Assembly: GCA_033439265.1 (NCBI GenBank)
Contig: JAVTVX010000013.1
Span: forward strand, 8,024,501-8,088,500
Length of the DNA stretch: 64,000 nucleotides
From: Dillenia suffruticosa
Taxonomy: Eukaryota; Streptophyta; Magnoliopsida; Dilleniales; Dilleniaceae
Direction: 5' to 3'
Shown here: in pieces, positions 1-64,000 of the stretch
How positions within the stretch are numbered: the first letter of the stretch is position 1
Layout of the letters: the number at the start of each line of letters is the position of its first letter
Position numbers and translations under genes: made by a program
Notes under the pieces: model-generated
The model's input: only the letters and a program-made list of their open reading frames with translations
What the model was told of the DNA's origin: nothing
Databases searched by the model: none

Positions 1-685
1 ATAAAACTTAAATATGGTATTTAAACTTAATTATCTGTAAATTAATTTAAAACTTGACTAAATTGATTTAAACAGTAAAAATACACAAAACAAAACAAAA
101 TAAAAATTTTTAATTTTATGTAAAAAGAAGTTAAACTTGGTTAGTTTCTTTGCATTGAGGGGAGGAGGTCACGAGGACATCTGCTTCTTGAAATATTAGG
201 TAAAAATTTTAATATATATTTTTAATAGAAATAGTATAAATACAGTTAAAAGTTAGAGAAATATTGGTATAAATTATAAAAATTTTATAAAAAATTTTTA
301 AAATATTATTTAATTTTTAACATTATAGCGATTGCTCGCCTCTGACATTTCCTTTTTGTGTAATGATCGAACGCCGGCTCTCTAAAGTGAAGTTCTAGCT
401 TCCCCCGGTACCAAAAAATTTTGAGCTTGATGACAAAGTTGGATGGTAATGAATAAAAGGAGCTCACGGAGAAAGACTGAAAGATCAAATGAATGGAGGC
501 TTAGAGTAACCTGGGAGCACATGAAAAGCGGGTCATGGGGTCTTTGGGAGGAGCTGTCCGATGTCACATTGGAAGACTTTGTCCCCTTGCAAATAGTCAC
601 AGAAATGCCATCGATTATAGTGGTCTGATGGAATCTTCGGATCATTTTTTCTAGTGACCCCATTGAAATGGCCTTACTCTTTCTT
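1..685. other. AT-rich leader region without a recognised gene
   Basis: The first 330 bases are very AT-rich with no convincing coding potential. From about 330 to 650 the composition becomes more balanced and a 61-codon plus-strand frame (443-628) is open, but I recognise no family in it. It may be part of the 5' untranslated region of the LINE that follows. Confidence 0.4.
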
Positions 686-829
686 CACGTGTGTGGTGTA
701 TTTATTTTTAGTTTCACGAAATTATCGGATTAAGAAAAAACAATTATAACCATTAATCTATCTTCTTATAAACCTCCACGTGTGGTGTATGAGCAAAAGG
801 ACAGGCTTGATGGGACAGTTCCTCACGTG
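686..829 (+). promoter_or_regulatory. Cluster of three CACGTG (G-box/ABRE-like) cores
   Basis: The palindrome CACGTG occurs at 686-691, 777-782 and 824-829, just before the LINE ORF1 start at 841. The first two copies share the longer context CACGTGTG...GGTGTAT. CACGTG is the core bound by plant bZIP and bHLH factors. That it serves as an internal LINE promoter is inference. Confidence 0.4.
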
Positions 830-840
830 TGCCCAGGAAA

Positions 841-2587
841 ATGACCCCACCCCCCCACCCCCCCCCCCCGCCGGCGCCAAACACATTGTCAATTCTGTCT
901 TCAATTCATGCAACCGAAAGGAAGTCAAATGAAGGAGACCAAGCTATGAGCAAATGCTTAACATTGGAAGAGGAGGATCATCTCCACAGAAGTAACAAAA
1001 AGACAAAGGCAAATACGGATACAAAGGAAATGGTCACTGGGTCAAAATTATCATTCAAGGATACGTTGCTGGGAAATGAGGGTCAAAGGGATGATGAAGT
1101 AAGCCATGACCGAGATATGGACTCTAAACTGGAAGACATGGAGGAAGAGGATTAGAATGAAGTAATCCTAGAACAGATGGTAAAAATGCCACAAATAAGT
1201 GTAGCAGATGAAGAACTCAGTGCTCTATGGAGGCCGTGAAGACATTCTCTAATCATTAAGCTGTTAGAAAAACAGATTGGGTACCAATTGATGTTCACTA
1301 AAGTCATGAATTTATGGAGACTAGAGGGAATTTTGGATCTGTTGGACCTCGGTGTGGGTTATTATTTAGCCAAATTCTCCTCTAAACATGACTATATACA
1401 TGTGTTAACAGAGGGCCTGTGGTTAATTCACGACCATTACCCAACAGTTAGGAAATGAAAACCCTGGTTCTTTCCTGAATCAAATAGAATAAAATAAACC
1501 GCAGTTTGGGTCAGACTCCTACACTTACCAATTGAATTTTTCAATGATGAGGTCCTATTTGAAATCGGGAGAGCTATCGGCAAGCCTATCAAGGTGAATA
1601 TGAATACTGCCCATGCGTTGAGAGGCAAATACACTAGGATATGTGTGGAGATAGATCTGGAGAAGGCACTGGTTCCACGAGTTCAGATCAGAAGAAGAAT
1701 CCAGCAGATTGAGTATGAAGACCTCCATACGATCTGCTTTGAATGCAGAAAGGTCGGACACAACAGTGAACAATGCAAACCTCTTCCACAACCTTCAACC
1801 AGTTCCACCAGTAATAGCCCTCCCTAAAGTAACAATTTGCACCAATCACCGGAAAATACAGAGAACAAAGACGGGTTAGGTCCATGGATGATCGTCCAGA
1901 GAAGACAACGAACTCCCAAAACGGGAATTTTCAGATACAACGAGACGTACCAAGAGTTGCAGAAGAACACGTTTGCAAGTTTAGGAAAAGTCAACGACGC
2001 TTTGGAAGTTGGATCTGCTTCGCTAGACCTGGAGTATGTCAATGAGGTTTAGCAGCGTCACGGTAATGATACCATGAAAGAGATAGTGCAGAGAAAAGAG
2101 AGGGAGAGCACGAGCAGATGAAAGGAAGAGAAATGATCACCAGAAGCGAGATCTCAAAACAAAGATAAGCACACAATCCCAGAGTGTCAGTGCTGAGAGA
2201 ATAGAGGCGGAACGTGTGGCAGAAAACCTATTTAAGGAAAAAAGAGATAAGGGAGGATCAAGCAAAGATTGGGTGGGCCAGATGGAGCGGGCTGCGTATG
2301 TTCAAGGCCTAAGGCAACACGAGGAGTCTAGTGTGTGGCCTGAGGAGCTGCAAAGCCCAATGAATTGGAACACTTCCAATAATCAAGTGGAGGGAAGGGA
2401 CAGCCCCGGAAGCACCGGGTTGGGCCAGTCTGAAGCCCAATTGCCGAGAGTTGCTCAATATCATGACCCAGGAGAGTATTCTATTCCAGGCCCGGTGAGT
2501 AACAATAAAAACAAACTTTCAAATGAAACGGCTAACATGAGGAGGGAAATGGGCACCTCTGCTATGCATAACAACATGAGAACATGA
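841..2587 (+). pseudogene. LINE ORF1 remnant (DUF4283-like, CCHC zinc knuckle)
   Basis: ORF1 of an L1 LINE, an RNA-binding nucleocapsid-like protein. The first in-frame ATG is at 841, giving a proline-rich start followed by a charged stretch to 1155. The DUF4283-like region lies about 1215-1660, with the conserved text reading through HALRGKYTRICVEIDL. The zinc knuckle, C-x2-C-x4-H-x4-C, is at 1735-1776 (CFECRKVGHNSEQC). Hydrophilic C-terminal pieces are open at 1837-2052 and 2216-2587. The gene is broken: stops at 1153-1155 and about 1237, another after the knuckle (1825-1827), and further frame changes before 2216. Confidence 0.8.
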
Positions 2588-2711
2588 GCCCCTCGGAGTG
2601 TGAAGATATGATTGCAGGTGAGAAAGAAAGTGCTATGGTCCCTAGCGAAGAGGGGATGGAACTTGAGCTTTGTTAATCTTCTCCTTCCCTCCTTTTGTTA
2701 TTTTTCTCCTT

Positions 2712-3628
2712 ATGACTTATAAATCAATAGTTTGGAATTGTCACGGGATTGGCAACGACAAGTTTTGCAGAGGTTGTAGAGAGATGGTTAGAATTCAGAA
2801 GCCTGACATCCTCTGTTTGGTTAAGACTCGAACAGATAATAAGTTGGCCCCTAAATTTCTAACTAAGTATGGTTTGGATATGAGCTTTGTAATCCCGACT
2901 AAAGGTTTCAAAGGTGGGCTCTGGCTTAATTGGAACTCCTCTTTTGTGGACCTAACAGTCATTAATCATGCTAGTCAGTGGGTGCATGTGCAAGTGAAGA
3001 ATGGGCTTCAGAAGTGGACAGTTACATATGTCTATGTCTAGCCTTACATCCATTTAAAGACCAGGTTCTGGGAGGAGATGAGTAATCTGGCTAAGGATAT
3101 TGAAGGTCTGTGGTTTATGATGGGAGACTTCAATGATATTGGTGGCATTGAAGACACAACCAATAAGCAAAGGAAATTTTGGAAGAGGAGCCAGAGGTTC
3201 AGAGATGCCTGGGAGATGTAATCTGATGGAGATGGAGGCTTTAGGAGCGAAATTTACTTGGGTCAGAAAAGAGGGAGGTAGAGTCATTCTGTAACAGAAG
3301 TTGGACAGAGTGCTCTGTAATCTCTAAGCTAGAATGCATTTCCCTAAAATGAAAGTTACAAACTTGCCCCGTATGCATGGTGACCACTGTCCAATTATGT
3401 TGAACACCTGCATGTCTTCTCCTCTTAGAAGCACCAACTAGGCTTTTAGATGTGAGGCGGTCTGGTTAGAGCACCCAAATTTTTCTGAGACTTTCGTTAA
3501 GGCTTGGTTTGAGAATGAAGGTCCTCTCTTGCAGAGAATTAATGGCACCATTGAGGAGCTAAAGGTTTGGAACAAATTGGTGTTTGGTAACATCTTCAGA
3601 AGAAAGCGAGAAATTGAAAATAGGATCT
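2712..3628 (+). pseudogene. LINE ORF2 remnant, endonuclease domain only
   Basis: Start of an L1 ORF2. The ATG at 2712 leads into the endonuclease motif WNCHG (from 2733), later a GDFNDI motif near 3124-3141. The usual catalytic glutamate of the ETR motif reads as lysine here (codon 2823-2825, LVKTRTD where LxETRT is normal), so the nuclease would be inactive even without the stops. Stops at about 3039 and 3220 break it further. Text after 3430 resembles the linker preceding the reverse transcriptase, which is absent because a gypsy LTR begins at 3629. Confidence 0.8.
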
Positions 3629-4960
3629 TGATAATGCACAAATTATCATTTTTATTATTGATATTATGGTTTGATTTTGGATTTGTTAGTACCCTAATAA
3701 TTGTTTTTATGACATTTTTATTTTTAGAGATCAAAAATTGGAGATCGGATAAAAATGGGTTTAAAGAGATATTTTTGGAACTAAATAGTTCAAGATTTCA
3801 AATTGGGCCTACAAAGGAAATGAAGAAACCTTTAGAATGGAGACTTTATTTTAGTAGAATTTTACTTCAAGAAATTGTTTAAAGGAATGATTGGTTTTCT
3901 ATTTTTTAGAGGAGAATCTTTTTTTGAGATCTAGATCACCACAAGAAAACTTCTAATTTGCCTTAGGAGCCTCACGTATATATATATATATATGCTTCTA
4001 CAATGTGGACAACACTATTCATCATTCCAAGAAGCAGGAGGCGGCCGCTGCTTCCTTCCTTCAAAGATAAATTATTTTTTTTTTCTTTTTTTTTTTTTAG
4101 TTTTTCTTAGGGATTCACCACCATGAGTAGCTAGTTTCTTTTTTGATTCAAGAGAAATTTCATTGATTGTATTCACTGTGAGGTTATGTATTTTATTTAA
4201 ATTCTTATATTTTTAATTCAAATATTTATCGATTCTTGGTTTATTTTTATGAAAGATTGATATTGGTTAATCTGATAATTTAATTCAATATCAATTTTTC
4301 TACTGCATCCAGGATTTCAGTGATCCGTAATTGTCATGAATGAATGGAACGAGTAGGAAATATGTTATTTATATTTATGGGTCGTTGCCGATATTCATTT
4401 TAATCTAAAAAATCGATAGAACAAAATCGAATAACTGTACGACTATTTTGGTTATTTGTATTTTGATTTAATTATTTTTACAGAACTTAATACTGTCATT
4501 ATATTGATATGGAACACTATCATACTCAGTCGATTAATGATAAGTTTTGATTGAATGCTGAGTTTGGTCAATTAATTTAGGAAAATGCAACACTTATTAC
4601 GACTATCCTAATAAATTTAAGATTAAATATTTGAGTCATAAGAATAACATTTTTTAACCGATAATCAATGAAACAATCAAATGTATGAACTCTTGGATCG
4701 GATGTATAGCACATTGAATTTCTTCTCAAATTTTTAGTATTTTTTGCATATTTGATTTGTTTTTTAATTTTAGATTTTTATTTTTGAGTTAGGAATTTAT
4801 TTTATAAACTCCCCTCATTTTATTTTTAGCCATAACTAAGATGTTAAATCAATATGCTTTCTGTGGGATTCGACCTGATACCACTATTGTTACAAGTTGT
4901 TGCATTGGGGGATCAGTATTAATTTTGAAGGGTTTCGACAACTCGTCTAAATTTTGACGC
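3629..4960 (+). mobile_element. Ty3-gypsy LTR with adjoining primer-binding site, fossil
   Basis: About 1.3 kb of AT-rich sequence that starts TGATAATGCAC inside the LINE and ends with the 'ctgtgggattcgacc' type U5 motif common in plant Ty3-gypsy LTRs (4861 on). It is followed near 4955 by a degenerate match to the tRNA-Asp primer-binding site of Athila/Tat-like elements (TTTGACGCTGTTGTCGG). No internal genes of the element follow, so this is one LTR plus a little leader. The right edge of the LTR is approximate. It contains a short TA run (about 3976-3994) and a T-rich tract near 4075-4100. Confidence 0.6.
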
Positions 4961-5000
4961 TGTTGTCGGAGAACTATTTTAATTTCTTAATTTGTATTTT

Positions 5001-5625
5001 TCATTTATTTATTGATTTTTGAAGAAGAAGAGGAAAAGATGGAGCTTTCCTCAATCTCATGTTTATTTCGACCCTTTGTACCATATTTTGCACTTCCCCG
5101 AAAAGAGGATCATCAAGAATATGCTTCTCTAAAATTTGAAGATTGAGTGCTCTCTTCATGATACTCACCCATTGATAATAATTTTCTCCTTGTAATTGAA
5201 TAGATAAAATGTTTTGAAATTGGGTGAGATTTATGGAAAGAAGAGGGTCACTCAACTTTGAAGAGAATATGGTCGTTTGATGCTTTGATATAATATTGAA
5301 ACTATAAAAAAATTGAATAAAAAGAAAGTATAAAATTGATAGAAACTTGATTGCATTTCAAAGTGAGAATTTATAGAAATTTTGAATACATGTTCATACT
5401 TCACAAGAGAAAAGGTTCTAACTATTTATAAAACACAAAAGACATAAAAAAGAGAGAGAAAAAAGAGAGAAGAGGCAGGAGAGGGTAGTGCCCTCTCCTG
5501 CCTGCCAGTTTCCAATGGCTAGTGGAAACTAGCTGTTGGAGGGCCCAACTGGGTCCTTTCCCAAGGGCCACAATTTGGAAAAAGTTGAAAAAACTAAAGA
5601 CAAAATTTAACTAACAAGTTACATC
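5001..5625 (-). mobile_element. Ty1-copia fragment on the minus strand (LTR and start of gag)
   Basis: Read on the minus strand, an LTR-like stretch (about 5625 down to 5295) with a TATAAATAG box is followed by a degenerate TGGTATCAGAGC-like primer site and then the start of a copia gag. The gag contains the characteristic LQGENYYQWVSIMKRAL text (5255 down to 5001). Nothing later than gag is present. It lies just inside the leader of the gypsy LTR relic, so it is probably an insertion into it. Broken fossil. Confidence 0.55.
5473..5503. repeat. Perfect 13-bp inverted repeat with 5-base loop
   Basis: AGGCAGGAGAGGG at 5473-5485 and its exact complement at 5491-5503 flank the loop TAGTG. It lies in the transcribed half of the minus-strand copia LTR and could fold into a strong RNA hairpin. 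Confidence 0.8.
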
Positions 5626-5835
5626 TTAAGAGAAGGTTATATAAATTTCAAATGAAGGAAGACAAAAATCTAGTAGAATGATTGAACGAATTCGATAGGA
5701 TTGTTGATTGACCTAAGAAAATTGAGATAAAAATTGAGATGAACACAAGACTTTATAACTTCTAACTTTAATATCTGATTTATATGAATTGTGTATAGAC
5801 ATTGTTGTGCGGGAAAGAAACGAAATAGGCAAAAT

Positions 5836-6104
5836 TGTTGAGAAATAGTTATTGAGCTAAATTCAGCAAGTAGTTAGTTTGTTAGTTTGTTAGTTTGTTA
5901 GTTTGTTAGTTTGTTAAGAAGTTAGTTTGTTAGTTCAACAGTTAGCCATTTTGGTTTTGAAGCTGAGCAGTTGAGGTAGGCAGTTAGTGTTAGTTCCTTC
6001 TTTGTATAAATAGATCCCTACTGTTACAGAATGGAGGTATGAATCTATAGCAGCATTGTTGATGTTGTAACCCAAAACCAATATACTTAGCTCATATTTT
6101 AACA
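5836..6104 (+). repeat. 5' LTR of the copia element
   Basis: 269 bp, begins TGTTGAGAAATAG and ends CATATTTTAACA. It contains a run of the 8-bp unit GTTAGTTT (about 5875-5921) and a TATAAATAG box near 6005. The 16-bp length difference from the 3' LTR equals two copies of that 8-bp unit. Confidence 0.95.
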
Positions 6105-6116
6105 TGGTATCAGAGC
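6105..6116 (+). promoter_or_regulatory. Primer-binding site (initiator tRNA-Met)
   Basis: TGGTATCAGAGC follows the 5' LTR without a gap. It is the standard complement to the 3' end of plant initiator tRNA-Met used by Ty1-copia elements. Confidence 0.95.
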
Positions 6117-9100
6117 AATTTGTATAAGATCTATGTGAAAATGCAACGAACAGATAAAAATCCTACAGGAAGAGGAGAAAGGCCAGAAACTATGGAAGAT
6201 TCAAACTCACAGATTGATGTCAATCATCTACTATTTCTTTATCCTTCTGATACGCCTGGTATTCATCTTGTCTCTTACCAATTAGCAGGGACAGAGAACT
6301 TTATTGTGTGGAGTAGAGCAATGCGAATTGCTTTACTAGCAAAGAACAAACTAGGCTTTGTGGATGGTACTTGTATCAGAGAAGATTTTGCAGGAAAGTT
6401 TCATGATCAATGGGAAAGATGCAATGCGACGGTTCTATCCTGGATTCTCAACATTGTAACAAAGGAACTGTCAAATGGAATTGTTTTTGCTACTAATGCA
6501 TGCTCAGTTTGGAAGGATCTGAAGGAAATATTTGATAAGGTCAATGGGTCTAGAATCTTCTTTCTTCACAAACAAATCTCAACTATAGAACAAAGAAGTA
6601 CCTCAATTTCTGTTTTTTTCAATAAGCTTTGACTGTTATGGGACGAATATGAGGCACTAATTCCATTATCAACTTGTTCCTGCGAAAATTCAAAAGAATA
6701 CATACAACACATGCAACAACAGAGATTGCTGCAGTTCCTGATGGGATTAAATGAAACCTACAATGCAGTTCGCAGTCAAATTCTATTAATGGTTCCGTTG
6801 CCTTCAATAAATCAAGCTTACTCAATGTTGTTGATGCAGGAAGAATCTAAACACTCTTACACAGGAACAATGACCAACAATCCAGTTGAAACAGCTGCGC
6901 TTTATTTAGCAAACAACTCAAAGAAAAAATTTGATGGAACCTGTAATAATTGTCACAAGAAGGGACACAAAAGGGAAAATTGCTATCGCTTGATTGGATT
7001 TCCATCAGATTTCAAATTCACCAAGAAAAAGGACTTTAAAGGTTCAGTTTCAACTGCTGCGAATATGATTGCTAATGATGAAGAAGCCTTGCAACAAGTT
7101 CCAATGTTCACTCAATCTCAATATCAACAGATTCTTGAGCTACTGAGCAAAGATTCAATAGTGAAACCACTAGCCAACACTGCAGGTATGGCTTTCAAAT
7201 CCTTATTTACTTCTAATATCACATGGATCCTGGACACAGGTTCAACTTGCCACATGATATCTGATCTGAAGTACCTTGATTCTTATTCCTCATATGCTTC
7301 TAACTCCAATCTTATTAAATTGCCTAATGGAACCTTTAGCAAAGCAACTCACATTGGAACTTATATCATATCACCAAATCACAGTTTAAATGATGTGCTT
7401 TATGTTCCTGAGTTTCGGTTTAATCTCATTTCAGTTTCAAAATTGGCCAAAGATTGGAATTGCTCTGTCAATTTCTTCCCTAATTTTTGTATCATCCAGG
7501 ATCTCTCAAATGGGAAGGTGAAAAGGATTGGTAAAGCACACAATGGTCTATATCTGTATACTGAGGTGAAGGAGACTGCAAGAAATTAGATATCTTCCTT
7601 CTGTATGAGCACACAAAAGCATGATCTGACTAATCTTTGGCATAGACGCCTGGGACATGCATCTTATGTCAAAATGAATCAGATTCCTTTAATAAAAGAT
7701 CATGCATTTAACAGATATCATATTTCTCAATGTCCAGTTTGTCCATTTGCAAAGCAAACCAGATTACCATTCCCTATTAGTACATCTCGAGCAACTTGCC
7801 CTTTTTCCCTTGTTCATATTGATCTATGGGGTCCTTACCACACAACAACTCGTAATGGTAATAAATTTTTCTTGACCATAGTAGATGATTATACTCGTGT
7901 CACTTGGACATTCCTACTTAAATTTAAGAGTGATGCAGTCATTTCACTTAAACAATTCATTAGTCTAGTAAAGACACAATTTGGAAAACAAATCAGACCA
8001 TACGATCAGACAATGGTACTGAATTCAACATTGAATGTCGTTCTCTGTTCAATGAACTTGGGATCATTCATCAAAGCACGTGCACATACACTCCATAGCA
8101 AAATGGGATAGCTGAAAGGAAACATAGATATCTATTTGAGATTGCAAGATCTCTGAAGTTTCAGTCAAATATACCAGTTAAATTTTGGGGGGATTGTATC
8201 CTGATAGCAACATACTTAGTAAATAGGTTTCCATCTATGGTTATTTTTGGAAAAACACCTTATGAGATGCTATATCATAAAGCCCCTAATCTTTCTCATC
8301 TGAGAGTTTTTGGCACCCTATGTTAATCAACCATACCAAATGTACAGGACAAGTTTGCACCAAGAGCTGCTCCTTGCGTCCTTCTAGGCTATTCTGAAAC
8401 TCAGAAGGGATATAAACTTCTGAATCTAGTCTCTAAGTCATTATTTGTCAATAGGGATGTCATTTTCCATGAAGACATATTTCCTTTCACATTTTAGAAT
8501 AAGGATTCGCCTATATTCCCAGCCACAGAAAATTCAATGTCAGACTATGATTTTCTGCACATCCCATCTCCAAATCAATCATCAACTGACATTGATTCAG
8601 TTAGTAATCTAGATATTGCTCCTATATCTGTTTCGAATATTCCTATGTCTGATATTCAAGCTCCTACAAATGTTGATCCTCCCAGGAAGTCTGCACGACC
8701 CATTAAACCTTCTATATGGACAAAAGACTATGTGTGCAATAGCAGTTCTTTGACATCCATACCAGCATTCAAAACAAATTCCATTGCTAATCATGTTTCA
8801 TATTGCCATTTACCTCCTCACACCCAAGCATATCTTGCGTCAATTTCAAATACCATTGAACCACAGACCTATCATGAAGCAATTAAAGACAATAGATGGA
8901 TAGAAGCTATGAAATTAAAAATACAGGCTTTAGAAGAAAATCATACATGGCAAATTATAGCCTTACTTCCAGGAAAAGTGGCAATTGGATGTAAATGGGT
9001 ATACAAAATCAAGTATAAATCAAATGGTGAGATTGAAAGGTTTAAAGCAAGGTTAGTAGCTAAGGGCTACAATCAGAAACCTGGAATCGACTTTACTGAC

Positions 9101-10448
9101 ACCTTTTCTCCTGTGGTTAAGATGGTCACAATCAGAACAATTATTTCTTTGGCAGCAATCTATCAGTGGCCTCTATTTCAAATGGATGTCTATAATTCTT
9201 TTTTACAAGGGGACTTACTTGAAGAAGTTTATATGGAATTACCATAAGGATTTGGCAGACAGGGGGAGAATACCAATGTGGTCTGCAAATTGCATAAATC
9301 TTTGTATGGTCTGAAGCAAGCATCTCGCCAGTGGAACCTGAAGTTAACTAAGGCTTTAATCCAAGCTGGTTATTGCCAAAGCAGGCATGATTATTCACTT
9401 TTTACAAAGAAGAATGGTGAAAGAATTGTGATATTATTGGTATATGTGGATGACTTGCTGATAACAGGAAATGACAAATCGATGATTGATGAATTGAAAG
9501 AAGTATTACAAAGAAATTTCAGATTTAAAGACCTAGGAGACTTGAAATATTTTCTTGGTATCGAGGTTGTCAGATCTGATAAGGGAATAATTCTCAATCA
9601 GAGAAAGTATGCTCTGGAACTTATTTCAGAAACAAGACTTGCATGGTCAAAACCAATTCAGTCTCCATTGGAGCAAAACCTTAAACCGACCACAGTGGAA
9701 TATGATGAAAGTAGGAAATACAAACATGCTAGTGAAGAAGACCTCTTGATTAAAGATCCCTCAAAATATCAGAGATTGATTGGAAGATTGCTGTACTTAA
9801 CTACAACAAGACCAGATATTACATTTGCTGTCCAACACTTGAGTTAGTTTATGCACAAACCAAAGCAGTCTCACTTAAATGCAGCACTAAGAATAGTTCG
9901 ATATGTGAACAATAGTCCAGGACAAGGAATTTTCTTTCCATCCACAAGCAAAATGCAGCTTACTGCATATTGTGACTCAGATTGAGCATCATGTCCAATG
10001 TCAAGGAGATCAGTCACAAGTTTTTGTATCAAAATTGGTGAATCCCTTATTTCATGGAAGTCAAAAAAACAAGGCACAGTATCAAGATCTTCAACTGAAG
10101 CAGAGTACAGAAGTATGGCTGCTACGGTCTCAGAAGTACTATGGTTAACTGGGTTATTACATGAGCTTGGATATGAAAATTTAGGACCTGCAAACTTATA
10201 TTGTGACAGCAAAGCTGTTATACATATTGCCTCAAATCCAATATTTCATGAAAGGACAAAACATATCGAAATTGATTGTCATCTCGTTCGAGAAAAGATT
10301 CAGAAAGGTCTCATTATCACAAAGCATATTTCTTCAGAAGAACAAGTGGCAGACATAATGACAAAAGGTCTGGCAGCGCATCAACACAAATATCTTCTTT
10401 CCAAGTTGGGAGTTCTAGATATATATCACTCTCCAACTTGAGGGGGAG

Positions 10449-10701
10449 TGTTGAGAAATAGTTATTGAGCTAAATTCAGCAAGTAATTAGTTTGTTAATT
10501 TGTTAGTTTGTTAAGAAGTTAGTTTGTTAGTTCAACAATTAGCCATTTTGGTTTTGAAGCTGAGCAGTTGAGGTAGGCAGTTAGTGTTAATTCCTTCATT
10601 GTATAAATAGATCTCTCCTGTTACAGAATGGAGGTATGAATCTATAACAGCATTGTTGATGTTGTAACCCAAAACCAATATACTTAGCTCATATTTTAAC
10701 A
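10449..10701 (+). repeat. 3' LTR of the copia element
   Basis: 253 bp, same ends as the 5' LTR, preceded by the polypurine tract GAGGGGGAG and followed by the target duplication AAAAT. Confidence 0.95.
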
Positions 10702-11528
10702 AAAATCAATATTGGTAGTCCATGATAATGGACGAAAATCAAATTTTGGTAATTTGTGTAAATGAGGGTCGGGAATTTGGGCTGAGAATAGACAAGATAG
10801 AGTTTTGGACAGAAAAGGATCTTAGTGAGGTAGTCAGGCACGATTATATTTAAATTTAGAAGTTTGGATATATTCAGTATTTCAAATACAAAGCGTATCA
10901 GTAATTTATTAAAAAAAAAATTGTCCAAAAAAGGGACAAGGACAAGGAAAAGGAACATAGAGGAGTAGTGAGTACTCTTTTGCATGAAATGGTGAGAGAG
11001 ATGTTTCTACGGTCCCTAAAGGAAATGGTATATCTTCTACTTCCTGAAGGAGTTTATTAAAAGGAAATAATCCCTTCGACCTTATATTCCAAACATATAG
11101 AAATCTATTATCTTTGAGTTTATTAAACTACCAAGGTTATGGTACAAAACTCAAGATGGAGTTTTAATGGTAAATCTTGATGGCATTGTCCGAAAATGAC
11201 ATTGAGATTAATACCGATGAATATAAAGCAAAGGTCTAAGGCTAGAAACAGGATGCAGAAGTGGGAAGTAACAGCGGTAAACCCACCAAAATTTGGTAAA
11301 TTTATTTCCAAGGTAAAGACAATTGTGGAAAGAATAAGCCTAGAGATATTAAGATGGAGATGGAGAGACACACACCACACTCCAAAGTCAAGTAGTGTCA
11401 TTAACTTAATAGCAATTACAGATGACATAGGCAGCTTATTTAAATTAAGGTTATGGTCATAGCCATTTGGGTTGGAGATTTGAATATTTGCAAAATATTC
11501 ACTGAGATGGAGATTGTTAGGGTTGACT

Positions 11529-11530
<2 letters not shown>

Positions 11531-11562
<32 letters not shown>
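11531..11562. repeat. (TA)n microsatellite
   Basis: About 32 bases of alternating AT/TA inside the older copia LTR. Confidence 0.9.
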
Positions 11563-11566
<4 letters not shown>

Positions 11567-12180
11567 AAATAGCATTTCCATTTTTATTATCTTCTGATTT
11601 AGAATTATATTTTATTTAAGAATTGAAAAATCTATATATACTCTATATACAACATTATTAGATGTGCAGAAAGTAACGGTAAAATTTGGATTGTGGGTGT
11701 TGGAAAATTTGAGTATGAGAAATAATATAAAATATAAAATCGTAATTGTCCATTATTTCAATTAAATTACTATAATAAAATTGATATTTATAAAATACCC
11801 ATATTTATTATCATAAACATAGAAACATAACAATGAGAAAATCAAATCATTAGAATCAAATCAAATATTCAATATTTGTTAACAATGGGAAATATTTTGG
11901 ATTTCCATAGTTTTCTCTAATTGTTTTAGATGATAGAAAAAAATATATTTTTTTTTGAAAATTTTTGAGAAAAGGTTTATGAGTTTGGGTGAATTCTCAG
12001 ATAGATTATTAGTACTTGTGCTCTTTTATTCTTATAATAAAATAAGAATCTGGATCTCTTGTGGACAGAGGCCAAGGATGCTGAACCACATAAAATAATT
12101 GTCTCATTTATTTTAAGTTTGGTTATGAGAGTGATACTTGTTAGTTTATTGATGTATTTTTGAGTTCATCCTGACAACTC

Positions 12181-12188
12181 ACTTCTGT

Positions 12189-12225
<37 letters not shown>

Positions 12226-12699
12226 TTTTATTTAAAAAAAAAGCAAGATAAATTCAATTTTCTCTTTCTAAAACTAATCACATAATTTTTTTTTTCTTTC
12301 CGAAAATGTATGGATTTTGAGTTTTCTCTTGATTTTTGTCTCTCACAAATCAGATATGTTAGTTTGTTATTTTATTTGAGATAATGTATTCTCTTTAATA
12401 AGGTCAAAAATGGGGATTCATTTTCCTACCCTTTTGGAATGCTATCGAGTGATTCCAAATATATTGGGTTTGGGAAAGTTGTCAATATTTGAAAGCCTCT
12501 TTTACCATATGCCAATAATGCTAAATGAACTTCTTGTTATCCTGCAACTAAGTTTTAAAATGGAGTCTTTGTCACTGTCAGGAATTGGGCATTTGAAACC
12601 AAAAAAGGGATGGCAGGGAATTTCGCATCTCTCACCAATTTGTCCATTTTCATAAATTCAGCGTCGCGGCGTTCACAAGGCTAGCTTGCTTCCACTCCC
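12181..12699. other. Region upstream of the ORP gene, no gene seen
   Basis: It begins with a long T tract (about 12193-12222) and A/T-rich sequence, then becomes more balanced from 12400. A frame at 12410-12655 is open but resembles nothing I know. Probably promoter-distal DNA of the ORP4-like gene. Confidence 0.4.
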
Positions 12700-12891
12700 C
12701 CTCCATCTTCACCCTATTTAAATTGGGTCCCTCGTCCGCGTAAAACTAAAATACAATCCTCTCTCTCTCTCTACATAAAACTGATCAGAGCAGAGCTGTC
12801 TTGCCTTTCAATCCCGTAAATCTCTCCCTCTCTCTCCGTCCTGGAAACAGAGATTCATTTGCCTTTGCAATCTGCGGATTCTTCTCTACAA
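12700..12891 (+). promoter_or_regulatory. Core promoter and 5' UTR of the ORP4-like gene
   Basis: A TATA-like CTATTTAAAT lies at about 12713-12722. About 40 bp downstream begins a CT-rich stretch (CTCTCTCTCT near 12760-12773 and again 12820-12837), typical of plant 5' untranslated leaders, leading to the ATG at 12892. The transcription start is inferred, near 12745. Confidence 0.5.
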
Positions 12892-15800
12892 ATGGTATTC
12901 TCCTCCATTCTCTCCTCCAAACTCTCTGGTTTTCTTTTCTTCCTTTTTTTTTTTTTTTGTTGTATCGAATCATTCAAAGTGAAAAACATTATTTTTCCCT
13001 TTTTTTTGAAAAACATTATTTTTCATTTTTTTCCCTTTAAAAAATGATATATGTTGATGACTCGTGAATGCTTCAATCATTGTGAAAAAGGGGGTATAGG
13101 GGATAAACTTTGGAGAAAGTGGTATGGCCGGCCAGGAAAAACTGTCGATTTCGTACTTAGATAAAGTAGTATACTAATATAACATAAAGTATATAAAATA
13201 ATTGAGATAATGGATGGAGTTTCTGCAACTTCCAGTAGACCACAACATATTGCCTTTCTTTTTCTTGTGTGGCACAATTAATTAATTCATAAATAATATA
13301 AAACACAAAGTTTCTGCTACCTTCATGTATTTCAATGTCCTGCACTTTATCTTGGTTGATTTTGTCGTTTCATGCCCAAATTTATTTGGCAAGGTAATTC
13401 TAGTGCTGAAGTTCTCTCTCTCTCCCCGGGTCAACATCACATTTGAGAGTGAATTTTGCCATTTCGTGATAAATTTTTTATCACGCATCTATCTTTACTT
13501 CATTTTCTTTGTCGGAGAATTAAAAAAAGGTTTAAATTCATGTTAGCTTTAAATTTTGTAAGCCGGAATAAATGGTAAAAAAGAACGAAAAAAATTTATT
13601 GTAACACTCGAATGATAAAAAATTCATATTCAGGTGTTTTTTTATGAGGTAGTGTTTGAATTTTCATTGACGATTCCATTGTTTTTGCAATCCGTAAGTA
13701 GAAAAAGAAAAGAAGGAACAAATGTAATGTCTGTTTCATTATTTATAGTATGGTCGTCATGGATATCATCACGTTAAATGGTTCCTGTTTGAAAATGCTC
13801 TGCCCACAGATTATTCAATTCAAATCATGTTTACTCCATTTTTTTTCTCTTCACAATTCATTGTAATGTCAGGTACTGCATGTACTTTCTGGCTACTGTG
13901 CATCTAATTTAATACCTGACTTTGCATCAAAATGTAACTTGGGCGGGGTGCAATTTGATTTATAGATTTTGTGTTTTAACTTACTTTTGCTAATTCTCTC
14001 TTCAAAAAGGATGATCTGACTATTATTTGCCGGACGGCAATGCCTCCTAAACCTCTTTGCTTGTGTAGAACATTACGTGAATGCCAAACATGCAAAGTAA
14101 TATATGCAATTTCTTTTTTTTTTTTTAATTTTCTTTTAAAAATATTGGTTAGAGCATAAGACACAATAATATTGTAAATGATTTATAAATAAATTTTTAT
14201 CTTAATTTTATGCAGACCGACTAGTAACTTTCCTCCCAGCTATAGTATAAGATACTTAATAGCAATTCTTTCCTTATGCTTGAACTTTCGGATTGAATGT
14301 ATAGTTTTACAAAATTTAAGATGGTATTACAGTGTAAGATACAAAGTCCAAGTCAGTTTTAGATCCGTCTCCGTGTCTAATGTGTGATTGAGTGATTATG
14401 CTATCAGCATGATGCTTCAAACAATGAAATGTGGTTATGTATGCAAATTACAACCGCCCAATGATTGTTTCGTGAAATGGGAAAATTGCTGATGCGTTTG
14501 GGCAATTGTGTAGGTCACGGGAGGACAAAATAGTGAGGAGATGAGAAAAGCTGTGCTGACAGCGCCCTTGTCGTTGGATGGAGAATCAGGTGCAGACTAC
14601 AGAGCGCCAAATATGGTGCAACGCGTACTTAGCCTCTTCAAGAATGTCCTCCCCGGTTCTGATCTCACCCATTTTCAGGCAACTCTCAGTTCCTTTTTTA
14701 CTTATTTACCCTGTTTTATCACACATAAGCGTCGCACCAAATATTAATATATGTGGATCAATATGTTTTTTGTCACATAAATTCAAACTTCTCAATATGA
14801 TGAAAGATATTGTTTGGTCACAATCCATCTGTACGGTTTTGTCAATTTTAGATGGGCACAAAGGTGAATGCTAGACAAAAATTGGCCATCTTCAAGTTCA
14901 AAGCAAAACAGTAACAGATCTTGATTGATTATGGCAGTAGTAATTGAAATTCGTACATAGATGGACTGATTGTTTTCATTGGGCAACACTATGTATTGGG
15001 CCTTTGAAATAACCAGAGTATTTCAATTAGATTAACCAAATAAACTACATGCAAAATGTCGAGTCAAATGACACTAAGACTAAGCTTCCAACTAGTTGTC
15101 AATGAAGAGTGGGATCATCAAGGAGGACACCATCCATAGGGATGAGATGAACATTAGGTTCAACTAGCATTGAGGCAGTCTTGGCATCAGTCAGAAGGTG
15201 CTGAACTAGTCCCAGAAAATAAGTGAGAGGACCAAGATCATAGACCCTTGGTTGGTGCCAAATCATATCTCAATGACAGCAATTTCTGACCTGGATATGA
15301 TACTTAATCACATCAAGTAATTGATTCTGGTGTGGTTTACAATAGACCAGAGAATCCTATGTACTTAGATTTACAAATCAACCTGCACAAGTGGACCAGA
15401 GGCTTTTGGCTTACCAGTCTTTGTAGAGTGGTTGGTTATGCCCGAGTCAGTCTCATAGCCAATCAGACTTCTAGTGCAAAACAGTAAAATGAACAATTAT
15501 AAATCAGAAAACGTCATTGAAATATTGACGAGTTTAAAGGGCTATGACATCAACAAGAAAATTATGAGGCACAAAGTTCTATTTGACAACCATAGGGAAG
15601 GCACTATTATTTTTTGCAACATTTTTCAAGCTTCTTGGCTCAATATTAGCTCTCTTTTTGGCATATATTTGTATCCATTTGTTTTTCTTATTGTTGCATC
15701 AGTCTCAACCTTTCATTCGTCCTCCAACTAAGCCCTTGTTTGTTCGGTAGCTATTTGGTCCCTTTGGGGCATCAAAATTGCGTTCAGCCTTTCAATCTCC

Positions 15801-17708
15801 AAAGAAAAGTGTCTGATGAAAATTTAAGGAGAATGAGTACTTTAATGGCAGTACCTTATGCCAAATTTAACAATCCACGTTTTTGGGGGGCGGGTTCTGA
15901 AAATAGGTATTTTGTTCTTATTTAGGCAGTAGCGTTTTTTCTGATGTTAATAGTCCGTCTGTAAGTGCAGTTATCACCTCTGTTCAACATTCCAAAGTCA
16001 CAGCTACAGTGTTTTGGGGAGTCTGTGTATTGCGTCCAGAGTGACATGTTAAGCAAATGTGCAAATGCTGATACTCCTCTCGACAGATTTACCTCCGTAG
16101 TTGCTTGGAGCATCTCGATATCGCGGCCTGTGATCTTTGGTGCCGCTCCATACAATCCTGTGCTCGGAGAGACTCACCATGTCTCTAGGGGCTCTTTCCG
16201 TGTTCTACTTGAGCAGGTACGATATAATGTATTCTGACACAAAATCCACGTGCATACACCTTCAGAGTCTGTCATTGCCTTTCCTGGAAAATGATCGAAA
16301 TTCATGAGTTTCTTGCTTCAGATTTCACACCACCCCCCGGTTTCAGCTCTTCACGCAACCGATGAACCAAAAAATATTGAATTGATATGGTGTCAAAGAC
16401 CTGTTCCCAAATTTCAGGGTATGTTTATTTTTTTTTGGTACAGTTTCAGGGTATGTTTATTGAGCTTCAAGGACGCCATTTTTGATAAATAAAACAATGG
16501 GTAGAAGCACTTGACCCAAATCAAGCATCCAACATATAGAAATTTACTGGAACAGAATTAATGTTGCAGGTACAGGAGTAGAAGTCGAGGTACATGGAAA
16601 AAAAGAGCTAAAGCTATTGACTCATGGTGAAACTTATGTAATGGATTCACCAAAGCTCTTTATCCGATTCTTCCCTGTGCCTGGCGCCGATTGGGTTGGT
16701 AATGTTAGAATCAAGTGTGAAGAGACCGGCATAGAAGCTGCATTGTGTTACAGAAACAGCTCCTTCCTACACTTCGGTGGAACCCAGAGATCGGTGAAAG
16801 GAAAGATTTTCCTATCATCTTCACCAAGGAAGACTATTTATGAGATCAATGGTCGTTGGGACAGGTACTTAATTACTTTCAAGGTTTAGCTTGAAGATAT
16901 AAAACTTGCAAACCCTAGACTACCTGAAGTTTCAACAGTCAGCCCATGTCCTTTTTCTTGAGATACCCTGATGTTTAGTCCGAAACCTTTTTAAGTGGAG
17001 AAACTGTGACAGCAGCCCTACACCCTTGCTAGATTATCTCCAAAACTCCTTACAACTAGCACTCACAAGATTTCAGCCCCCAAACTCAAATCCTACAAAA
17101 TTCACTAAAGAAAAATGAAAAAGTAACAAGATATGCAATACAATATGCAGACTTCTTTTTTTAATATATAATGTATGAATATGCAGGACAGTTTCCATGA
17201 AGGACACTTCTACCGGGAAGGTTACAGTAATATACAACGCGAATGAAGTTATATCAAATTTGAAAACGCCTGTTGTGGAGGATCCAGAGGTAACCAACCT
17301 CTCTGCCCATTCAACAATGTGTCTTAATTTCAGCACACCTGGATCGCATTTCCACCACTCAAAATTTTGCTATTTCAACACATGCTGGTCCTTCTGTGTG
17401 TCTGTGCATGTGTGTCCTTGATCTGATGGTGGAACTTTTTATGTGGGTGTTAGGGGGTATGGAGTAGCGAGTCAAGTGTGGTGTGGAGTGAAGTGAGCCA
17501 AGGGATACTGAGCAAGAATTGGGACAAGGCAAGAATAGCAAAGAAGATTGTGGAAGAGAAGGAAAGAGAACTATTAAGGGAAAGACAATCAAAAGGAGAA
17601 GCTTGGGTGCCCAAACACTTCTTTGTATCGAACACAAAGGAAGGCGGGTGGGAATGCTCACCTATTCACAAGTGGGTACCTCCTGCACCCATTGTTGTCC
17701 CCATTTAA
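12892..17708 (+). CDS. ORP4: Oxysterol-binding protein-related protein, ORP4 type (7 exons)
   Basis: Predicted lipid-transfer protein of 387 residues consisting of little more than the OSBP-related ligand-binding domain, like the short plant ORP4 group; such proteins move sterols or phosphoinositides between membranes. Exons: 12892-12894 (the ATG alone), 14514-14678, 15971-16216, 16322-16418, 16570-16864, 17187-17289, 17454-17708. Phases agree across every junction. The N-terminus reads MVTGGQNSEEMRKAVLTAPL. The family signature EQ-ISHHPPVSA spans the exon 3/4 junction; NPVLGETH (exon 3) and FFPVPGADWVGN (exon 5) are further hallmarks. The start was chosen because ATG at 12892 is followed at once by a GT donor and joins exon 2 in frame. 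The alternative start in exon 2 (14541) would lose nine residues. Intron 2 needs a GC donor (CAG/GCAACT at 14679), because exon 3 continues the conserved FQ-L text exactly there. Introns 1 and 2 are long (1.6 and 1.3 kb). The gene looks intact. Confidence 0.9.
15055..15400 (-). mobile_element. Ty1-copia reverse transcriptase fragment in ORP intron 2
   Basis: On the minus strand this part of the second ORP intron reads as degraded copia RT text: DLGPLTYFLGL and, further along, DPTLH.QLVGSLV, which match the DLGxLKYFLG and DPTxYRxLVGSLxYL signatures. No LTRs seen. A short, old, broken fragment lying antisense to the host gene. Confidence 0.7.
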
Positions 17709-18569
17709 TATATTAGAAAATGACACATTTTAATTTAGTGTTAATAACCCATTTTAAAATGACACATTGCTACAATCCATCTCTACTAAGATTCATTTTA
17801 TTTATTTATTTATGTATTTATTTATGGGGGTGAGGGGAGGGAATTATGAATGTTCTTCAATCATTCATGATGCTTGTTCAGAGAATTTTGTTCCTCTAAT
17901 GATAATGGTTGTGCTTCTGTCTCAAATCTTCAACATGGCAAAATAATACCTTTTAGATTTTAAAAAATTATGCTGGTGAAGGGAACTTATAAGAAATGGC
18001 GGAGTTGGGCGAGAGAGGGGTAGTGGAATGGGGTCAAATGACTCTACCAAGCTTTAAAAAATTATGAAAATTTTGTTCCTCTAGTCGTTTGCTAATGATT
18101 CTACCACTTTAACTTCAAGTTTTATTAGTATATGAAGAATAGTGGATATTAAAGGTACTTAAGAAAAAAATTCAGACTTTAACAAAATATTAGTTGGCAT
18201 GTGAAATAAATATTTGTTTAGACAATACCTAAAATATGATATTTTACGGCTTTAATTTAATTAAAATTCTAAATTTAATACCAATCAACTATATTTTTAA
18301 TCGAATCTTAAAAATTTTTGAATAATTTTTGTTAATTGAAGATATGTGAAGGCTTTATATATATCATACTAACGCTTTAATAAGGGACTAGACTACACTA
18401 AATTCTTAGCTATGCCACTAAGAATAAAGGGTATATCATAGGAATTAAATTTAGTATTTAGCTACACTTAAATTGAATATATTGACAAAAGAAAATGACA
18501 AAACAATATTTTTTTTTCAAAAGTAAAATGACTTCAAGACAAAAGTAAAAGCATGAGTCTTGCTTTCAC
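17709..18569. other. 3' flank of the ORP gene and intergenic DNA
   Basis: Holds the presumed 3' UTR, a TTTA microsatellite (about 17796-17826) and AT-rich sequence. No reading frame or element recognised. Confidence 0.5.
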
Positions 18570-18690
18570 ATTAATGAATTGGGAGTCAAGTTTGGACTAA
18601 AGTGGCATTTTTCTCCTTTCTCTATGTAATTGGCTCGCATTCGAACATGCAACAAAAAAAAAAAAAAAAAAAAAAATTAATGAATTGGGA
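18570..18690 (+). mobile_element. Short SINE-like retroposon with 15-bp target duplication
   Basis: A body of about 70 bp (18585-18652) ends in an A tract of more than 20 bases. It is flanked by the perfect 15-bp direct repeat ATTAATGAATTGGGA (18570-18584 and 18676-18690). Near the 3' end is CGCATTCGAACATG, resembling a tRNA B box. Related in sequence to the elements at 23929 and 27298 (both on the minus strand). Confidence 0.75.
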
Positions 18691-19342
18691 ATTTTTACCC
18701 TTAAAATATTCATCAATTGTTGAATTATCATTTAATAAATATTAATTATTTTATTATTTTGTTTTGTGATAAACTAATGACAGATTCATGATAACTTCTT
18801 AACATTACATGAGTGTTTTCCTTTTCTTTTTTTTTTATTTTAACGAGTTAAATTAATTAATATTTATAAAAAAAACCCTTAAACTTTTTATATTTATAAT
18901 TTTTTATATTTAATAAATTATTTATTAAATTATAATTATAATTTTTATATTATTTATTTTATAATTAATAATTATATATTTTATCACATTAAATACTATT
19001 ATAAAAGATTTTTATTATATTATTTCTATAAAATAATTAATATTTATATAAAAATTCTTTTATTTTTAGTGTCCACACTTCTACTCTCCGTATTTTTATA
19101 ATTTGTCATTTTCTCACGTTATTTTGTATCCTGTATCCGTTTTCATTTTCGTGCAACTGGGTACAATTCAATAGTTTTAATGATAAAAAAAAAAAATCCA
19201 TACTTACAGCTGAATTAAAATCGGATAAAGCAAAACGATGATGCTTCATTCGACCAAATTTACACTTTTATACATAAAAATAAAATAAAACCCAGAACAA
19301 ATTTTATTGCATGATCAAGCCGCAAAGCCCCCGTCCCCTCGG
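18691..19342. other. AT-rich intergenic DNA
   Basis: Extremely AT-rich (notably 18840-19040), with no gene or recognisable element. Its right end is the presumed 3' UTR of the minus-strand PADRE gene. Confidence 0.5.
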
Positions 19343-19879
19343 CTAGTCATCTCCGTGTTTAAGGATGTCTGATTCGCTCCTTCTATTAAAAGATCTCTCT
19401 CTAATAGTATCCAAAATGGGCTTCCACGACCCCGACTTTGGCCAATTTTGCCTTCCAACCCCACTTACGCCCTTACTATTACCCGCATCCGGCTTGATGC
19501 GGATCGGACTTCTGGCTGGCGAGCACCGACTCGGACTAGGACTCTGACTCGGACTCTTACCCGAACCAGGCCGAGACTTTGCGATTTTATTGAGCTTGCT
19601 TACAATAGATGCCAAATCCATAGGTGAGACGTCGGGTTGAAACGCCGAGAAGGGTAACAAGAAGTAGACTCGACCCGGTTCGAGGCAGGTCGTAGGCTTT
19701 AGTGGGTTCGAACTACCTGTGAGGAGCTGAGCTGGAGTGCAGATGAAGTGTTCAGGAGGTTTTCCGGTGACTTCGCAGACTGTAATGGGATTTTCAAATT
19801 CCTCGACAAGCCCATTTAAGTGAACTACGCGAATGGTGTCGAAGGATGTTGATGGTCTGCATGAGAAGCAACAACCCAT
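19343..19879 (-). CDS. PADRE (DUF4228) domain protein
   Basis: Single-exon gene for a 178-residue protein of the plant-specific PADRE/DUF4228 family, many of whose members respond to pathogens and abiotic stress; the biochemical role is not known. It starts MGCCFSC, where Gly2 followed by cysteines fits N-myristoylation plus palmitoylation and hence membrane attachment (inference). The domain covers about residues 15-95, with IRVVHLNGLVEEFENPITV and the conserved GRVYFLLP (about residues 68-75). The rest is a basic, serine/proline-rich tail with SPSQSPSPSRCSPARSP, likely disordered and phosphorylatable, and a short conserved-looking end (WKPILDTIRE). Length is normal for the family and the frame is intact. 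The GC content is clearly higher than the surrounding DNA, as expected of a live gene. Confidence 0.9.
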   Translation of the reverse strand: MGCCFSCRPSTSFDTIRVVHLNGLVEEFENPITVCEVTGKPPEHFICTPAQLLTGSSNPLKPTTCLEPGRVYFLLPFSAFQPDVSPMDLASIVSKLNKIAKSRPGSGKSPSQSPSPSRCSPARSPIRIKPDAGNSKGVSGVGRQNWPKSGSWKPILDTIRERSFNRRSESDILKHGDD

Positions 19880-19953
19880 CTCCCCCCCTCTCCCTAGTTT
19901 GAAGACTATTGTTTGGTATAGATTACCTGCAATTGGGTCTATATGTATATATA

Positions 19954-19980
19954 TCGAGAGAGAGAGAGAGAGAGAGAGAG
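19954..19980. repeat. (GA)n microsatellite in the PADRE 5' leader
   Basis: About 13 GA units, which read as CT repeats in the sense of the minus-strand PADRE gene. A TATATATACATATA stretch lies between it and the start codon. CT-rich leaders are common in plant genes. Confidence 0.85.
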
Positions 19981-19989
19981 TTTCTTTTA

Positions 19990-21574
19990 CGTCTGTCAGC
20001 TATTGTAAGATGCCTTTGACACGGTCAGCATGGCAGAAGACTTGTGATATTACTGACTTACCCCTTCAACAGTGCCGCTTCCTTTTTTCTTATTCTTATT
20101 ATATATTATTTAAAATTATAATGACTTGATTTTATGTCATGATTTTAATATTCCTTAAGTTTCTTATTCTATATTTTATAATGTTTGTGGTGGTTCGAGC
20201 CTGTAGATATGCCATACGTGCTGCACGGTTTAGCTTATTTGTATGTTTACTTTTTCTGGACCTGGGAAGATGCGAAAGTAGGGAGCCGACGGTAGTCATA
20301 CTTGAGAGGATTGACTAAATTTCATAGTTAGGCTGGTTTAAATCATGTTTTAAACCTTTTATATGATGAAAGTTGGAGAAGGAGAAACTGTTACCAGATT
20401 CTGTCAAACCGTAATGCTGAACACACCAAAATATGTGTACATAACTTATAATATTATATCCGACAAAATTATTTTTTGGGTCAATATGCATGAACAGTTG
20501 TACAGAAATGAAAGGGTCGGCTCCCCAAATTTTGAAATCTTTAATATCATAAACCCAAAAGGAGTTTTTAAGTCGGGGGGATTTCAGGCATTTCATTGAC
20601 ATCTGACCACCCCTTTCCCCCCTAGACAAGATTGTGAAACTCGGTCCGATCCTTATTTAATCGGAACCTTTTTCTACATTCCGAAATTATGGTGATTAAA
20701 GTCATGGCTAAGAATGAGGAAATTAAAGTGCTATAGTATTTTATATTATTAATTTAATTTCTCATCTTTTATTTCACAATATGTATTTTATATTATTATG
20801 TGAAAGCAAAATGAAAGTTTATATGTTGATCGAGCGGTATAAAAAAAAGGTTGTGACCTAATTCCTCCATATTCCTCCTCGCTCTTCATTCTTCAGCTTT
20901 TTAAAGTTAAATTCTCTTTTGTTTTTAGGCCAGCAATTAGTGAGAAAATTTGCTCCTCTATTTTGTCGGTAGACATCATCAAAACTACAACCAAAAAAAA
21001 AATAAAATCAATATTTTCCACAAGTTAATTCAACCAAAAGCAATATTTAAATTTTTTATATTTTATTTTTTGGCCCTCATTAAATTTTTTATATTATCTT
21101 TTTTCTATTAATATTGTTCTTATTAAAAAGCAACTTTTTTTTTTTTTTTTTTTTTTTTATATTAGCTTCGTATATTTTGTTGAACTTTTGATTTTGAGGG
21201 AATTAAATAATAAAAAGTATTAACACATTCCCATTTAAATCAATGATATTTAAGCATTGACTTTCTTTCTCCCCTTCTCTCAAATTTATATGATGCCATG
21301 GAGTTGGATCCAACAGTAATAAAAATGCACAATCAACCTTTATCTTTCAATTATATATATAAAATGGTTGGTTGAGTACTCAAAATTTATTTTATACCGG
21401 ATAATAGGTAGTATTTGCTATATATTTCATTAACTTTCTTTATATGGAAAAAAAAATATAATTTTACCTTTAGACTTACTTTTTAAAATATTTTGTTAAT
21501 GAACATAAATATTATCGATATTAAATTAAAATCTATGACACACTGCTCTAAATTTTATATTTAATTTTAGCAAC
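19990..21574. other. Intergenic DNA without a recognised gene
   Basis: AT-rich with poly-T at about 21130-21158. A frame of 104 codons on the minus strand (20629-20315) and its plus-strand counterpart are open, but neither shows family motifs. A GGTTCGAGCC word at about 20192 is an isolated B-box match without a tRNA around it. Confidence 0.4.
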
Positions 21575-23160
21575 AGTGTCCATTGACACCCGATGTCAAA
21601 ATTTATCTTGACACCCTTTTCTAACCGTAAATTTAAATTTTATTTTTTTAATATAAATTTTGATATTTAGTAATCATTTTGAATTCGATTAAACTCGAAT
21701 CCAAAATCTTATTTATTAAATACCAAATCATTAAATCAATTGAGCATTCATAATTTAAATTCTATTGAAAATTTAAAGTCATTTATTATCTTTTTTTCTT
21801 TCTTTTATCTAATATTTCACATATAAACACAATTCCTTTTTCTGTTTTTTTCCCTGCACTCTATCTCTCTCGTCTCAATTTGTCAACTTTTATTTCTTTT
21901 GGTCAGCTTTCACGCAATCCCCTCCACCACGGCTCCTCACTTACAAGATAACAATGAAGAATTTAATTGGGAAGGAAAATATTATTAGGAATTTTTTTTA
22001 AAAATTTAAATTTCATAAGTTAATACATTCAAAATGAAGTCAATAGAAAAAAAATAACCAAAATATGATTAAATGTGATAAAAAATAGAAAGAATTTGAA
22101 TTTGGATGGATTTGATTGGATTTTTGTGTCTTATTCAAATATTTACATAATTAATTTTGTTTTTTCGTTTTGAATATTTAATTGAATTCTCATAACATTT
22201 GGTAATAATTTAAGATAACAATTATAGGATTTTAATGGTTCATTGATAGTTAAGAGTTTATACAAACACCCTCTTAGTGTATTGGATCTTTAAATCCAAA
22301 TTTCTAAACTCCTAATTATTTTTTGAGTGAAATTGAGAGTTTAATTTAGAACGTTTGTGCATGTGTCAAGAATCATTTTGGCACTATTACAATCATTCGA
22401 GTTCGTTGGAATCGCCAATGACCGGAGATACATTCGATCTTATTTTTTAGATTATTTTATTTAAATTCAATTATTTTTACATGTGGTATGCATAATATAA
22501 TCTTACAAATATAATATATCATTAGATTTATTTTAGTTATAATAATAAAAAGAACAATATAGAAATACAAATATAAAATATAATGCTCATAAGGCACTTC
22601 GTATATCTAATTATGACCCTTTATTTTTATTTATACGGCCAATCAGAATTATTTCATCTTAGAATAGTTACAATAAAGTCATAAAAATTGAGGTACACCA
22701 TATAAATCCCCTTTTCTCCACTCACTTCAATTTAAAAAGCCATGAAAAGTGCTAAAATTAGAATTTAAAATATTGTGTTTTAAATCCTCTTCTAGAGTTT
22801 TGTAAGTTTTCAACTAGTTCTCCGGCAAGGGGGCAAGGGGGCAAGGGGGTTGGCAAGGAAAAAAAAAATTCATAAGTTCAATAAACATTTAATAACAATG
22901 AGAGGCTTGACGGAAAAGAAATAAAAGCTGACAAGAAGAAATAAAAAGATGACAGATTGAGAGGAGAGAGAAAGAGTAGGGGAAAAAAAGAAAGAAAGAA
23001 AGAGAGAGTATATAAAAAATAATAAAGGAGAAAAAATTATGAAGAAAAAAGAGAAGAGAGTATTAAATATAAAAGGCTTAACTGTCAGATGAAGTTTAAA
23101 TTTACGGCTAAAGAAGGCAGTTAAAGCAAATTTTAACATCAGATATCAAGAAATTATATA
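21575..23160. mobile_element. Element with long diverged terminal inverted repeats
   Basis: The left edge (about 21585-21640) and the complement of the right edge (about 23145-23090) share text such as GATGTCAAAATTT / GATGTTAAAATTT and CCGTAAATTTAAA. Farther in, the pyrimidine-rich stretch 21848-21912 matches the complement of about 22985-22910 (CTCTCTC.TCTCAAT.TGTCA, TCAGCTTT). The arms are about 240 and 320 bp with roughly 75-80% similarity by eye; the left arm has extra sequence. No transposase gene lies between, so this is a non-autonomous DNA transposon or foldback element. Exact ends and target duplication could not be fixed. Confidence 0.6.
22823..22858 (+). repeat. Short G-rich tandem repeat
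   Basis: GGCAAGGGGG is repeated in tandem (three G5 runs separated by CAA, then GGTTGGCAAGG) in an otherwise AT-rich setting. It could form a G-quadruplex with at least two tetrads. Confidence 0.7.
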
Positions 23161-23910
23161 TATATATATATTCAAAATCACCTTCTTGAATAAATTCATT
23201 GACCATCTTCGTTTTAATGAATTTCCTCGCAATTTTCTCACTCGGGTGTGGAACTTCATCTAGGGAAGGAGTTTCATTTCTTACCAAACATATTAATTGA
23301 ATTCACTTTTTTAACTATTGTTCCACCCGCTCTGCATAGCTATAATTCTTTTTTTTTCGTTATATAAAAATTCAAATATAGAATCAACAGTTTGAAAACA
23401 GAATTGTGATCATTAAACTATTTTCTTAGAGATATAATTATATTCTATCATAAGGCAGACTTGCCATTAAAAGGAAAAAAAATACATTTTTCTAGGTATA
23501 AGAAATTTTAACATAATTCAATTTTCTTTAAATAAAACTATATTTATATTATTTTATATATAAAATTAATAAAAATATAAATATGAAATCTAGATTTTTT
23601 AATAAGAGAGTTTCAAATATTATTTTTTTATATTAAAAGGATATATCCAATCTCAATTAACTTATTGGTCAAATGATGACTTGTTTGGTCTACTCGAGAA
23701 AAATGGGTGAGTGTTGAGCGTGGGGTTTACGTTGTTAGACTGGAGATCTGGAGGAGACATTGGACCACCGCCTAAAGTGTCTCCAACAGCACACTTTCAC
23801 TTTCCCCATGGATTCAAGGACTTTGCTTCAATTTTGGTTAAGAAGAATGACGAATGACAGTAAGGGTGAGTCTAATCAATGACGGCTATTGTTAAGCTGG
23901 TTTAAGGTTC
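23161..23910. other. Intergenic DNA, no gene seen
   Basis: AT-rich. Nothing recognisable except a short TA run (about 23156-23170) at its left edge. Confidence 0.4.
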
Positions 23911-24037
23911 AAAAACTCTAAAATTCTTCATTTTTTTTTTATACATGAGTTCAAACTCGATCATATAATGTGAGGGAGGGAAAGGTGTTATATGAGTTGA
24001 AACTCTTTGACCAAAAAACAAAAACCCTAAAATTCTT
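23911..24037 (-). mobile_element. Short SINE-like retroposon, minus strand, 18-bp target duplication
   Basis: The body 23929-24019, read on the minus strand, starts near GGTCAAAGAGTTTCAACTCA and ends in GATCGAGTTTGAACTCATG plus an A tract. The direct repeats AAAAACTCTAAAATTCTT (23911-23928) and the copy at 24020-24037 differ at one base. The GAGTTTGAACTC word resembles a tRNA B box. Confidence 0.75.
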
Positions 24038-26040
24038 ATAATTAGTTGACAGATCTCCTCAATTATCATTGACCCGGTCCAAAATTTTTTCTTCCACAAT
24101 CCACCGTAAGACCGAGTCACCAAAAGTGCTTGTGATTCTAAAGATTTGTTTCTCACGGCAGTCCTATGATTTTCATGGGGCTAGAAAATTCATAACACTT
24201 GTGGAAAAGCTGTAGCAAAATATTCCTGTCCCGTGTTTTTTCCAAAGCATTATCACGCAAGAATAGACATTCTTGGCACATTGGGAGACCTTCGATTGAA
24301 TGGACCAGCTGCCTAGATAAAGCCTGGCCGGTCTACGGTGAAGCTGCACATGGAGGTCACATCACTCTGAATTGTTGCAAAACAGAGCTTTCCAACTTGA
24401 CAAATTTTAAGGAAAATAAATAGCAAACCTGTTGAATTTTCCGCGGGGGAACAAGGGAGTCATGATATGAGCGTGCTCCACATCAAATTAGATATTAAAT
24501 TAGATAGAGTAGTTTTAATATTAAATTACATTCTTAGTTTATCAAGAAATACATAATAAAAGTTTTAACATGTATTGTGCCATTATGCTCGCTAGGCCCA
24601 ACGAGCCCGCCCTGCATTAGGGAAAGCCTGGGGCTTAGGCATTGGGGTATAAATAGGACCTATTTCAACAAGTAGGTCAGACCGACTCACTTAAAAGTTT
24701 AATTTGAGTTATCCGTTTATTAAACTAGTCGAATTTAAATTTAACAATTGAACTCACTTTTTCCTATGATTCGAAAGCTCGCACACCGGCTTGGTAACGT
24801 GTCGTGTATATGGATTATTGTTTTAATAAAATGAAATATTAAAATTTTTAATTAAATATCAAGTTTAAAATTTAAAATATAAATAATTATATTATAAGAA
24901 TTGCCCTTAAATAGAAATTTTATAGAAACTCGAACTAAATCATAACCAAATTAATTTTAATAAATATATATTTATTTAAATATATATTATACATATTACA
25001 TATATTATTTAATCTTTTTTATATTATATATATGCAAGATTATTTTTATAATTATAAATTTGAGCCCCAACTTGAGCTCAGCTTGAGTTTAACCTTGACC
25101 TCAAATTGAATATCATGTTTATATGAATCAAGCTCGAGTTTAGGCATACTTGTTTAAACTTGAATTTGAGATAAAATAAAAACTTAATTGGAGTTTGAGA
25201 TGAGTTCGAATTTTAATTTTATAATTTAGTTGAGTTTGAGATTTTAAATGTTAGGTTTGACTCGATTATAGCCTTCTTTAGGTAAGTTAAATGAGGCTTG
25301 GATTGGGCAGCGCAACCTGGTTCTTTTTCTTGATTATAACATTTATTAAATATATTGTCACACTTATGTTTTTACAATTATGCAAATTACATTACAGTTG
25401 GCTCTATTCATGTGAGATTCCCTCTTCCCATTTTCAATGCCAAATTCTAGATTTTTAGACTAAAGAAAAATTATAATAATCTAGCAAATACGCACCCTTT
25501 TAATGAATATGAATGTTTAAAATGAATGTATCTTTCTCTCTCCGACAAAAAAAAAAAAAAAACTTGATTCAATTATTAGACATTATTAATTATTAAATCC
25601 AAAATCTTGTACCATGTAATTCTCATAATAAAGCATCCCAATATAGAAGACCAATTTATAATAATCTAGCAAATACACACATATCAGTTTTTCACTCTTG
25701 ATCATCTTTCTCTCTTTATATTTCAGAGACTCTAGGATGATTCATTTTTTTTCTTTAACCATCATGGGCAAGTAGAAGACCAATTTATATCAATTATTCT
25801 TTAATCTTTAATCTAGTAGTTAATTGAACAAACATTAATACCTACTACTACGTCAATTATACCGGTCTCATAAAATTGATCGGTAAATAACTTACAATTA
25901 TTTACCACATATATACTATAAGCAAGCACATTAAAAGAAATATCTAACCATGGAAATGAATCAAACTAAATTAAGTTAAGACGATAACAAATCAAATCTA
26001 TTATAAAAATTATTGGTTTAAGCCTAACTTATGGCCTATT
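24038..26040. other. Gene-free stretch with local repeats
   Basis: No gene recognised. About 25060-25330 is built of degenerate CTTGAG / AAGCTCGAG-type words on a low-complexity background, a pattern often seen in old plant transposon debris. The phrase ATAATCTAGCAAATAC occurs twice (about 25475 and 25661), next to an A tract (25546-25562), which hints at a small local duplication. A 74-codon frame at 24199-24423 is open but unrecognised. Confidence 0.35.
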
Positions 26041-26608
26041 AATATAGTTCTAAAATGTATTTCTAAATTCGTCTGTATAGGAAGTCAGACATACATAAGT
26101 GAGAATTGGATATCATTTCCATAGGGAACGATTTTATTACTAGTTTATCAAAACTTATCAATTCGATTTCAATTAAAAATGACTTTTAAAGAATAGATGT
26201 AATAAATACAAAGAAAATATAAAGTATTTAAAGACATGAAAATTAAAGGATAAATATCGGAAAGAGATCAATTATATTAAAATTAAACACAATTTTCAAT
26301 CATCAGTATAATGAGAAGCATGATATCAATATGGTTTATGTAAGGATTTAGGATTTAACCACTAAATATACCTTATATGTCTCATGAATATAGAAAAAAA
26401 ATATAATTTACCTAATCTCACTTTGACTATTCATCACACTCACCAGTTATATGCTAATAATAGTGAATGACATAAACTATTCATTCTTATAATGAGTTCT
26501 GCATCTAAAAGAAGCAAGATAGAGAAATATTTGAATAATCATAGATCTAAATATAAACAACAGATCTATAAAATTATTATATCAATCAACCGAAAAAACT
26601 ACACATTT

Positions 26609-27059
26609 CACTACTAGAAAATGAACTTTAAGTGACGGAAAATTACCGATGGATTTTTTTCCATTAGTAATAGCTATGGAATTGCGACGGATTACTGACA
26701 GAAATTTTATCGACAGATTACCGACGGATTTTGTATAATTTTTTTATTTTTTTTAATTTTTTAATTTTAATTTTTTTGTAAATCTATCAGCGATGGATTA
26801 CCAACGGAAATTTTACCGACAGATTTTTAAATTGTTTTTCAGGAATTAAGGGGCCCGTTGGGCGGGCTGAGTGAATTTTTTGTTGACATATTTAGTGATG
26901 GATTTTTTTTTGTTGCTAAATCCGTCGTTGATTTAGCGACGTAACTATTAGTGACGGATTTAGCGATGGAAAAAATCAGTCGCTAATATCTTTCAGCGAC
27001 CGAAAATAAACTTTTAACGATAGATTTTTCTATCGCTGAAAACCCATTTTCTAATAGTG
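26609..27059. mobile_element. Small non-autonomous CACTA transposon (451 bp)
   Basis: Starts CACTACTAGAAAATGA and ends with the complement of CACTATTAGAAAATGG. It is flanked by TTT on both sides, the 3-bp target duplication expected of CACTA elements. The interior is filled with short direct and inverted copies of GTGACGGA/TTAGCGACG-type words, the subterminal repeats where CACTA transposase binds. No coding sequence. Confidence 0.85.
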
Positions 27060-27283
27060 TTTAAGCATTATCATAACACATTTATATAACAACATAAAAT
27101 ATATAATCTTTGCATGATAAAGTCTATGAGGCGATTGATCAAATGGTTAAGTGTCTACGTTGATCTGGGCTAATCAATCCATATAACAATACTTCTATCA
27201 TCAAAATTAACCTTCAAAATCATAAACAAAGGATTTTATTGATTAATAAAAAATATGCAAAGAATCAAGATTAATACAATATC

Positions 27284-27395
27284 CAAGAAAATTGATTTTT
27301 TTTTTGTTCATAGTGAAATTCGAATTCGAGTCTATTACAAGGGAGAGGGAGATTAGTGCCACTTGAGGTGAAACTCATTGGCAAGAAAATTGATT
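27284..27395 (-). mobile_element. Short SINE-like retroposon, minus strand, 14-bp target duplication
   Basis: The perfect repeat CAAGAAAATTGATT at 27284-27297 and 27382-27395 flanks an 84-bp body that, on the minus strand, ends in GACTCGAATTCGAATTTC...AAAAAA. The layout matches the SINE-like copies at 18585 and 23929. Confidence 0.7.
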
Positions 27396-27479
27396 TATAA
27401 AAATACAATATTTGAAGTCTGAATCCTCTAACTTAGTATTGATTTCCATTATTAAAAAATATGATTTTAACGATAAAAT

Positions 27480-29015
27480 AAATTCGTCGCTATTTTGCGA
27501 CGAATTTTGGGACAAAAACAGAATTCATTGCATTTTGCAATGAATTTAGTGACAAAAGCGTATTCGTGACAAAAGCATATTCGTGGCAAAATTAGCAACA
27601 ATAGTGTATTCGTTGCTAAATTCATTTCTAATTATCTATAAAAAAAATTTCATGGTTAAATTCATGATTAATTAGTGACGACTAGTAATTTCATCGGTAA
27701 ATTTACAATGAATCCATTCTTTGTAGCTATAGCAACCAATCTCTGTTTCGATGCAAAATTTAGCGATGAACTCCCAATTCGTGACAAAATTCATTATTAA
27801 TTAGCCATTAAAATATTTTCGTGACAAATTTTAGCAACAAATTTCACAATCTGTAACTAACTTTATCGTTAATTAGCCACAAAAATATTTTCAAGACTAA
27901 ATTCATGGGTACTTTGCAATGGTACATGATAATTCCTGACTAATTTTGTGACTAAATTCTTTCTGTACTCTTTTATCTTATCTCTCTTTTTTACTCTTTC
28001 TGAGTTACTATATCAAGTTAAATATATTGTGAATGTTATAGTTCGCACCAAATTGACCATTTTCAACAATAAATAATTTAACTAATTATAACCTTATTCT
28101 AAGTACAAGACTATATTAGGTATCAAACAATTCTTTTAGAGATTAGACATATGAATCTATACTTATTTTAAATATTAATAATCATAACTTTAAGAAAAGT
28201 TACAAATTTGTTTAAATAATCTAGCAATTGTGTAAGAATGAAAATCAAACTCCTTTTATCAATGAACCACACGATAATTATTTTTTCGTCTTTAGTTTTC
28301 TTGTAAATTTTTGAAAACTACTTTTTCGCAGTTAATTAATCGCAAATAACTAATTCGTTACTAAATTTGTTACAATAAGTGGATAAAATAAGTGGATAAA
28401 TGTAGATTTTGTCACAAGTTTTGTCACTACTTAATGATGAAAATGTCGATTCATCGCTAATTTAGCGACGAAAATATTAATTTGTCATTAAATTGGTGAC
28501 AAAAACACTATTGGTTACTAAATTTAAAGACGGATTCTGACTTTCGTCGCAAAATTTAGTGACAAAAATCTATTTCGTTGCTAAGTTAGCGATAAATTTG
28601 ATTTTCGTCGCTAAATTTAGTGATGGATTGAGATTTTCTTCGACAAATTAGCGACGAATTTTATTTTCGTAGTTGATTTCAGTGACGGACAAGATATTCA
28701 TTGATAAAACAGTGATAGATGTTACAGAATTTAGTGGCGAATTTGAATTTTCGTTGTGAACTACTTTTCATCACTAAATTAGAGACGAATTCTGATTTTC
28801 ATTGTTAAGTTTCGTCCCTAAGTTAGCGACAAATTGGAATTTCTGTCGCTAAGTTAGCGATAAATTTTTATTTTCGTCATTAAATTCAGCGATGGATTGC
28901 CTATCCGTCGCTAAAATCAGAGACAAACAGGACATCCATTGCTAAAATCAGCGACAGACAGAACATCGATCGCTAACTTTGCGGGGAATAACTATTTTCG
29001 TCACTAAGAGGGTTT
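27480..29015. repeat. Left subterminal repeat region of the large CACTA element
   Basis: Several dozen direct and inverted copies of degenerate CGTCGCTAAATT and AGCGACGAATTT words, many adjacent as hairpins. It ends shortly before a promoter-like, pyrimidine-rich stretch. Confidence 0.8.
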
Positions 29016-29934
29016 TTTATTTTTTAGGGTTGTATGTTTTGATTTTGTTTTCATTCTCTTCTTTTCATCTCCTGCCCTAGCTATTTGCTTCGCCTCCCAT
29101 TGTCTCTCTATCACATCCTTCGTCGCCAACTTTCCACGACCTCACTGACTTCATCACTCTTGATTTCATTGACCTTCATAATCGACCTTCATCTTTGTCG
29201 ATCTGCTGCTCTTTCAATACGTTGAATCCTTCATTGTCAACCTCACCTACTTTCATCATTATTTTATTCGACCTTCTTCCGTAAACACCCCAAACCCACT
29301 CCCACTCCCACTCCCAAATGCCCCAAACCCTCCTCCAACATCGTTGAATCCAATTCCGTCTCTCAACGGTACTTCCTCTCTCTCTCTTACTGTTATTACT
29401 TTGTTTTTGGTTATTTTTTTTCTTTGTGTGATTCGCAAGCTTCAAAAGGAACTAAAGATATCTGAAGTAACTAGGTGATGTTCCCTGATCAATATGTAAA
29501 TTTATGTTCTATTCTTGGGAGGTAGAAAATGAAGCAGGCTTCTGAAATCTATGATCGGCATGAGAGTTGTTAGAAGCAGGGTGTGCAGCCTTTGCTCGTC
29601 TCTAGGTTTTTATTTATTTATTTATTTCTTGGGTTTTTGATTTAATTCAATTCATTTAGTAAAATTTTCCTCTGCATTTGATTGATTTTTCTGGTTATGG
29701 GTGTTCTTTGGCATTCAAAGATTGCTTATTCATATAGGTTTTGGTTGGTTTGCATTATGTTTTCTCTGAAACACTTAAATGCTAGAAGTAAGAAAAATTG
29801 ATTACCATGAATATGTAATGTAAATAATTTGAAGAAATTCGAGTAATTGTTTGTTGTAGTATATAATATGTGTGTCAAGATCACATTCTTCCCTTTTGTT
29901 TTCCTAGGCCCTCTATAGAACCAAGAACTTGTTT
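29016..29934 (+). other. Pyrimidine-rich, leader-like segment inside the CACTA element
   Basis: The plus strand resembles a plant 5' leader and first exon: CT- and C-rich, with CCCACTC repeats (about 29294-29314), then possible GT-AG introns and a short conceptual exon before 29944 after CTAG (29906). It may be another captured gene fragment, but I cannot name it. The opposite strand is open for 89 codons (29445-29176) with simple composition only. Confidence 0.3.
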
Positions 29935-30032
29935 GGAGTATTGGGAGACATGTAGGGATCTAGCACTGTAGAAAAAAAAAATTTAAACAACACACCTACG
30001 AAACTTATTCCAAATATAACACATCCATGTCC

Positions 30033-30090
30033 AGTTTTCAAAACTCATCATACATTGAACATGTTGAGTCTTCAAGATTCGACACGCTTG
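30033..30090. repeat. Palindromic subterminal motifs, left MULE end
   Basis: Degenerate copies of the palindrome TCGAGTCTTGAAAACTCGA (here CCAGTTTTCAAAACTC and GTTGAGTCTTCAAGATTCGAC) directly inside the inverted repeat; better copies occur at the right end. Confidence 0.55.
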
Positions 30091-30791
30091 TGCCATAAAC
30101 TCCCCGCCTCTTCTTCTTTCTTTCTTCCTTCTTCTTCCTTTCTGCTTCTTCTCTACTCCGCCACAGACAACTGCACTTTCTTCGACTGCGTGTACGATCT
30201 ATAGCATCTGAGAAGATCTGCAACCTCAAAGAAGTTCATTGAGCACGATCTAAGCCTTTGCAAGATCTACACGGTGAAATTTGACGATGGTAAAGTGTTA
30301 TTTGTTTTCTGCTAATTTTGGAAATTTATATGTTTACATTGGTTTAATTATTTTTATGTACATTGTTAAATTGATATGCTCTTTGTTGATTGAACTAGAT
30401 TTTGCAGAGATTTAATTAGGATATTTAGGGTTTAGGTTTGTTGGAAATTAATATTAATTTAGGAATTATAGTTTTTTATATTTAGGAAAAAATTAGGGTT
30501 TAGGGTTTTTTCATAAATTTATTAATTATTAATTTTAGTAAGTTTATTATTTGTTATTAAATTAATATTATTTTACTAATTTAGTTAATTGTTTGTTGAT
30601 TTATTAAAAATTTAATTTAGGGTTTTAATTGAAAATTTTAGTAAATTTATTATCTATAGTGAAATTTAGGATTATAATATATTTAAATTTATTATTTATA
30701 GTTAAATTGAAAAATGAATTAAATTTAGTATTCTCTCAAATAGACATTTTCGATTATATATTAATAAATTATTTTTTGATATTAAGTAGAA

Positions 30792-33316
30792 ATGACGGAT
30801 ATGGTGAGATTGTTATGTTATACGAATGGTGAAATTATGATAAGTGAGAATAAAGTGTGTTATGACCGTGGGTTTTCGAAGTTGATTCAGTAAAAAAAAA
30901 TGCATCTTTTAATGAGTTGGTGTCCGTGATGTGTAAGGATCTTCGAATCAATTCCATGAGATAACATGTAGAGATTTTTCATCGTTATCCCGTGTTACAC
31001 ATTCAAGGAGGGAATGCATGGTACGAATTAGTATCGATTAGTGATGATGATGACATTTTGAACTAGAAGGAGTTTGTGGTGAGTATGAGAGTTGGTACAA
31101 CTCATGAATTGTTTATAAAGGCATAAATGCTGGAATGTCTGTACAATAAGATTGCGATTATATGGATGAATATCCACGTATCGAATCTCGAGTGGATCTT
31201 GCTATTACAGATATGGATAACAACGTGAATGAGGAAGAAGAGGTGGAAGAAGAGGATGATGAAGAATAAGAAGATGTTGGAAAAGTTGGTTGTGAAAGTG
31301 GTGATAGTTCTATGAATCAGATAATATTGAGATCCTCCTCAGCGCCTCCACCTATTGGTGGTGGTCGGAGATATGTCTGTAACGAAGTTGATGACTCAAT
31401 TTCTTTCATGAGAACTGTACTAGGAGGAAATTGTTATGTGATTTTTAAGGAAGATTGTAGATTGACATATGATAGTAGGAGTTTTAGTAATGAATTGAAG
31501 AAAATGACGAGTTTTGAGTCGAATGAGCAACTTATATATTGTGTAAAAATGCATCATGTAGAGTATCACTATCAATTCCGTGTTTGGAGATCAACCCCTA
31601 TACTATGGATAATGATATGTACCCAAAAAGATGAGAGTTGTAGATGGAGGTTGTGTACATGTAAAACAAGACTATTTGGTGCTTTTGTGATAACCGTTGT
31701 GGAGGGACTGTACACATATGTCAATGCTGAGTTGACGTAGGATCATAGGCAATTGTATTCAAATTTTATGGTCCAATATTTTCTTAACTACGTAAGGGAA
31801 GACCTAAGTGTCAAAATTTCTTTCTTATGAACAGTTATGGCGGAGCGAACCATGTATGCAGTTTCCTGAATACGAATTTGGGTCACGAAAAGAAGGGCTA
31901 TAGAGATGGTATATGGGGATTGAGATGAATCATACAAAGAGCTATCTCGAGTTTTGAATGCAATAGTCAAAAGGAATCTAAGATGACAAGTATCATGGAA
32001 GTTGGATCCGCCTCGAGAAAATGATGCTTGAAAGTGTGTTTTGGGTATTTGGTCCTAGTATTAGGGCATTTAAGAGTTGTCGGTCATTGATAAGTATAGA
32101 TATGATTCACTTGTATGGGAGATACAAACACAAGTTATTGATTGCATGCAGTATGGATGGGGTGAATTACATTGTCCCGTTGACATTCGGCTTAGTGGAT
32201 GAAGAGTTACTTGCGTCGTGGTCGTGGTTTTGATGTATATTCGAGACTATATTGTTGGAGATAGGTAGAATCTCATTTGCTTGATTTCATATCGACATGA
32301 AGGGATAAGAACAACAGTTGTTCATCTGGAGTTTGGATGGTTACCTCCGATGGCTATGCGACAGTTTTGCATGAGACATGTCGCTAGCAATTTTAACATG
32401 CATCACAAAAGTCAAGCTTGTAAGAAAGTCGCTACCATTGCTGCATTACAACCACAACGTAAGAAATTTAATCTATATATGGCGAGACTGAAGGAGATAA
32501 AAGATTATGCCTCCGATTACTTTACGATCATTGACCCGGAACAATGGGCCCTTTCTTATGATGGTGACTTTCGTTTTGGGTATATGATCGCAAATATTAG
32601 TGAAAGTTATAATATCGTACTAAAATGTGTAAGAAATCTACCTGTTTTTGTTTGGTACTTAAGACATTTTATAATTTGATGAACTAATTTGACGCTAGAA
32701 TTGATGAGGCAAAAGCGGGAATGGCAAGAGGAGAACGGTACACGAAGTATACCAATGCCATGCTAGGAATGTGGATGAACACCACAAACCTCCACATGGT
32801 TGTCTCTTTTAGTAGAGAAAATGAGATATTCGAGATAGAAATAGATCATAGACAAATACGGTATAACCATAAGGGAGGTAATAAACAGATTGTCGACGTC
32901 AATAATGAATATTGCATTGGCAAAGGTATAGAATACCTTACTCACATGCAATCGCTACACTAACACATACAATGATCGGCGTACATATGATCATGAGAAA
33001 ATGGTATATGTGGGAGCAACAATTATGAGTGTACGAGTCTTATTTTTTGCCGATGGGGGACAGATCTGGATGGCCCTTCGGTTCGTACCCTACTATCATT
33101 TTCGATGTATCATTAAGGCATGAGAAAGGGAGACCAAAATCATCTCGATATAATAACGAGATGGATGTTCGAGATTCATCTTCACGGCTATCATGTAGCA
33201 GTTGTAGTGCCGAGAGCCATAATCAGAGAAGATGATCGAAATAAATGAGATGTGGTCTTTGTGGGAGACAAGACCACAATTGAAGACATTGTCCAACCAT
33301 ATCGCATGAAAATTGA
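30792..33316 (+). pseudogene. MURA transposase remnant of the MULE
   Basis: Mutator-type DDE transposase. An N-terminal region starts MTDMVRLLCYTNGEI (30792). The DNA-binding MuDR-like region is about 31312-31740, with the cysteine-rich CRWRLCTCKT near its end. The MULE catalytic domain is about 32000-32700. SIDMIHLYGRYKHKLLIACS (about 32086-32150) holds the first catalytic Asp; the second motif, normally ISDRH, reads ISYRH at 32284-32298, replacing the Asp. A GRPKSSRYNNEMD stretch (about 33125-33165) and a C-x2-C-x4-H-x4-C knuckle (33251-33292, RCGLCGRQDHN) end the protein as in other plant MURA proteins. Numerous stops and frame changes (after 31740, near 32232, 32679 and 32963, and inside the knuckle) make it a pseudogene. 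Confidence 0.85.
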
Positions 33317-34223
33317 TAATATTTGTATTTTAGTTAAAATTCATGTATTTCTTATTGTAACGGATATAATGTATTTATTAAACTTATTAATTATTTCCTT
33401 TTCTTATATTTGTGAAATATTGTAATATCTTGTATTTATTGAGTGTTGATATTTTCAAATTAAATGTATGTTCGTATTTTTTATTTAATTGAGTGTTTAT
33501 ATTTTTCTTAACGCGCAATGGCTGATATGTATTTGTAATCTAAATTAATTTTTCTTTCTTTATTTTGCTGATGGATCCAGGATCTTCTGATCCGAAACTT
33601 TTTCTAGTTATAGCGACGCCACCATTCTTATCGGGTTTGAGAGGGAGAGGACATGACGGCTTCACTCATTTGCCATCAACGTGAAGCCATGCTACTTCGT
33701 TAGGAGCACAGTCAAATCGACAAGCGAGTGCTTCCACTTTTGGAGCACTCAGAATTTTTGGGCATAACTCGACTACATTTCATTCAGTTAGATTGGCATT
33801 TGATTATGGTCTTGGTGGAGCGATGATTGCCAGAGATCCACACTTTTCACCTCCCCCACGATGAGATGACTATCACTCTTCAGGATGTTGAGGTACTTTT
33901 TGGGTTTCCTATGGATGGTCATCCCATCGTAGTTAGGACGATGGGAGTGCCATGGGATGATGTTTGTGAGAGACTTTTAAGTGTTAGATTTCCATGATCT
34001 GCGTTTAGAGGTTACACTTTGAGCATGCCATGGTTATCTAAGTATTTTTCTGAGTTGCCCGGTGGTATTGATGATGTAGCTATTTTACGGTAAACACGAG
34101 TTTATGTTTTACTTTTGATAGGGGTGTGTTGATTTATGATAAAATAGCATATTGTTAAAGCACTTAGAGTTGTCAGGTAGTTACAGTTTGAGGTTTGCAT
34201 AGTAGGTATATTTGTATAGATAA

Positions 34224-36865
34224 TGTCACGCCCCAAACCTGGAGCGTGAGCAGCCGCCCGTTACCCTGGATGCCGGCTGTATTTTTATAGAAAATCGGGC
34301 AGAATCTCCCCATATATCGGATGTCTCCCATATTAAAATAAACATGTTATCTGTCCAAAAGAGGCCATCCCGACCTCAAAATGCATAAATTATCCTCAAC
34401 AACAAACCAGATCATCCATACTGCACAATCCACGGCAACGCAAGGCTAACAAACAATTCTCCACAGTCCTAACCACAGACCTCTACTGCCATGCCCCCAT
34501 CAAAGGCATGGACAGCCGCCAGTCGCCCCTCCTATGATTTAGAGGAGACACCGAGCGATCCTAGAGGACACTTCTAAGACATGACAATTCCCAAATACAG
34601 ACGCAATGAAAAGAAATGCCTCAATGCAATGTCATGCAGTGACATGAGAGTTCCATAAATTAAATATCCATATTTATACAGTCATCCCAGAATTATAAAA
34701 ATGGTCATCTATAGACCTCAAAATACATATACATCACCAATACAAATTTTGTAGCGGAAATACACAATGACTCCTCAATCCAGGCCTGATCTCCCAAAGA
34801 TACTGAGCGTCCTAAAAGCGACACTCCTTGTCAAATACTATCTCTGAAATAAAAGGGAAATGAGGGGTGAGTACTCGGGAAAGAATACTCAGTGAGTGAG
34901 TGGGTCAATGCAGTCATCAAATATGGAGTGTGAAACTGGAGTGTCAAAACATAAGTATACAATCATATTTCACGTCATCATGCTTTTCATTTCAACAATA
35001 TGTCATTTGCACGCATTATCAAGTCAAATATGCATCCAAAGCACTGTCATTAAAATCATAGAGCTGCCAATCGAAAATGTCCTGACAGAAGTCTACCGCG
35101 ACCTATGACAGGCGCACCGGGGGTATTATATGCAAATTTCTTTAAAGTGCTCTCTACCCCGGCGTTGGTGACAAACCTCGTCCAGGTGCTAGACTTGGAG
35201 AGGATATCCAATCCAAATCCAAATCCTCCCCCTTTCGGGTTCAACCTGTCTAGTACCGTGTAGATAATCAAATCACGACAACTCGTGGGATACCCCAGGC
35301 CTAGGCATATCCGGACGCTACCAAAGCGTCTCTCACGGTGTCCTTCGTAGCTACGGAACAATACAATCCAAAGTCCTCAAGGCCAAAATCAATATCATAT
35401 CAAAATGTGCCAAAGTCAGGTTCATAAACCAATGCAGCATAGAGTATAAAATGACACATTATACATTTCAACCACATGGATGCATAATTTCATAATTCAA
35501 CACAGTTTTTGGACACTCCATCGGTTCACAAAAATCAATTTTAAAACCAGTCAAAACATTTCAAGTATACGACAAATCATGCTCCTTTACCAAAATGTTG
35601 TAAAACAGGATTTACATATTAAACAAAAGCATTGAAATAAATCCCACTCACTGATTTTGGGGAGGATAGCGCACTCCCCAATAAAACCACAATACGTAAA
35701 GCAATGCTCCCTTCAATCGAATCACCAAAATAGCCAACCTACTCAATCATCACGATTTTCATCAGATTTCGACTATTGTCAGGATTTATCATTTTCCTTA
35801 AATTCGTACATACCCTAAATTCCTCAATTTATAAACATATTCCAATGTCATCAATTTCATTCTATTTATAAATAAATAACAAAATCAAAATCAATCTTAA
35901 TTTGAATTTAAAAACCAACTAATACTACCTAATTTGACAAAATTTATCCAAAGGTTGAAGAGATTTCATTTCTCTCACCTAAGGTTTCTCGGATCTCGAA
36001 TTTAGCTTTCGTTCGCCCGTTGGTTTGGTCTAAAACCTGAATGTTTCCAAATTTGAAACAATTGCGAACAATTTAAGTCCAATACTAAAGAATTTTGAAA
36101 CCCAAGTGCGAAAATCAAAACTTAGAGTCATTTACCTTCGTAGAGGCTTACGGACTGTCACGGGCCGTCGCGGGCCGTGGGCCGCGGGCTGATGGGCTGG
36201 CGGGCCTGGTGGGCCTGCGGGCCTGATGGGTCTGCGGCCTGGTGGGCCTGGCAAGCCGGATCACGCGCTGGAGCGTGCTCGCGCTCGTGCTGGCGTTGGC
36301 GCTGGCTCGCGCGCTGAAGCGCACTCGCAAGCTGGATCGTGCGCTGCTTGCGCTGTGGGTCGCACGCTGGAGCGCTCGCGCTCGTGCTGGGGCGTGCTGG
36401 AGCAGTGGATCGCACGCTGGAGTGCACGCTGGCTCGTGCTAGGGCGTGCTGAGGCGCGCTGGGGTCGCGCGCTGGGGATCGCGGCTGCTCCCGCGCTGCT
36501 CGCGCTGGGCTCGCGCGCTGCTCTCGCTGGCTCGCGCTAGCTCGCGCGCTGTTGTGCGAAGGAGAGGAGCTGCAGTGGCGCTCGTGCAGAGAGGAGCTGC
36601 AGCGGCTCGCTCGCAGGAGGGAGGATCTACGGCGGCTGGGTACGGTGGTGATGGTGGTGACCGGCGGTGCTGGCGGCGGCAGCGGGAGGGGAGAGAGGTG
36701 CGGCGGCGTGGGATCGGGAGAAGAGAGAAGAAAAGGAGAGAGGGAGAGGGAGAGAGAGAAAGAGAAGAGAGGGGGAAAGAGAGAGAGGGAGAGAGGGGAG
36801 AAAATTGGGCTTTAAGCCCTAATTTTTTATTTTTCCCCTCTTTTTTTTTTTAATTGGGTATTACA
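34224..36865 (-). mobile_element. Solo LTR of a Ty3-gypsy-like element (2642 bp)
   Basis: Starts TGTCACGCCCC and ends GGGTATTACA. It is flanked by the perfect 5-bp target duplication GATAA (34219-34223 and 36866-36870). No internal domain or second LTR, so it is a solo LTR left by recombination. The complement (TGTAATACCC...GGGGCGTGACA) reads like the LTRs of plant Tekay/Del-type elements, so the minus orientation is preferred. The half near 36140-36720 is extremely GC-rich with CTGG/GCGCTCGC low-complexity sequence, followed by a GA-rich run (36720-36800). Confidence 0.8.
36142..36720. repeat. GC-rich low-complexity tract in the solo LTR
   Basis: Degenerate repeats of GGGCCTG, then GCGCTGG/GCTCGCGC words. 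This produces long alanine/arginine-rich open frames on both strands that are not genes. Confidence 0.75.
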
Positions 36866-38489
36866 GATAATTTTGTATTGTCACATACGCAAATTCATGT
36901 GAGATTGGTGGCGCGCTAATTTTGTTATAGATTTGAGGGTGAGAGCGGTTTCCTTATATGGCTCCTATTTGATGATCTTTGCACATAGATGGGGATGGTC
37001 TACTCGCTTTGCCATGGCATGCTGACTTTAATTGACTATGTTCCTTACACATATCGTTTCTATGTATAGGGAGGCACTATATAGGCAGACTGTCGATTTG
37101 GTCATTTGGGGCCTATATTTCGAGAATTTACTGTCATCTTTCCCCGACTACTGTCATGAGAGAAGGGGTATTTGACATGCGCAAGTCCCATTGATTTGTT
37201 TTAGTATCATGGAGTGATATTTCGTAGATAGGGAGTTACGACACTTTGGAGGATTTTAATACATTCTGGTTGACTGTGATATTGAGGATAAACTCCACGA
37301 TATAAGTACGCGAGGTACACTAGAGATCGATTGGTCGGTAGAGCATGCAGTGTACGTTGATCATTGAACTCACCGACACGACCATCTAGTTATACTAGAC
37401 ACTTCTTCTGGACCTACTCTCGATCCTGCCTATTCAGCCTGATTTCACACTATCTTCCAGAGATTCGTCGGTCGTCGTAGAGTTTTTTTGACTTACATGG
37501 TAAGTTTTTTACATCTACTTATTTTCATTCTCAATCAATAAATTTAACTTGTTATTTTAACTAATTTTTACATAATTTTTTGTAGTGGGAAACTTTGCAC
37601 AAGATACGAGATAGTTCAAGTGTCGATGTTCGTGAACTTGTTGATTGAGCCATCTCGGTTCTAACAGATGATATGATACGTCTTTTGAGAGTTAGATTCG
37701 GTAGAGGGGGCGACGACAATGGTGATGCAAACTGAGCACGTGGTCTACAACGAGGGAGAGGACGGCGTACGAGATCTCCTCCCTCGTCCGATCATGCATT
37801 ACCACCACCCTTTCAGCAACCGGACGATGTCTCAGGACCTTCGACTACATACGGTATGTCTTCATCTTTCTATACCCTTGTGTTTGATGACTGTCCTCAA
37901 ATTTTCACTTTGAGGGCTCCTGAGAGGGGAACTTATCCCGATAATTTTATGGATAAAGAATTGAAACAAGATGTGAGAGATGATACACCACCAATATATC
38001 ACGTGTCTTTATTGTTTTTTTCGACCTCCACCAATAGGATGTATACTCTTCCTAAATCATATAGATAAATGATTTGGGTTAGTATCTTGCGATAATTGTA
38101 TAGATAGTAGAATAGATTTAGGTTTTTGACAGTATATTAGAAGAAAACGACATTGAAATTTATTTTTTATAACATGTAAATTTTTTTTTAATTAATAAAA
38201 TTTCTTTTATTTATTTATTTTATTAATTATATTTTATTTAATTTATTCGATTTTTTGGATTTTCTGATGTGTTGTAATGTTTGGGTTGTATTGTAAATCT
38301 GTTTTGAAAATTGGTTGTGAAAAATATTTTGGAGTTTGGAGTTTGTTAATTGATTTGTTGTGATATTTGGATTGTATTGTATACCAATTTGGTTTTATTT
38401 TAAAAATTGGTTGTTCATATTTTAGAGTTTGGAGTTTGTAAATTGAGTCAGAAAAGAATGTGCAAAATGTAGTGGAAGGGGTTCTGGTT

Positions 38490-38645
38490 TCATGTCGAGT
38501 CTTGAAAACTCATTATATACGGTACATATTGAGTTTTGAAAACTCGACGTATTCATTTTTTAAAATATATCGAGTTTTCAAGACTCGACATGCGCGACAT
38601 GCGTGATCAATACATGTCGAGTCTTGAGACTCGATATGAGTGTGT
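38490..38645. repeat. Palindromic subterminal repeats, right MULE end
   Basis: At least four copies, in either orientation, of a 19-bp palindrome of the type TCGAGTCTTGAAAACTCGA, next to the inverted repeat. Candidate transposase binding sites. Confidence 0.7.
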
Positions 38646-38728
38646 TATATTTGGAATAAATTTTATAAGTGTGTTATTTAAATTTTTTTTTCTACTGTGC
38701 TAGTTCTGTACACATCTCGGAGTATTGG

Positions 38729-39249
38729 TTCCCTTTTTTTTTTATCATTTTTTTTTATGGGCGTGGGTAGAAAGGACCATTTGATAAATTGGAATTAGAA
38801 GGAAGCTTTGAGCGAAAAGTATATTTTATTTATTTTTCTTTTTTTTTGGGTTCCTCTTAAAAATTTTTCTGCAAATGATTTGCTAAATTGCTTCTGGCCT
38901 TAAGTTACTTTTTCCTTTCTTACATTTGCTACTGATTGAGACTGCAACTTTGGCTCCCAGTGCTACATTCTAATTTCCATTGAAAGTTCCAATTGGAGGA
39001 AAAAGGTTTGTTGCAGTAGGGTTACACCAATTAAAACTTCCAGTGTTCTTAATTCCGGGATGTTGTAATCTGGATATTAAGTGCAAGTAATTTACAAAAA
39101 GCAACCATCTCCTACGATTGTTAATTTATCTGACTAAGATCATAAAAAATTTGTATAGCTATTCATCTTGGGAGTTGTTATGATTTATTCAAATGACTCT
39201 ATCCTTTCCTGTTAGTTTTCTTGTCAACTATTTGTGCTGTAAATTGTAG
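38729..39249. other. Intron-like CACTA interior before the importin fragment
   Basis: T-rich sequence ending in a good 3' splice site (AATTGTAG at 39242-39249). Probably captured together with the importin exon as its upstream intron. Confidence 0.35.
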
Positions 39250-39820
39250 GCATCATGGGTGGCAGGACAATATGCCCACATCAACTTCTCCGATCAGAAC
39301 AATTTTCGTAAAGTATTCCAAAGTGTTGTCAATGGGATGAGAGATGTGGAGCTTCCGGTTCGTGTTGATTCAGTTTTTGCTTTGCGCTCTTTTATTGAAG
39401 CTTGCAAAATTATGCAGCATTTGATTTGCTGCTTTTGCTTCAACCTCATCTTTCAGATGTGAGCTATTCATCAAATTTTGGTTTGTGATGATCCGTCCAA
39501 TTCTTCCCAGTTACTTGATTATAGGGGTTGAGATTTAGGTTTTATTTTTGCTGGTCACTTGTGGATTCTTTTCTATTTGACGCATTTATCTTTTTTCTCG
39601 TTTGATTCTTTTTTTTGCTGGTTGGGGTTGAGACTATTGTGGACAAGTTTGGAGAAGAAATGGCGCCTTATGCTATTGGATTATGCCAAAATTTGGTAAT
39701 GGTCTGCTTATTGTCTTCTGTGCTTGGTTTTTTTAGTTATGCCTTTTCTGTCTAAATTTTAAAATCACTTTGAATTTTCAGGCTACTGCTTTCTGGAAGT
39801 GTATGAATGGTGCAGAATAG
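39250..39820 (+). pseudogene. SAD2: Fragment of an importin beta-like gene (SAD2/importin-7 type)
   Basis: Captured piece of a nuclear import receptor gene. The exon 39250-39408 reads [19 protein letters not shown] ... [20 protein letters not shown] scrap at about 39490-39521 encodes IRPILP-like text, 39627-39695 reads [21 protein letters not shown], and 39782-39820 reads ATAFWKCMNGAE and then a stop. The order matches the middle of plant SAD2 proteins. Splice-site-like borders survive: AG before 39250, GT after 39695, AG before 39782. The copy therefore came from genomic DNA, not from mRNA. It sits inside the CACTA element and lacks both ends of the gene. Confidence 0.85.
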
Positions 39821-39821
39821 A

Positions 39822-41190
39822 ATTGGACTTAATACCGATTCTTGATAGAGCTCAATGTTAATTGGGAAACTATCGCTCAAACCCCTGCAAATTCTTATAT
39901 TGGGTACAACTCCTTTGTACATGTCTTTGATGAGATTAATATATTTCGAGAATATCTATTTTTTCATCAGCACTCACCACAATACGTCTTTAGCAACCAT
40001 TTCGTATGGTTTTTCTAGATCAATGAATATCATATGTAGATCTTTTTTATATACTCTATATGTTTCCATCAAATATTTTAACAAGTGGATTGGTTCCATA
40101 ATGGATCTCTCATGCATAAATCCAAATTGATTTTGAGATATATTTATCTCAAATCTCAATTTATACTATATCATTCTTTTCCATAGTTTCATAGTATAAC
40201 TCATAAGTTTAATTTCTCTATAGTTGGAGCAATGTTGTTTATCTCATTTATTCTTATATAACGGTATAATTATATTCTTTCTCCATATTTTTGGTATTCT
40301 CTTGATTTGTCAAATTTTGTTAAAAATATTTATTAATATTACTATTCCAAATTCACCGAAACATTTCTACACTTTTATAGGAATGTTATCGGGTTCTATA
40401 ACTTTATTATTCCCCATTTTCTTTAAAACCCCATTCACTTCATGGGGAGCGAATTTTACGTTTAAAGTCTCTATTAATCTTTTTTATAGATATCTTGATA
40501 TTTCTTATATCTGTTATACTTTTAATATTGAAGAGATTATCAAAATAATCTCTCCAACCCTTTTTTATGTTCTCATTCTTTATAAGTATATCATTGGTTT
40601 CACTCTTAATATATCTAATATCATTTAGATTTTTTCTCTTTCTTTCCCTTATCTTGATAATTATGTAAATCTCTTTTTTTCCGTCTTTAGTTTCTAATTT
40701 TTTGTATAATTCATTATACACCTTACTCTTTGATTCTTGAATAATTTTTCTCACATTTTTTTGTACTTTTGTATTTTTCATATGTATCGCTACTACTATT
40801 ATTCTTAAGATTCCTATAATACTCTTGTTTGGTTCAAATAGCAGTTTGTATTTTTTTGTTCTATCACCAGGATTCCTTGCCTATTGAGGCCTGACCCTTA
40901 GATACACCAAGAACCTCCCTACCTATATTCTTAATATTAATAGATATCTCTTCCCACATTATTTCTAAATTATCGTTGAATTAATTTATCTCTAAATGTC
41001 GTCACTTTTTTTTTCTTTCAGATTCTACCACTTAATTCTTGATTGCACAAATGGATGATACTTTTTTTTCCTTCTAGACACACGTATATCTAAAATTAGG
41101 AGTTTATGCTGAGTTGTTACACTCTCCCCTAATATAACCTTGCAATTCTTAGATGTCATTTTATCATCTTCTTTTAGTAAAAAAGAAATC
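39822..41190 (-). mobile_element. RTE-type LINE fragment, minus strand
   Basis: The minus strand shows the linker and start of reverse transcriptase of an RTE-clade LINE: about 41000-40900 (EEISINIKNIGREVLGVSKG), 40781-40440 (KIRERKRKNLNDIRYIK, KKGWRDYFDNLFN), 40159-39974 (NQFGFMHERSIMEPIHLLKY, HMIFIDLEKPYE), and about 39940-39822 (INLIKDMYKG ... LSPIL). The endonuclease upstream and the YxDD motif plus 3' end are both missing. There is no poly-A at its left border, so it is an internal fragment. Several stops and frame changes. Confidence 0.8.
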
Positions 41191-42057
41191 TATTTGGCTA
41201 GTATTTGAAATCTATTTAAAAATGCAACATTGTGTTTTTTAATTTATTTTAATATACGAGTTGTCTAAATCTATGTAACATTATTTATTTATGTACATGT
41301 AATTTTTATATGCATGGCCATGCTATGTCATGCCGTGATCTTTTACAAAATCAAGTGCGACTTGATACACAAAATCAAGTGGCATATGTTCCGAAACATG
41401 TTCTCAACTCTGACTTGTTACTCAAAATCAAGTGAATTTACTATTTACTTTCTGGCTAAAGGAAGGTTTGGGGAATCATAACTTGAGCCTACTACATGAC
41501 AAATATATCCAGGAAGCATTTACAATCACAAATAAATATTTTGAGTGCGAGGGGAGGTGCCTATTTTGTATAAAGACAATATGAACCATCCTTGCCTTGT
41601 CCTGGATCACCTTTCTTGTTAGTAAAACTTGAAACAATGAAAATGGCCATCCTGGGAAATGGCCTTTTCAACATAGAAAAAATGATGTTGTTGTTGTGTT
41701 GCTGTAAAGGCCTCTTTTTTATATTGGGTCAATTTTTGATAGGGTATCACAGAATGGTTGTAATCCTCCCTGTCCCTTTTCTAAATGTGAGGTATGTTTA
41801 ACACTATTTGCTTTTTACATATGACTTTTTGCATTAGGTAAAATTTCTTCACGATCCTTGGATTAACATGCAAAGTATGAGTGAAGAGTTAACATTCTCG
41901 GAATGGAGTTATAATAGTGCTGCCAAGATAGTTTCTCTAATATATAAATCACGTCGGGCATTGTCATGTTCTCTTTTGTAGTTCTTAAGTCAATTTTGCA
42001 TCCTTAGATTTAAAGTTTCCTCATTTTTGAGTCAAACTGTCTGTTCCACTTTCTCAG
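41191..42057. other. CACTA interior, no clear gene
   Basis: A short frame (41592-41801) is open but unrecognised. The right end is a pyrimidine-rich 3' splice site (TTCTCAG at 42051-42057) belonging to the WDR26-like exon that follows. Confidence 0.35.
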
Positions 42058-42378
42058 GTTGGCGAGAATAATCAAGTGTCAATAACACATATTGATTGGG
42101 CATCATAAACCAGTAATGGTAGTCTCTTGGAGCTCTGATGATTGCCAACTTCTTCCTTGTGGATTGGAGGAGGCTATCAGACATTGGGATGTCGGTTCTG
42201 GGAATTGGCTTTATGTTTATAAGAAGCAAGGTGTTGGTCTGATTTTCTATGGTTAGTCTTCTAATGAGAAAGGCATACTCCATGGACTAACTGATAACAG
42301 TATCTGCCTATGGGACTTGGATTGTAGAACGATTGAACGTCCGAAAAGATAGCGAACCCTCAAGATGATGAGTTGCAT
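42058..42378 (+). pseudogene. WDR26: Fragment of a WD40-repeat gene (WDR26-like)
   Basis: Captured exon of a WD-repeat protein close to plant WDR26. Read with one frame change near 42095, it gives KPVMVVSWSSDDCQLLPCG, EEAIRHWDVGSGNWLYVYKK, then, after a stop, KGILHGLTDNSICLWDLD. Two WD repeats are covered. It is preceded by an intact-looking AG splice site. It lies inside the CACTA element about 2.2 kb from the importin fragment and has no start or stop of its own. Confidence 0.8.
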
Positions 42379-42719
42379 GATGGCAGTTAGATTAAAGATG
42401 GCGGTTTAGTTTATTGATATATATTTATTAACCGGATGTTTATTTTGGATCTAAAGAGTTTCGACCATAAATATTTATGTATTTTGGATAATTTTTATTT
42501 ATAGTTTTGACTTTTGTTGATAAATATTTATTCATATTGATACTTTTTTTGTTTAAACTTTTTTGTTTGGATGATTAAATTTAGTTTTAAGATTAAATGT
42601 GTGAATGAGGATTTCATGTGAATACAGTTTAAGGCCAGATAATTTTGTGTGAATCTTGTTTAAGGTGGGATTTGTGTGACTGATTAAATTCAGTAATTTA
42701 AAATCTTTTGTGGAATTAT

Positions 42720-43080
42720 AAAAAAATCCGTCGCTAAATTTGTAACAAAAAAAAATCTATCGCTAAATTCATTGCAAAAGATCTATCACTAAATTTATTG
42801 TAAAAAAATCTATCACTAAATTCGTGATTAAAATCCGTTGCTAAATTCATTGTTAAGTTTTTATCGTTAAATTTGTTGTTAATTTGTAATGAACTTTGTA
42901 ACCTAAATGTTTCATTGCAAATTTGTGACGAAACATTAAAATTTATATCGCTAAGTTTTGCAATGCTGTATCAATCACGGATTTTTTTTGTCACAAATTT
43001 TTTTCATGATAAATTATTTTGTTTTTTTCTTCATTAATTCCATGGCTAAATGATAACTTTTTTTGTAGTTTTTTGTAGTG
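42720..43080. repeat. Right subterminal repeat region of the large CACTA element
   Basis: Degenerate ATCCGTCGCTAAATTT-type words like those at the left end (27480-29015), running to the terminal TTTTTTGTAGTG. Confidence 0.75.
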
Positions 43081-44045
43081 TTCTTTAATCATCAGGTCTA
43101 TATCTTCTCAAGTTTTTCAAATCCCCTTATTATTATTATTATTTTTTTTTTTACATCTAAAAGCTTGATCTAACCCTAATCCACTCTCCGTCTTACCTCT
43201 CTCCGATTCTAACAATTGGGTTTGTACGAATTGAAATGTTTTGAATGAATAGATGACTTTTATATATAATTTGACATTTTCAAGTATATGTAATTTAATC
43301 TTGTTCAAAAGATAAAGGAAGTTTCGAACTTCCCATTTCAAACTTGTTATATTAGGTTTTTAACAAAATTTTGGATTTTCTGTGGTAAAGCAAATCGGTC
43401 TGAATTCATAGAAAATTCAAAATTTCCTTAGAAATTAGAGCCAATGGTCTATAATCATCTATCTTCAATAAAAAATGGTTTGCTTGACAAATAACCCTGA
43501 GTCTTTTGAATTGAGAAAACGGCAATCGATTATAACTTTGTAAGCATAATCAAATTATAGAAATAACTGCAACCACTGCATTACCAAGACCAACTGCATA
43601 AAGGAGTATTTCAACACGGAAAAGAGGAACAATCAAAGTGGACATTCGATGAACAAAAATTCTACCCTTAGCCATAGGATTAAGTGTAATATAGATATCT
43701 ACTTTTCTCGATTCAAGTTTGAAGGCTGGTAAATTAATATAAACCTTTATGGACTGTATTTAAACTTACCTCGTTTTATTCTCCAATCAAGTTTGAAAGC
43801 CCAACTTGCTCCCTGACACGATGAATTGGTGTAACCCTTTTATGAGATTTGCATTGTTATTATCATTATTTGTGATTTACATCAAGTGATAGTTTGAGAA
43901 TGAAACAGAGACCTAGATTTAGAGACAAGCCAAACGAACACACAATTGGGTTGTGGACAACGTTATTTTTTTGTTCCCGAGAAAACAATTTAGTGATATA
44001 AATCTTCTTTTCTCAATCATCTGGTGATAAAGGTTCAAAATTTTA
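43081..44045. other. Intergenic DNA, no gene seen
   Basis: AT-rich, with a TTA microsatellite (43125-43142). Parts resemble the debris at 26041-27446, i.e. probably the other half of the DNA into which the CACTA element inserted. Confidence 0.3.
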
Positions 44046-44322
44046 TATAACAAAAAAAAAAATAATACTTTTCTAATTTCAAATTTCCGGAGAAAATTAA
44101 GAATGTGTCATCCCTTATATCATCAGTATCGAAAACAGCACGGCTGACCGAGTTCTCGAAACAATACCTTAAAATTGAATTTTTTTTTTTAGTCGGAGAC
44201 TCGAAAATTTCGTGACAAATTTGTCGATGACGGACATGGTGTTTTGAAGCCAGGTTAGAGAACGTATCGCTCGAGAGAAAGGGAAGCGACGGGACCCAAA
44301 TTGCACAACGGCGACAACTCAT
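44035..44322 (-). CDS. Possible small gene or first exon, unrecognised
   Basis: A minus-strand frame of 95 codons from ATG at 44322. The first 65 residues (MSCRRCAIWVPSLPF..., with several His/Arg/Cys) come from sequence less AT-rich than its surroundings; the end (KYYFFFCYIKF) looks like intron or UTR. It lies head-to-head with the PPR gene 500 bp away. It could be an upstream exon of a lost gene or chance. Confidence 0.25.
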   Translation of the reverse strand: MSCRRCAIWVPSLPFLSSDTFSNLASKHHVRHRQICHEIFESPTKKKNSILRYCFENSVSRAVFDTDDIRDDTFLIFSGNLKLEKYYFFFCYIKF

Positions 44323-44819
44323 TTACGCTTAATTTGAGAGTTTAGGAGAAAACAGAAAAAAAAAATAAAAATAAAAATGATGAATTTTCTTCTTTATTTT
44401 ATTTATGAGTTTTAGAAAATATCGAAAATAATGGAGACTCATAAAAAATTAAACATTTTTCTATCATAACCCTAAATTTAATATATTAAAAAATTAGAGT
44501 GAATCAAATTTCCTTTTTCCTTTTTTTTTTTTTCACTTTTAAAGAAATCTTTTCACATTTTTAACGATAAAAAATCAATAGATTTTTTTTTTTTCTTTTT
44601 TCTTCGTTTAAAACTCTCAAATTAAGAAAATAGACTCACTTTCTCTCTTGTCTGTCTTCCCGGATCAGTCCATCCAAACACTGTGTTAAGGTGAATCAGC
44701 TGAAAAGTTCATCTTTTGAGGATGTGAGACGAGAGACGATTTAAACTTGAACAAACTAAATTCTAGTCCAAAAAGCTCGAGCAATTGCTTCTTGAGCCAC
44801 CGAATTCAAAATCTACCAA
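44323..44819. other. Upstream region of the PPR gene
   Basis: AT-rich with T tracts (44520-44533, 44584-44595). From 44640 the sequence is more balanced and contains the presumed leader of the PPR mRNA. No clear TATA box stands out. Confidence 0.4.
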
Positions 44820-47800
44820 ATGCTTTACTCCATAATTCAGTTGCGTGCATTTTCTACTTGTCTTCAGATTCGAAATCGCCCCAAAACCCTTCAAACTCTC
44901 CTCAAAAGTGGTTTCACTCCCACCCTCCATGATTTCAATCAATTCCTTCTCTTTCTCTTCCAATCCCACCGTTTTAATTTTCTTATCCTCTTTTGCGATC
45001 AATTGAAATCGAACCAAATCAATGGGGACTCCTTTACTCACTCACTTCTCACCAAGGCTCTTCTCAAAGAGCACAAATACGAAGAAGCTGAAACCCTAAT
45101 GACCCAAATAGCAAAATGTCCCAACTTTCCCAGAGTTGGCCTCTGGGACTCTCTGATTCAAGGCATTTGTGTCAATGACAATGACCCAGATAGAGGGTTA
45201 TCGGTTCTACGCAATTGCGTGAGGATTCGAGGTATGCGTCCTTCTTCTTTGACTTTCTGTTCACTTGTTCATAGTTTTAGTCGTTTTGGTATGATGGGAA
45301 GGGTTGTTGAGGTGCTGGAGTTGATGAAGGATGATAAAATCAAATACCCATTTAATAATTTTGTTTCTAGTTCTGTAATTTCTGGGTTTTGTAAAATTGG
45401 GAGACCTGAACTTGCATTGGAATTCTATGAACATGCTGTGAGTTCTGATGCTCTAAAGCCTAATTTGGTGACCTATACAGCACTTGTTAGTGTACTTTGT
45501 AAATTAGGTAAGATAAAGGAGGCTAGTGATTTGGTTTCTAGGATGGAAAATGAAGGATTGTGTCTTGATGTTCTTTTGTATAGTAGCTGGGTTTTGGGGC
45601 ATTTAAGGGAGGAGTTGATGCATGAAGCATTTCAGAAGCATAATCTGATGGTTAAAAAGGGGATCAAACCCGATGTCGTTAGCTATACTATACTCATAGA
45701 TGGGTTGTCAAAGGCAGGGCATGTGGAAAAGGCAATTGGATTTTTGAACAAGATGAAAAAGGTGGGTTTGGAGCCAAATGTGGTTACTTACACTGCAATC
45801 ATGTTAGGGTATTGCAGAAAGGGGAAGTTGGAGGAAGCATTTTCATTGCTGAAGATTGTTAAAAAGTTGAGGTTAAAACCGGATGAGTTCATGTATGCGA
45901 CTTTGATTGATGGAGCATGCCGGAGAGGAGATCTTGAATGTGCTTTTCGTATATTGGAGGACATGGAGGATAATGGGATAAGCCCCAGTATTGTAACTTA
46001 TAATTCTATAATAAATGGTCTATGCAAAGTTGGGCGGACATTTGAGGCGGATGAGATTGCAAAGCAGAAAACTGCAGATCTGGTCACTTATACTACTCTG
46101 CTACATAGCTTCACTGAAGAAGAGAATTTGACTGGGATATTAGAAACAAAGAGGACTTTGGAAGAGGCTGGACTACAACTTGATGTTGTTGTTTGTAATG
46201 TTCTTATAAAAGCACTATTTATGGTAGGTGCATTTGAAAATGTTTATGGACTATATAAAAGAATGCCAGAAATGGAGGTGGTTCCAAATTCTGTTACTTA
46301 CTGTACATTGATTAGGGGATTTTGTAAAAGTGGAAGAATTGATGAAGCCCTTGAAATATTTGATGATTTTAGGAAAACGCCTATTTCTAGTGCTGAATCT
46401 TATAGCTGCATAATTCATGCGTTATGCAGGAAAAATATGGTAGGTATGGCAGTGGAAGCATTTGTGGAAATGTGTGAGAAAGGATCAGCTATGGACATAC
46501 CTTCTTGTAAGGTGCTGATAAAGGCAATCTTTGAAGAACTGGGTGCTAGGGGAGTTTTAGATTTTATAGAAAGGTTGGAGGAAGTGGAGCATGAGATGTG
46601 TGCTGCTGTATGCAATGATGCCATATCCTTTTTGTGCAAGAGGGGATTCACCGAGGCAGCATGTCAGATATACATCATGATGCAGCGGAAAGAATTACCT
46701 GTTACAAGTGAGGGCTATTTCTCAATTTTGGAAGCACTTCTTGATGTTGGTGACAGTTCAGTTATGCTGCCTCTGTTGAGTATCTTTGTGAAGGAGAACG
46801 GCTTAGTTGAACCTCTAGTACGGAAAATTCTGATACACTACCTATGTATGTCGGATTCTCCAAATGTCTTCTGGTTCCTTGACAAAATGGAGGAAAACAG
46901 GTTATCAGTCCAAATTTCTGGCACAGATCTCAGGCAGTTTATAAAGAATGGTAGGATTTTGGATGCATATAGGCTTGTGAAACGAGGTGCAGACAGTGAA
47001 CATGTGATTGATCTGCTTGACTACTCTGTGATGGTTGATAGCCTTTGCAAGGAAGGACACATTGATAAGGCATTAGACTTATGTGATTTTGTAAAAAGAA
47101 GAGGAATCATCTTTGATATTGTTACCTATAATTCAGTGATAAACGGGTTGTGTCGTCAAGGGTGTCTAACTCAAGCTTTCAGGTTGTTTGATTCATTAGA
47201 GAGAATAAATTTGGCTCCTTCTGAAATTACATATTCTACATTAATCGATGCTTTAAGCAAAGAAGGGTTTTTAGTTGATGCCAGTCACTTGTACGAAAAG
47301 ATGCTTTTCAGGGGCCTCAAACCCAATACTCAAATTTACAACTCGCTGATTTTTGGGTATTGTAAGTTTGGGCAGTTGGAGATGGCCCTGAAACTTCTCC
47401 CTCAGCTCGAGAATAGAGGTCTAGACCCAGATGCATTCACTGTTAGTTCTTTACTTGATGGTTGTTGCCGAAAAGGCAATGTAGAAGGAGCTCTTAGTTT
47501 TTACTTCGAATTCAAGAACAAAGGTGTCACCCCTGATTTTTTGGGCTTTGTATATTTGATGAGAGGACTATGTAATACTGGAAGAATGGAGGAGGCAAGG
47601 AGCATATTGAAAGAGATGCTTCAAACTCAATCGGTCTTAGAGTTGATTAATAGAGTTGATTCTGGCATTGAGAAAGAGTCTATGGATGGTTTTCTTGCAT
47701 TCCTATGTGAGCAAGGCAATATTAAGGAGGCTGTTATGGTTCTTAATGAAGTAGGGGCCATGCTTTTCCCTGTTAGGGTGCCGTATAGACCTTACAATGG

Positions 47801-48056
47801 ATTAAATCAGCTAAGTAAGCTTGTAGTCCCTTATACACCTTCAAACTCCATTTCTGAAACAAATATGGACTCTAAACTTTGCAGCATGAAGGAAGAAGGA
47901 AAGGGTGGAGAAATTGTTGACAAATATGGGGAAAACTCTCGGCTTCATGATTTTCATGATTACTATTCCAAGCTGGCAATCCTCTGCTCTACAAAGAAGC
48001 TTCAACAGGCTAACAAACTGGCTAAAGAGATGATTTCTAATATGCAGTCAGGCTAA
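44820..48056 (+). CDS. P-class pentatricopeptide repeat protein, probably mitochondrial
   Basis: Intronless gene for a 1078-residue RNA-binding PPR protein. Such proteins bind organellar transcripts and act in their processing, stability or translation. The N-terminus ([20 protein letters not shown]) is rich in hydroxylated and basic residues with no acidic ones, fitting a mitochondrial targeting signal. From about residue 130 to 945 it is a run of around twenty 35-residue repeats, for example [20 protein letters not shown] and [20 protein letters not shown]. The pure P-type spacing and absence of E/DYW domains argue against an RNA-editing factor. The last 100 residues are less repetitive and hydrophilic. 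The start was chosen at the first in-frame ATG, which alone gives the targeting sequence. It looks like the gene type that I recall next to an ORP4 gene in Arabidopsis (At5g57250); this is from memory. Confidence 0.92.
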
Positions 48057-48370
48057 TTCCATGAGTGAAAGTTCTGTTTCTTTTTGTTTGACCCAGGAAT
48101 CTTCTGCTTCTCACGGCAGGTACTAATTACTTTTGTTCTTATGTGTATGATTGATATTTTATCCTCTTTTTTCTCTTTTGTGCTTGGTCTTTTGTACTAG
48201 GCAAATTGACCTGCCTTGCTCTGCCTTCACTCCAAATATTGTCTGTTATTTTTGTTTAATTCTTTAATGTGCACAAGTATGTCTTTATTCAAGTTTTACT
48301 TGAAGGAGCTTTTCAAAGAAGAACCGATTTCATTTATTAGATAATTTTTAAGGAAACAAAAATTGATCGA
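48057..48370 (+). other. 3' region of the PPR gene
   Basis: Presumed 3' UTR. A GCAG/GTACTA sequence at about 48116-48125 would allow splicing inside the 3' UTR. No other feature. Confidence 0.4.
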
Positions 48371-48374
48371 TCAG

Positions 48375-48584
48375 CTTCTTCTTTTTTGATAGAAAAAGAA
48401 ATCATATTAAGAGAATATAGAATGTACAAACACCAAAAATAAGAAATCCTTAGAAAAAGCAAACAAAACAAGAGCAGAAGGAGAACTATTCTTCATCCAC
48501 ATTTCTAAACTAAAGCCAGGCAAAATCCTTAGACCACGGACCACAAAGGCAAAAAGAACACAATCTAAACCCAAAGAAGAAAAG

Positions 48585-48619
<35 letters not shown>

Positions 48620-50250
48620 TAAAAAATCAAGCACGTTGGGCAACCTGTTTTCTCCAATACCCCTGCGCTGCTCGTCTTCAGTTAAAACCTTCAATCTGCC
48701 TGAGCTACCCCATTGTGAAGCTCTAAATATCCTCACCTTCCCTCACCACTTTTAATCCTTTTTCTTCTAGTTACATAGACTAAAAGATCGGATTTGGGTT
48801 TTATTGGGGCTATGCTAGGTTCAGACAATCTTAAGTCCAATCTATCATAAAGAATATGTTCCTGGCTTACCTTATTATCCTAAGGGGCAATAACTATGAG
48901 TGGTTTTCCTAGAATTGAATCAGTCCGATCATCATTCGAAAACTCCTGTCCCAAAAAAGAATTGGCAAGCTGAACATCCTCAATCAGTCCCTTGACATCT
49001 GACTCACTAAGCATATCATCCCCAAGCTCCCTATATTACTCTTATAACATTCCAACCTTGAACCCTATCAAACTCTGTAAATCATCCTCTCAATCACTAT
49101 CCAAACCAACACCTGAAGCCCTCTCAAACTCATGCTCAGACCCATCATCTGGACCCAATACTGCATTTCCCATATTCAAATGTCTACTACATAAAGGGTA
49201 CTGGTCAACCCTTTCTGACAAATTTGACTGCTTGTCAACTCCCTCTTGGGACCCACTTTGTACCCTGAGCAAACATTATGGCCAGGATAATTCTTTCTCC
49301 TCTGTTGACCAGCTACTTTAATTGTAATTGGGCCTTTTTTATGTTTGAAAGATGTCAAAAGACTGAGACGAGATCCTCTGCATAATTGGAGCAAAAGAAT
49401 CTGAAGGTTTGACCACCGTTAATACTGGAGAATGAGGTTCCCTGAACAGAAGACCTTCATCTGCAGCCTCTGTTATCCCAATTGACTGTTTTGCCGCTCC
49501 AATCTCTGCCAAACGATTAACTCCAAGAACATCAGAAAACTGAATTAATTTCTTGTCCTTAGATGGAACCAATGTATCCTTCTTTGTCACAAAACCGGCA
49601 AAATGGGAATCAAGAACTTTACTTTCTGGAAATGGGAGAAATCAACTTTCCTCCGGTGAAAACCCACAGAATCCATCAAATTCATGCTAAGCACCTTCAG
49701 GCAAACCTAAAATCACAGATTGCTGTTGCATCTGTCTGCTTTTTGTCACTTCTGCAATCTTATCTTATGGAACGACTCTTTTTCAGTATCAATTTGTACT
49801 CTTCTTTCAACCCTGAGTGAGCCCTCATCATTTCTGACTGACACAGTAGGAGAGAGAATTTTGATTCATCAGAGGATCCCCTTTTTGTGCTTGTCTGAAG
49901 TCTGATTAACTGCTCAATTCATTGTTGATGAGGGAAACTTCAGCTGAAGCTGAATTGAGAGTTTCAATGTATGACAAGGGTGGATTCTGAGCTCCTTCCA
50001 GCAGTGAAGAATTGTGGTTTATTTTATGCTTCTTGGATCCCTTTTTATCCATCGGGTCATGATTCGATCCTGTTTTATTGATCAACTTCATTTTTAGATC
50101 AGACTCTTTGTACTTGTTGTGCAGGTGTGAAAGAATTTGAGTAATGTATGATGCTTGCGAGCTACAGCAGTTCTCTGAGTAATTTACAAAAAAAAAATGT
50201 AAATAAATAAATAAATAAATAAAAACAAATAATAAAGGGAAAAAGCTCAT
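48375..50250 (-). mobile_element. LINE-like retroposon relic, minus strand, tentative
   Basis: The left edge, read on the minus strand, has the text and short A-rich end typical of plant L1 3' UTRs (TTCTTATTTTTGGTGTTTG, then AATATGATTTCTTTTTC). Minus-strand coding-like pieces (about 49590-49339, 49272-49090, 50150-49906) are hydrophilic and broken by stops; no reverse transcriptase or endonuclease motif was found. The right border is unclear and no target duplication was seen. It contains a TAA/ATA microsatellite (48588-48616) and an ATAA repeat (about 50196-50222). Confidence 0.35.
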
Positions 50251-51354
50251 GTTTTATGCAAATTTACACTCCATTCCCTGTTTTCTGAAAACATAACGTT
50301 GCTGCCTGTATTATGTTTCCGGATTTTGTGTGAACTCTGTACATAATCTGTATATAATTACAGTAATTTTAATTGCCTCAATTATTTGCCCCATATTTAT
50401 TATTTGCTATTTCAACTAGAGATCTTTAATGGTGTTGAATTCAGATTGCTTTCTGCGAAGTAGCTAGAGCTGTAATATTATCATCTCTGTTTTCATGTTA
50501 CAAAAGTAGCTTTACAGACACTTAAAGAGTCCCTTAAAACAGATGCAAATTCTTTTTTCACTAGCTTTTGAACCGTAGTTCTTTCTTGGAAAGAAAAAAC
50601 TTGATCTTACCTATATTTCAACTCCTTAATAACACGTGGTTAAAAACTTAGTGAATAATGACTGATTCAAAGGGCAACATTTCTTAGGTACCTTCAATTT
50701 AGATCATCTGGACATCCAAGAGAAGTCAAAAGTGAAAAGAGCATCAGGTATCTATTTGGAAGGCTTTTGGTTTTATGTGGGGAAATCTGTACCGTGAAAA
50801 ATTATATGCTGGTGCACCGGCTTCTGTGGTGTGCAATTAAATGGCACACCAGTGGATGTCTCTAGTTGCTCGTGGAATCAAATTGCAAGCACAATGTTTA
50901 GTGTAATTCTTTTGTTTATTCTGTCTCTGATCAATAACTTAAACAAACTACACAATATAGAGTATATGGTCTTAAAGGCAGTTTTTGAATCTGTAAGCAA
51001 AGGGCATATACCGGGTATTATATGTAAAATTTCATAATTCACCACTTTTTATTTTTTTAATATTTTTTCCAGGCTTTCTGATTCATGTGTTTACCCAGTT
51101 TTAAGCACCAAATAAGTGCCCACACAAGTTAACTGTTTGTCTGATATTCTGGATGCTGCAAGTGAAGGCTGTAGATTGTTGGACAAAATATTGCATATCA
51201 AAGGAGCTCCGTGAAAACTGGAATAAATACCTGTTGAACTGACAACAACATCTATTTTACATTTCCTCAGCAGGTATGATTGGCTGACTCAATTTCCAAC
51301 GCAAATGTGTTTCAGCTTCGAAAGTCTTGTCTGTGTAAACTTCTAGAAGGAATA
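50251..51354. other. Intergenic DNA, no gene seen
   Basis: Moderately AT-rich unique-looking sequence; nothing recognised on either strand. Confidence 0.4.
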
Positions 51355-51654
51355 GGCCATATTACATGTTTAGTCACTAAACTATGCTTGTTTTCCCTGG
51401 AGTAGTCCCTAATCGTTAAGACATCTACAAAGAAGTCCCATACTTTCAAAAAGCGTAACAAATTAGTTCCATGTGGATGGATGTTATTCCAGCTTGGTTA
51501 TTTGCTGATGTGTCAATTCACAGCCTTACTTAGCCTATCAAGACTGATTTGCTATGCTTTTTGAAGGTTTGAAACTGTTTTGTATATTATTTGAAGATGA
51601 GAGACTGATTCGTGAAAACATGCATAATTTATGAACTAAACATGTTACTCTGCC
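51355..51654. mobile_element. MITE, copy 1 (300 bp, terminal inverted repeats)
   Basis: Starts GGCCATATTACATGTTTAG and ends with the complement of GGCAGAGTAACATGTTTAG; the inverted repeats match over about 33 bp. No coding sequence. A related element lies at 52921. No convincing target duplication found. Confidence 0.65.
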
Positions 51655-51892
51655 AAATGTCTAAGATGATGCTAATCTCTCCATAAATTTGGCATTTCCT
51701 TAAAAATAATGCCAATAGTGCAGGTCAATAAATTTTCTTTTCCCAGTAAAAAGGATAGAGTAAGTGAATGTTGATTTTAGTGTATTGATCATAAATTTGG
51801 CACTTCGTGTGTGGGAAAGGAATAGAGGCAATGAACATGTAATGGGAGCAAGCACTGGCAGAGCAAATTCCAGGAGAAAACAAAGGCCACAA

Positions 51893-52530
51893 GCAAGAAA
51901 GACCGCAAAATCTGGCAATAGAATGGAGATTCTTGCAGAACTCAAAGGTTACATGCAACAATAGATACAAGGAAGATTTTGGGAGGCGACAAATGCAGCA
52001 GGTAAGATATTGGGACAATAAAAATTGTCAAACATATGGTTTGGGAAATGAGAATGCTATTTTCTTTTAAACCATTTTTTATTGATAGTGAGAATGAGTA
52101 TGCAAATGTCTTAAATGTAGGTGAGTGGTATCAATGCTAATGCAGAGTTTGCTAATAACATTAAGAGACAGACCATAAAAGCTATGAGTCAATTACATTT
52201 ATTTTCAGAGTTGGACCAAGTCATCTTCCATTCCATTAAATTTTGTTGAAAGTGATGCTTATGCTTTTTGTTACAATATTGTAGGCAAGAAAGACTACAA
52301 ATACAAATTCAATGAGGGTTGCACACAATGGTGGTGGAATGGGAGGATATCATGATGAATGTAAGAAGGATTGCAAAATCGCATTGCAATGGAGATTCTT
52401 GCAGAATTCAAAGGTTACAAGCAATGGTAGTTACAAAGGGAGATTCTGGGAGGTAATAGAGGCAACAAGTAAGATATTGGGACAATAAAAATTGTTGATA
52501 ACTAGTTTGTGAAATATGAATGCTACTTCT
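51893..52530 (+). repeat. Diverged direct duplication, about 160-bp units
   Basis: 51893-52060 and 52366-52530 share most of their sequence (AATGGAGATTCTTGCAGAA, AAAGGTTACA.GCAA, TAAGATATTGGGACAATAA). The unit spacing is about 473 bp. Sequence between and before the units (GCAAGAAAGAC at about 51891 and 52284) is also partly duplicated. Not coding as far as can be seen. Confidence 0.7.
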
Positions 52531-52920
52531 GATTTTTTTTCCCCATCTCATAAAGCAACAAGTAGATAATAGGAATTGCTAGCTTTTTGTTTAGGTCAAA
52601 TATGACTTCACTTTTTGTTGTGGTCAATGCTACCATATAGAATTGCACACATATCTGTTTTTTTCTTTTAACCAAAATTCTTTTTGGAAACATTGTTATT
52701 CAATTGTGTTTCTTTTCGGAAAGCAAAGCAAAGCAAAACACACAAAGACTACCGCAACCTTTGAAAGTGCACTTGCTTTTGCCTTCACCTTACTTTCCTC
52801 CCTTTGTACTTCAACGGTTATAAATTTAACACTTCAACTGCAGGTTTGAATTTATTCAAGATTAGTTTGTGCCCTTGCGCATTCCATGGAAATGAGTTTG
52901 ACACTCCTCAAATGTAATTT

Positions 52921-53214
52921 GGCCAAATTTTATGTTTAGACCCTAAATTATGTATGTTTTCCCAGATTAGTACATTTTTTAAAATGTCTATAAAAGGTCC
53001 CAAATTTTCAAAAGCATACCACTCTGTCCTGGTAGTGCTATGTAAGGCTGTGAGTTGACATATAACTTACACGTCGTAGCTTTGTTAATGTCCATACGTC
53101 CGAGACTGATTTGGTATTGCATTTTGAAACTTTGATGCTATTTTGTAGGTGATTTGGAGATTAGAGATGTTCAAGAAAACAAGCATAATTTGGGGAATTA
53201 ACACTAATTTGGCT
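52921..53214. mobile_element. MITE, copy 2 (294 bp, terminal inverted repeats)
   Basis: Starts GGCCAAATTTTATGTTTAG and ends with the complement of AGCCAAATTAGTGTTAATT. It has the same length class, inverted-repeat text and internal words (ACTGATTTG.TAT, TTTGAAACT) as the element at 51355. Confidence 0.65.
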
Positions 53215-55396
53215 GGAGGAAATTCTTGTTTTGGTCTTTTCATGAAAGTTATTAAAGATGGCAACAAATTAAAGTTTGAGATAAGTGACTTAGCTTGTTT
53301 TTTTTAATTTTTTGTTTTATTTTTTATTTTTTACTTTATACTGGCAATGGATTTTGTACCAAAAAATTTTTCCCCAGAAGCACCACTATTTTGATCAGGC
53401 AATCGAAGTATTTATTAAAATGCTTAAGACTCTTCTGCTTTTTATATGGGGGCTTTTTGCCTCATTTCTACATTCCATCCTTGGGCATTTCTCAAGTTAC
53501 TTATCCCACGTGATAGTGCTACCTGCTCACTTTGGATCAATAAGGAGAATATCGCTTAGACCTTCAAGTTTTCGGATCCCAGACCACATAAAAAGGCATC
53601 TAAGATAAACCATAAAATATATGAAATAAGATTGTTGACAACTTGGAATCCGAATGTGATGAAGATGGACCATTTGTACTTCATTTTTTGTCGCCTTGTC
53701 CTTAATACATAGAACTGTTCACAAAATTCTTATGACATTGATCATGAAAAATTTGTTGGTTTTGTGGATGTAGGCATGTTTTGCTGGCTCATGAAAATTA
53801 TTGTTTCGTGTGGTTTATGACATGTTTTTGTTGTGCGTATTTGCATTTTTGTTTGGGAATAGCTTCCCACTTAATTACATGGAAATGTGACTGTGATCCC
53901 AGCTGAAGAGAATATTATTAGCAGAGATACAAAATCATTTACACTCCGGCTTGTTTCCTCAGAGCTAGAATGGACTATTAATTGATTGAAACTATGCTAG
54001 AAAAGTAGAGGATTGAAGGCGATATATGTGCTATTGTAACTAATGAAGGTGTGGTTCTATTGGATGCCAGTACCAGTGCATGACTACTCACATTGTTTGT
54101 GGCTCCATGTTCAGGATGAGTCCAACAAATCCTGCCGTAGCATTGATACTGTATGACTGATATCTCCAGCTTTCAACCACTGGGTTGGCAACAGACCTAA
54201 TGTCGCCAGAAACTATTAAAGAGTAAAATTGTTCGTTACAACCATGTCAAGAGCGCATTGTCCATATCTTCTGATGCAACCTCCGACTCAGATGAGGACA
54301 ATCTCTGGAGGCGGTATTTACCCCCATTGACAAATCAAATATTGGCCGTGTAGAACTTGTCTAAATAGCTTCAAAATGGTCAGCCACTAACTTTTTCTAT
54401 TGACAATTGTAAGCCTCTTTTAACCCTGCGTAACTGGTCAGATACAGATACTGACTTAAATGGTGATATCAAGCTGTTTCCCTGGGAAATTGTCTAGTAA
54501 AATGGATTCAACTTTTGCCCCCCTTTTCTCCCATTCTGAGATCTGTGAGGTTATTTTAATTTTTATTTCCCCCCCCCCGGGGGAACATATTGCAAAAGCA
54601 CATAGGAAACTTTGGGTCGGTAGTGACCCTTGTGGTTTAATTTTGCAATCTTCCTCCTGTCCTTTCCATTCTAGTGAAAGTAGTCCTAGCATCCTTACAC
54701 ATTGACAACTAATTTTCTCAAAAACTTAATCATAAAACGATATATCTATAAAATATATATATAAAAACAAAATACAAGAAACCAAAAAAGAAATAATTAG
54801 ACAACGAGTAAGGAAAACAATCAGCCTCGTGCGCGGATTCCTGTACCATTGGGGAGTTGGGAGCTGACTCCAAGCCAAAAAGATAAAAAGTCATATGCCA
54901 TCTTTGCTACTCTATTAGCTCCTTTTATGTGTCTACAAAACAAAACAGAATGATTTAATTATGATTTAATACCCACATACATATGCCGTCTCTAATACCC
55001 ACATACAATCCATCTTTAATAAGGGAAAAAATATTTTTCTCAAAAAATTAATCATAAAATGATAAATCTATAAAATATATAAAAAAAAGTCATATGCCAT
55101 CTTTAATACCCTTTGTATGAAATTTATCACATAAGCTTCATCTAGAAAATAGCCGACAAAACAAAATCATATTGATGATGATGTGCACAATCATCTGTAC
55201 TCCATTTCAAAAGTAACGAAAATATGTATAATGCTATTTCTCCTTAATACAAGAATATTTATAATATTTTCACATTAAAATATAGTTTAAAAGCATTGGA
55301 AACAAACATGAAATATAACTTTATGCCACATCAATAAACATTATAATTGAGTTATGATAAATAGTATTTCTCACAATAATATAGGAAAAAAAATAA
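53215..55396. other. Intergenic DNA with small repeats, no clear gene
   Basis: Two frames (53312-53608 and 54460-54705) are open but unrecognised. TTAATCATAAAA and AAAAAGTCATATGCCATCTTT words occur twice (about 54728/55050 and 54884/55086), a local duplication of about 200-320 bp spacing. A C10G5 run lies at 54572-54586. Confidence 0.35.
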
Positions 55397-55534
55397 CTAG
55401 TGTACAAAGAAATTGAACTGGTCAGGAGGCATATAGACCTTTGTTGGCCGATTAGGCACATCTGTTGCAACTGAACCTAGAAGCGAGATCAAGCAACGAA
55501 GGGTCTTCTTCATTCTATCCTTCTTGCAAATGTA
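55397..55534 (-). pseudogene. Possible orphaned last exon of an unknown gene
   Basis: On the minus strand 46 codons read FYICKKDRMKKTLRC, then LISLLGSVATDVPNRPTKVY and MPPDQFNFFVH, and a stop at 55397-55399. A plausible 3' splice site (GCATTAG, about 55535-55541) precedes it. Composition and codon use are gene-like. I do not recognise the family. The upstream part of such a gene would lie to the right, where a Tat element (55633-62200) now sits. Confidence 0.3.
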
Positions 55535-55565
55535 AAACTAATGCAACAAAAGCTGTATTTTTTTT

Positions 55566-55589
55566 GGGCCCGGGGGGGGGGGGCCCGGG
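55566..55589. repeat. GGGCCC-G12-CCCGGG homopolymer cluster
   Basis: A 24-base GC-only stretch, partly palindromic, in AT-rich DNA. May be a true G-quadruplex-forming site or a low-quality assembly spot. Confidence 0.8.
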
Positions 55590-55632
55590 ACATGTGGCCT
55601 AAAAGTAAAAATTGATATAATATGTAGCATCC

Positions 55633-56330
55633 TGATGGAACAAGCCCAAAGGTCCGTTATCATAAGATTCAAAATCCTTTGAGCCCACAACCTAATAGGT
55701 CAAAGTGTGCGTGTACCCCTTGGTCAGGCAAACATAACTCACCCTCTCGGTATCTACCGACCAAACCCTCCTGGGTCATTGGCTAATCAATTCTATACAT
55801 TTTCGGTACTCAGTATTGTTATTTGATTAATTGAAATATTTACTTTTTCCTAAATTATGAGAGTAATCTCTTGATAATTATAAATGAGATCTCTAATTAC
55901 TACCGATAAGAAAAGAAATTGTCATAATGATCTAAACTTTTCTAACCGGTAGAACTTTACATCTCTAGGAATCCTTCACTACGATCTCGATAGTCTTAGG
56001 ACAGTTTCACAAGAAAACTAACATTTTTGTATCTCGGTACTTACTATGCATATAGACTATATATGCATCACATAGGTCATAAGCCATATATGTTCTTTTA
56101 ACTCTTGATCTAGCACATAAAAGACATATTAGAGCACACTCTCTCTCTTTTTCCCTCTTTCACTCTATTTCTACTTTTCAAAAATTGCTCTTTCACTTGA
56201 ATGTCAGAGTCTCTCCTGCCAAAGTACCATTTAGTAGATATTTGTGGGTTCCATCTATTAGATGATTGAATAACCACTCACCTCATTCGAGTCAACGGAG
56301 TTATTATCTGTGGAGTGAGACTCACCTCTA
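55633..56330 (+). repeat. 5' LTR of the Tat element
   Basis: Begins TGATGGAAC and aligns with 61520-62200 along its length. The right end is approximate because the last 30 bases differ between the two copies. Confidence 0.8.
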
Positions 56331-59300
56331 ATAGATAGGTGCCCTTTGTGGGAACAGACGGATTCTTTCAGCCGAACGTGCTTCTCATCCTCCTTCCTTC
56401 CTTCACGATCATGATGTTGACTAAAAGAAAAAGACCGACAATCGGTTTTGATGGTGATGATTTGGTAGGAGTCAACACCAACCGAAACAACCTGTTAGTC
56501 ATTATTGTCATAATAGGATTGTTTTGAGTCAAAAAAAATTGTTGTTGATTAAGGAACAGATCGAGATCTCTTATTTTGGAATGCTTTCCAACAAATAAGT
56601 CTCACTCAGTCCCACCTTTAATCCCGCGATAGACCCTTAAAGGGATTTGTTGATAAGTGCATACTTTCGGAAGGTACTATTTCGCTTGCTATAATTTTGG
56701 GAATGCCTCCTCATCATGCTAGTATCAGAACCACTTTTCATGTGGTTAAACTCCCATCTCCTGAGAATGTCATCTTAGGCCATCCAAATTTAGACGGTCT
56801 CAAAACACTACTAAGCACAAAGCACATAAAGATCAAATTTAGAACACCTTTAGGAGTCATGACACATCATGGTGACCTCGATCCATCAAACATCCCCGTG
56901 GTGGAGAAAGAAAGAGAAATTCTTTCAGTAGACATCTTGGAACTTAGAGATGATGTCGAATAACTGTCTAAACCTTAACTTGGAGAGGAAGTGATCGAAA
57001 TTCCTATAACGAATAATCCAAGTTAGAGCTCACGTACCATCATCTCTCTAGAAAGCAATCGTAGACTATTTTTGGCGAAATTTATCTTTGCATAGTTTCT
57101 GGAAGATATGCCAGACATCCACCCTTTAGTTATAGTCCACAAACTAATTGTAAATGCAAGTCGTAAACCTGTAAAGTAGAAAAAGAGGGTATTTGTATTG
57201 AAATGCCAATGTGCAATACATAAGGAGGTATGGAAGCTCCTAACAACAGGGTTTATTTGAGAAGTATAATATCCCCAGTAATTAGCCAATGTGGTAATGA
57301 TAAAAAAGGCCAACGGTAAGTTTAGAATGTGTGTAGATTTTACCGATCTCAACAATGCATGCTTAAAAGACAGCTATCTACTCCTCATTATCGATAAACT
57401 AGTGGATAACTTATTGGGTTATCAACTCTTGAATTTTATAGATACATACTCCAGTTACGACTGGATCCATTTGGCCCCCTGAAGACGAGGAGAAAACTAG
57501 TTTTGTTACGGAGTTTGACACCTATTGCTATAAAGTCATGCTATTTGGCCTCAAGAACGTCGAAGCAACCTTCCAACTGTTGATCAACAAAGTCTTCAGT
57601 GAATAGCTCAGTAAGAATGTAGAAGCCTACGTCGACGACATGCTCGTCAAGAGTACCAGTGCCGAAGATCATGTTGTAGACTTGGAAGAAACATTTCAAA
57701 TGTTAGAACGTTATAACATGAGACTAAACACAACAAAATGCATCTTTGAGATCACAACAGGAAAACTTTTACGTTTTCTAATTACCAATAGGTAGATCAA
57801 GACAAATTCAGAGAAGATACAATCCATACTAGACATGGCATTGCCAAGGACGCTGAAGGAAATACAATGCCGCCTTAAATCGGTTCATGTCAAAAGTGAA
57901 GGAGAAATACAAACCCTTCTATGATACTCTAAAAAAGTTTCAAAAATTTGTGTGGACATTAGAGTGTCAAACAACATTTGAACAGTTCAAAAAATACCTT
58001 GCGTCACCCCTGTTACTTTCTCCACCTATTCTCGGTGAGAAACTCTGTCTTTCTCTCTCAATTTCTAACCAAACACTTAACTCCGTTCTTGTGGGGTAAG
58101 AATCCACTACACAAAAGTTGGTATACTATATTAGCCATATACTTCAAGAGTCGGAAGTTAACTATCAACGTATCGTGAAATTGGCGTTTGCTCTGGTTAT
58201 TACCACCAGGCATCTCCGGTCCTATTTTCAAGCCCACACAATTGTAGTATTAACCAACCGGCCTTTGAAGTAGATTTTACAAAAGAATGACACTTCAGGT
58301 CGGCTCATTAAGTGGAATTAAGTTAGGCATATTTGACATCAAATATTAACTGAAACCGACAATTAAATGGCAAGCTCTCGATGATTTCATCCTTAAATAT
58401 ACATTCTCGACTAGCTCCGACAAAGACCTTGCCAATAACCGAGAAGAATGCTCGTTACTGGAGTGGACACTTCATGTGGACGGATCCTAAAACTCCTCGG
58501 GAAGTGGTGCCAACCTCATACTTGTCGGTCTAGACGATCTCAAGGCTAAGTACATGCTTCGTTTTGATTTTCAAAAGACTAATAATCAGGCCGAATATGA
58601 GACTCTCCTAACTAGATTGCGAATTGCAACATCACTAGAAACCTGAAATATCCAGATTTGTACCAACAACCAACTAGTTATCAAGCAAATTAAAGGAATT
58701 TATGAAATAAAGGAGTCGACGATGGTGAAATACTTGTCCAAGTTACAAGAAGCGATGAACAAACTCGATAGAGTGCACATACAATAGATTCCTCAATCGT
58801 AGAGTTTGTGAGCCGATACGCTCTCTAAGTTAATCAGTTCCGACTTGGTTGTAACCAACCAAACAACTTATATCGAGAGCCTACCATACCTGAGCATTAG
58901 ATCTTTTCAGCCAACAGTTCACCAAGTTGGAAGGACCCCATAGAAACTTATCTAAAACATAGGCTGTTACCAAGACCACCTTCAGAGGCAACTAAATTGA
59001 GGCATAGGGATGCTCACTATGCTATTATCAATGGGGACCTTTACCAGAAATCATTCGCTCATCCATACCTAAAATGTCTAACATCTAAACAAGGAAATTA
59101 CGTACTCAAAGAAATCCATAAAAGTATATGTCGAAACTACTTAGGTACTCAAAATCTAACCAATAAATCTATACAGCAAGGATATTTTTGGCCAATTATG
59201 AAAGCCGACGTGGATGATTGTGTCAGAAGATATGATAAATGTCAACGTTTCTCATTGGTATCACGCTTGCCCTCCACTGAACTCTACCCGATAACAAGTC

Positions 59301-60209
59301 CATGGCAATTCGCACAGTGGGGAATAGATTTTCTCAAGCCTTTCTCATTAGCTACTGGACAATGAAAGTTTCTAATTGTGGCAATCAACTATTTCACTAA
59401 ATGAGTAGAAGCCGAACCGTTAGCTCAGATTACCACCTGCAATATACAAAATTTTGTGTGGATGTCCATCATCACTAGATTCGCTTTGCCCCACATTCTA
59501 ACAATAAGAGTTTTCAGGACTTTTGTAACAAGTTGGGAATCCAGCATCATTTTACCTTTATCACATACCTGCAGGCTAACGGTCTTGTTGAAATAACAAA
59601 CTAAACAATCCTACAAGGGCTAAAGGCCACATTAGACAAGGTCAAAGGTCGTTGGGTAGATAACCTCTACGGCATCCTGTAGGCCTACCAACCAATACCC
59701 CAAAGGGCAACATGAGAGATGCCATTTAGTTTAACTTATGGTTATAAAACAGTAATACTAGTAGAGATTGACATTCATTCACTTCGGGTAAATCAATATG
59801 AGCATGAACGGAATGAATTTGCATTACGTGAATGGTTGAACCTGCTTCTAGAATTACGAGAAACCACATCAACTTGGATGGACGCTTATCAGCAGCAGAT
59901 GACATAATATTACAACAAACGAGTGAAAACTAAGGTGTTCAACCTAGGGGACTTGGTTCTTCGTAGAGTAAAGCTACAGGAACCGGTGGGAAAGTTACTA
60001 CCTAATTAGAAAGACCCATATCAAATATGCTTGGTGGTTCACCCAAGAGCATACCGACTCAACTATCTAGACGGATCGGCCATTTCCAAGAATATGGAAT
60101 TCAGAGAACTTGCGTATATACCACCGATAATCTTTATTACTTTCGTTAAGTTTGGTACTTGTTTTCTCTCGATTTATCAATAAGAGTCTTATTTCTTTCG
60201 CGTGTTGCT

Positions 60210-60470
60210 AACACACTCTTTCAATCGAGTGAACATGTCGTCAATAAAGGATGCATCTTCCTGACAAGTAAGCATGGCTTGACTACTCAATCGAACGAAC
60301 GAGCCATCGATAAGGAATGTATCTCCCCGATAGGTAAGCATGACTTACTCTATTGGTTATACACATTGAAACATGTCATCAATAAGGGAAATACTCCTGC
60401 CTGGATAGACACGGTCCGCTCTTTTGGCTAAACACACCGAAATGTATCGATAAGTAAAAAGTGCTGCATC
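60210..60470 (+). repeat. Imperfect tandem repeats in the Tat 3' region
   Basis: About three units of roughly 70-85 bp share words such as TCGAACATGTC/ACATGTCATC.AATAAGG, GTATCTCCC and AAGCATG.CTTG. Strongly diverged. Confidence 0.5.
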
Positions 60471-60719
60471 TGGCGACTAGACAAGTCAACCGACCAACTA
60501 CCACCTCATTAGTCAAGTTACTTACTTGATAGTGTGCTTCTCATATCGATGTTCTAAGACTATAAAGAGACAAAACTATTCTCTCTCAACCAAGACAAGA
60601 TAGGCAAGTAAGTAACAAAACTCTCTTTCTTATTTCAAAGCAACAAACACATATCGGAGTACATAGTTGGGTACAACAAAATAGAAAGTTTGTATATTCA
60701 TAAGTCAGACTAAATTACA

Positions 60720-61310
60720 TCAAAAAGAAAACCCAAAGGAATATACCGATGAGTTTCTTCGTCTTCGCAAATGGATTAGCTCCTTAAACTTAGATATCTT
60801 CTCTTTGATAAAGTGTTTGATGCCTCCTTGAACTGATTCATAGATGAACTCTACGAATCTTGCCACAAGAAAAGCAGATAAATATGAGCAGAAGTTGGAA
60901 AGGACTTTGTAACCCATCAAATTACTCTCAAGCCCTAATAACAAAAGAGTGTAAGAGCAATGATGAGTTGCAAGAGCCCAGTCAGAACACTCCAAGACAA
61001 GACCATCATAACGGCAAAACTATGACTTTCCTACCGATATGACAGGACTTTGTACCCGTGATTCTTTTATTGACGGAATCTTATACCCACGGCTTTCGCC
61101 ACCACCACTCCTTTGGAAGCCAAACCTACAAAAAAGAAAAATTCCTTTTCAGCTTTGAATCCCCATAGAAAACACGACCCTTTCCTCACAAGTGAACATT
61201 CTAAATCTAACCTCCCACTGTCATGAGTATATATAGCCCAAAGATGGGAACTGTATTGCCAAATCCCCGAAAGTTGGAAAAATGTTCCGCATTTAATGAC
61301 CATACCTCAA
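60720..61310 (-). other. Possible antisense reading-frame relic of the Tat element
   Basis: Between integrase and 3' LTR the minus strand is open in two stretches (from about 61303 and from about 60995) with hydrophobic N-terminal parts. Some Tat-group elements (for example Grande) are known to carry an antisense gene exactly here. That this is its relic is inference. Confidence 0.35.
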
Positions 61311-61519
61311 CATCAACGCTTCCCATTGCATCCTTTCTGCTCATCCATAACACTTTGTGCCTTTCGATTTCCCTAATTACTACCGTTTTTACTCATGTCC
61401 ATAGCACCAAGTGACGATACTGGCAGTGTTGCATTTATTAGTGTCTTTTCGAATTCTTATCCGTTTGAAACTATTCTTGAGGTCTTTTCTCCAGAATGAT
61501 GCTAGAAGTGGGGGGTAAG

Positions 61520-62200
61520 TGATGGAACGGGCCCAAAGGCCTGTTATCATAAAATTTGAGATACTTTGAGCCCATAATCCAATAGGTCAAAGTATGAATG
61601 TACTCCCCGGTCTAGCAAACATAACTTACCCTCTTGGTACCTACCAATCAGACCCTCTACGAGTGGTCAATTGATCGGCTTGGCACCTCTTCGGTACTCA
61701 GTATTACTATTTGACTAACTGAAATAATATTCATTTTTTCCTAAATCGTGGGAGTAATCTCCTATAATTAGGAAAGATATTTCTAATTACTGTCGATAAG
61801 GAAAGAAATCTCCATGACCTTTCAAACTTTCCTTATTGGTAGAATTCTAAATGTCTGGGAATCCTTCATTATAATCCTGATAGTCTCTGGACGTTTTCAC
61901 AAGGAAACTAGGGTTTGTATACCCCAGTAGCAAATGGAACTTACTATGCATACAGACTATATATGCATCACAGAGATTATTAGCCAGGTATGCTCTTTTG
62001 ACTCTTAACCTAGACACAAAAGACATATCAAAGCTCTCTTTCTCTTTCTCTCTCTTTTTCAGTCTGTTTCTACTTTTCAAAAATTGGTCTATGATTTAAG
62101 AGTCAGAGTCTCCTCGCTCTGTCAAATTTTTGCAGGTTCCATCTATCACGATCCAATAACCACTCACCTCGTTCGAGTCAATAGAGCTATTATTCCAACA
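61520..62200 (+). repeat. 3' LTR of the Tat element
   Basis: 681 bp, begins TGATGGAACGGG, ends TTCCAACA, followed by the target duplication CATCC. Confidence 0.85.
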
Positions 62201-62205
62201 CATCC

Positions 62206-63389
62206 TAAACTCATATGTTAGGGATTAGTAAATAATGTATGATGATATAACTATACATGTATATTAGTAAATTATGACCAGTATCTTTGTTCAAGCATAC
62301 GCAGACACATAATAGACTTATGTCTAGATCTTCCATTCGGTTAGAGTTAGTATAATAGAGATTACTAGATTATCCTTTTTTACATTTCACTATTTAGTCT
62401 ATTTATATTGTATCTATCGGAAATGTGTGTGTGTGTATTGTTGGGTTGCCCAAAAAAAAAAAGAAAAAAAAATTCATTATCTAAATCGTGATAAGGTACC
62501 ATTGTAAATCTATATCGAACTCTATCAATGTAATTTATTACTAAGAAAATTTAACTAATTATTTAGAATTATTGTAATAATTGTTCTCTGTATGCGATAT
62601 TAATAACCTCAATCTAACACCATAAGATATAAATAGGAGAACAACAAGCAGACAAATCCAATATGAATAGATGCATGTGGGTATTATAGATTTTATTATG
62701 ATTAACATTCAAATAAAGAGGGAGTTGGTTATAATTATTTCGGATCCTAATTGTAATATATATATGTTATAACCATGTTGAGATGAATTATAAGTAAACC
62801 TTTTACAACATATCAAATGAGAAAAATAAAACCAAGAAATTCTAGAAGTCTAAGTTTTCTATTAAATCATGTGATGATTTTAAAATATTTGTTGAGTTAT
62901 AGATAGCAAAAGTGAACTAAGGGTGCCTTAACAGCAACAAGACATTTACTAATAAAACAAAAAATATGGGGACATTTCTATACCAACACCAAAAGTAGAT
63001 CAACTTTTGGAGGCCTTTATAAATTCAAGGGAGAAAGAGTGAACTTTGGTGCGAAAGACCTTCCCACTCACGCGGGAGCCAAGGGCGACCCTTTTGACCT
63101 TCTTTTGGTGCCCTTTTGGTCATCGGTGATGGCATGGCACCGTGCTTTGACCGTATGGCCATCAATATTGGCTCTTGTTTAATTGGTGGTGATGGTAAGT
63201 TTGAGCCTTTAGATATAATGCCAATAATTTTGAGCATTGAAGATTGAAATAAAAGTTGGAAGATGAGAAATGAGAAGACATTTTTGTGTTGTGCACTACC
63301 AGCTAGGTTACTTGGCGTTTAGATTTTATCCTCTACTATTAGTTAAAATTCCCATGTAGGGGCGTTTTTACAAAAGTGTTTAAAACTTA
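62206..63389. other. Intergenic DNA, no clear gene
   Basis: Includes a short GT microsatellite (about 62425-62437) and an A tract (62451-62470). A 70-codon minus-strand frame (63237-63025) is open but unrecognised. Confidence 0.4.
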
Positions 63390-64000
63390 CACTATAAAAA
63401 AAGACAAAATTTGCGACAAAATTGTAAGAAAAATTCGTTACAAAACAAATTTGCGACGAATTTTGTAACAAATATTTTTTCGTTGCTAATAAGTTGTCGC
63501 AAAATTTTGGAATGAAAAATTAATTATTCGTCGCAAAAATTTCCAAAAAATATTTATATGTCGCACAATTCGTCGCAAATTTGTAATGAATTTTGTGATG
63601 AAAAATTTATTTGTCGCAAATCTGCCACAAATAAAATATTCATCACAAATTCTGCAACGAAACCATTTTCGTCGCAAAATTAGTGATGAATAAATTTTTC
63701 GTCCCAAAATTTGCAACGAATATATTTTTCATCGCAAAATTTCCAACGAAAAACAATTTATCGCAAAATTTGCGACGAAAACCGTTGCGTTGCAAAATTC
63801 GTCTCAAAATTTGCGACGAAAAAATATTCGTCGCAAATTTTGTGACGAAAAAATACTCGTCGCAAATTTGGCGACGAAAAAGCATTCGTTGCAACTTTTA
63901 CAACAAATATTTTTTCGTCGTTGATTTGCGATGAAAAAATTTTTTTTGCAACATTTTCGACGAATATTATTTCGTGGCAACATTTGTGACGAATATTATT
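63390..64000. mobile_element. Left end of a further CACTA transposon, cut by the window edge
   Basis: Begins CACTATAAAAAAAGAC after ACTTA and consists of dense GCGACGAA/TTCGTCGCAAA words, many arranged as hairpins (for example AATTTGCGACGAA..TTCGTCGCAAATTT near 63810-63840). These are typical CACTA subterminal repeats. The words differ in detail from those of the 27447-43080 element (GCAAAATTT instead of GCTAAATTT), so it is a related but separate family. The rest lies outside the window. Long open frames here are artefacts of the repeats. Confidence 0.75.

Follow-up and report, generated by a model that had tools for sequence, protein, structure and literature searches.

The 64 000 nucleotides of Dillenia suffruticosa DNA analysed here (the window; positions are counted from its first nucleotide) include a 15.6 kb segment, 27447-43080, which starts and ends like a CACTA transposon and contains pieces of host genes. 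The question is whether this segment is a single element that has captured gene fragments, as proposed in an earlier note, or debris lying between two unrelated CACTA ends. We conclude with high confidence that it belongs to the CACTA (En/Spm) superfamily and is of the Pack-CACTA / Tgm-Express type, an element in which the inner sequence has mostly been replaced by DNA from five unlinked host genes. The features identified are listed in Table 1.

Table 1. Features of the window element and of the DNA inserted in it
Feature	Position	Strand	Remarks
TSD, left	27444..27446	.	TTC; equals 43081-43083
Left end and subterminal part of the CACTA (sequence native to the family)	27447..29117	+	family matches reach 29112-29117
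UBC19/20-type E2 fragment	29307..29487	+	donor match for 29307-29451; the remaining 36 nt (29452-29487) lack a donor match and are also in copy L023
cis-prenyltransferase (dehydrodolichyl-PP synthase-like) fragment	29488..29565	+	donor C13:24001075-24001152, minus
UGGT fragment (exon end and intron, by eye)	29566..29923	+	donor C8:12913421-12913756, plus
SAD2/importin-7 fragment, start, cut by MULE	29926..29944	+	contains left MULE TSD GGAGTATTGG, 29935-29944
Mutator-like element (MULE), later insertion	29945..38718	+	long TIRs, MULE-domain remnant, plant mobile domain; 8.77 kb
LTR-like unit inside MULE, later insertion	34224..36865	.	TGTCACGCCCC..TATTACA; TSD GATAA
SAD2/importin-7 fragment, continued	38719..39817	+	donor C11:8482374-8480700, minus; right copy of the MULE TSD at 38719-38728
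LINE-like interspersed repeat, later insertion	39818..41215 (approx., 1.4 kb)	-	label by eye
SAD2 fragment, 3' part	41216..41786	+	donor C11:8480187-8479397, minus
WDR26 fragment (intron and exon)	41782..42366	+	donor C35:8811674-8812260, plus
Native right end of the CACTA (TIR and subterminal part)	42363..43080	+	family matches
TSD, right	43081..43083	.	TTC; equals left copy

The span proposed earlier was confirmed, with a C at 27447, the right end at 43080 and the same TTC on both flanks. From this C the left end reads CATTATTAAAAAATATGATTTTAACGA, and the right terminus is ..TTTTTTGTAGTG. Both ends are considered genuine because copies of the family elsewhere have the left TIR CACTACAAAAAAATACGATTTTAGC and right ends in ..TTTTTTTGTAGTG, with the CACTA-type start CACTACAAAAAAA at both termini of the family. 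The left TIR of the window element, CATTATTAAAAAATATG (CATTATT), differs from the family sequence at two of the first six bases and, as had been suspected for this CATTA end, is a decayed form of it. The left TIR is closer to that of a CACTACTAGAAAA element located upstream (26609-27059) than to its own right end. However, pairing of the left end with this other TIR family was rejected, as family copies show CACTACAAAAAAATACG.

Subterminal motifs are much more frequent than chance would give. There are 11 copies of YCGCTAA/TTAGCGR in 27447-29010 (0.31 expected) and three in 42700-43080 (0.04 expected), and none in the element interior or in the two long flanks counted. The GTCGC repeats that had been described along both arms are clear on the left (10 exact GTCGC/GCGAC, 1.1 expected) but line the right arm only loosely, because a single exact copy is present there (0.2 expected). 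Subterminal repeats, a CACTA characteristic, are hence found in both arms, more weakly on the right.

The earlier note recognized two captured host genes, SAD2 and WDR26. Both identifications stand, but the number of donors does not, as five host genes are represented. These are, from 5' to 3', a UBC19/20-type E2, a cis-prenyltransferase, UGGT, SAD2/importin-7 and WDR26, all in sense orientation, and the three additional fragments are found at 29307-29923. All five donors were located, on five contigs, and four of the five inner junctions were resolved; host gene fragments are thus inside the element and the parental genes elsewhere, as in Pack-CACTA and Tgm-Express elements. The UBC donor is an E2 (PF00179, 3.2e-26), which was clear only once a further donor exon was included; the fragment itself, by eye the end of exon 1, intron 1 and the start of exon 2, gave a weak tblastn match to protein (E 0.023). 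The cis-prenyltransferase, UGGT and WDR26 donors matched PF01255 (7.8e-29), PF18400 (5.3e-19) and WD40 (4.7e-16), respectively. The SAD2 donor exons matched no Pfam family and a 54-aa SAD2 exon had no match in PDB, while a longer spliced form of the donor matched importin-7 (PDB 6n88, 1e-31). The SAD2 donor locus extends over C11:8479397-8482374 on the minus strand. The segment 41216-41786 was considered as a separate third donor gene and rejected, as the SAD2 search places it in the same C11 gene.

Approximately two-thirds of the 15.6 kb is made up of later insertions (the MULE, the LTR-like unit and the LINE-like repeat), and the element without them is about 5.5 kb. Mutator-like elements have long TIRs and generate TSDs of 8-11 bp, and the nested element has long TIRs and a perfect 10 bp TSD. 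Its transposase domain match (PF10551, E 2.5e-4) reaches 21.9 bits against a curated 27.6, and a plant mobile domain (PMD, PF10536, 2.5e-13) is found downstream of it. The LTR-like unit was not identified by any database search, and the longest minus-strand frame of the LINE-like repeat gave only a sub-threshold, unrelated match in Pfam. The window copy is old and decayed, and probably immobile. No CACTA transposase was found in seven scanned ORFs of the window element, which is probably non-autonomous, and none of the TNP2 type in the three locus ORFs scanned from family members; an ORF in L040 matched Transposase_24 with an E value of 0.015, below the cut-off for Transposase_24.

Genome searches recovered at least 62 matches to the left arm (best 40 of 1734 candidates scored) and at least 65 to the right arm (best 40 of 144), the window included in each case. 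Both arms are present in order in L021 and L033. The second copy with both ends and gene fragments, the absence of which would have counted against the earlier proposal, was found in L033: it is complete (1083-9623, C4:13875882-13884422), is flanked by TTA/TTA, a 3 bp TSD like the TTC/TTC of the window and as generated by CACTA elements, and contains UBC, SAD2 and WDR26, three of the fragments in the window. A further relative, L023, shares with the window the left arm, the sequence at 29118-29306, the UBC piece and the UBC/cis-prenyltransferase junction. No other copy of the UGGT piece was found (all 15 candidates scored), and none of the 5' SAD2 piece among the matches listed (best 40 of 611 candidates scored).

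The SAD2 piece (window 41222-41314) is followed by WDR26 (window 42119-42128 onward) in eight places outside the window. The two abut within 2 nt in seven of these, and are separated by 17 nt in the copy on C5; the junction was aligned in four of the eight and mapped in three more. Among the matches listed, a right arm is present within 1.5 kb downstream of the fusion in five of the eight and at 11 kb in one, and there is none for two; in L044 it was not found within the 1.1 kb of sequence examined. Donor base 8812260 is the last one of the WDR26 match in the window, L026, L033, L043, L044, L046, L027, L028 and L032; in L029 the match runs one base further, and L025 and L052 do not have this common end. 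Upstream of the retained WDR26 tail, L027 and L032 contain other sequence, and L028 has a low-copy piece, also found at C35:1808036 and C13:23767481, with a repeat further in. In L029, a host-gene-like piece in sense orientation adjoins the WDR26 end; we label it TPR/DnaJ-like by eye only, because it had no Pfam match at 0.01. An interspersed repeat within L029:7060-8735 dominated the genome matches, and a shorter piece gave the donor, C13:1879876-1880130.

These copies bear directly on the alternative left standing by the earlier note, namely that gene debris and transposon ends came together by chance between two unrelated CACTA ends 15.6 kb apart. The two window TIRs match poorly when aligned directly, in a comparison where the left query began one base late, and the region is TE-rich, since the second, unrelated CACTA lies only 387 bp upstream. 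However, both TIRs fit one family and the TSD is intact. The left and right arms are found together and in order in L021 and L033, and in L033 the two ends are accompanied by a TSD and by fragments that the window also has. The junctions, both that of SAD2 with WDR26 and that of WDR26 with the right arm, are found again in other copies; this excludes chance assembly, and as an explanation we rate it highly improbable. It is more improbable still that the gene pieces arose as RNA-derived or chimeric transcript insertions. The sense orientation of all five would fit such an origin, but the SAD2 and WDR26 pieces retain intron sequence matching that of their donors, the comparison the earlier note had called for, and this refutes it for both. 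The plus orientation and preserved splice sites reported for them were also verified: SAD2-like exons are at 39250-39423, 39630-39695 and 39782-39817 and a WDR26-like exon, whose aligned frame is interrupted by two stops, at 42086-42367, and splice acceptors are kept at 39250 (ATTGTAG/GC) and 42058 (TTCTCAG/G). By eye, the UGGT and UBC pieces also match their donors past the exon borders. The gene-capturing CACTA interpretation is therefore supported: this is one family with both ends, TSDs, located donors, intron-bearing pieces and recurring junctions, and MULE, LTR-like and LINE-like sequences were later inserted into its window copy.

Timing, and whether the fragments were captured once, were examined using the SAD2 piece. 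Over 543 columns, the window is 89.1 % identical to the C11 donor and 81.4 % to a SAD2 homologue on C1, and C11 and C1 are 86.4 % identical. A tree of nine rows (donor, window and seven copies) is star-shaped and none of its branchings has support, and in this set the window is less similar to the other copies (81.5-84.2 %) than to the donor (85.5 %). Shared derived substitutions were rejected as proof of a single capture; the apparent ones are ancestral, because the C1 homologue has the same states. Separate captures are compatible with these sequences alone, and common descent therefore rests on the shared junctions. Copies in which the sequence upstream of WDR26 differs have the WDR26 end point in common, and this suggests serial capture and loss within one lineage.

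The host fragments were probably copied into a CACTA that had been broken or excised, while it was repaired or replicated, and joined by end joining or template switching. The overlaps at four junctions, 5 bp and 4 bp in two of them and 0-2 bp in the others, would correspond to this. Transposase acting in trans would then have moved the loaded element, and pieces would have been lost or swapped in later copies. A different route, which we consider somewhat unlikely here, is tandem insertion and joint mobilization, with neighbouring CACTAs excising together with the DNA between them, once per donor. This model, for which PMC8903248 and PMC13317346 cite Catoni et al. 2019, is published for Arabidopsis Pack-CACTA, and relatives of the window element do cluster locally, with at least five right-arm loci each on C8 (7.34-7.45 Mb) and C11 (5.32-5.46 Mb). 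Against it, five donors on five contigs gave short pieces joined to each other, and relict CACTA ends, which the process might leave between pieces, were not seen in the junctions aligned. Capture could also have been directional, with WDR26 docked early at the native 3' end and later fragments added or swapped upstream, always in sense, so that the array would stay spliceable from the 5' end of the element. This reading is unlikely, though sense orientation in five of five identified pieces (1/16 by chance if independent) and the WDR26 tail kept below other upstream sequence in L029, L028, L027 and L032 point towards it.

The D. suffruticosa genome thus provides a well-anchored multi-gene capture by a CACTA element. 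With all donors located, four of the five junctions resolved and different subsets of the fragments kept by relatives, capture order and mechanism can be tested from sequence. A gene model predicted on such an array would be chimeric, and we note that nested insertions can hide the fragment array in old copies.

Multi-gene-capturing CACTA elements are already known in other plants, and the window element adds a well-resolved case. The Tpn1 family of morning glory, which Kawasaki and Nitasaka are said to have described in 2004, reportedly consists of CACTA elements with host gene fragments, as found here. In the account of Pack-TYPE elements by Gisby and Catoni (2022, PMC8903248), Pack-CACTA have the CACTA TIR 'CACTACAA' and contain fragments of genes from several loci, and the window element has both. 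Most CACTA Pack-TYPEs are described there as low copy in rice and maize, whereas the SAD2 and WDR26 pieces occur together in nine places, including the window. The gene-bearing CACTA elements reported from Chenopodium likewise contain host gene fragments, but these are short, from one gene per element (Neprosin, AP2) and upstream of the transposase domain in the description given (PMC8978399), compared with five genes in the window. Short microhomology at junctions is shared with Pack-TIRs, which are animal elements, where breakpoint microhomology is given as 1-36 bp (median 2 bp) and gap-filling or template switching is the model (Tan et al. 2021, PMC8277862). Tgm-Express1, described by Zabala and Vodkin (2007, PMC1947982), is a 5.7 kb soybean CACTA at the wp allele that contains intron and exon pieces from five host genes unrelated to each other; the window element, without its MULE and LINE-like repeat, is about the same size and also holds pieces of five genes. 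As far as the cited description extends, it differs from Tgm-Express1 in the genes captured, in having no known location in a host gene, in being old, decayed and invaded by other transposable elements, and in having relatives whose fragment sets overlap and whose junctions are shared.

Both ends of the CACTA element, which the earlier note had placed at 27447 and 43080 with TTC flanks, fit the terminal inverted repeats (TIRs) of one CACTA family. The left and right TIRs match poorly when compared directly with each other. Among the fetched copies, the family left TIR is CACTACAAAAAAATACGATTTTAGC and the right ends are ..TTTTTTTGTAGTG, and the two window ends are therefore assigned to a single family. 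Both arms show strong enrichment of the subterminal motif YCGCTAA/TTAGCGR, which does not occur in the interior. The genome searched comprised 596,357,000 bases in 37 contigs, with the window at C13:8024501-8088500; a query with the left arm's first 1000 bases yielded at least 62 matches (best 40 of 1734 candidates scored), and the right-arm query (42440-43080) at least 65 (best 40 of 144 candidates scored). Among the matches listed, right arms of this family cluster locally at C8:7.34-7.45 Mb and C11:5.32-5.46 Mb of the D. suffruticosa genome, with at least five loci in each, possibly reflecting local hopping or segmental duplication. Features of the window and of the C4 copy (L033) are collected in the table.

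Features of the window (bare positions) and of the copy on contig C4 (L033)
Feature	Position	Donor, identity	Flanks, ends and remarks
CACTA element	27447-43080		TTC on either side
UBC19/20-type E2 piece	29307-29451	C16:20579575-20579738, 78%	19/20 subtype by eye
Cis-prenyltransferase (CPT) piece	29488-29565	C13:24001075-24001152, 85%	adjoins PF01255 exon
UGGT piece	29566-29923	C8:12913421-12913756, 84%	donor gene with thioredoxin-like domain PF18400; UGGT name by eye
SAD2/importin-7 piece	38720-39097, 39095-39817, 41216-41345, 41402-41786	C11 minus 8482374-8479397, 83-88%	collinear
WDR26 piece	41782-42366	C35:8811674-8812260, 86.7%	donor has WD40 repeats; WDR26 name by eye
Mutator-like element (MULE)	29945-38718		10-bp flanking repeat GGAGTATTGG; ends are long inverted repeats
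LTR-like unit nested in MULE	34224-36865		GATAA flanks
LINE-like repeat	~39818-41215		counterpart in L029, 76.6%
Complete C4 element	L033:1083-9623		CATTACAAAAAAA..TTTTTTTGTAATG; TSD TTA/TTA; UBC, SAD2 and WDR26 pieces
Small CACTA nested in C4 element	L033:~7919-8946		left TIR similar to that of 26609-27059
Separate 451-bp CACTA	26609-27059		CACTACTAGAAAA..TTTTCTAATAGTG; TSD TTT/TTT; 387 bp upstream of element
CACTA-like left end	63390-64000		CACTATAAAAAAAGAC; continues past window edge; dense GTCGC/GCGAC array, 13 observed vs 1.2 expected
Copia-like open frames	5836-10701		label by eye; between direct repeats 5890-6104 and 10487-10701, 97% identical
1086-aa open frame	44796-48056		many PPR repeats; immediately downstream of element

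All five captured pieces lie in the sense orientation relative to the element. The earlier note had described SAD2-like and WDR26-like segments in plus orientation with splice sites, and had proposed comparing introns with the donors; this description holds. Donors were located on C11 (minus strand) and C35, and intron sequence and acceptor sites are kept in the captured pieces, which places capture at the DNA level. The WDR exon of the window carries two in-frame stops, and this piece is thus not an intact coding unit. The spliced C11 donor matches importin 7 (6n88, 1e-31), with no family matched in Pfam; SAD2 is presumably the appropriate name for this importin-7-like gene. A later exon of the UBC E2 donor corresponds to PF00179 (3.2e-26).

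The window copy was subsequently enlarged. The interval 29945-38718 is classed as Mutator-like because of its flanking repeat, inverted repeats and internal domains, namely a MULE transposase domain (E 2.5e-4, score under the curated cut-off) and, downstream of this remnant, what is left of a gene with a plant mobile domain (PF10536, E 2.5e-13). As the SAD2 donor gene is unbroken at the corresponding point, the MULE inserted approximately 19 bases into the captured piece. Of the 15,634-base span, the MULE plus a single copy of its TSD accounts for 8,784 bases and the LINE-like repeat for ~1,398, leaving ~5.45 kb. The end of the LINE-like repeat (39811-39930, whole or part) explains 37 of the 42 matches listed in the SAD2-region search (best 40 of 611 candidates scored).

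The second copy with both ends and gene fragments that the earlier note had proposed looking for is L033. WDR26 sequence (from window 42119-42128 onward) follows a SAD2 piece (window 41222-41314) in at least eight places besides the window (best 40 of 52 candidates scored), the spacing being 2 nt or less in seven and 17 nt in the C5 copy. Of the eight, seven were fetched: four had their junction aligned at single-base resolution, and three had it mapped. The window holds ~806 bases (SAD2 piece 3' end and WDR26 piece 5' part) that these copies lack, and a single deletion in their common ancestor is the simplest reading. A right-arm match among those listed lies within 1.5 kb downstream in five of the eight and at 11 kb in one, with none listed for two. 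At least 13 further places match just the WDR26 tail and the beginning of the native right end (query start 1124-1152; best 40 of 52 candidates scored). L023 has the left arm, UBC piece and UBC/CPT junction in common with the window. Outside the window, the UGGT piece (all 15 candidates scored) and, among the matches listed, the 5' SAD2 piece (best 40 of 611 candidates scored) were recorded only at donors and homologues.

In the window and in L026, L033, L043, L044 (no right arm in the 1.1 kb fetched), L046, L027, L028 and L032, the match to the WDR26 donor stops at base 8812260; in L029 it extends one base further, and L025 and L052 are without this end. Upstream of the WDR26 tail, L027, L028 and L032 carry different sequence, that of L028 being a low-copy piece also present at C35:1808036 and C13:23767481, and L029 carries a host-gene-like piece (likely donor C13:1879876-1880130, 85%). 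This common end beneath differing upstream sequence suggests that WDR26 was probably acquired early in the lineage and that upstream DNA was subsequently lost or replaced. The 9.9-kb stretch holding the L029 family copy also includes an open frame with an ANTH domain (L029:51-1166, 3.7e-21).

Separate capture of the same genes in different copies would fit the tree of nine rows (donor, window and seven copies), which is a star without resolved forks, and the window's identities, which are 85.5% to the donor and no higher (81.5-84.2%) to the other copies. However, gene order and junctions are common to the copies, making separate captures unlikely. Over 543 columns of SAD2, identities are 89.1% (window-C11), 81.4% (window-C1, the donor homologue) and 86.4% (C11-C1), and on this comparison SAD2 capture is taken to postdate the split of the C11 and C1 gene copies. 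Window junctions overlap by 5 bp (SAD2/WDR26), 4 bp (AGAT, WDR26/CACTA) and 0-2 bp (UGGT/SAD2 and CPT/UGGT), and 36 nt at the UBC/CPT junction match no donor. The pieces may have been joined via end joining or template switching, with which the overlaps are compatible, though proof of neither.

A literature search for this donor combination returned one unrelated paper, which does not imply that the combination is absent from print. The soybean element Tgm-Express1, a CACTA of 5.7 kb, holds pieces of five host genes (PMC1947982), and capture models and further cases appear in a review (PMC13317346), a Chenopodium paper (PMC8978399) and an animal Pack-TIR paper (PMC8277862). Given such published gene-carrying elements, the window element is a further case of a known type, adding a new member to the gene-capturing CACTA elements already described.
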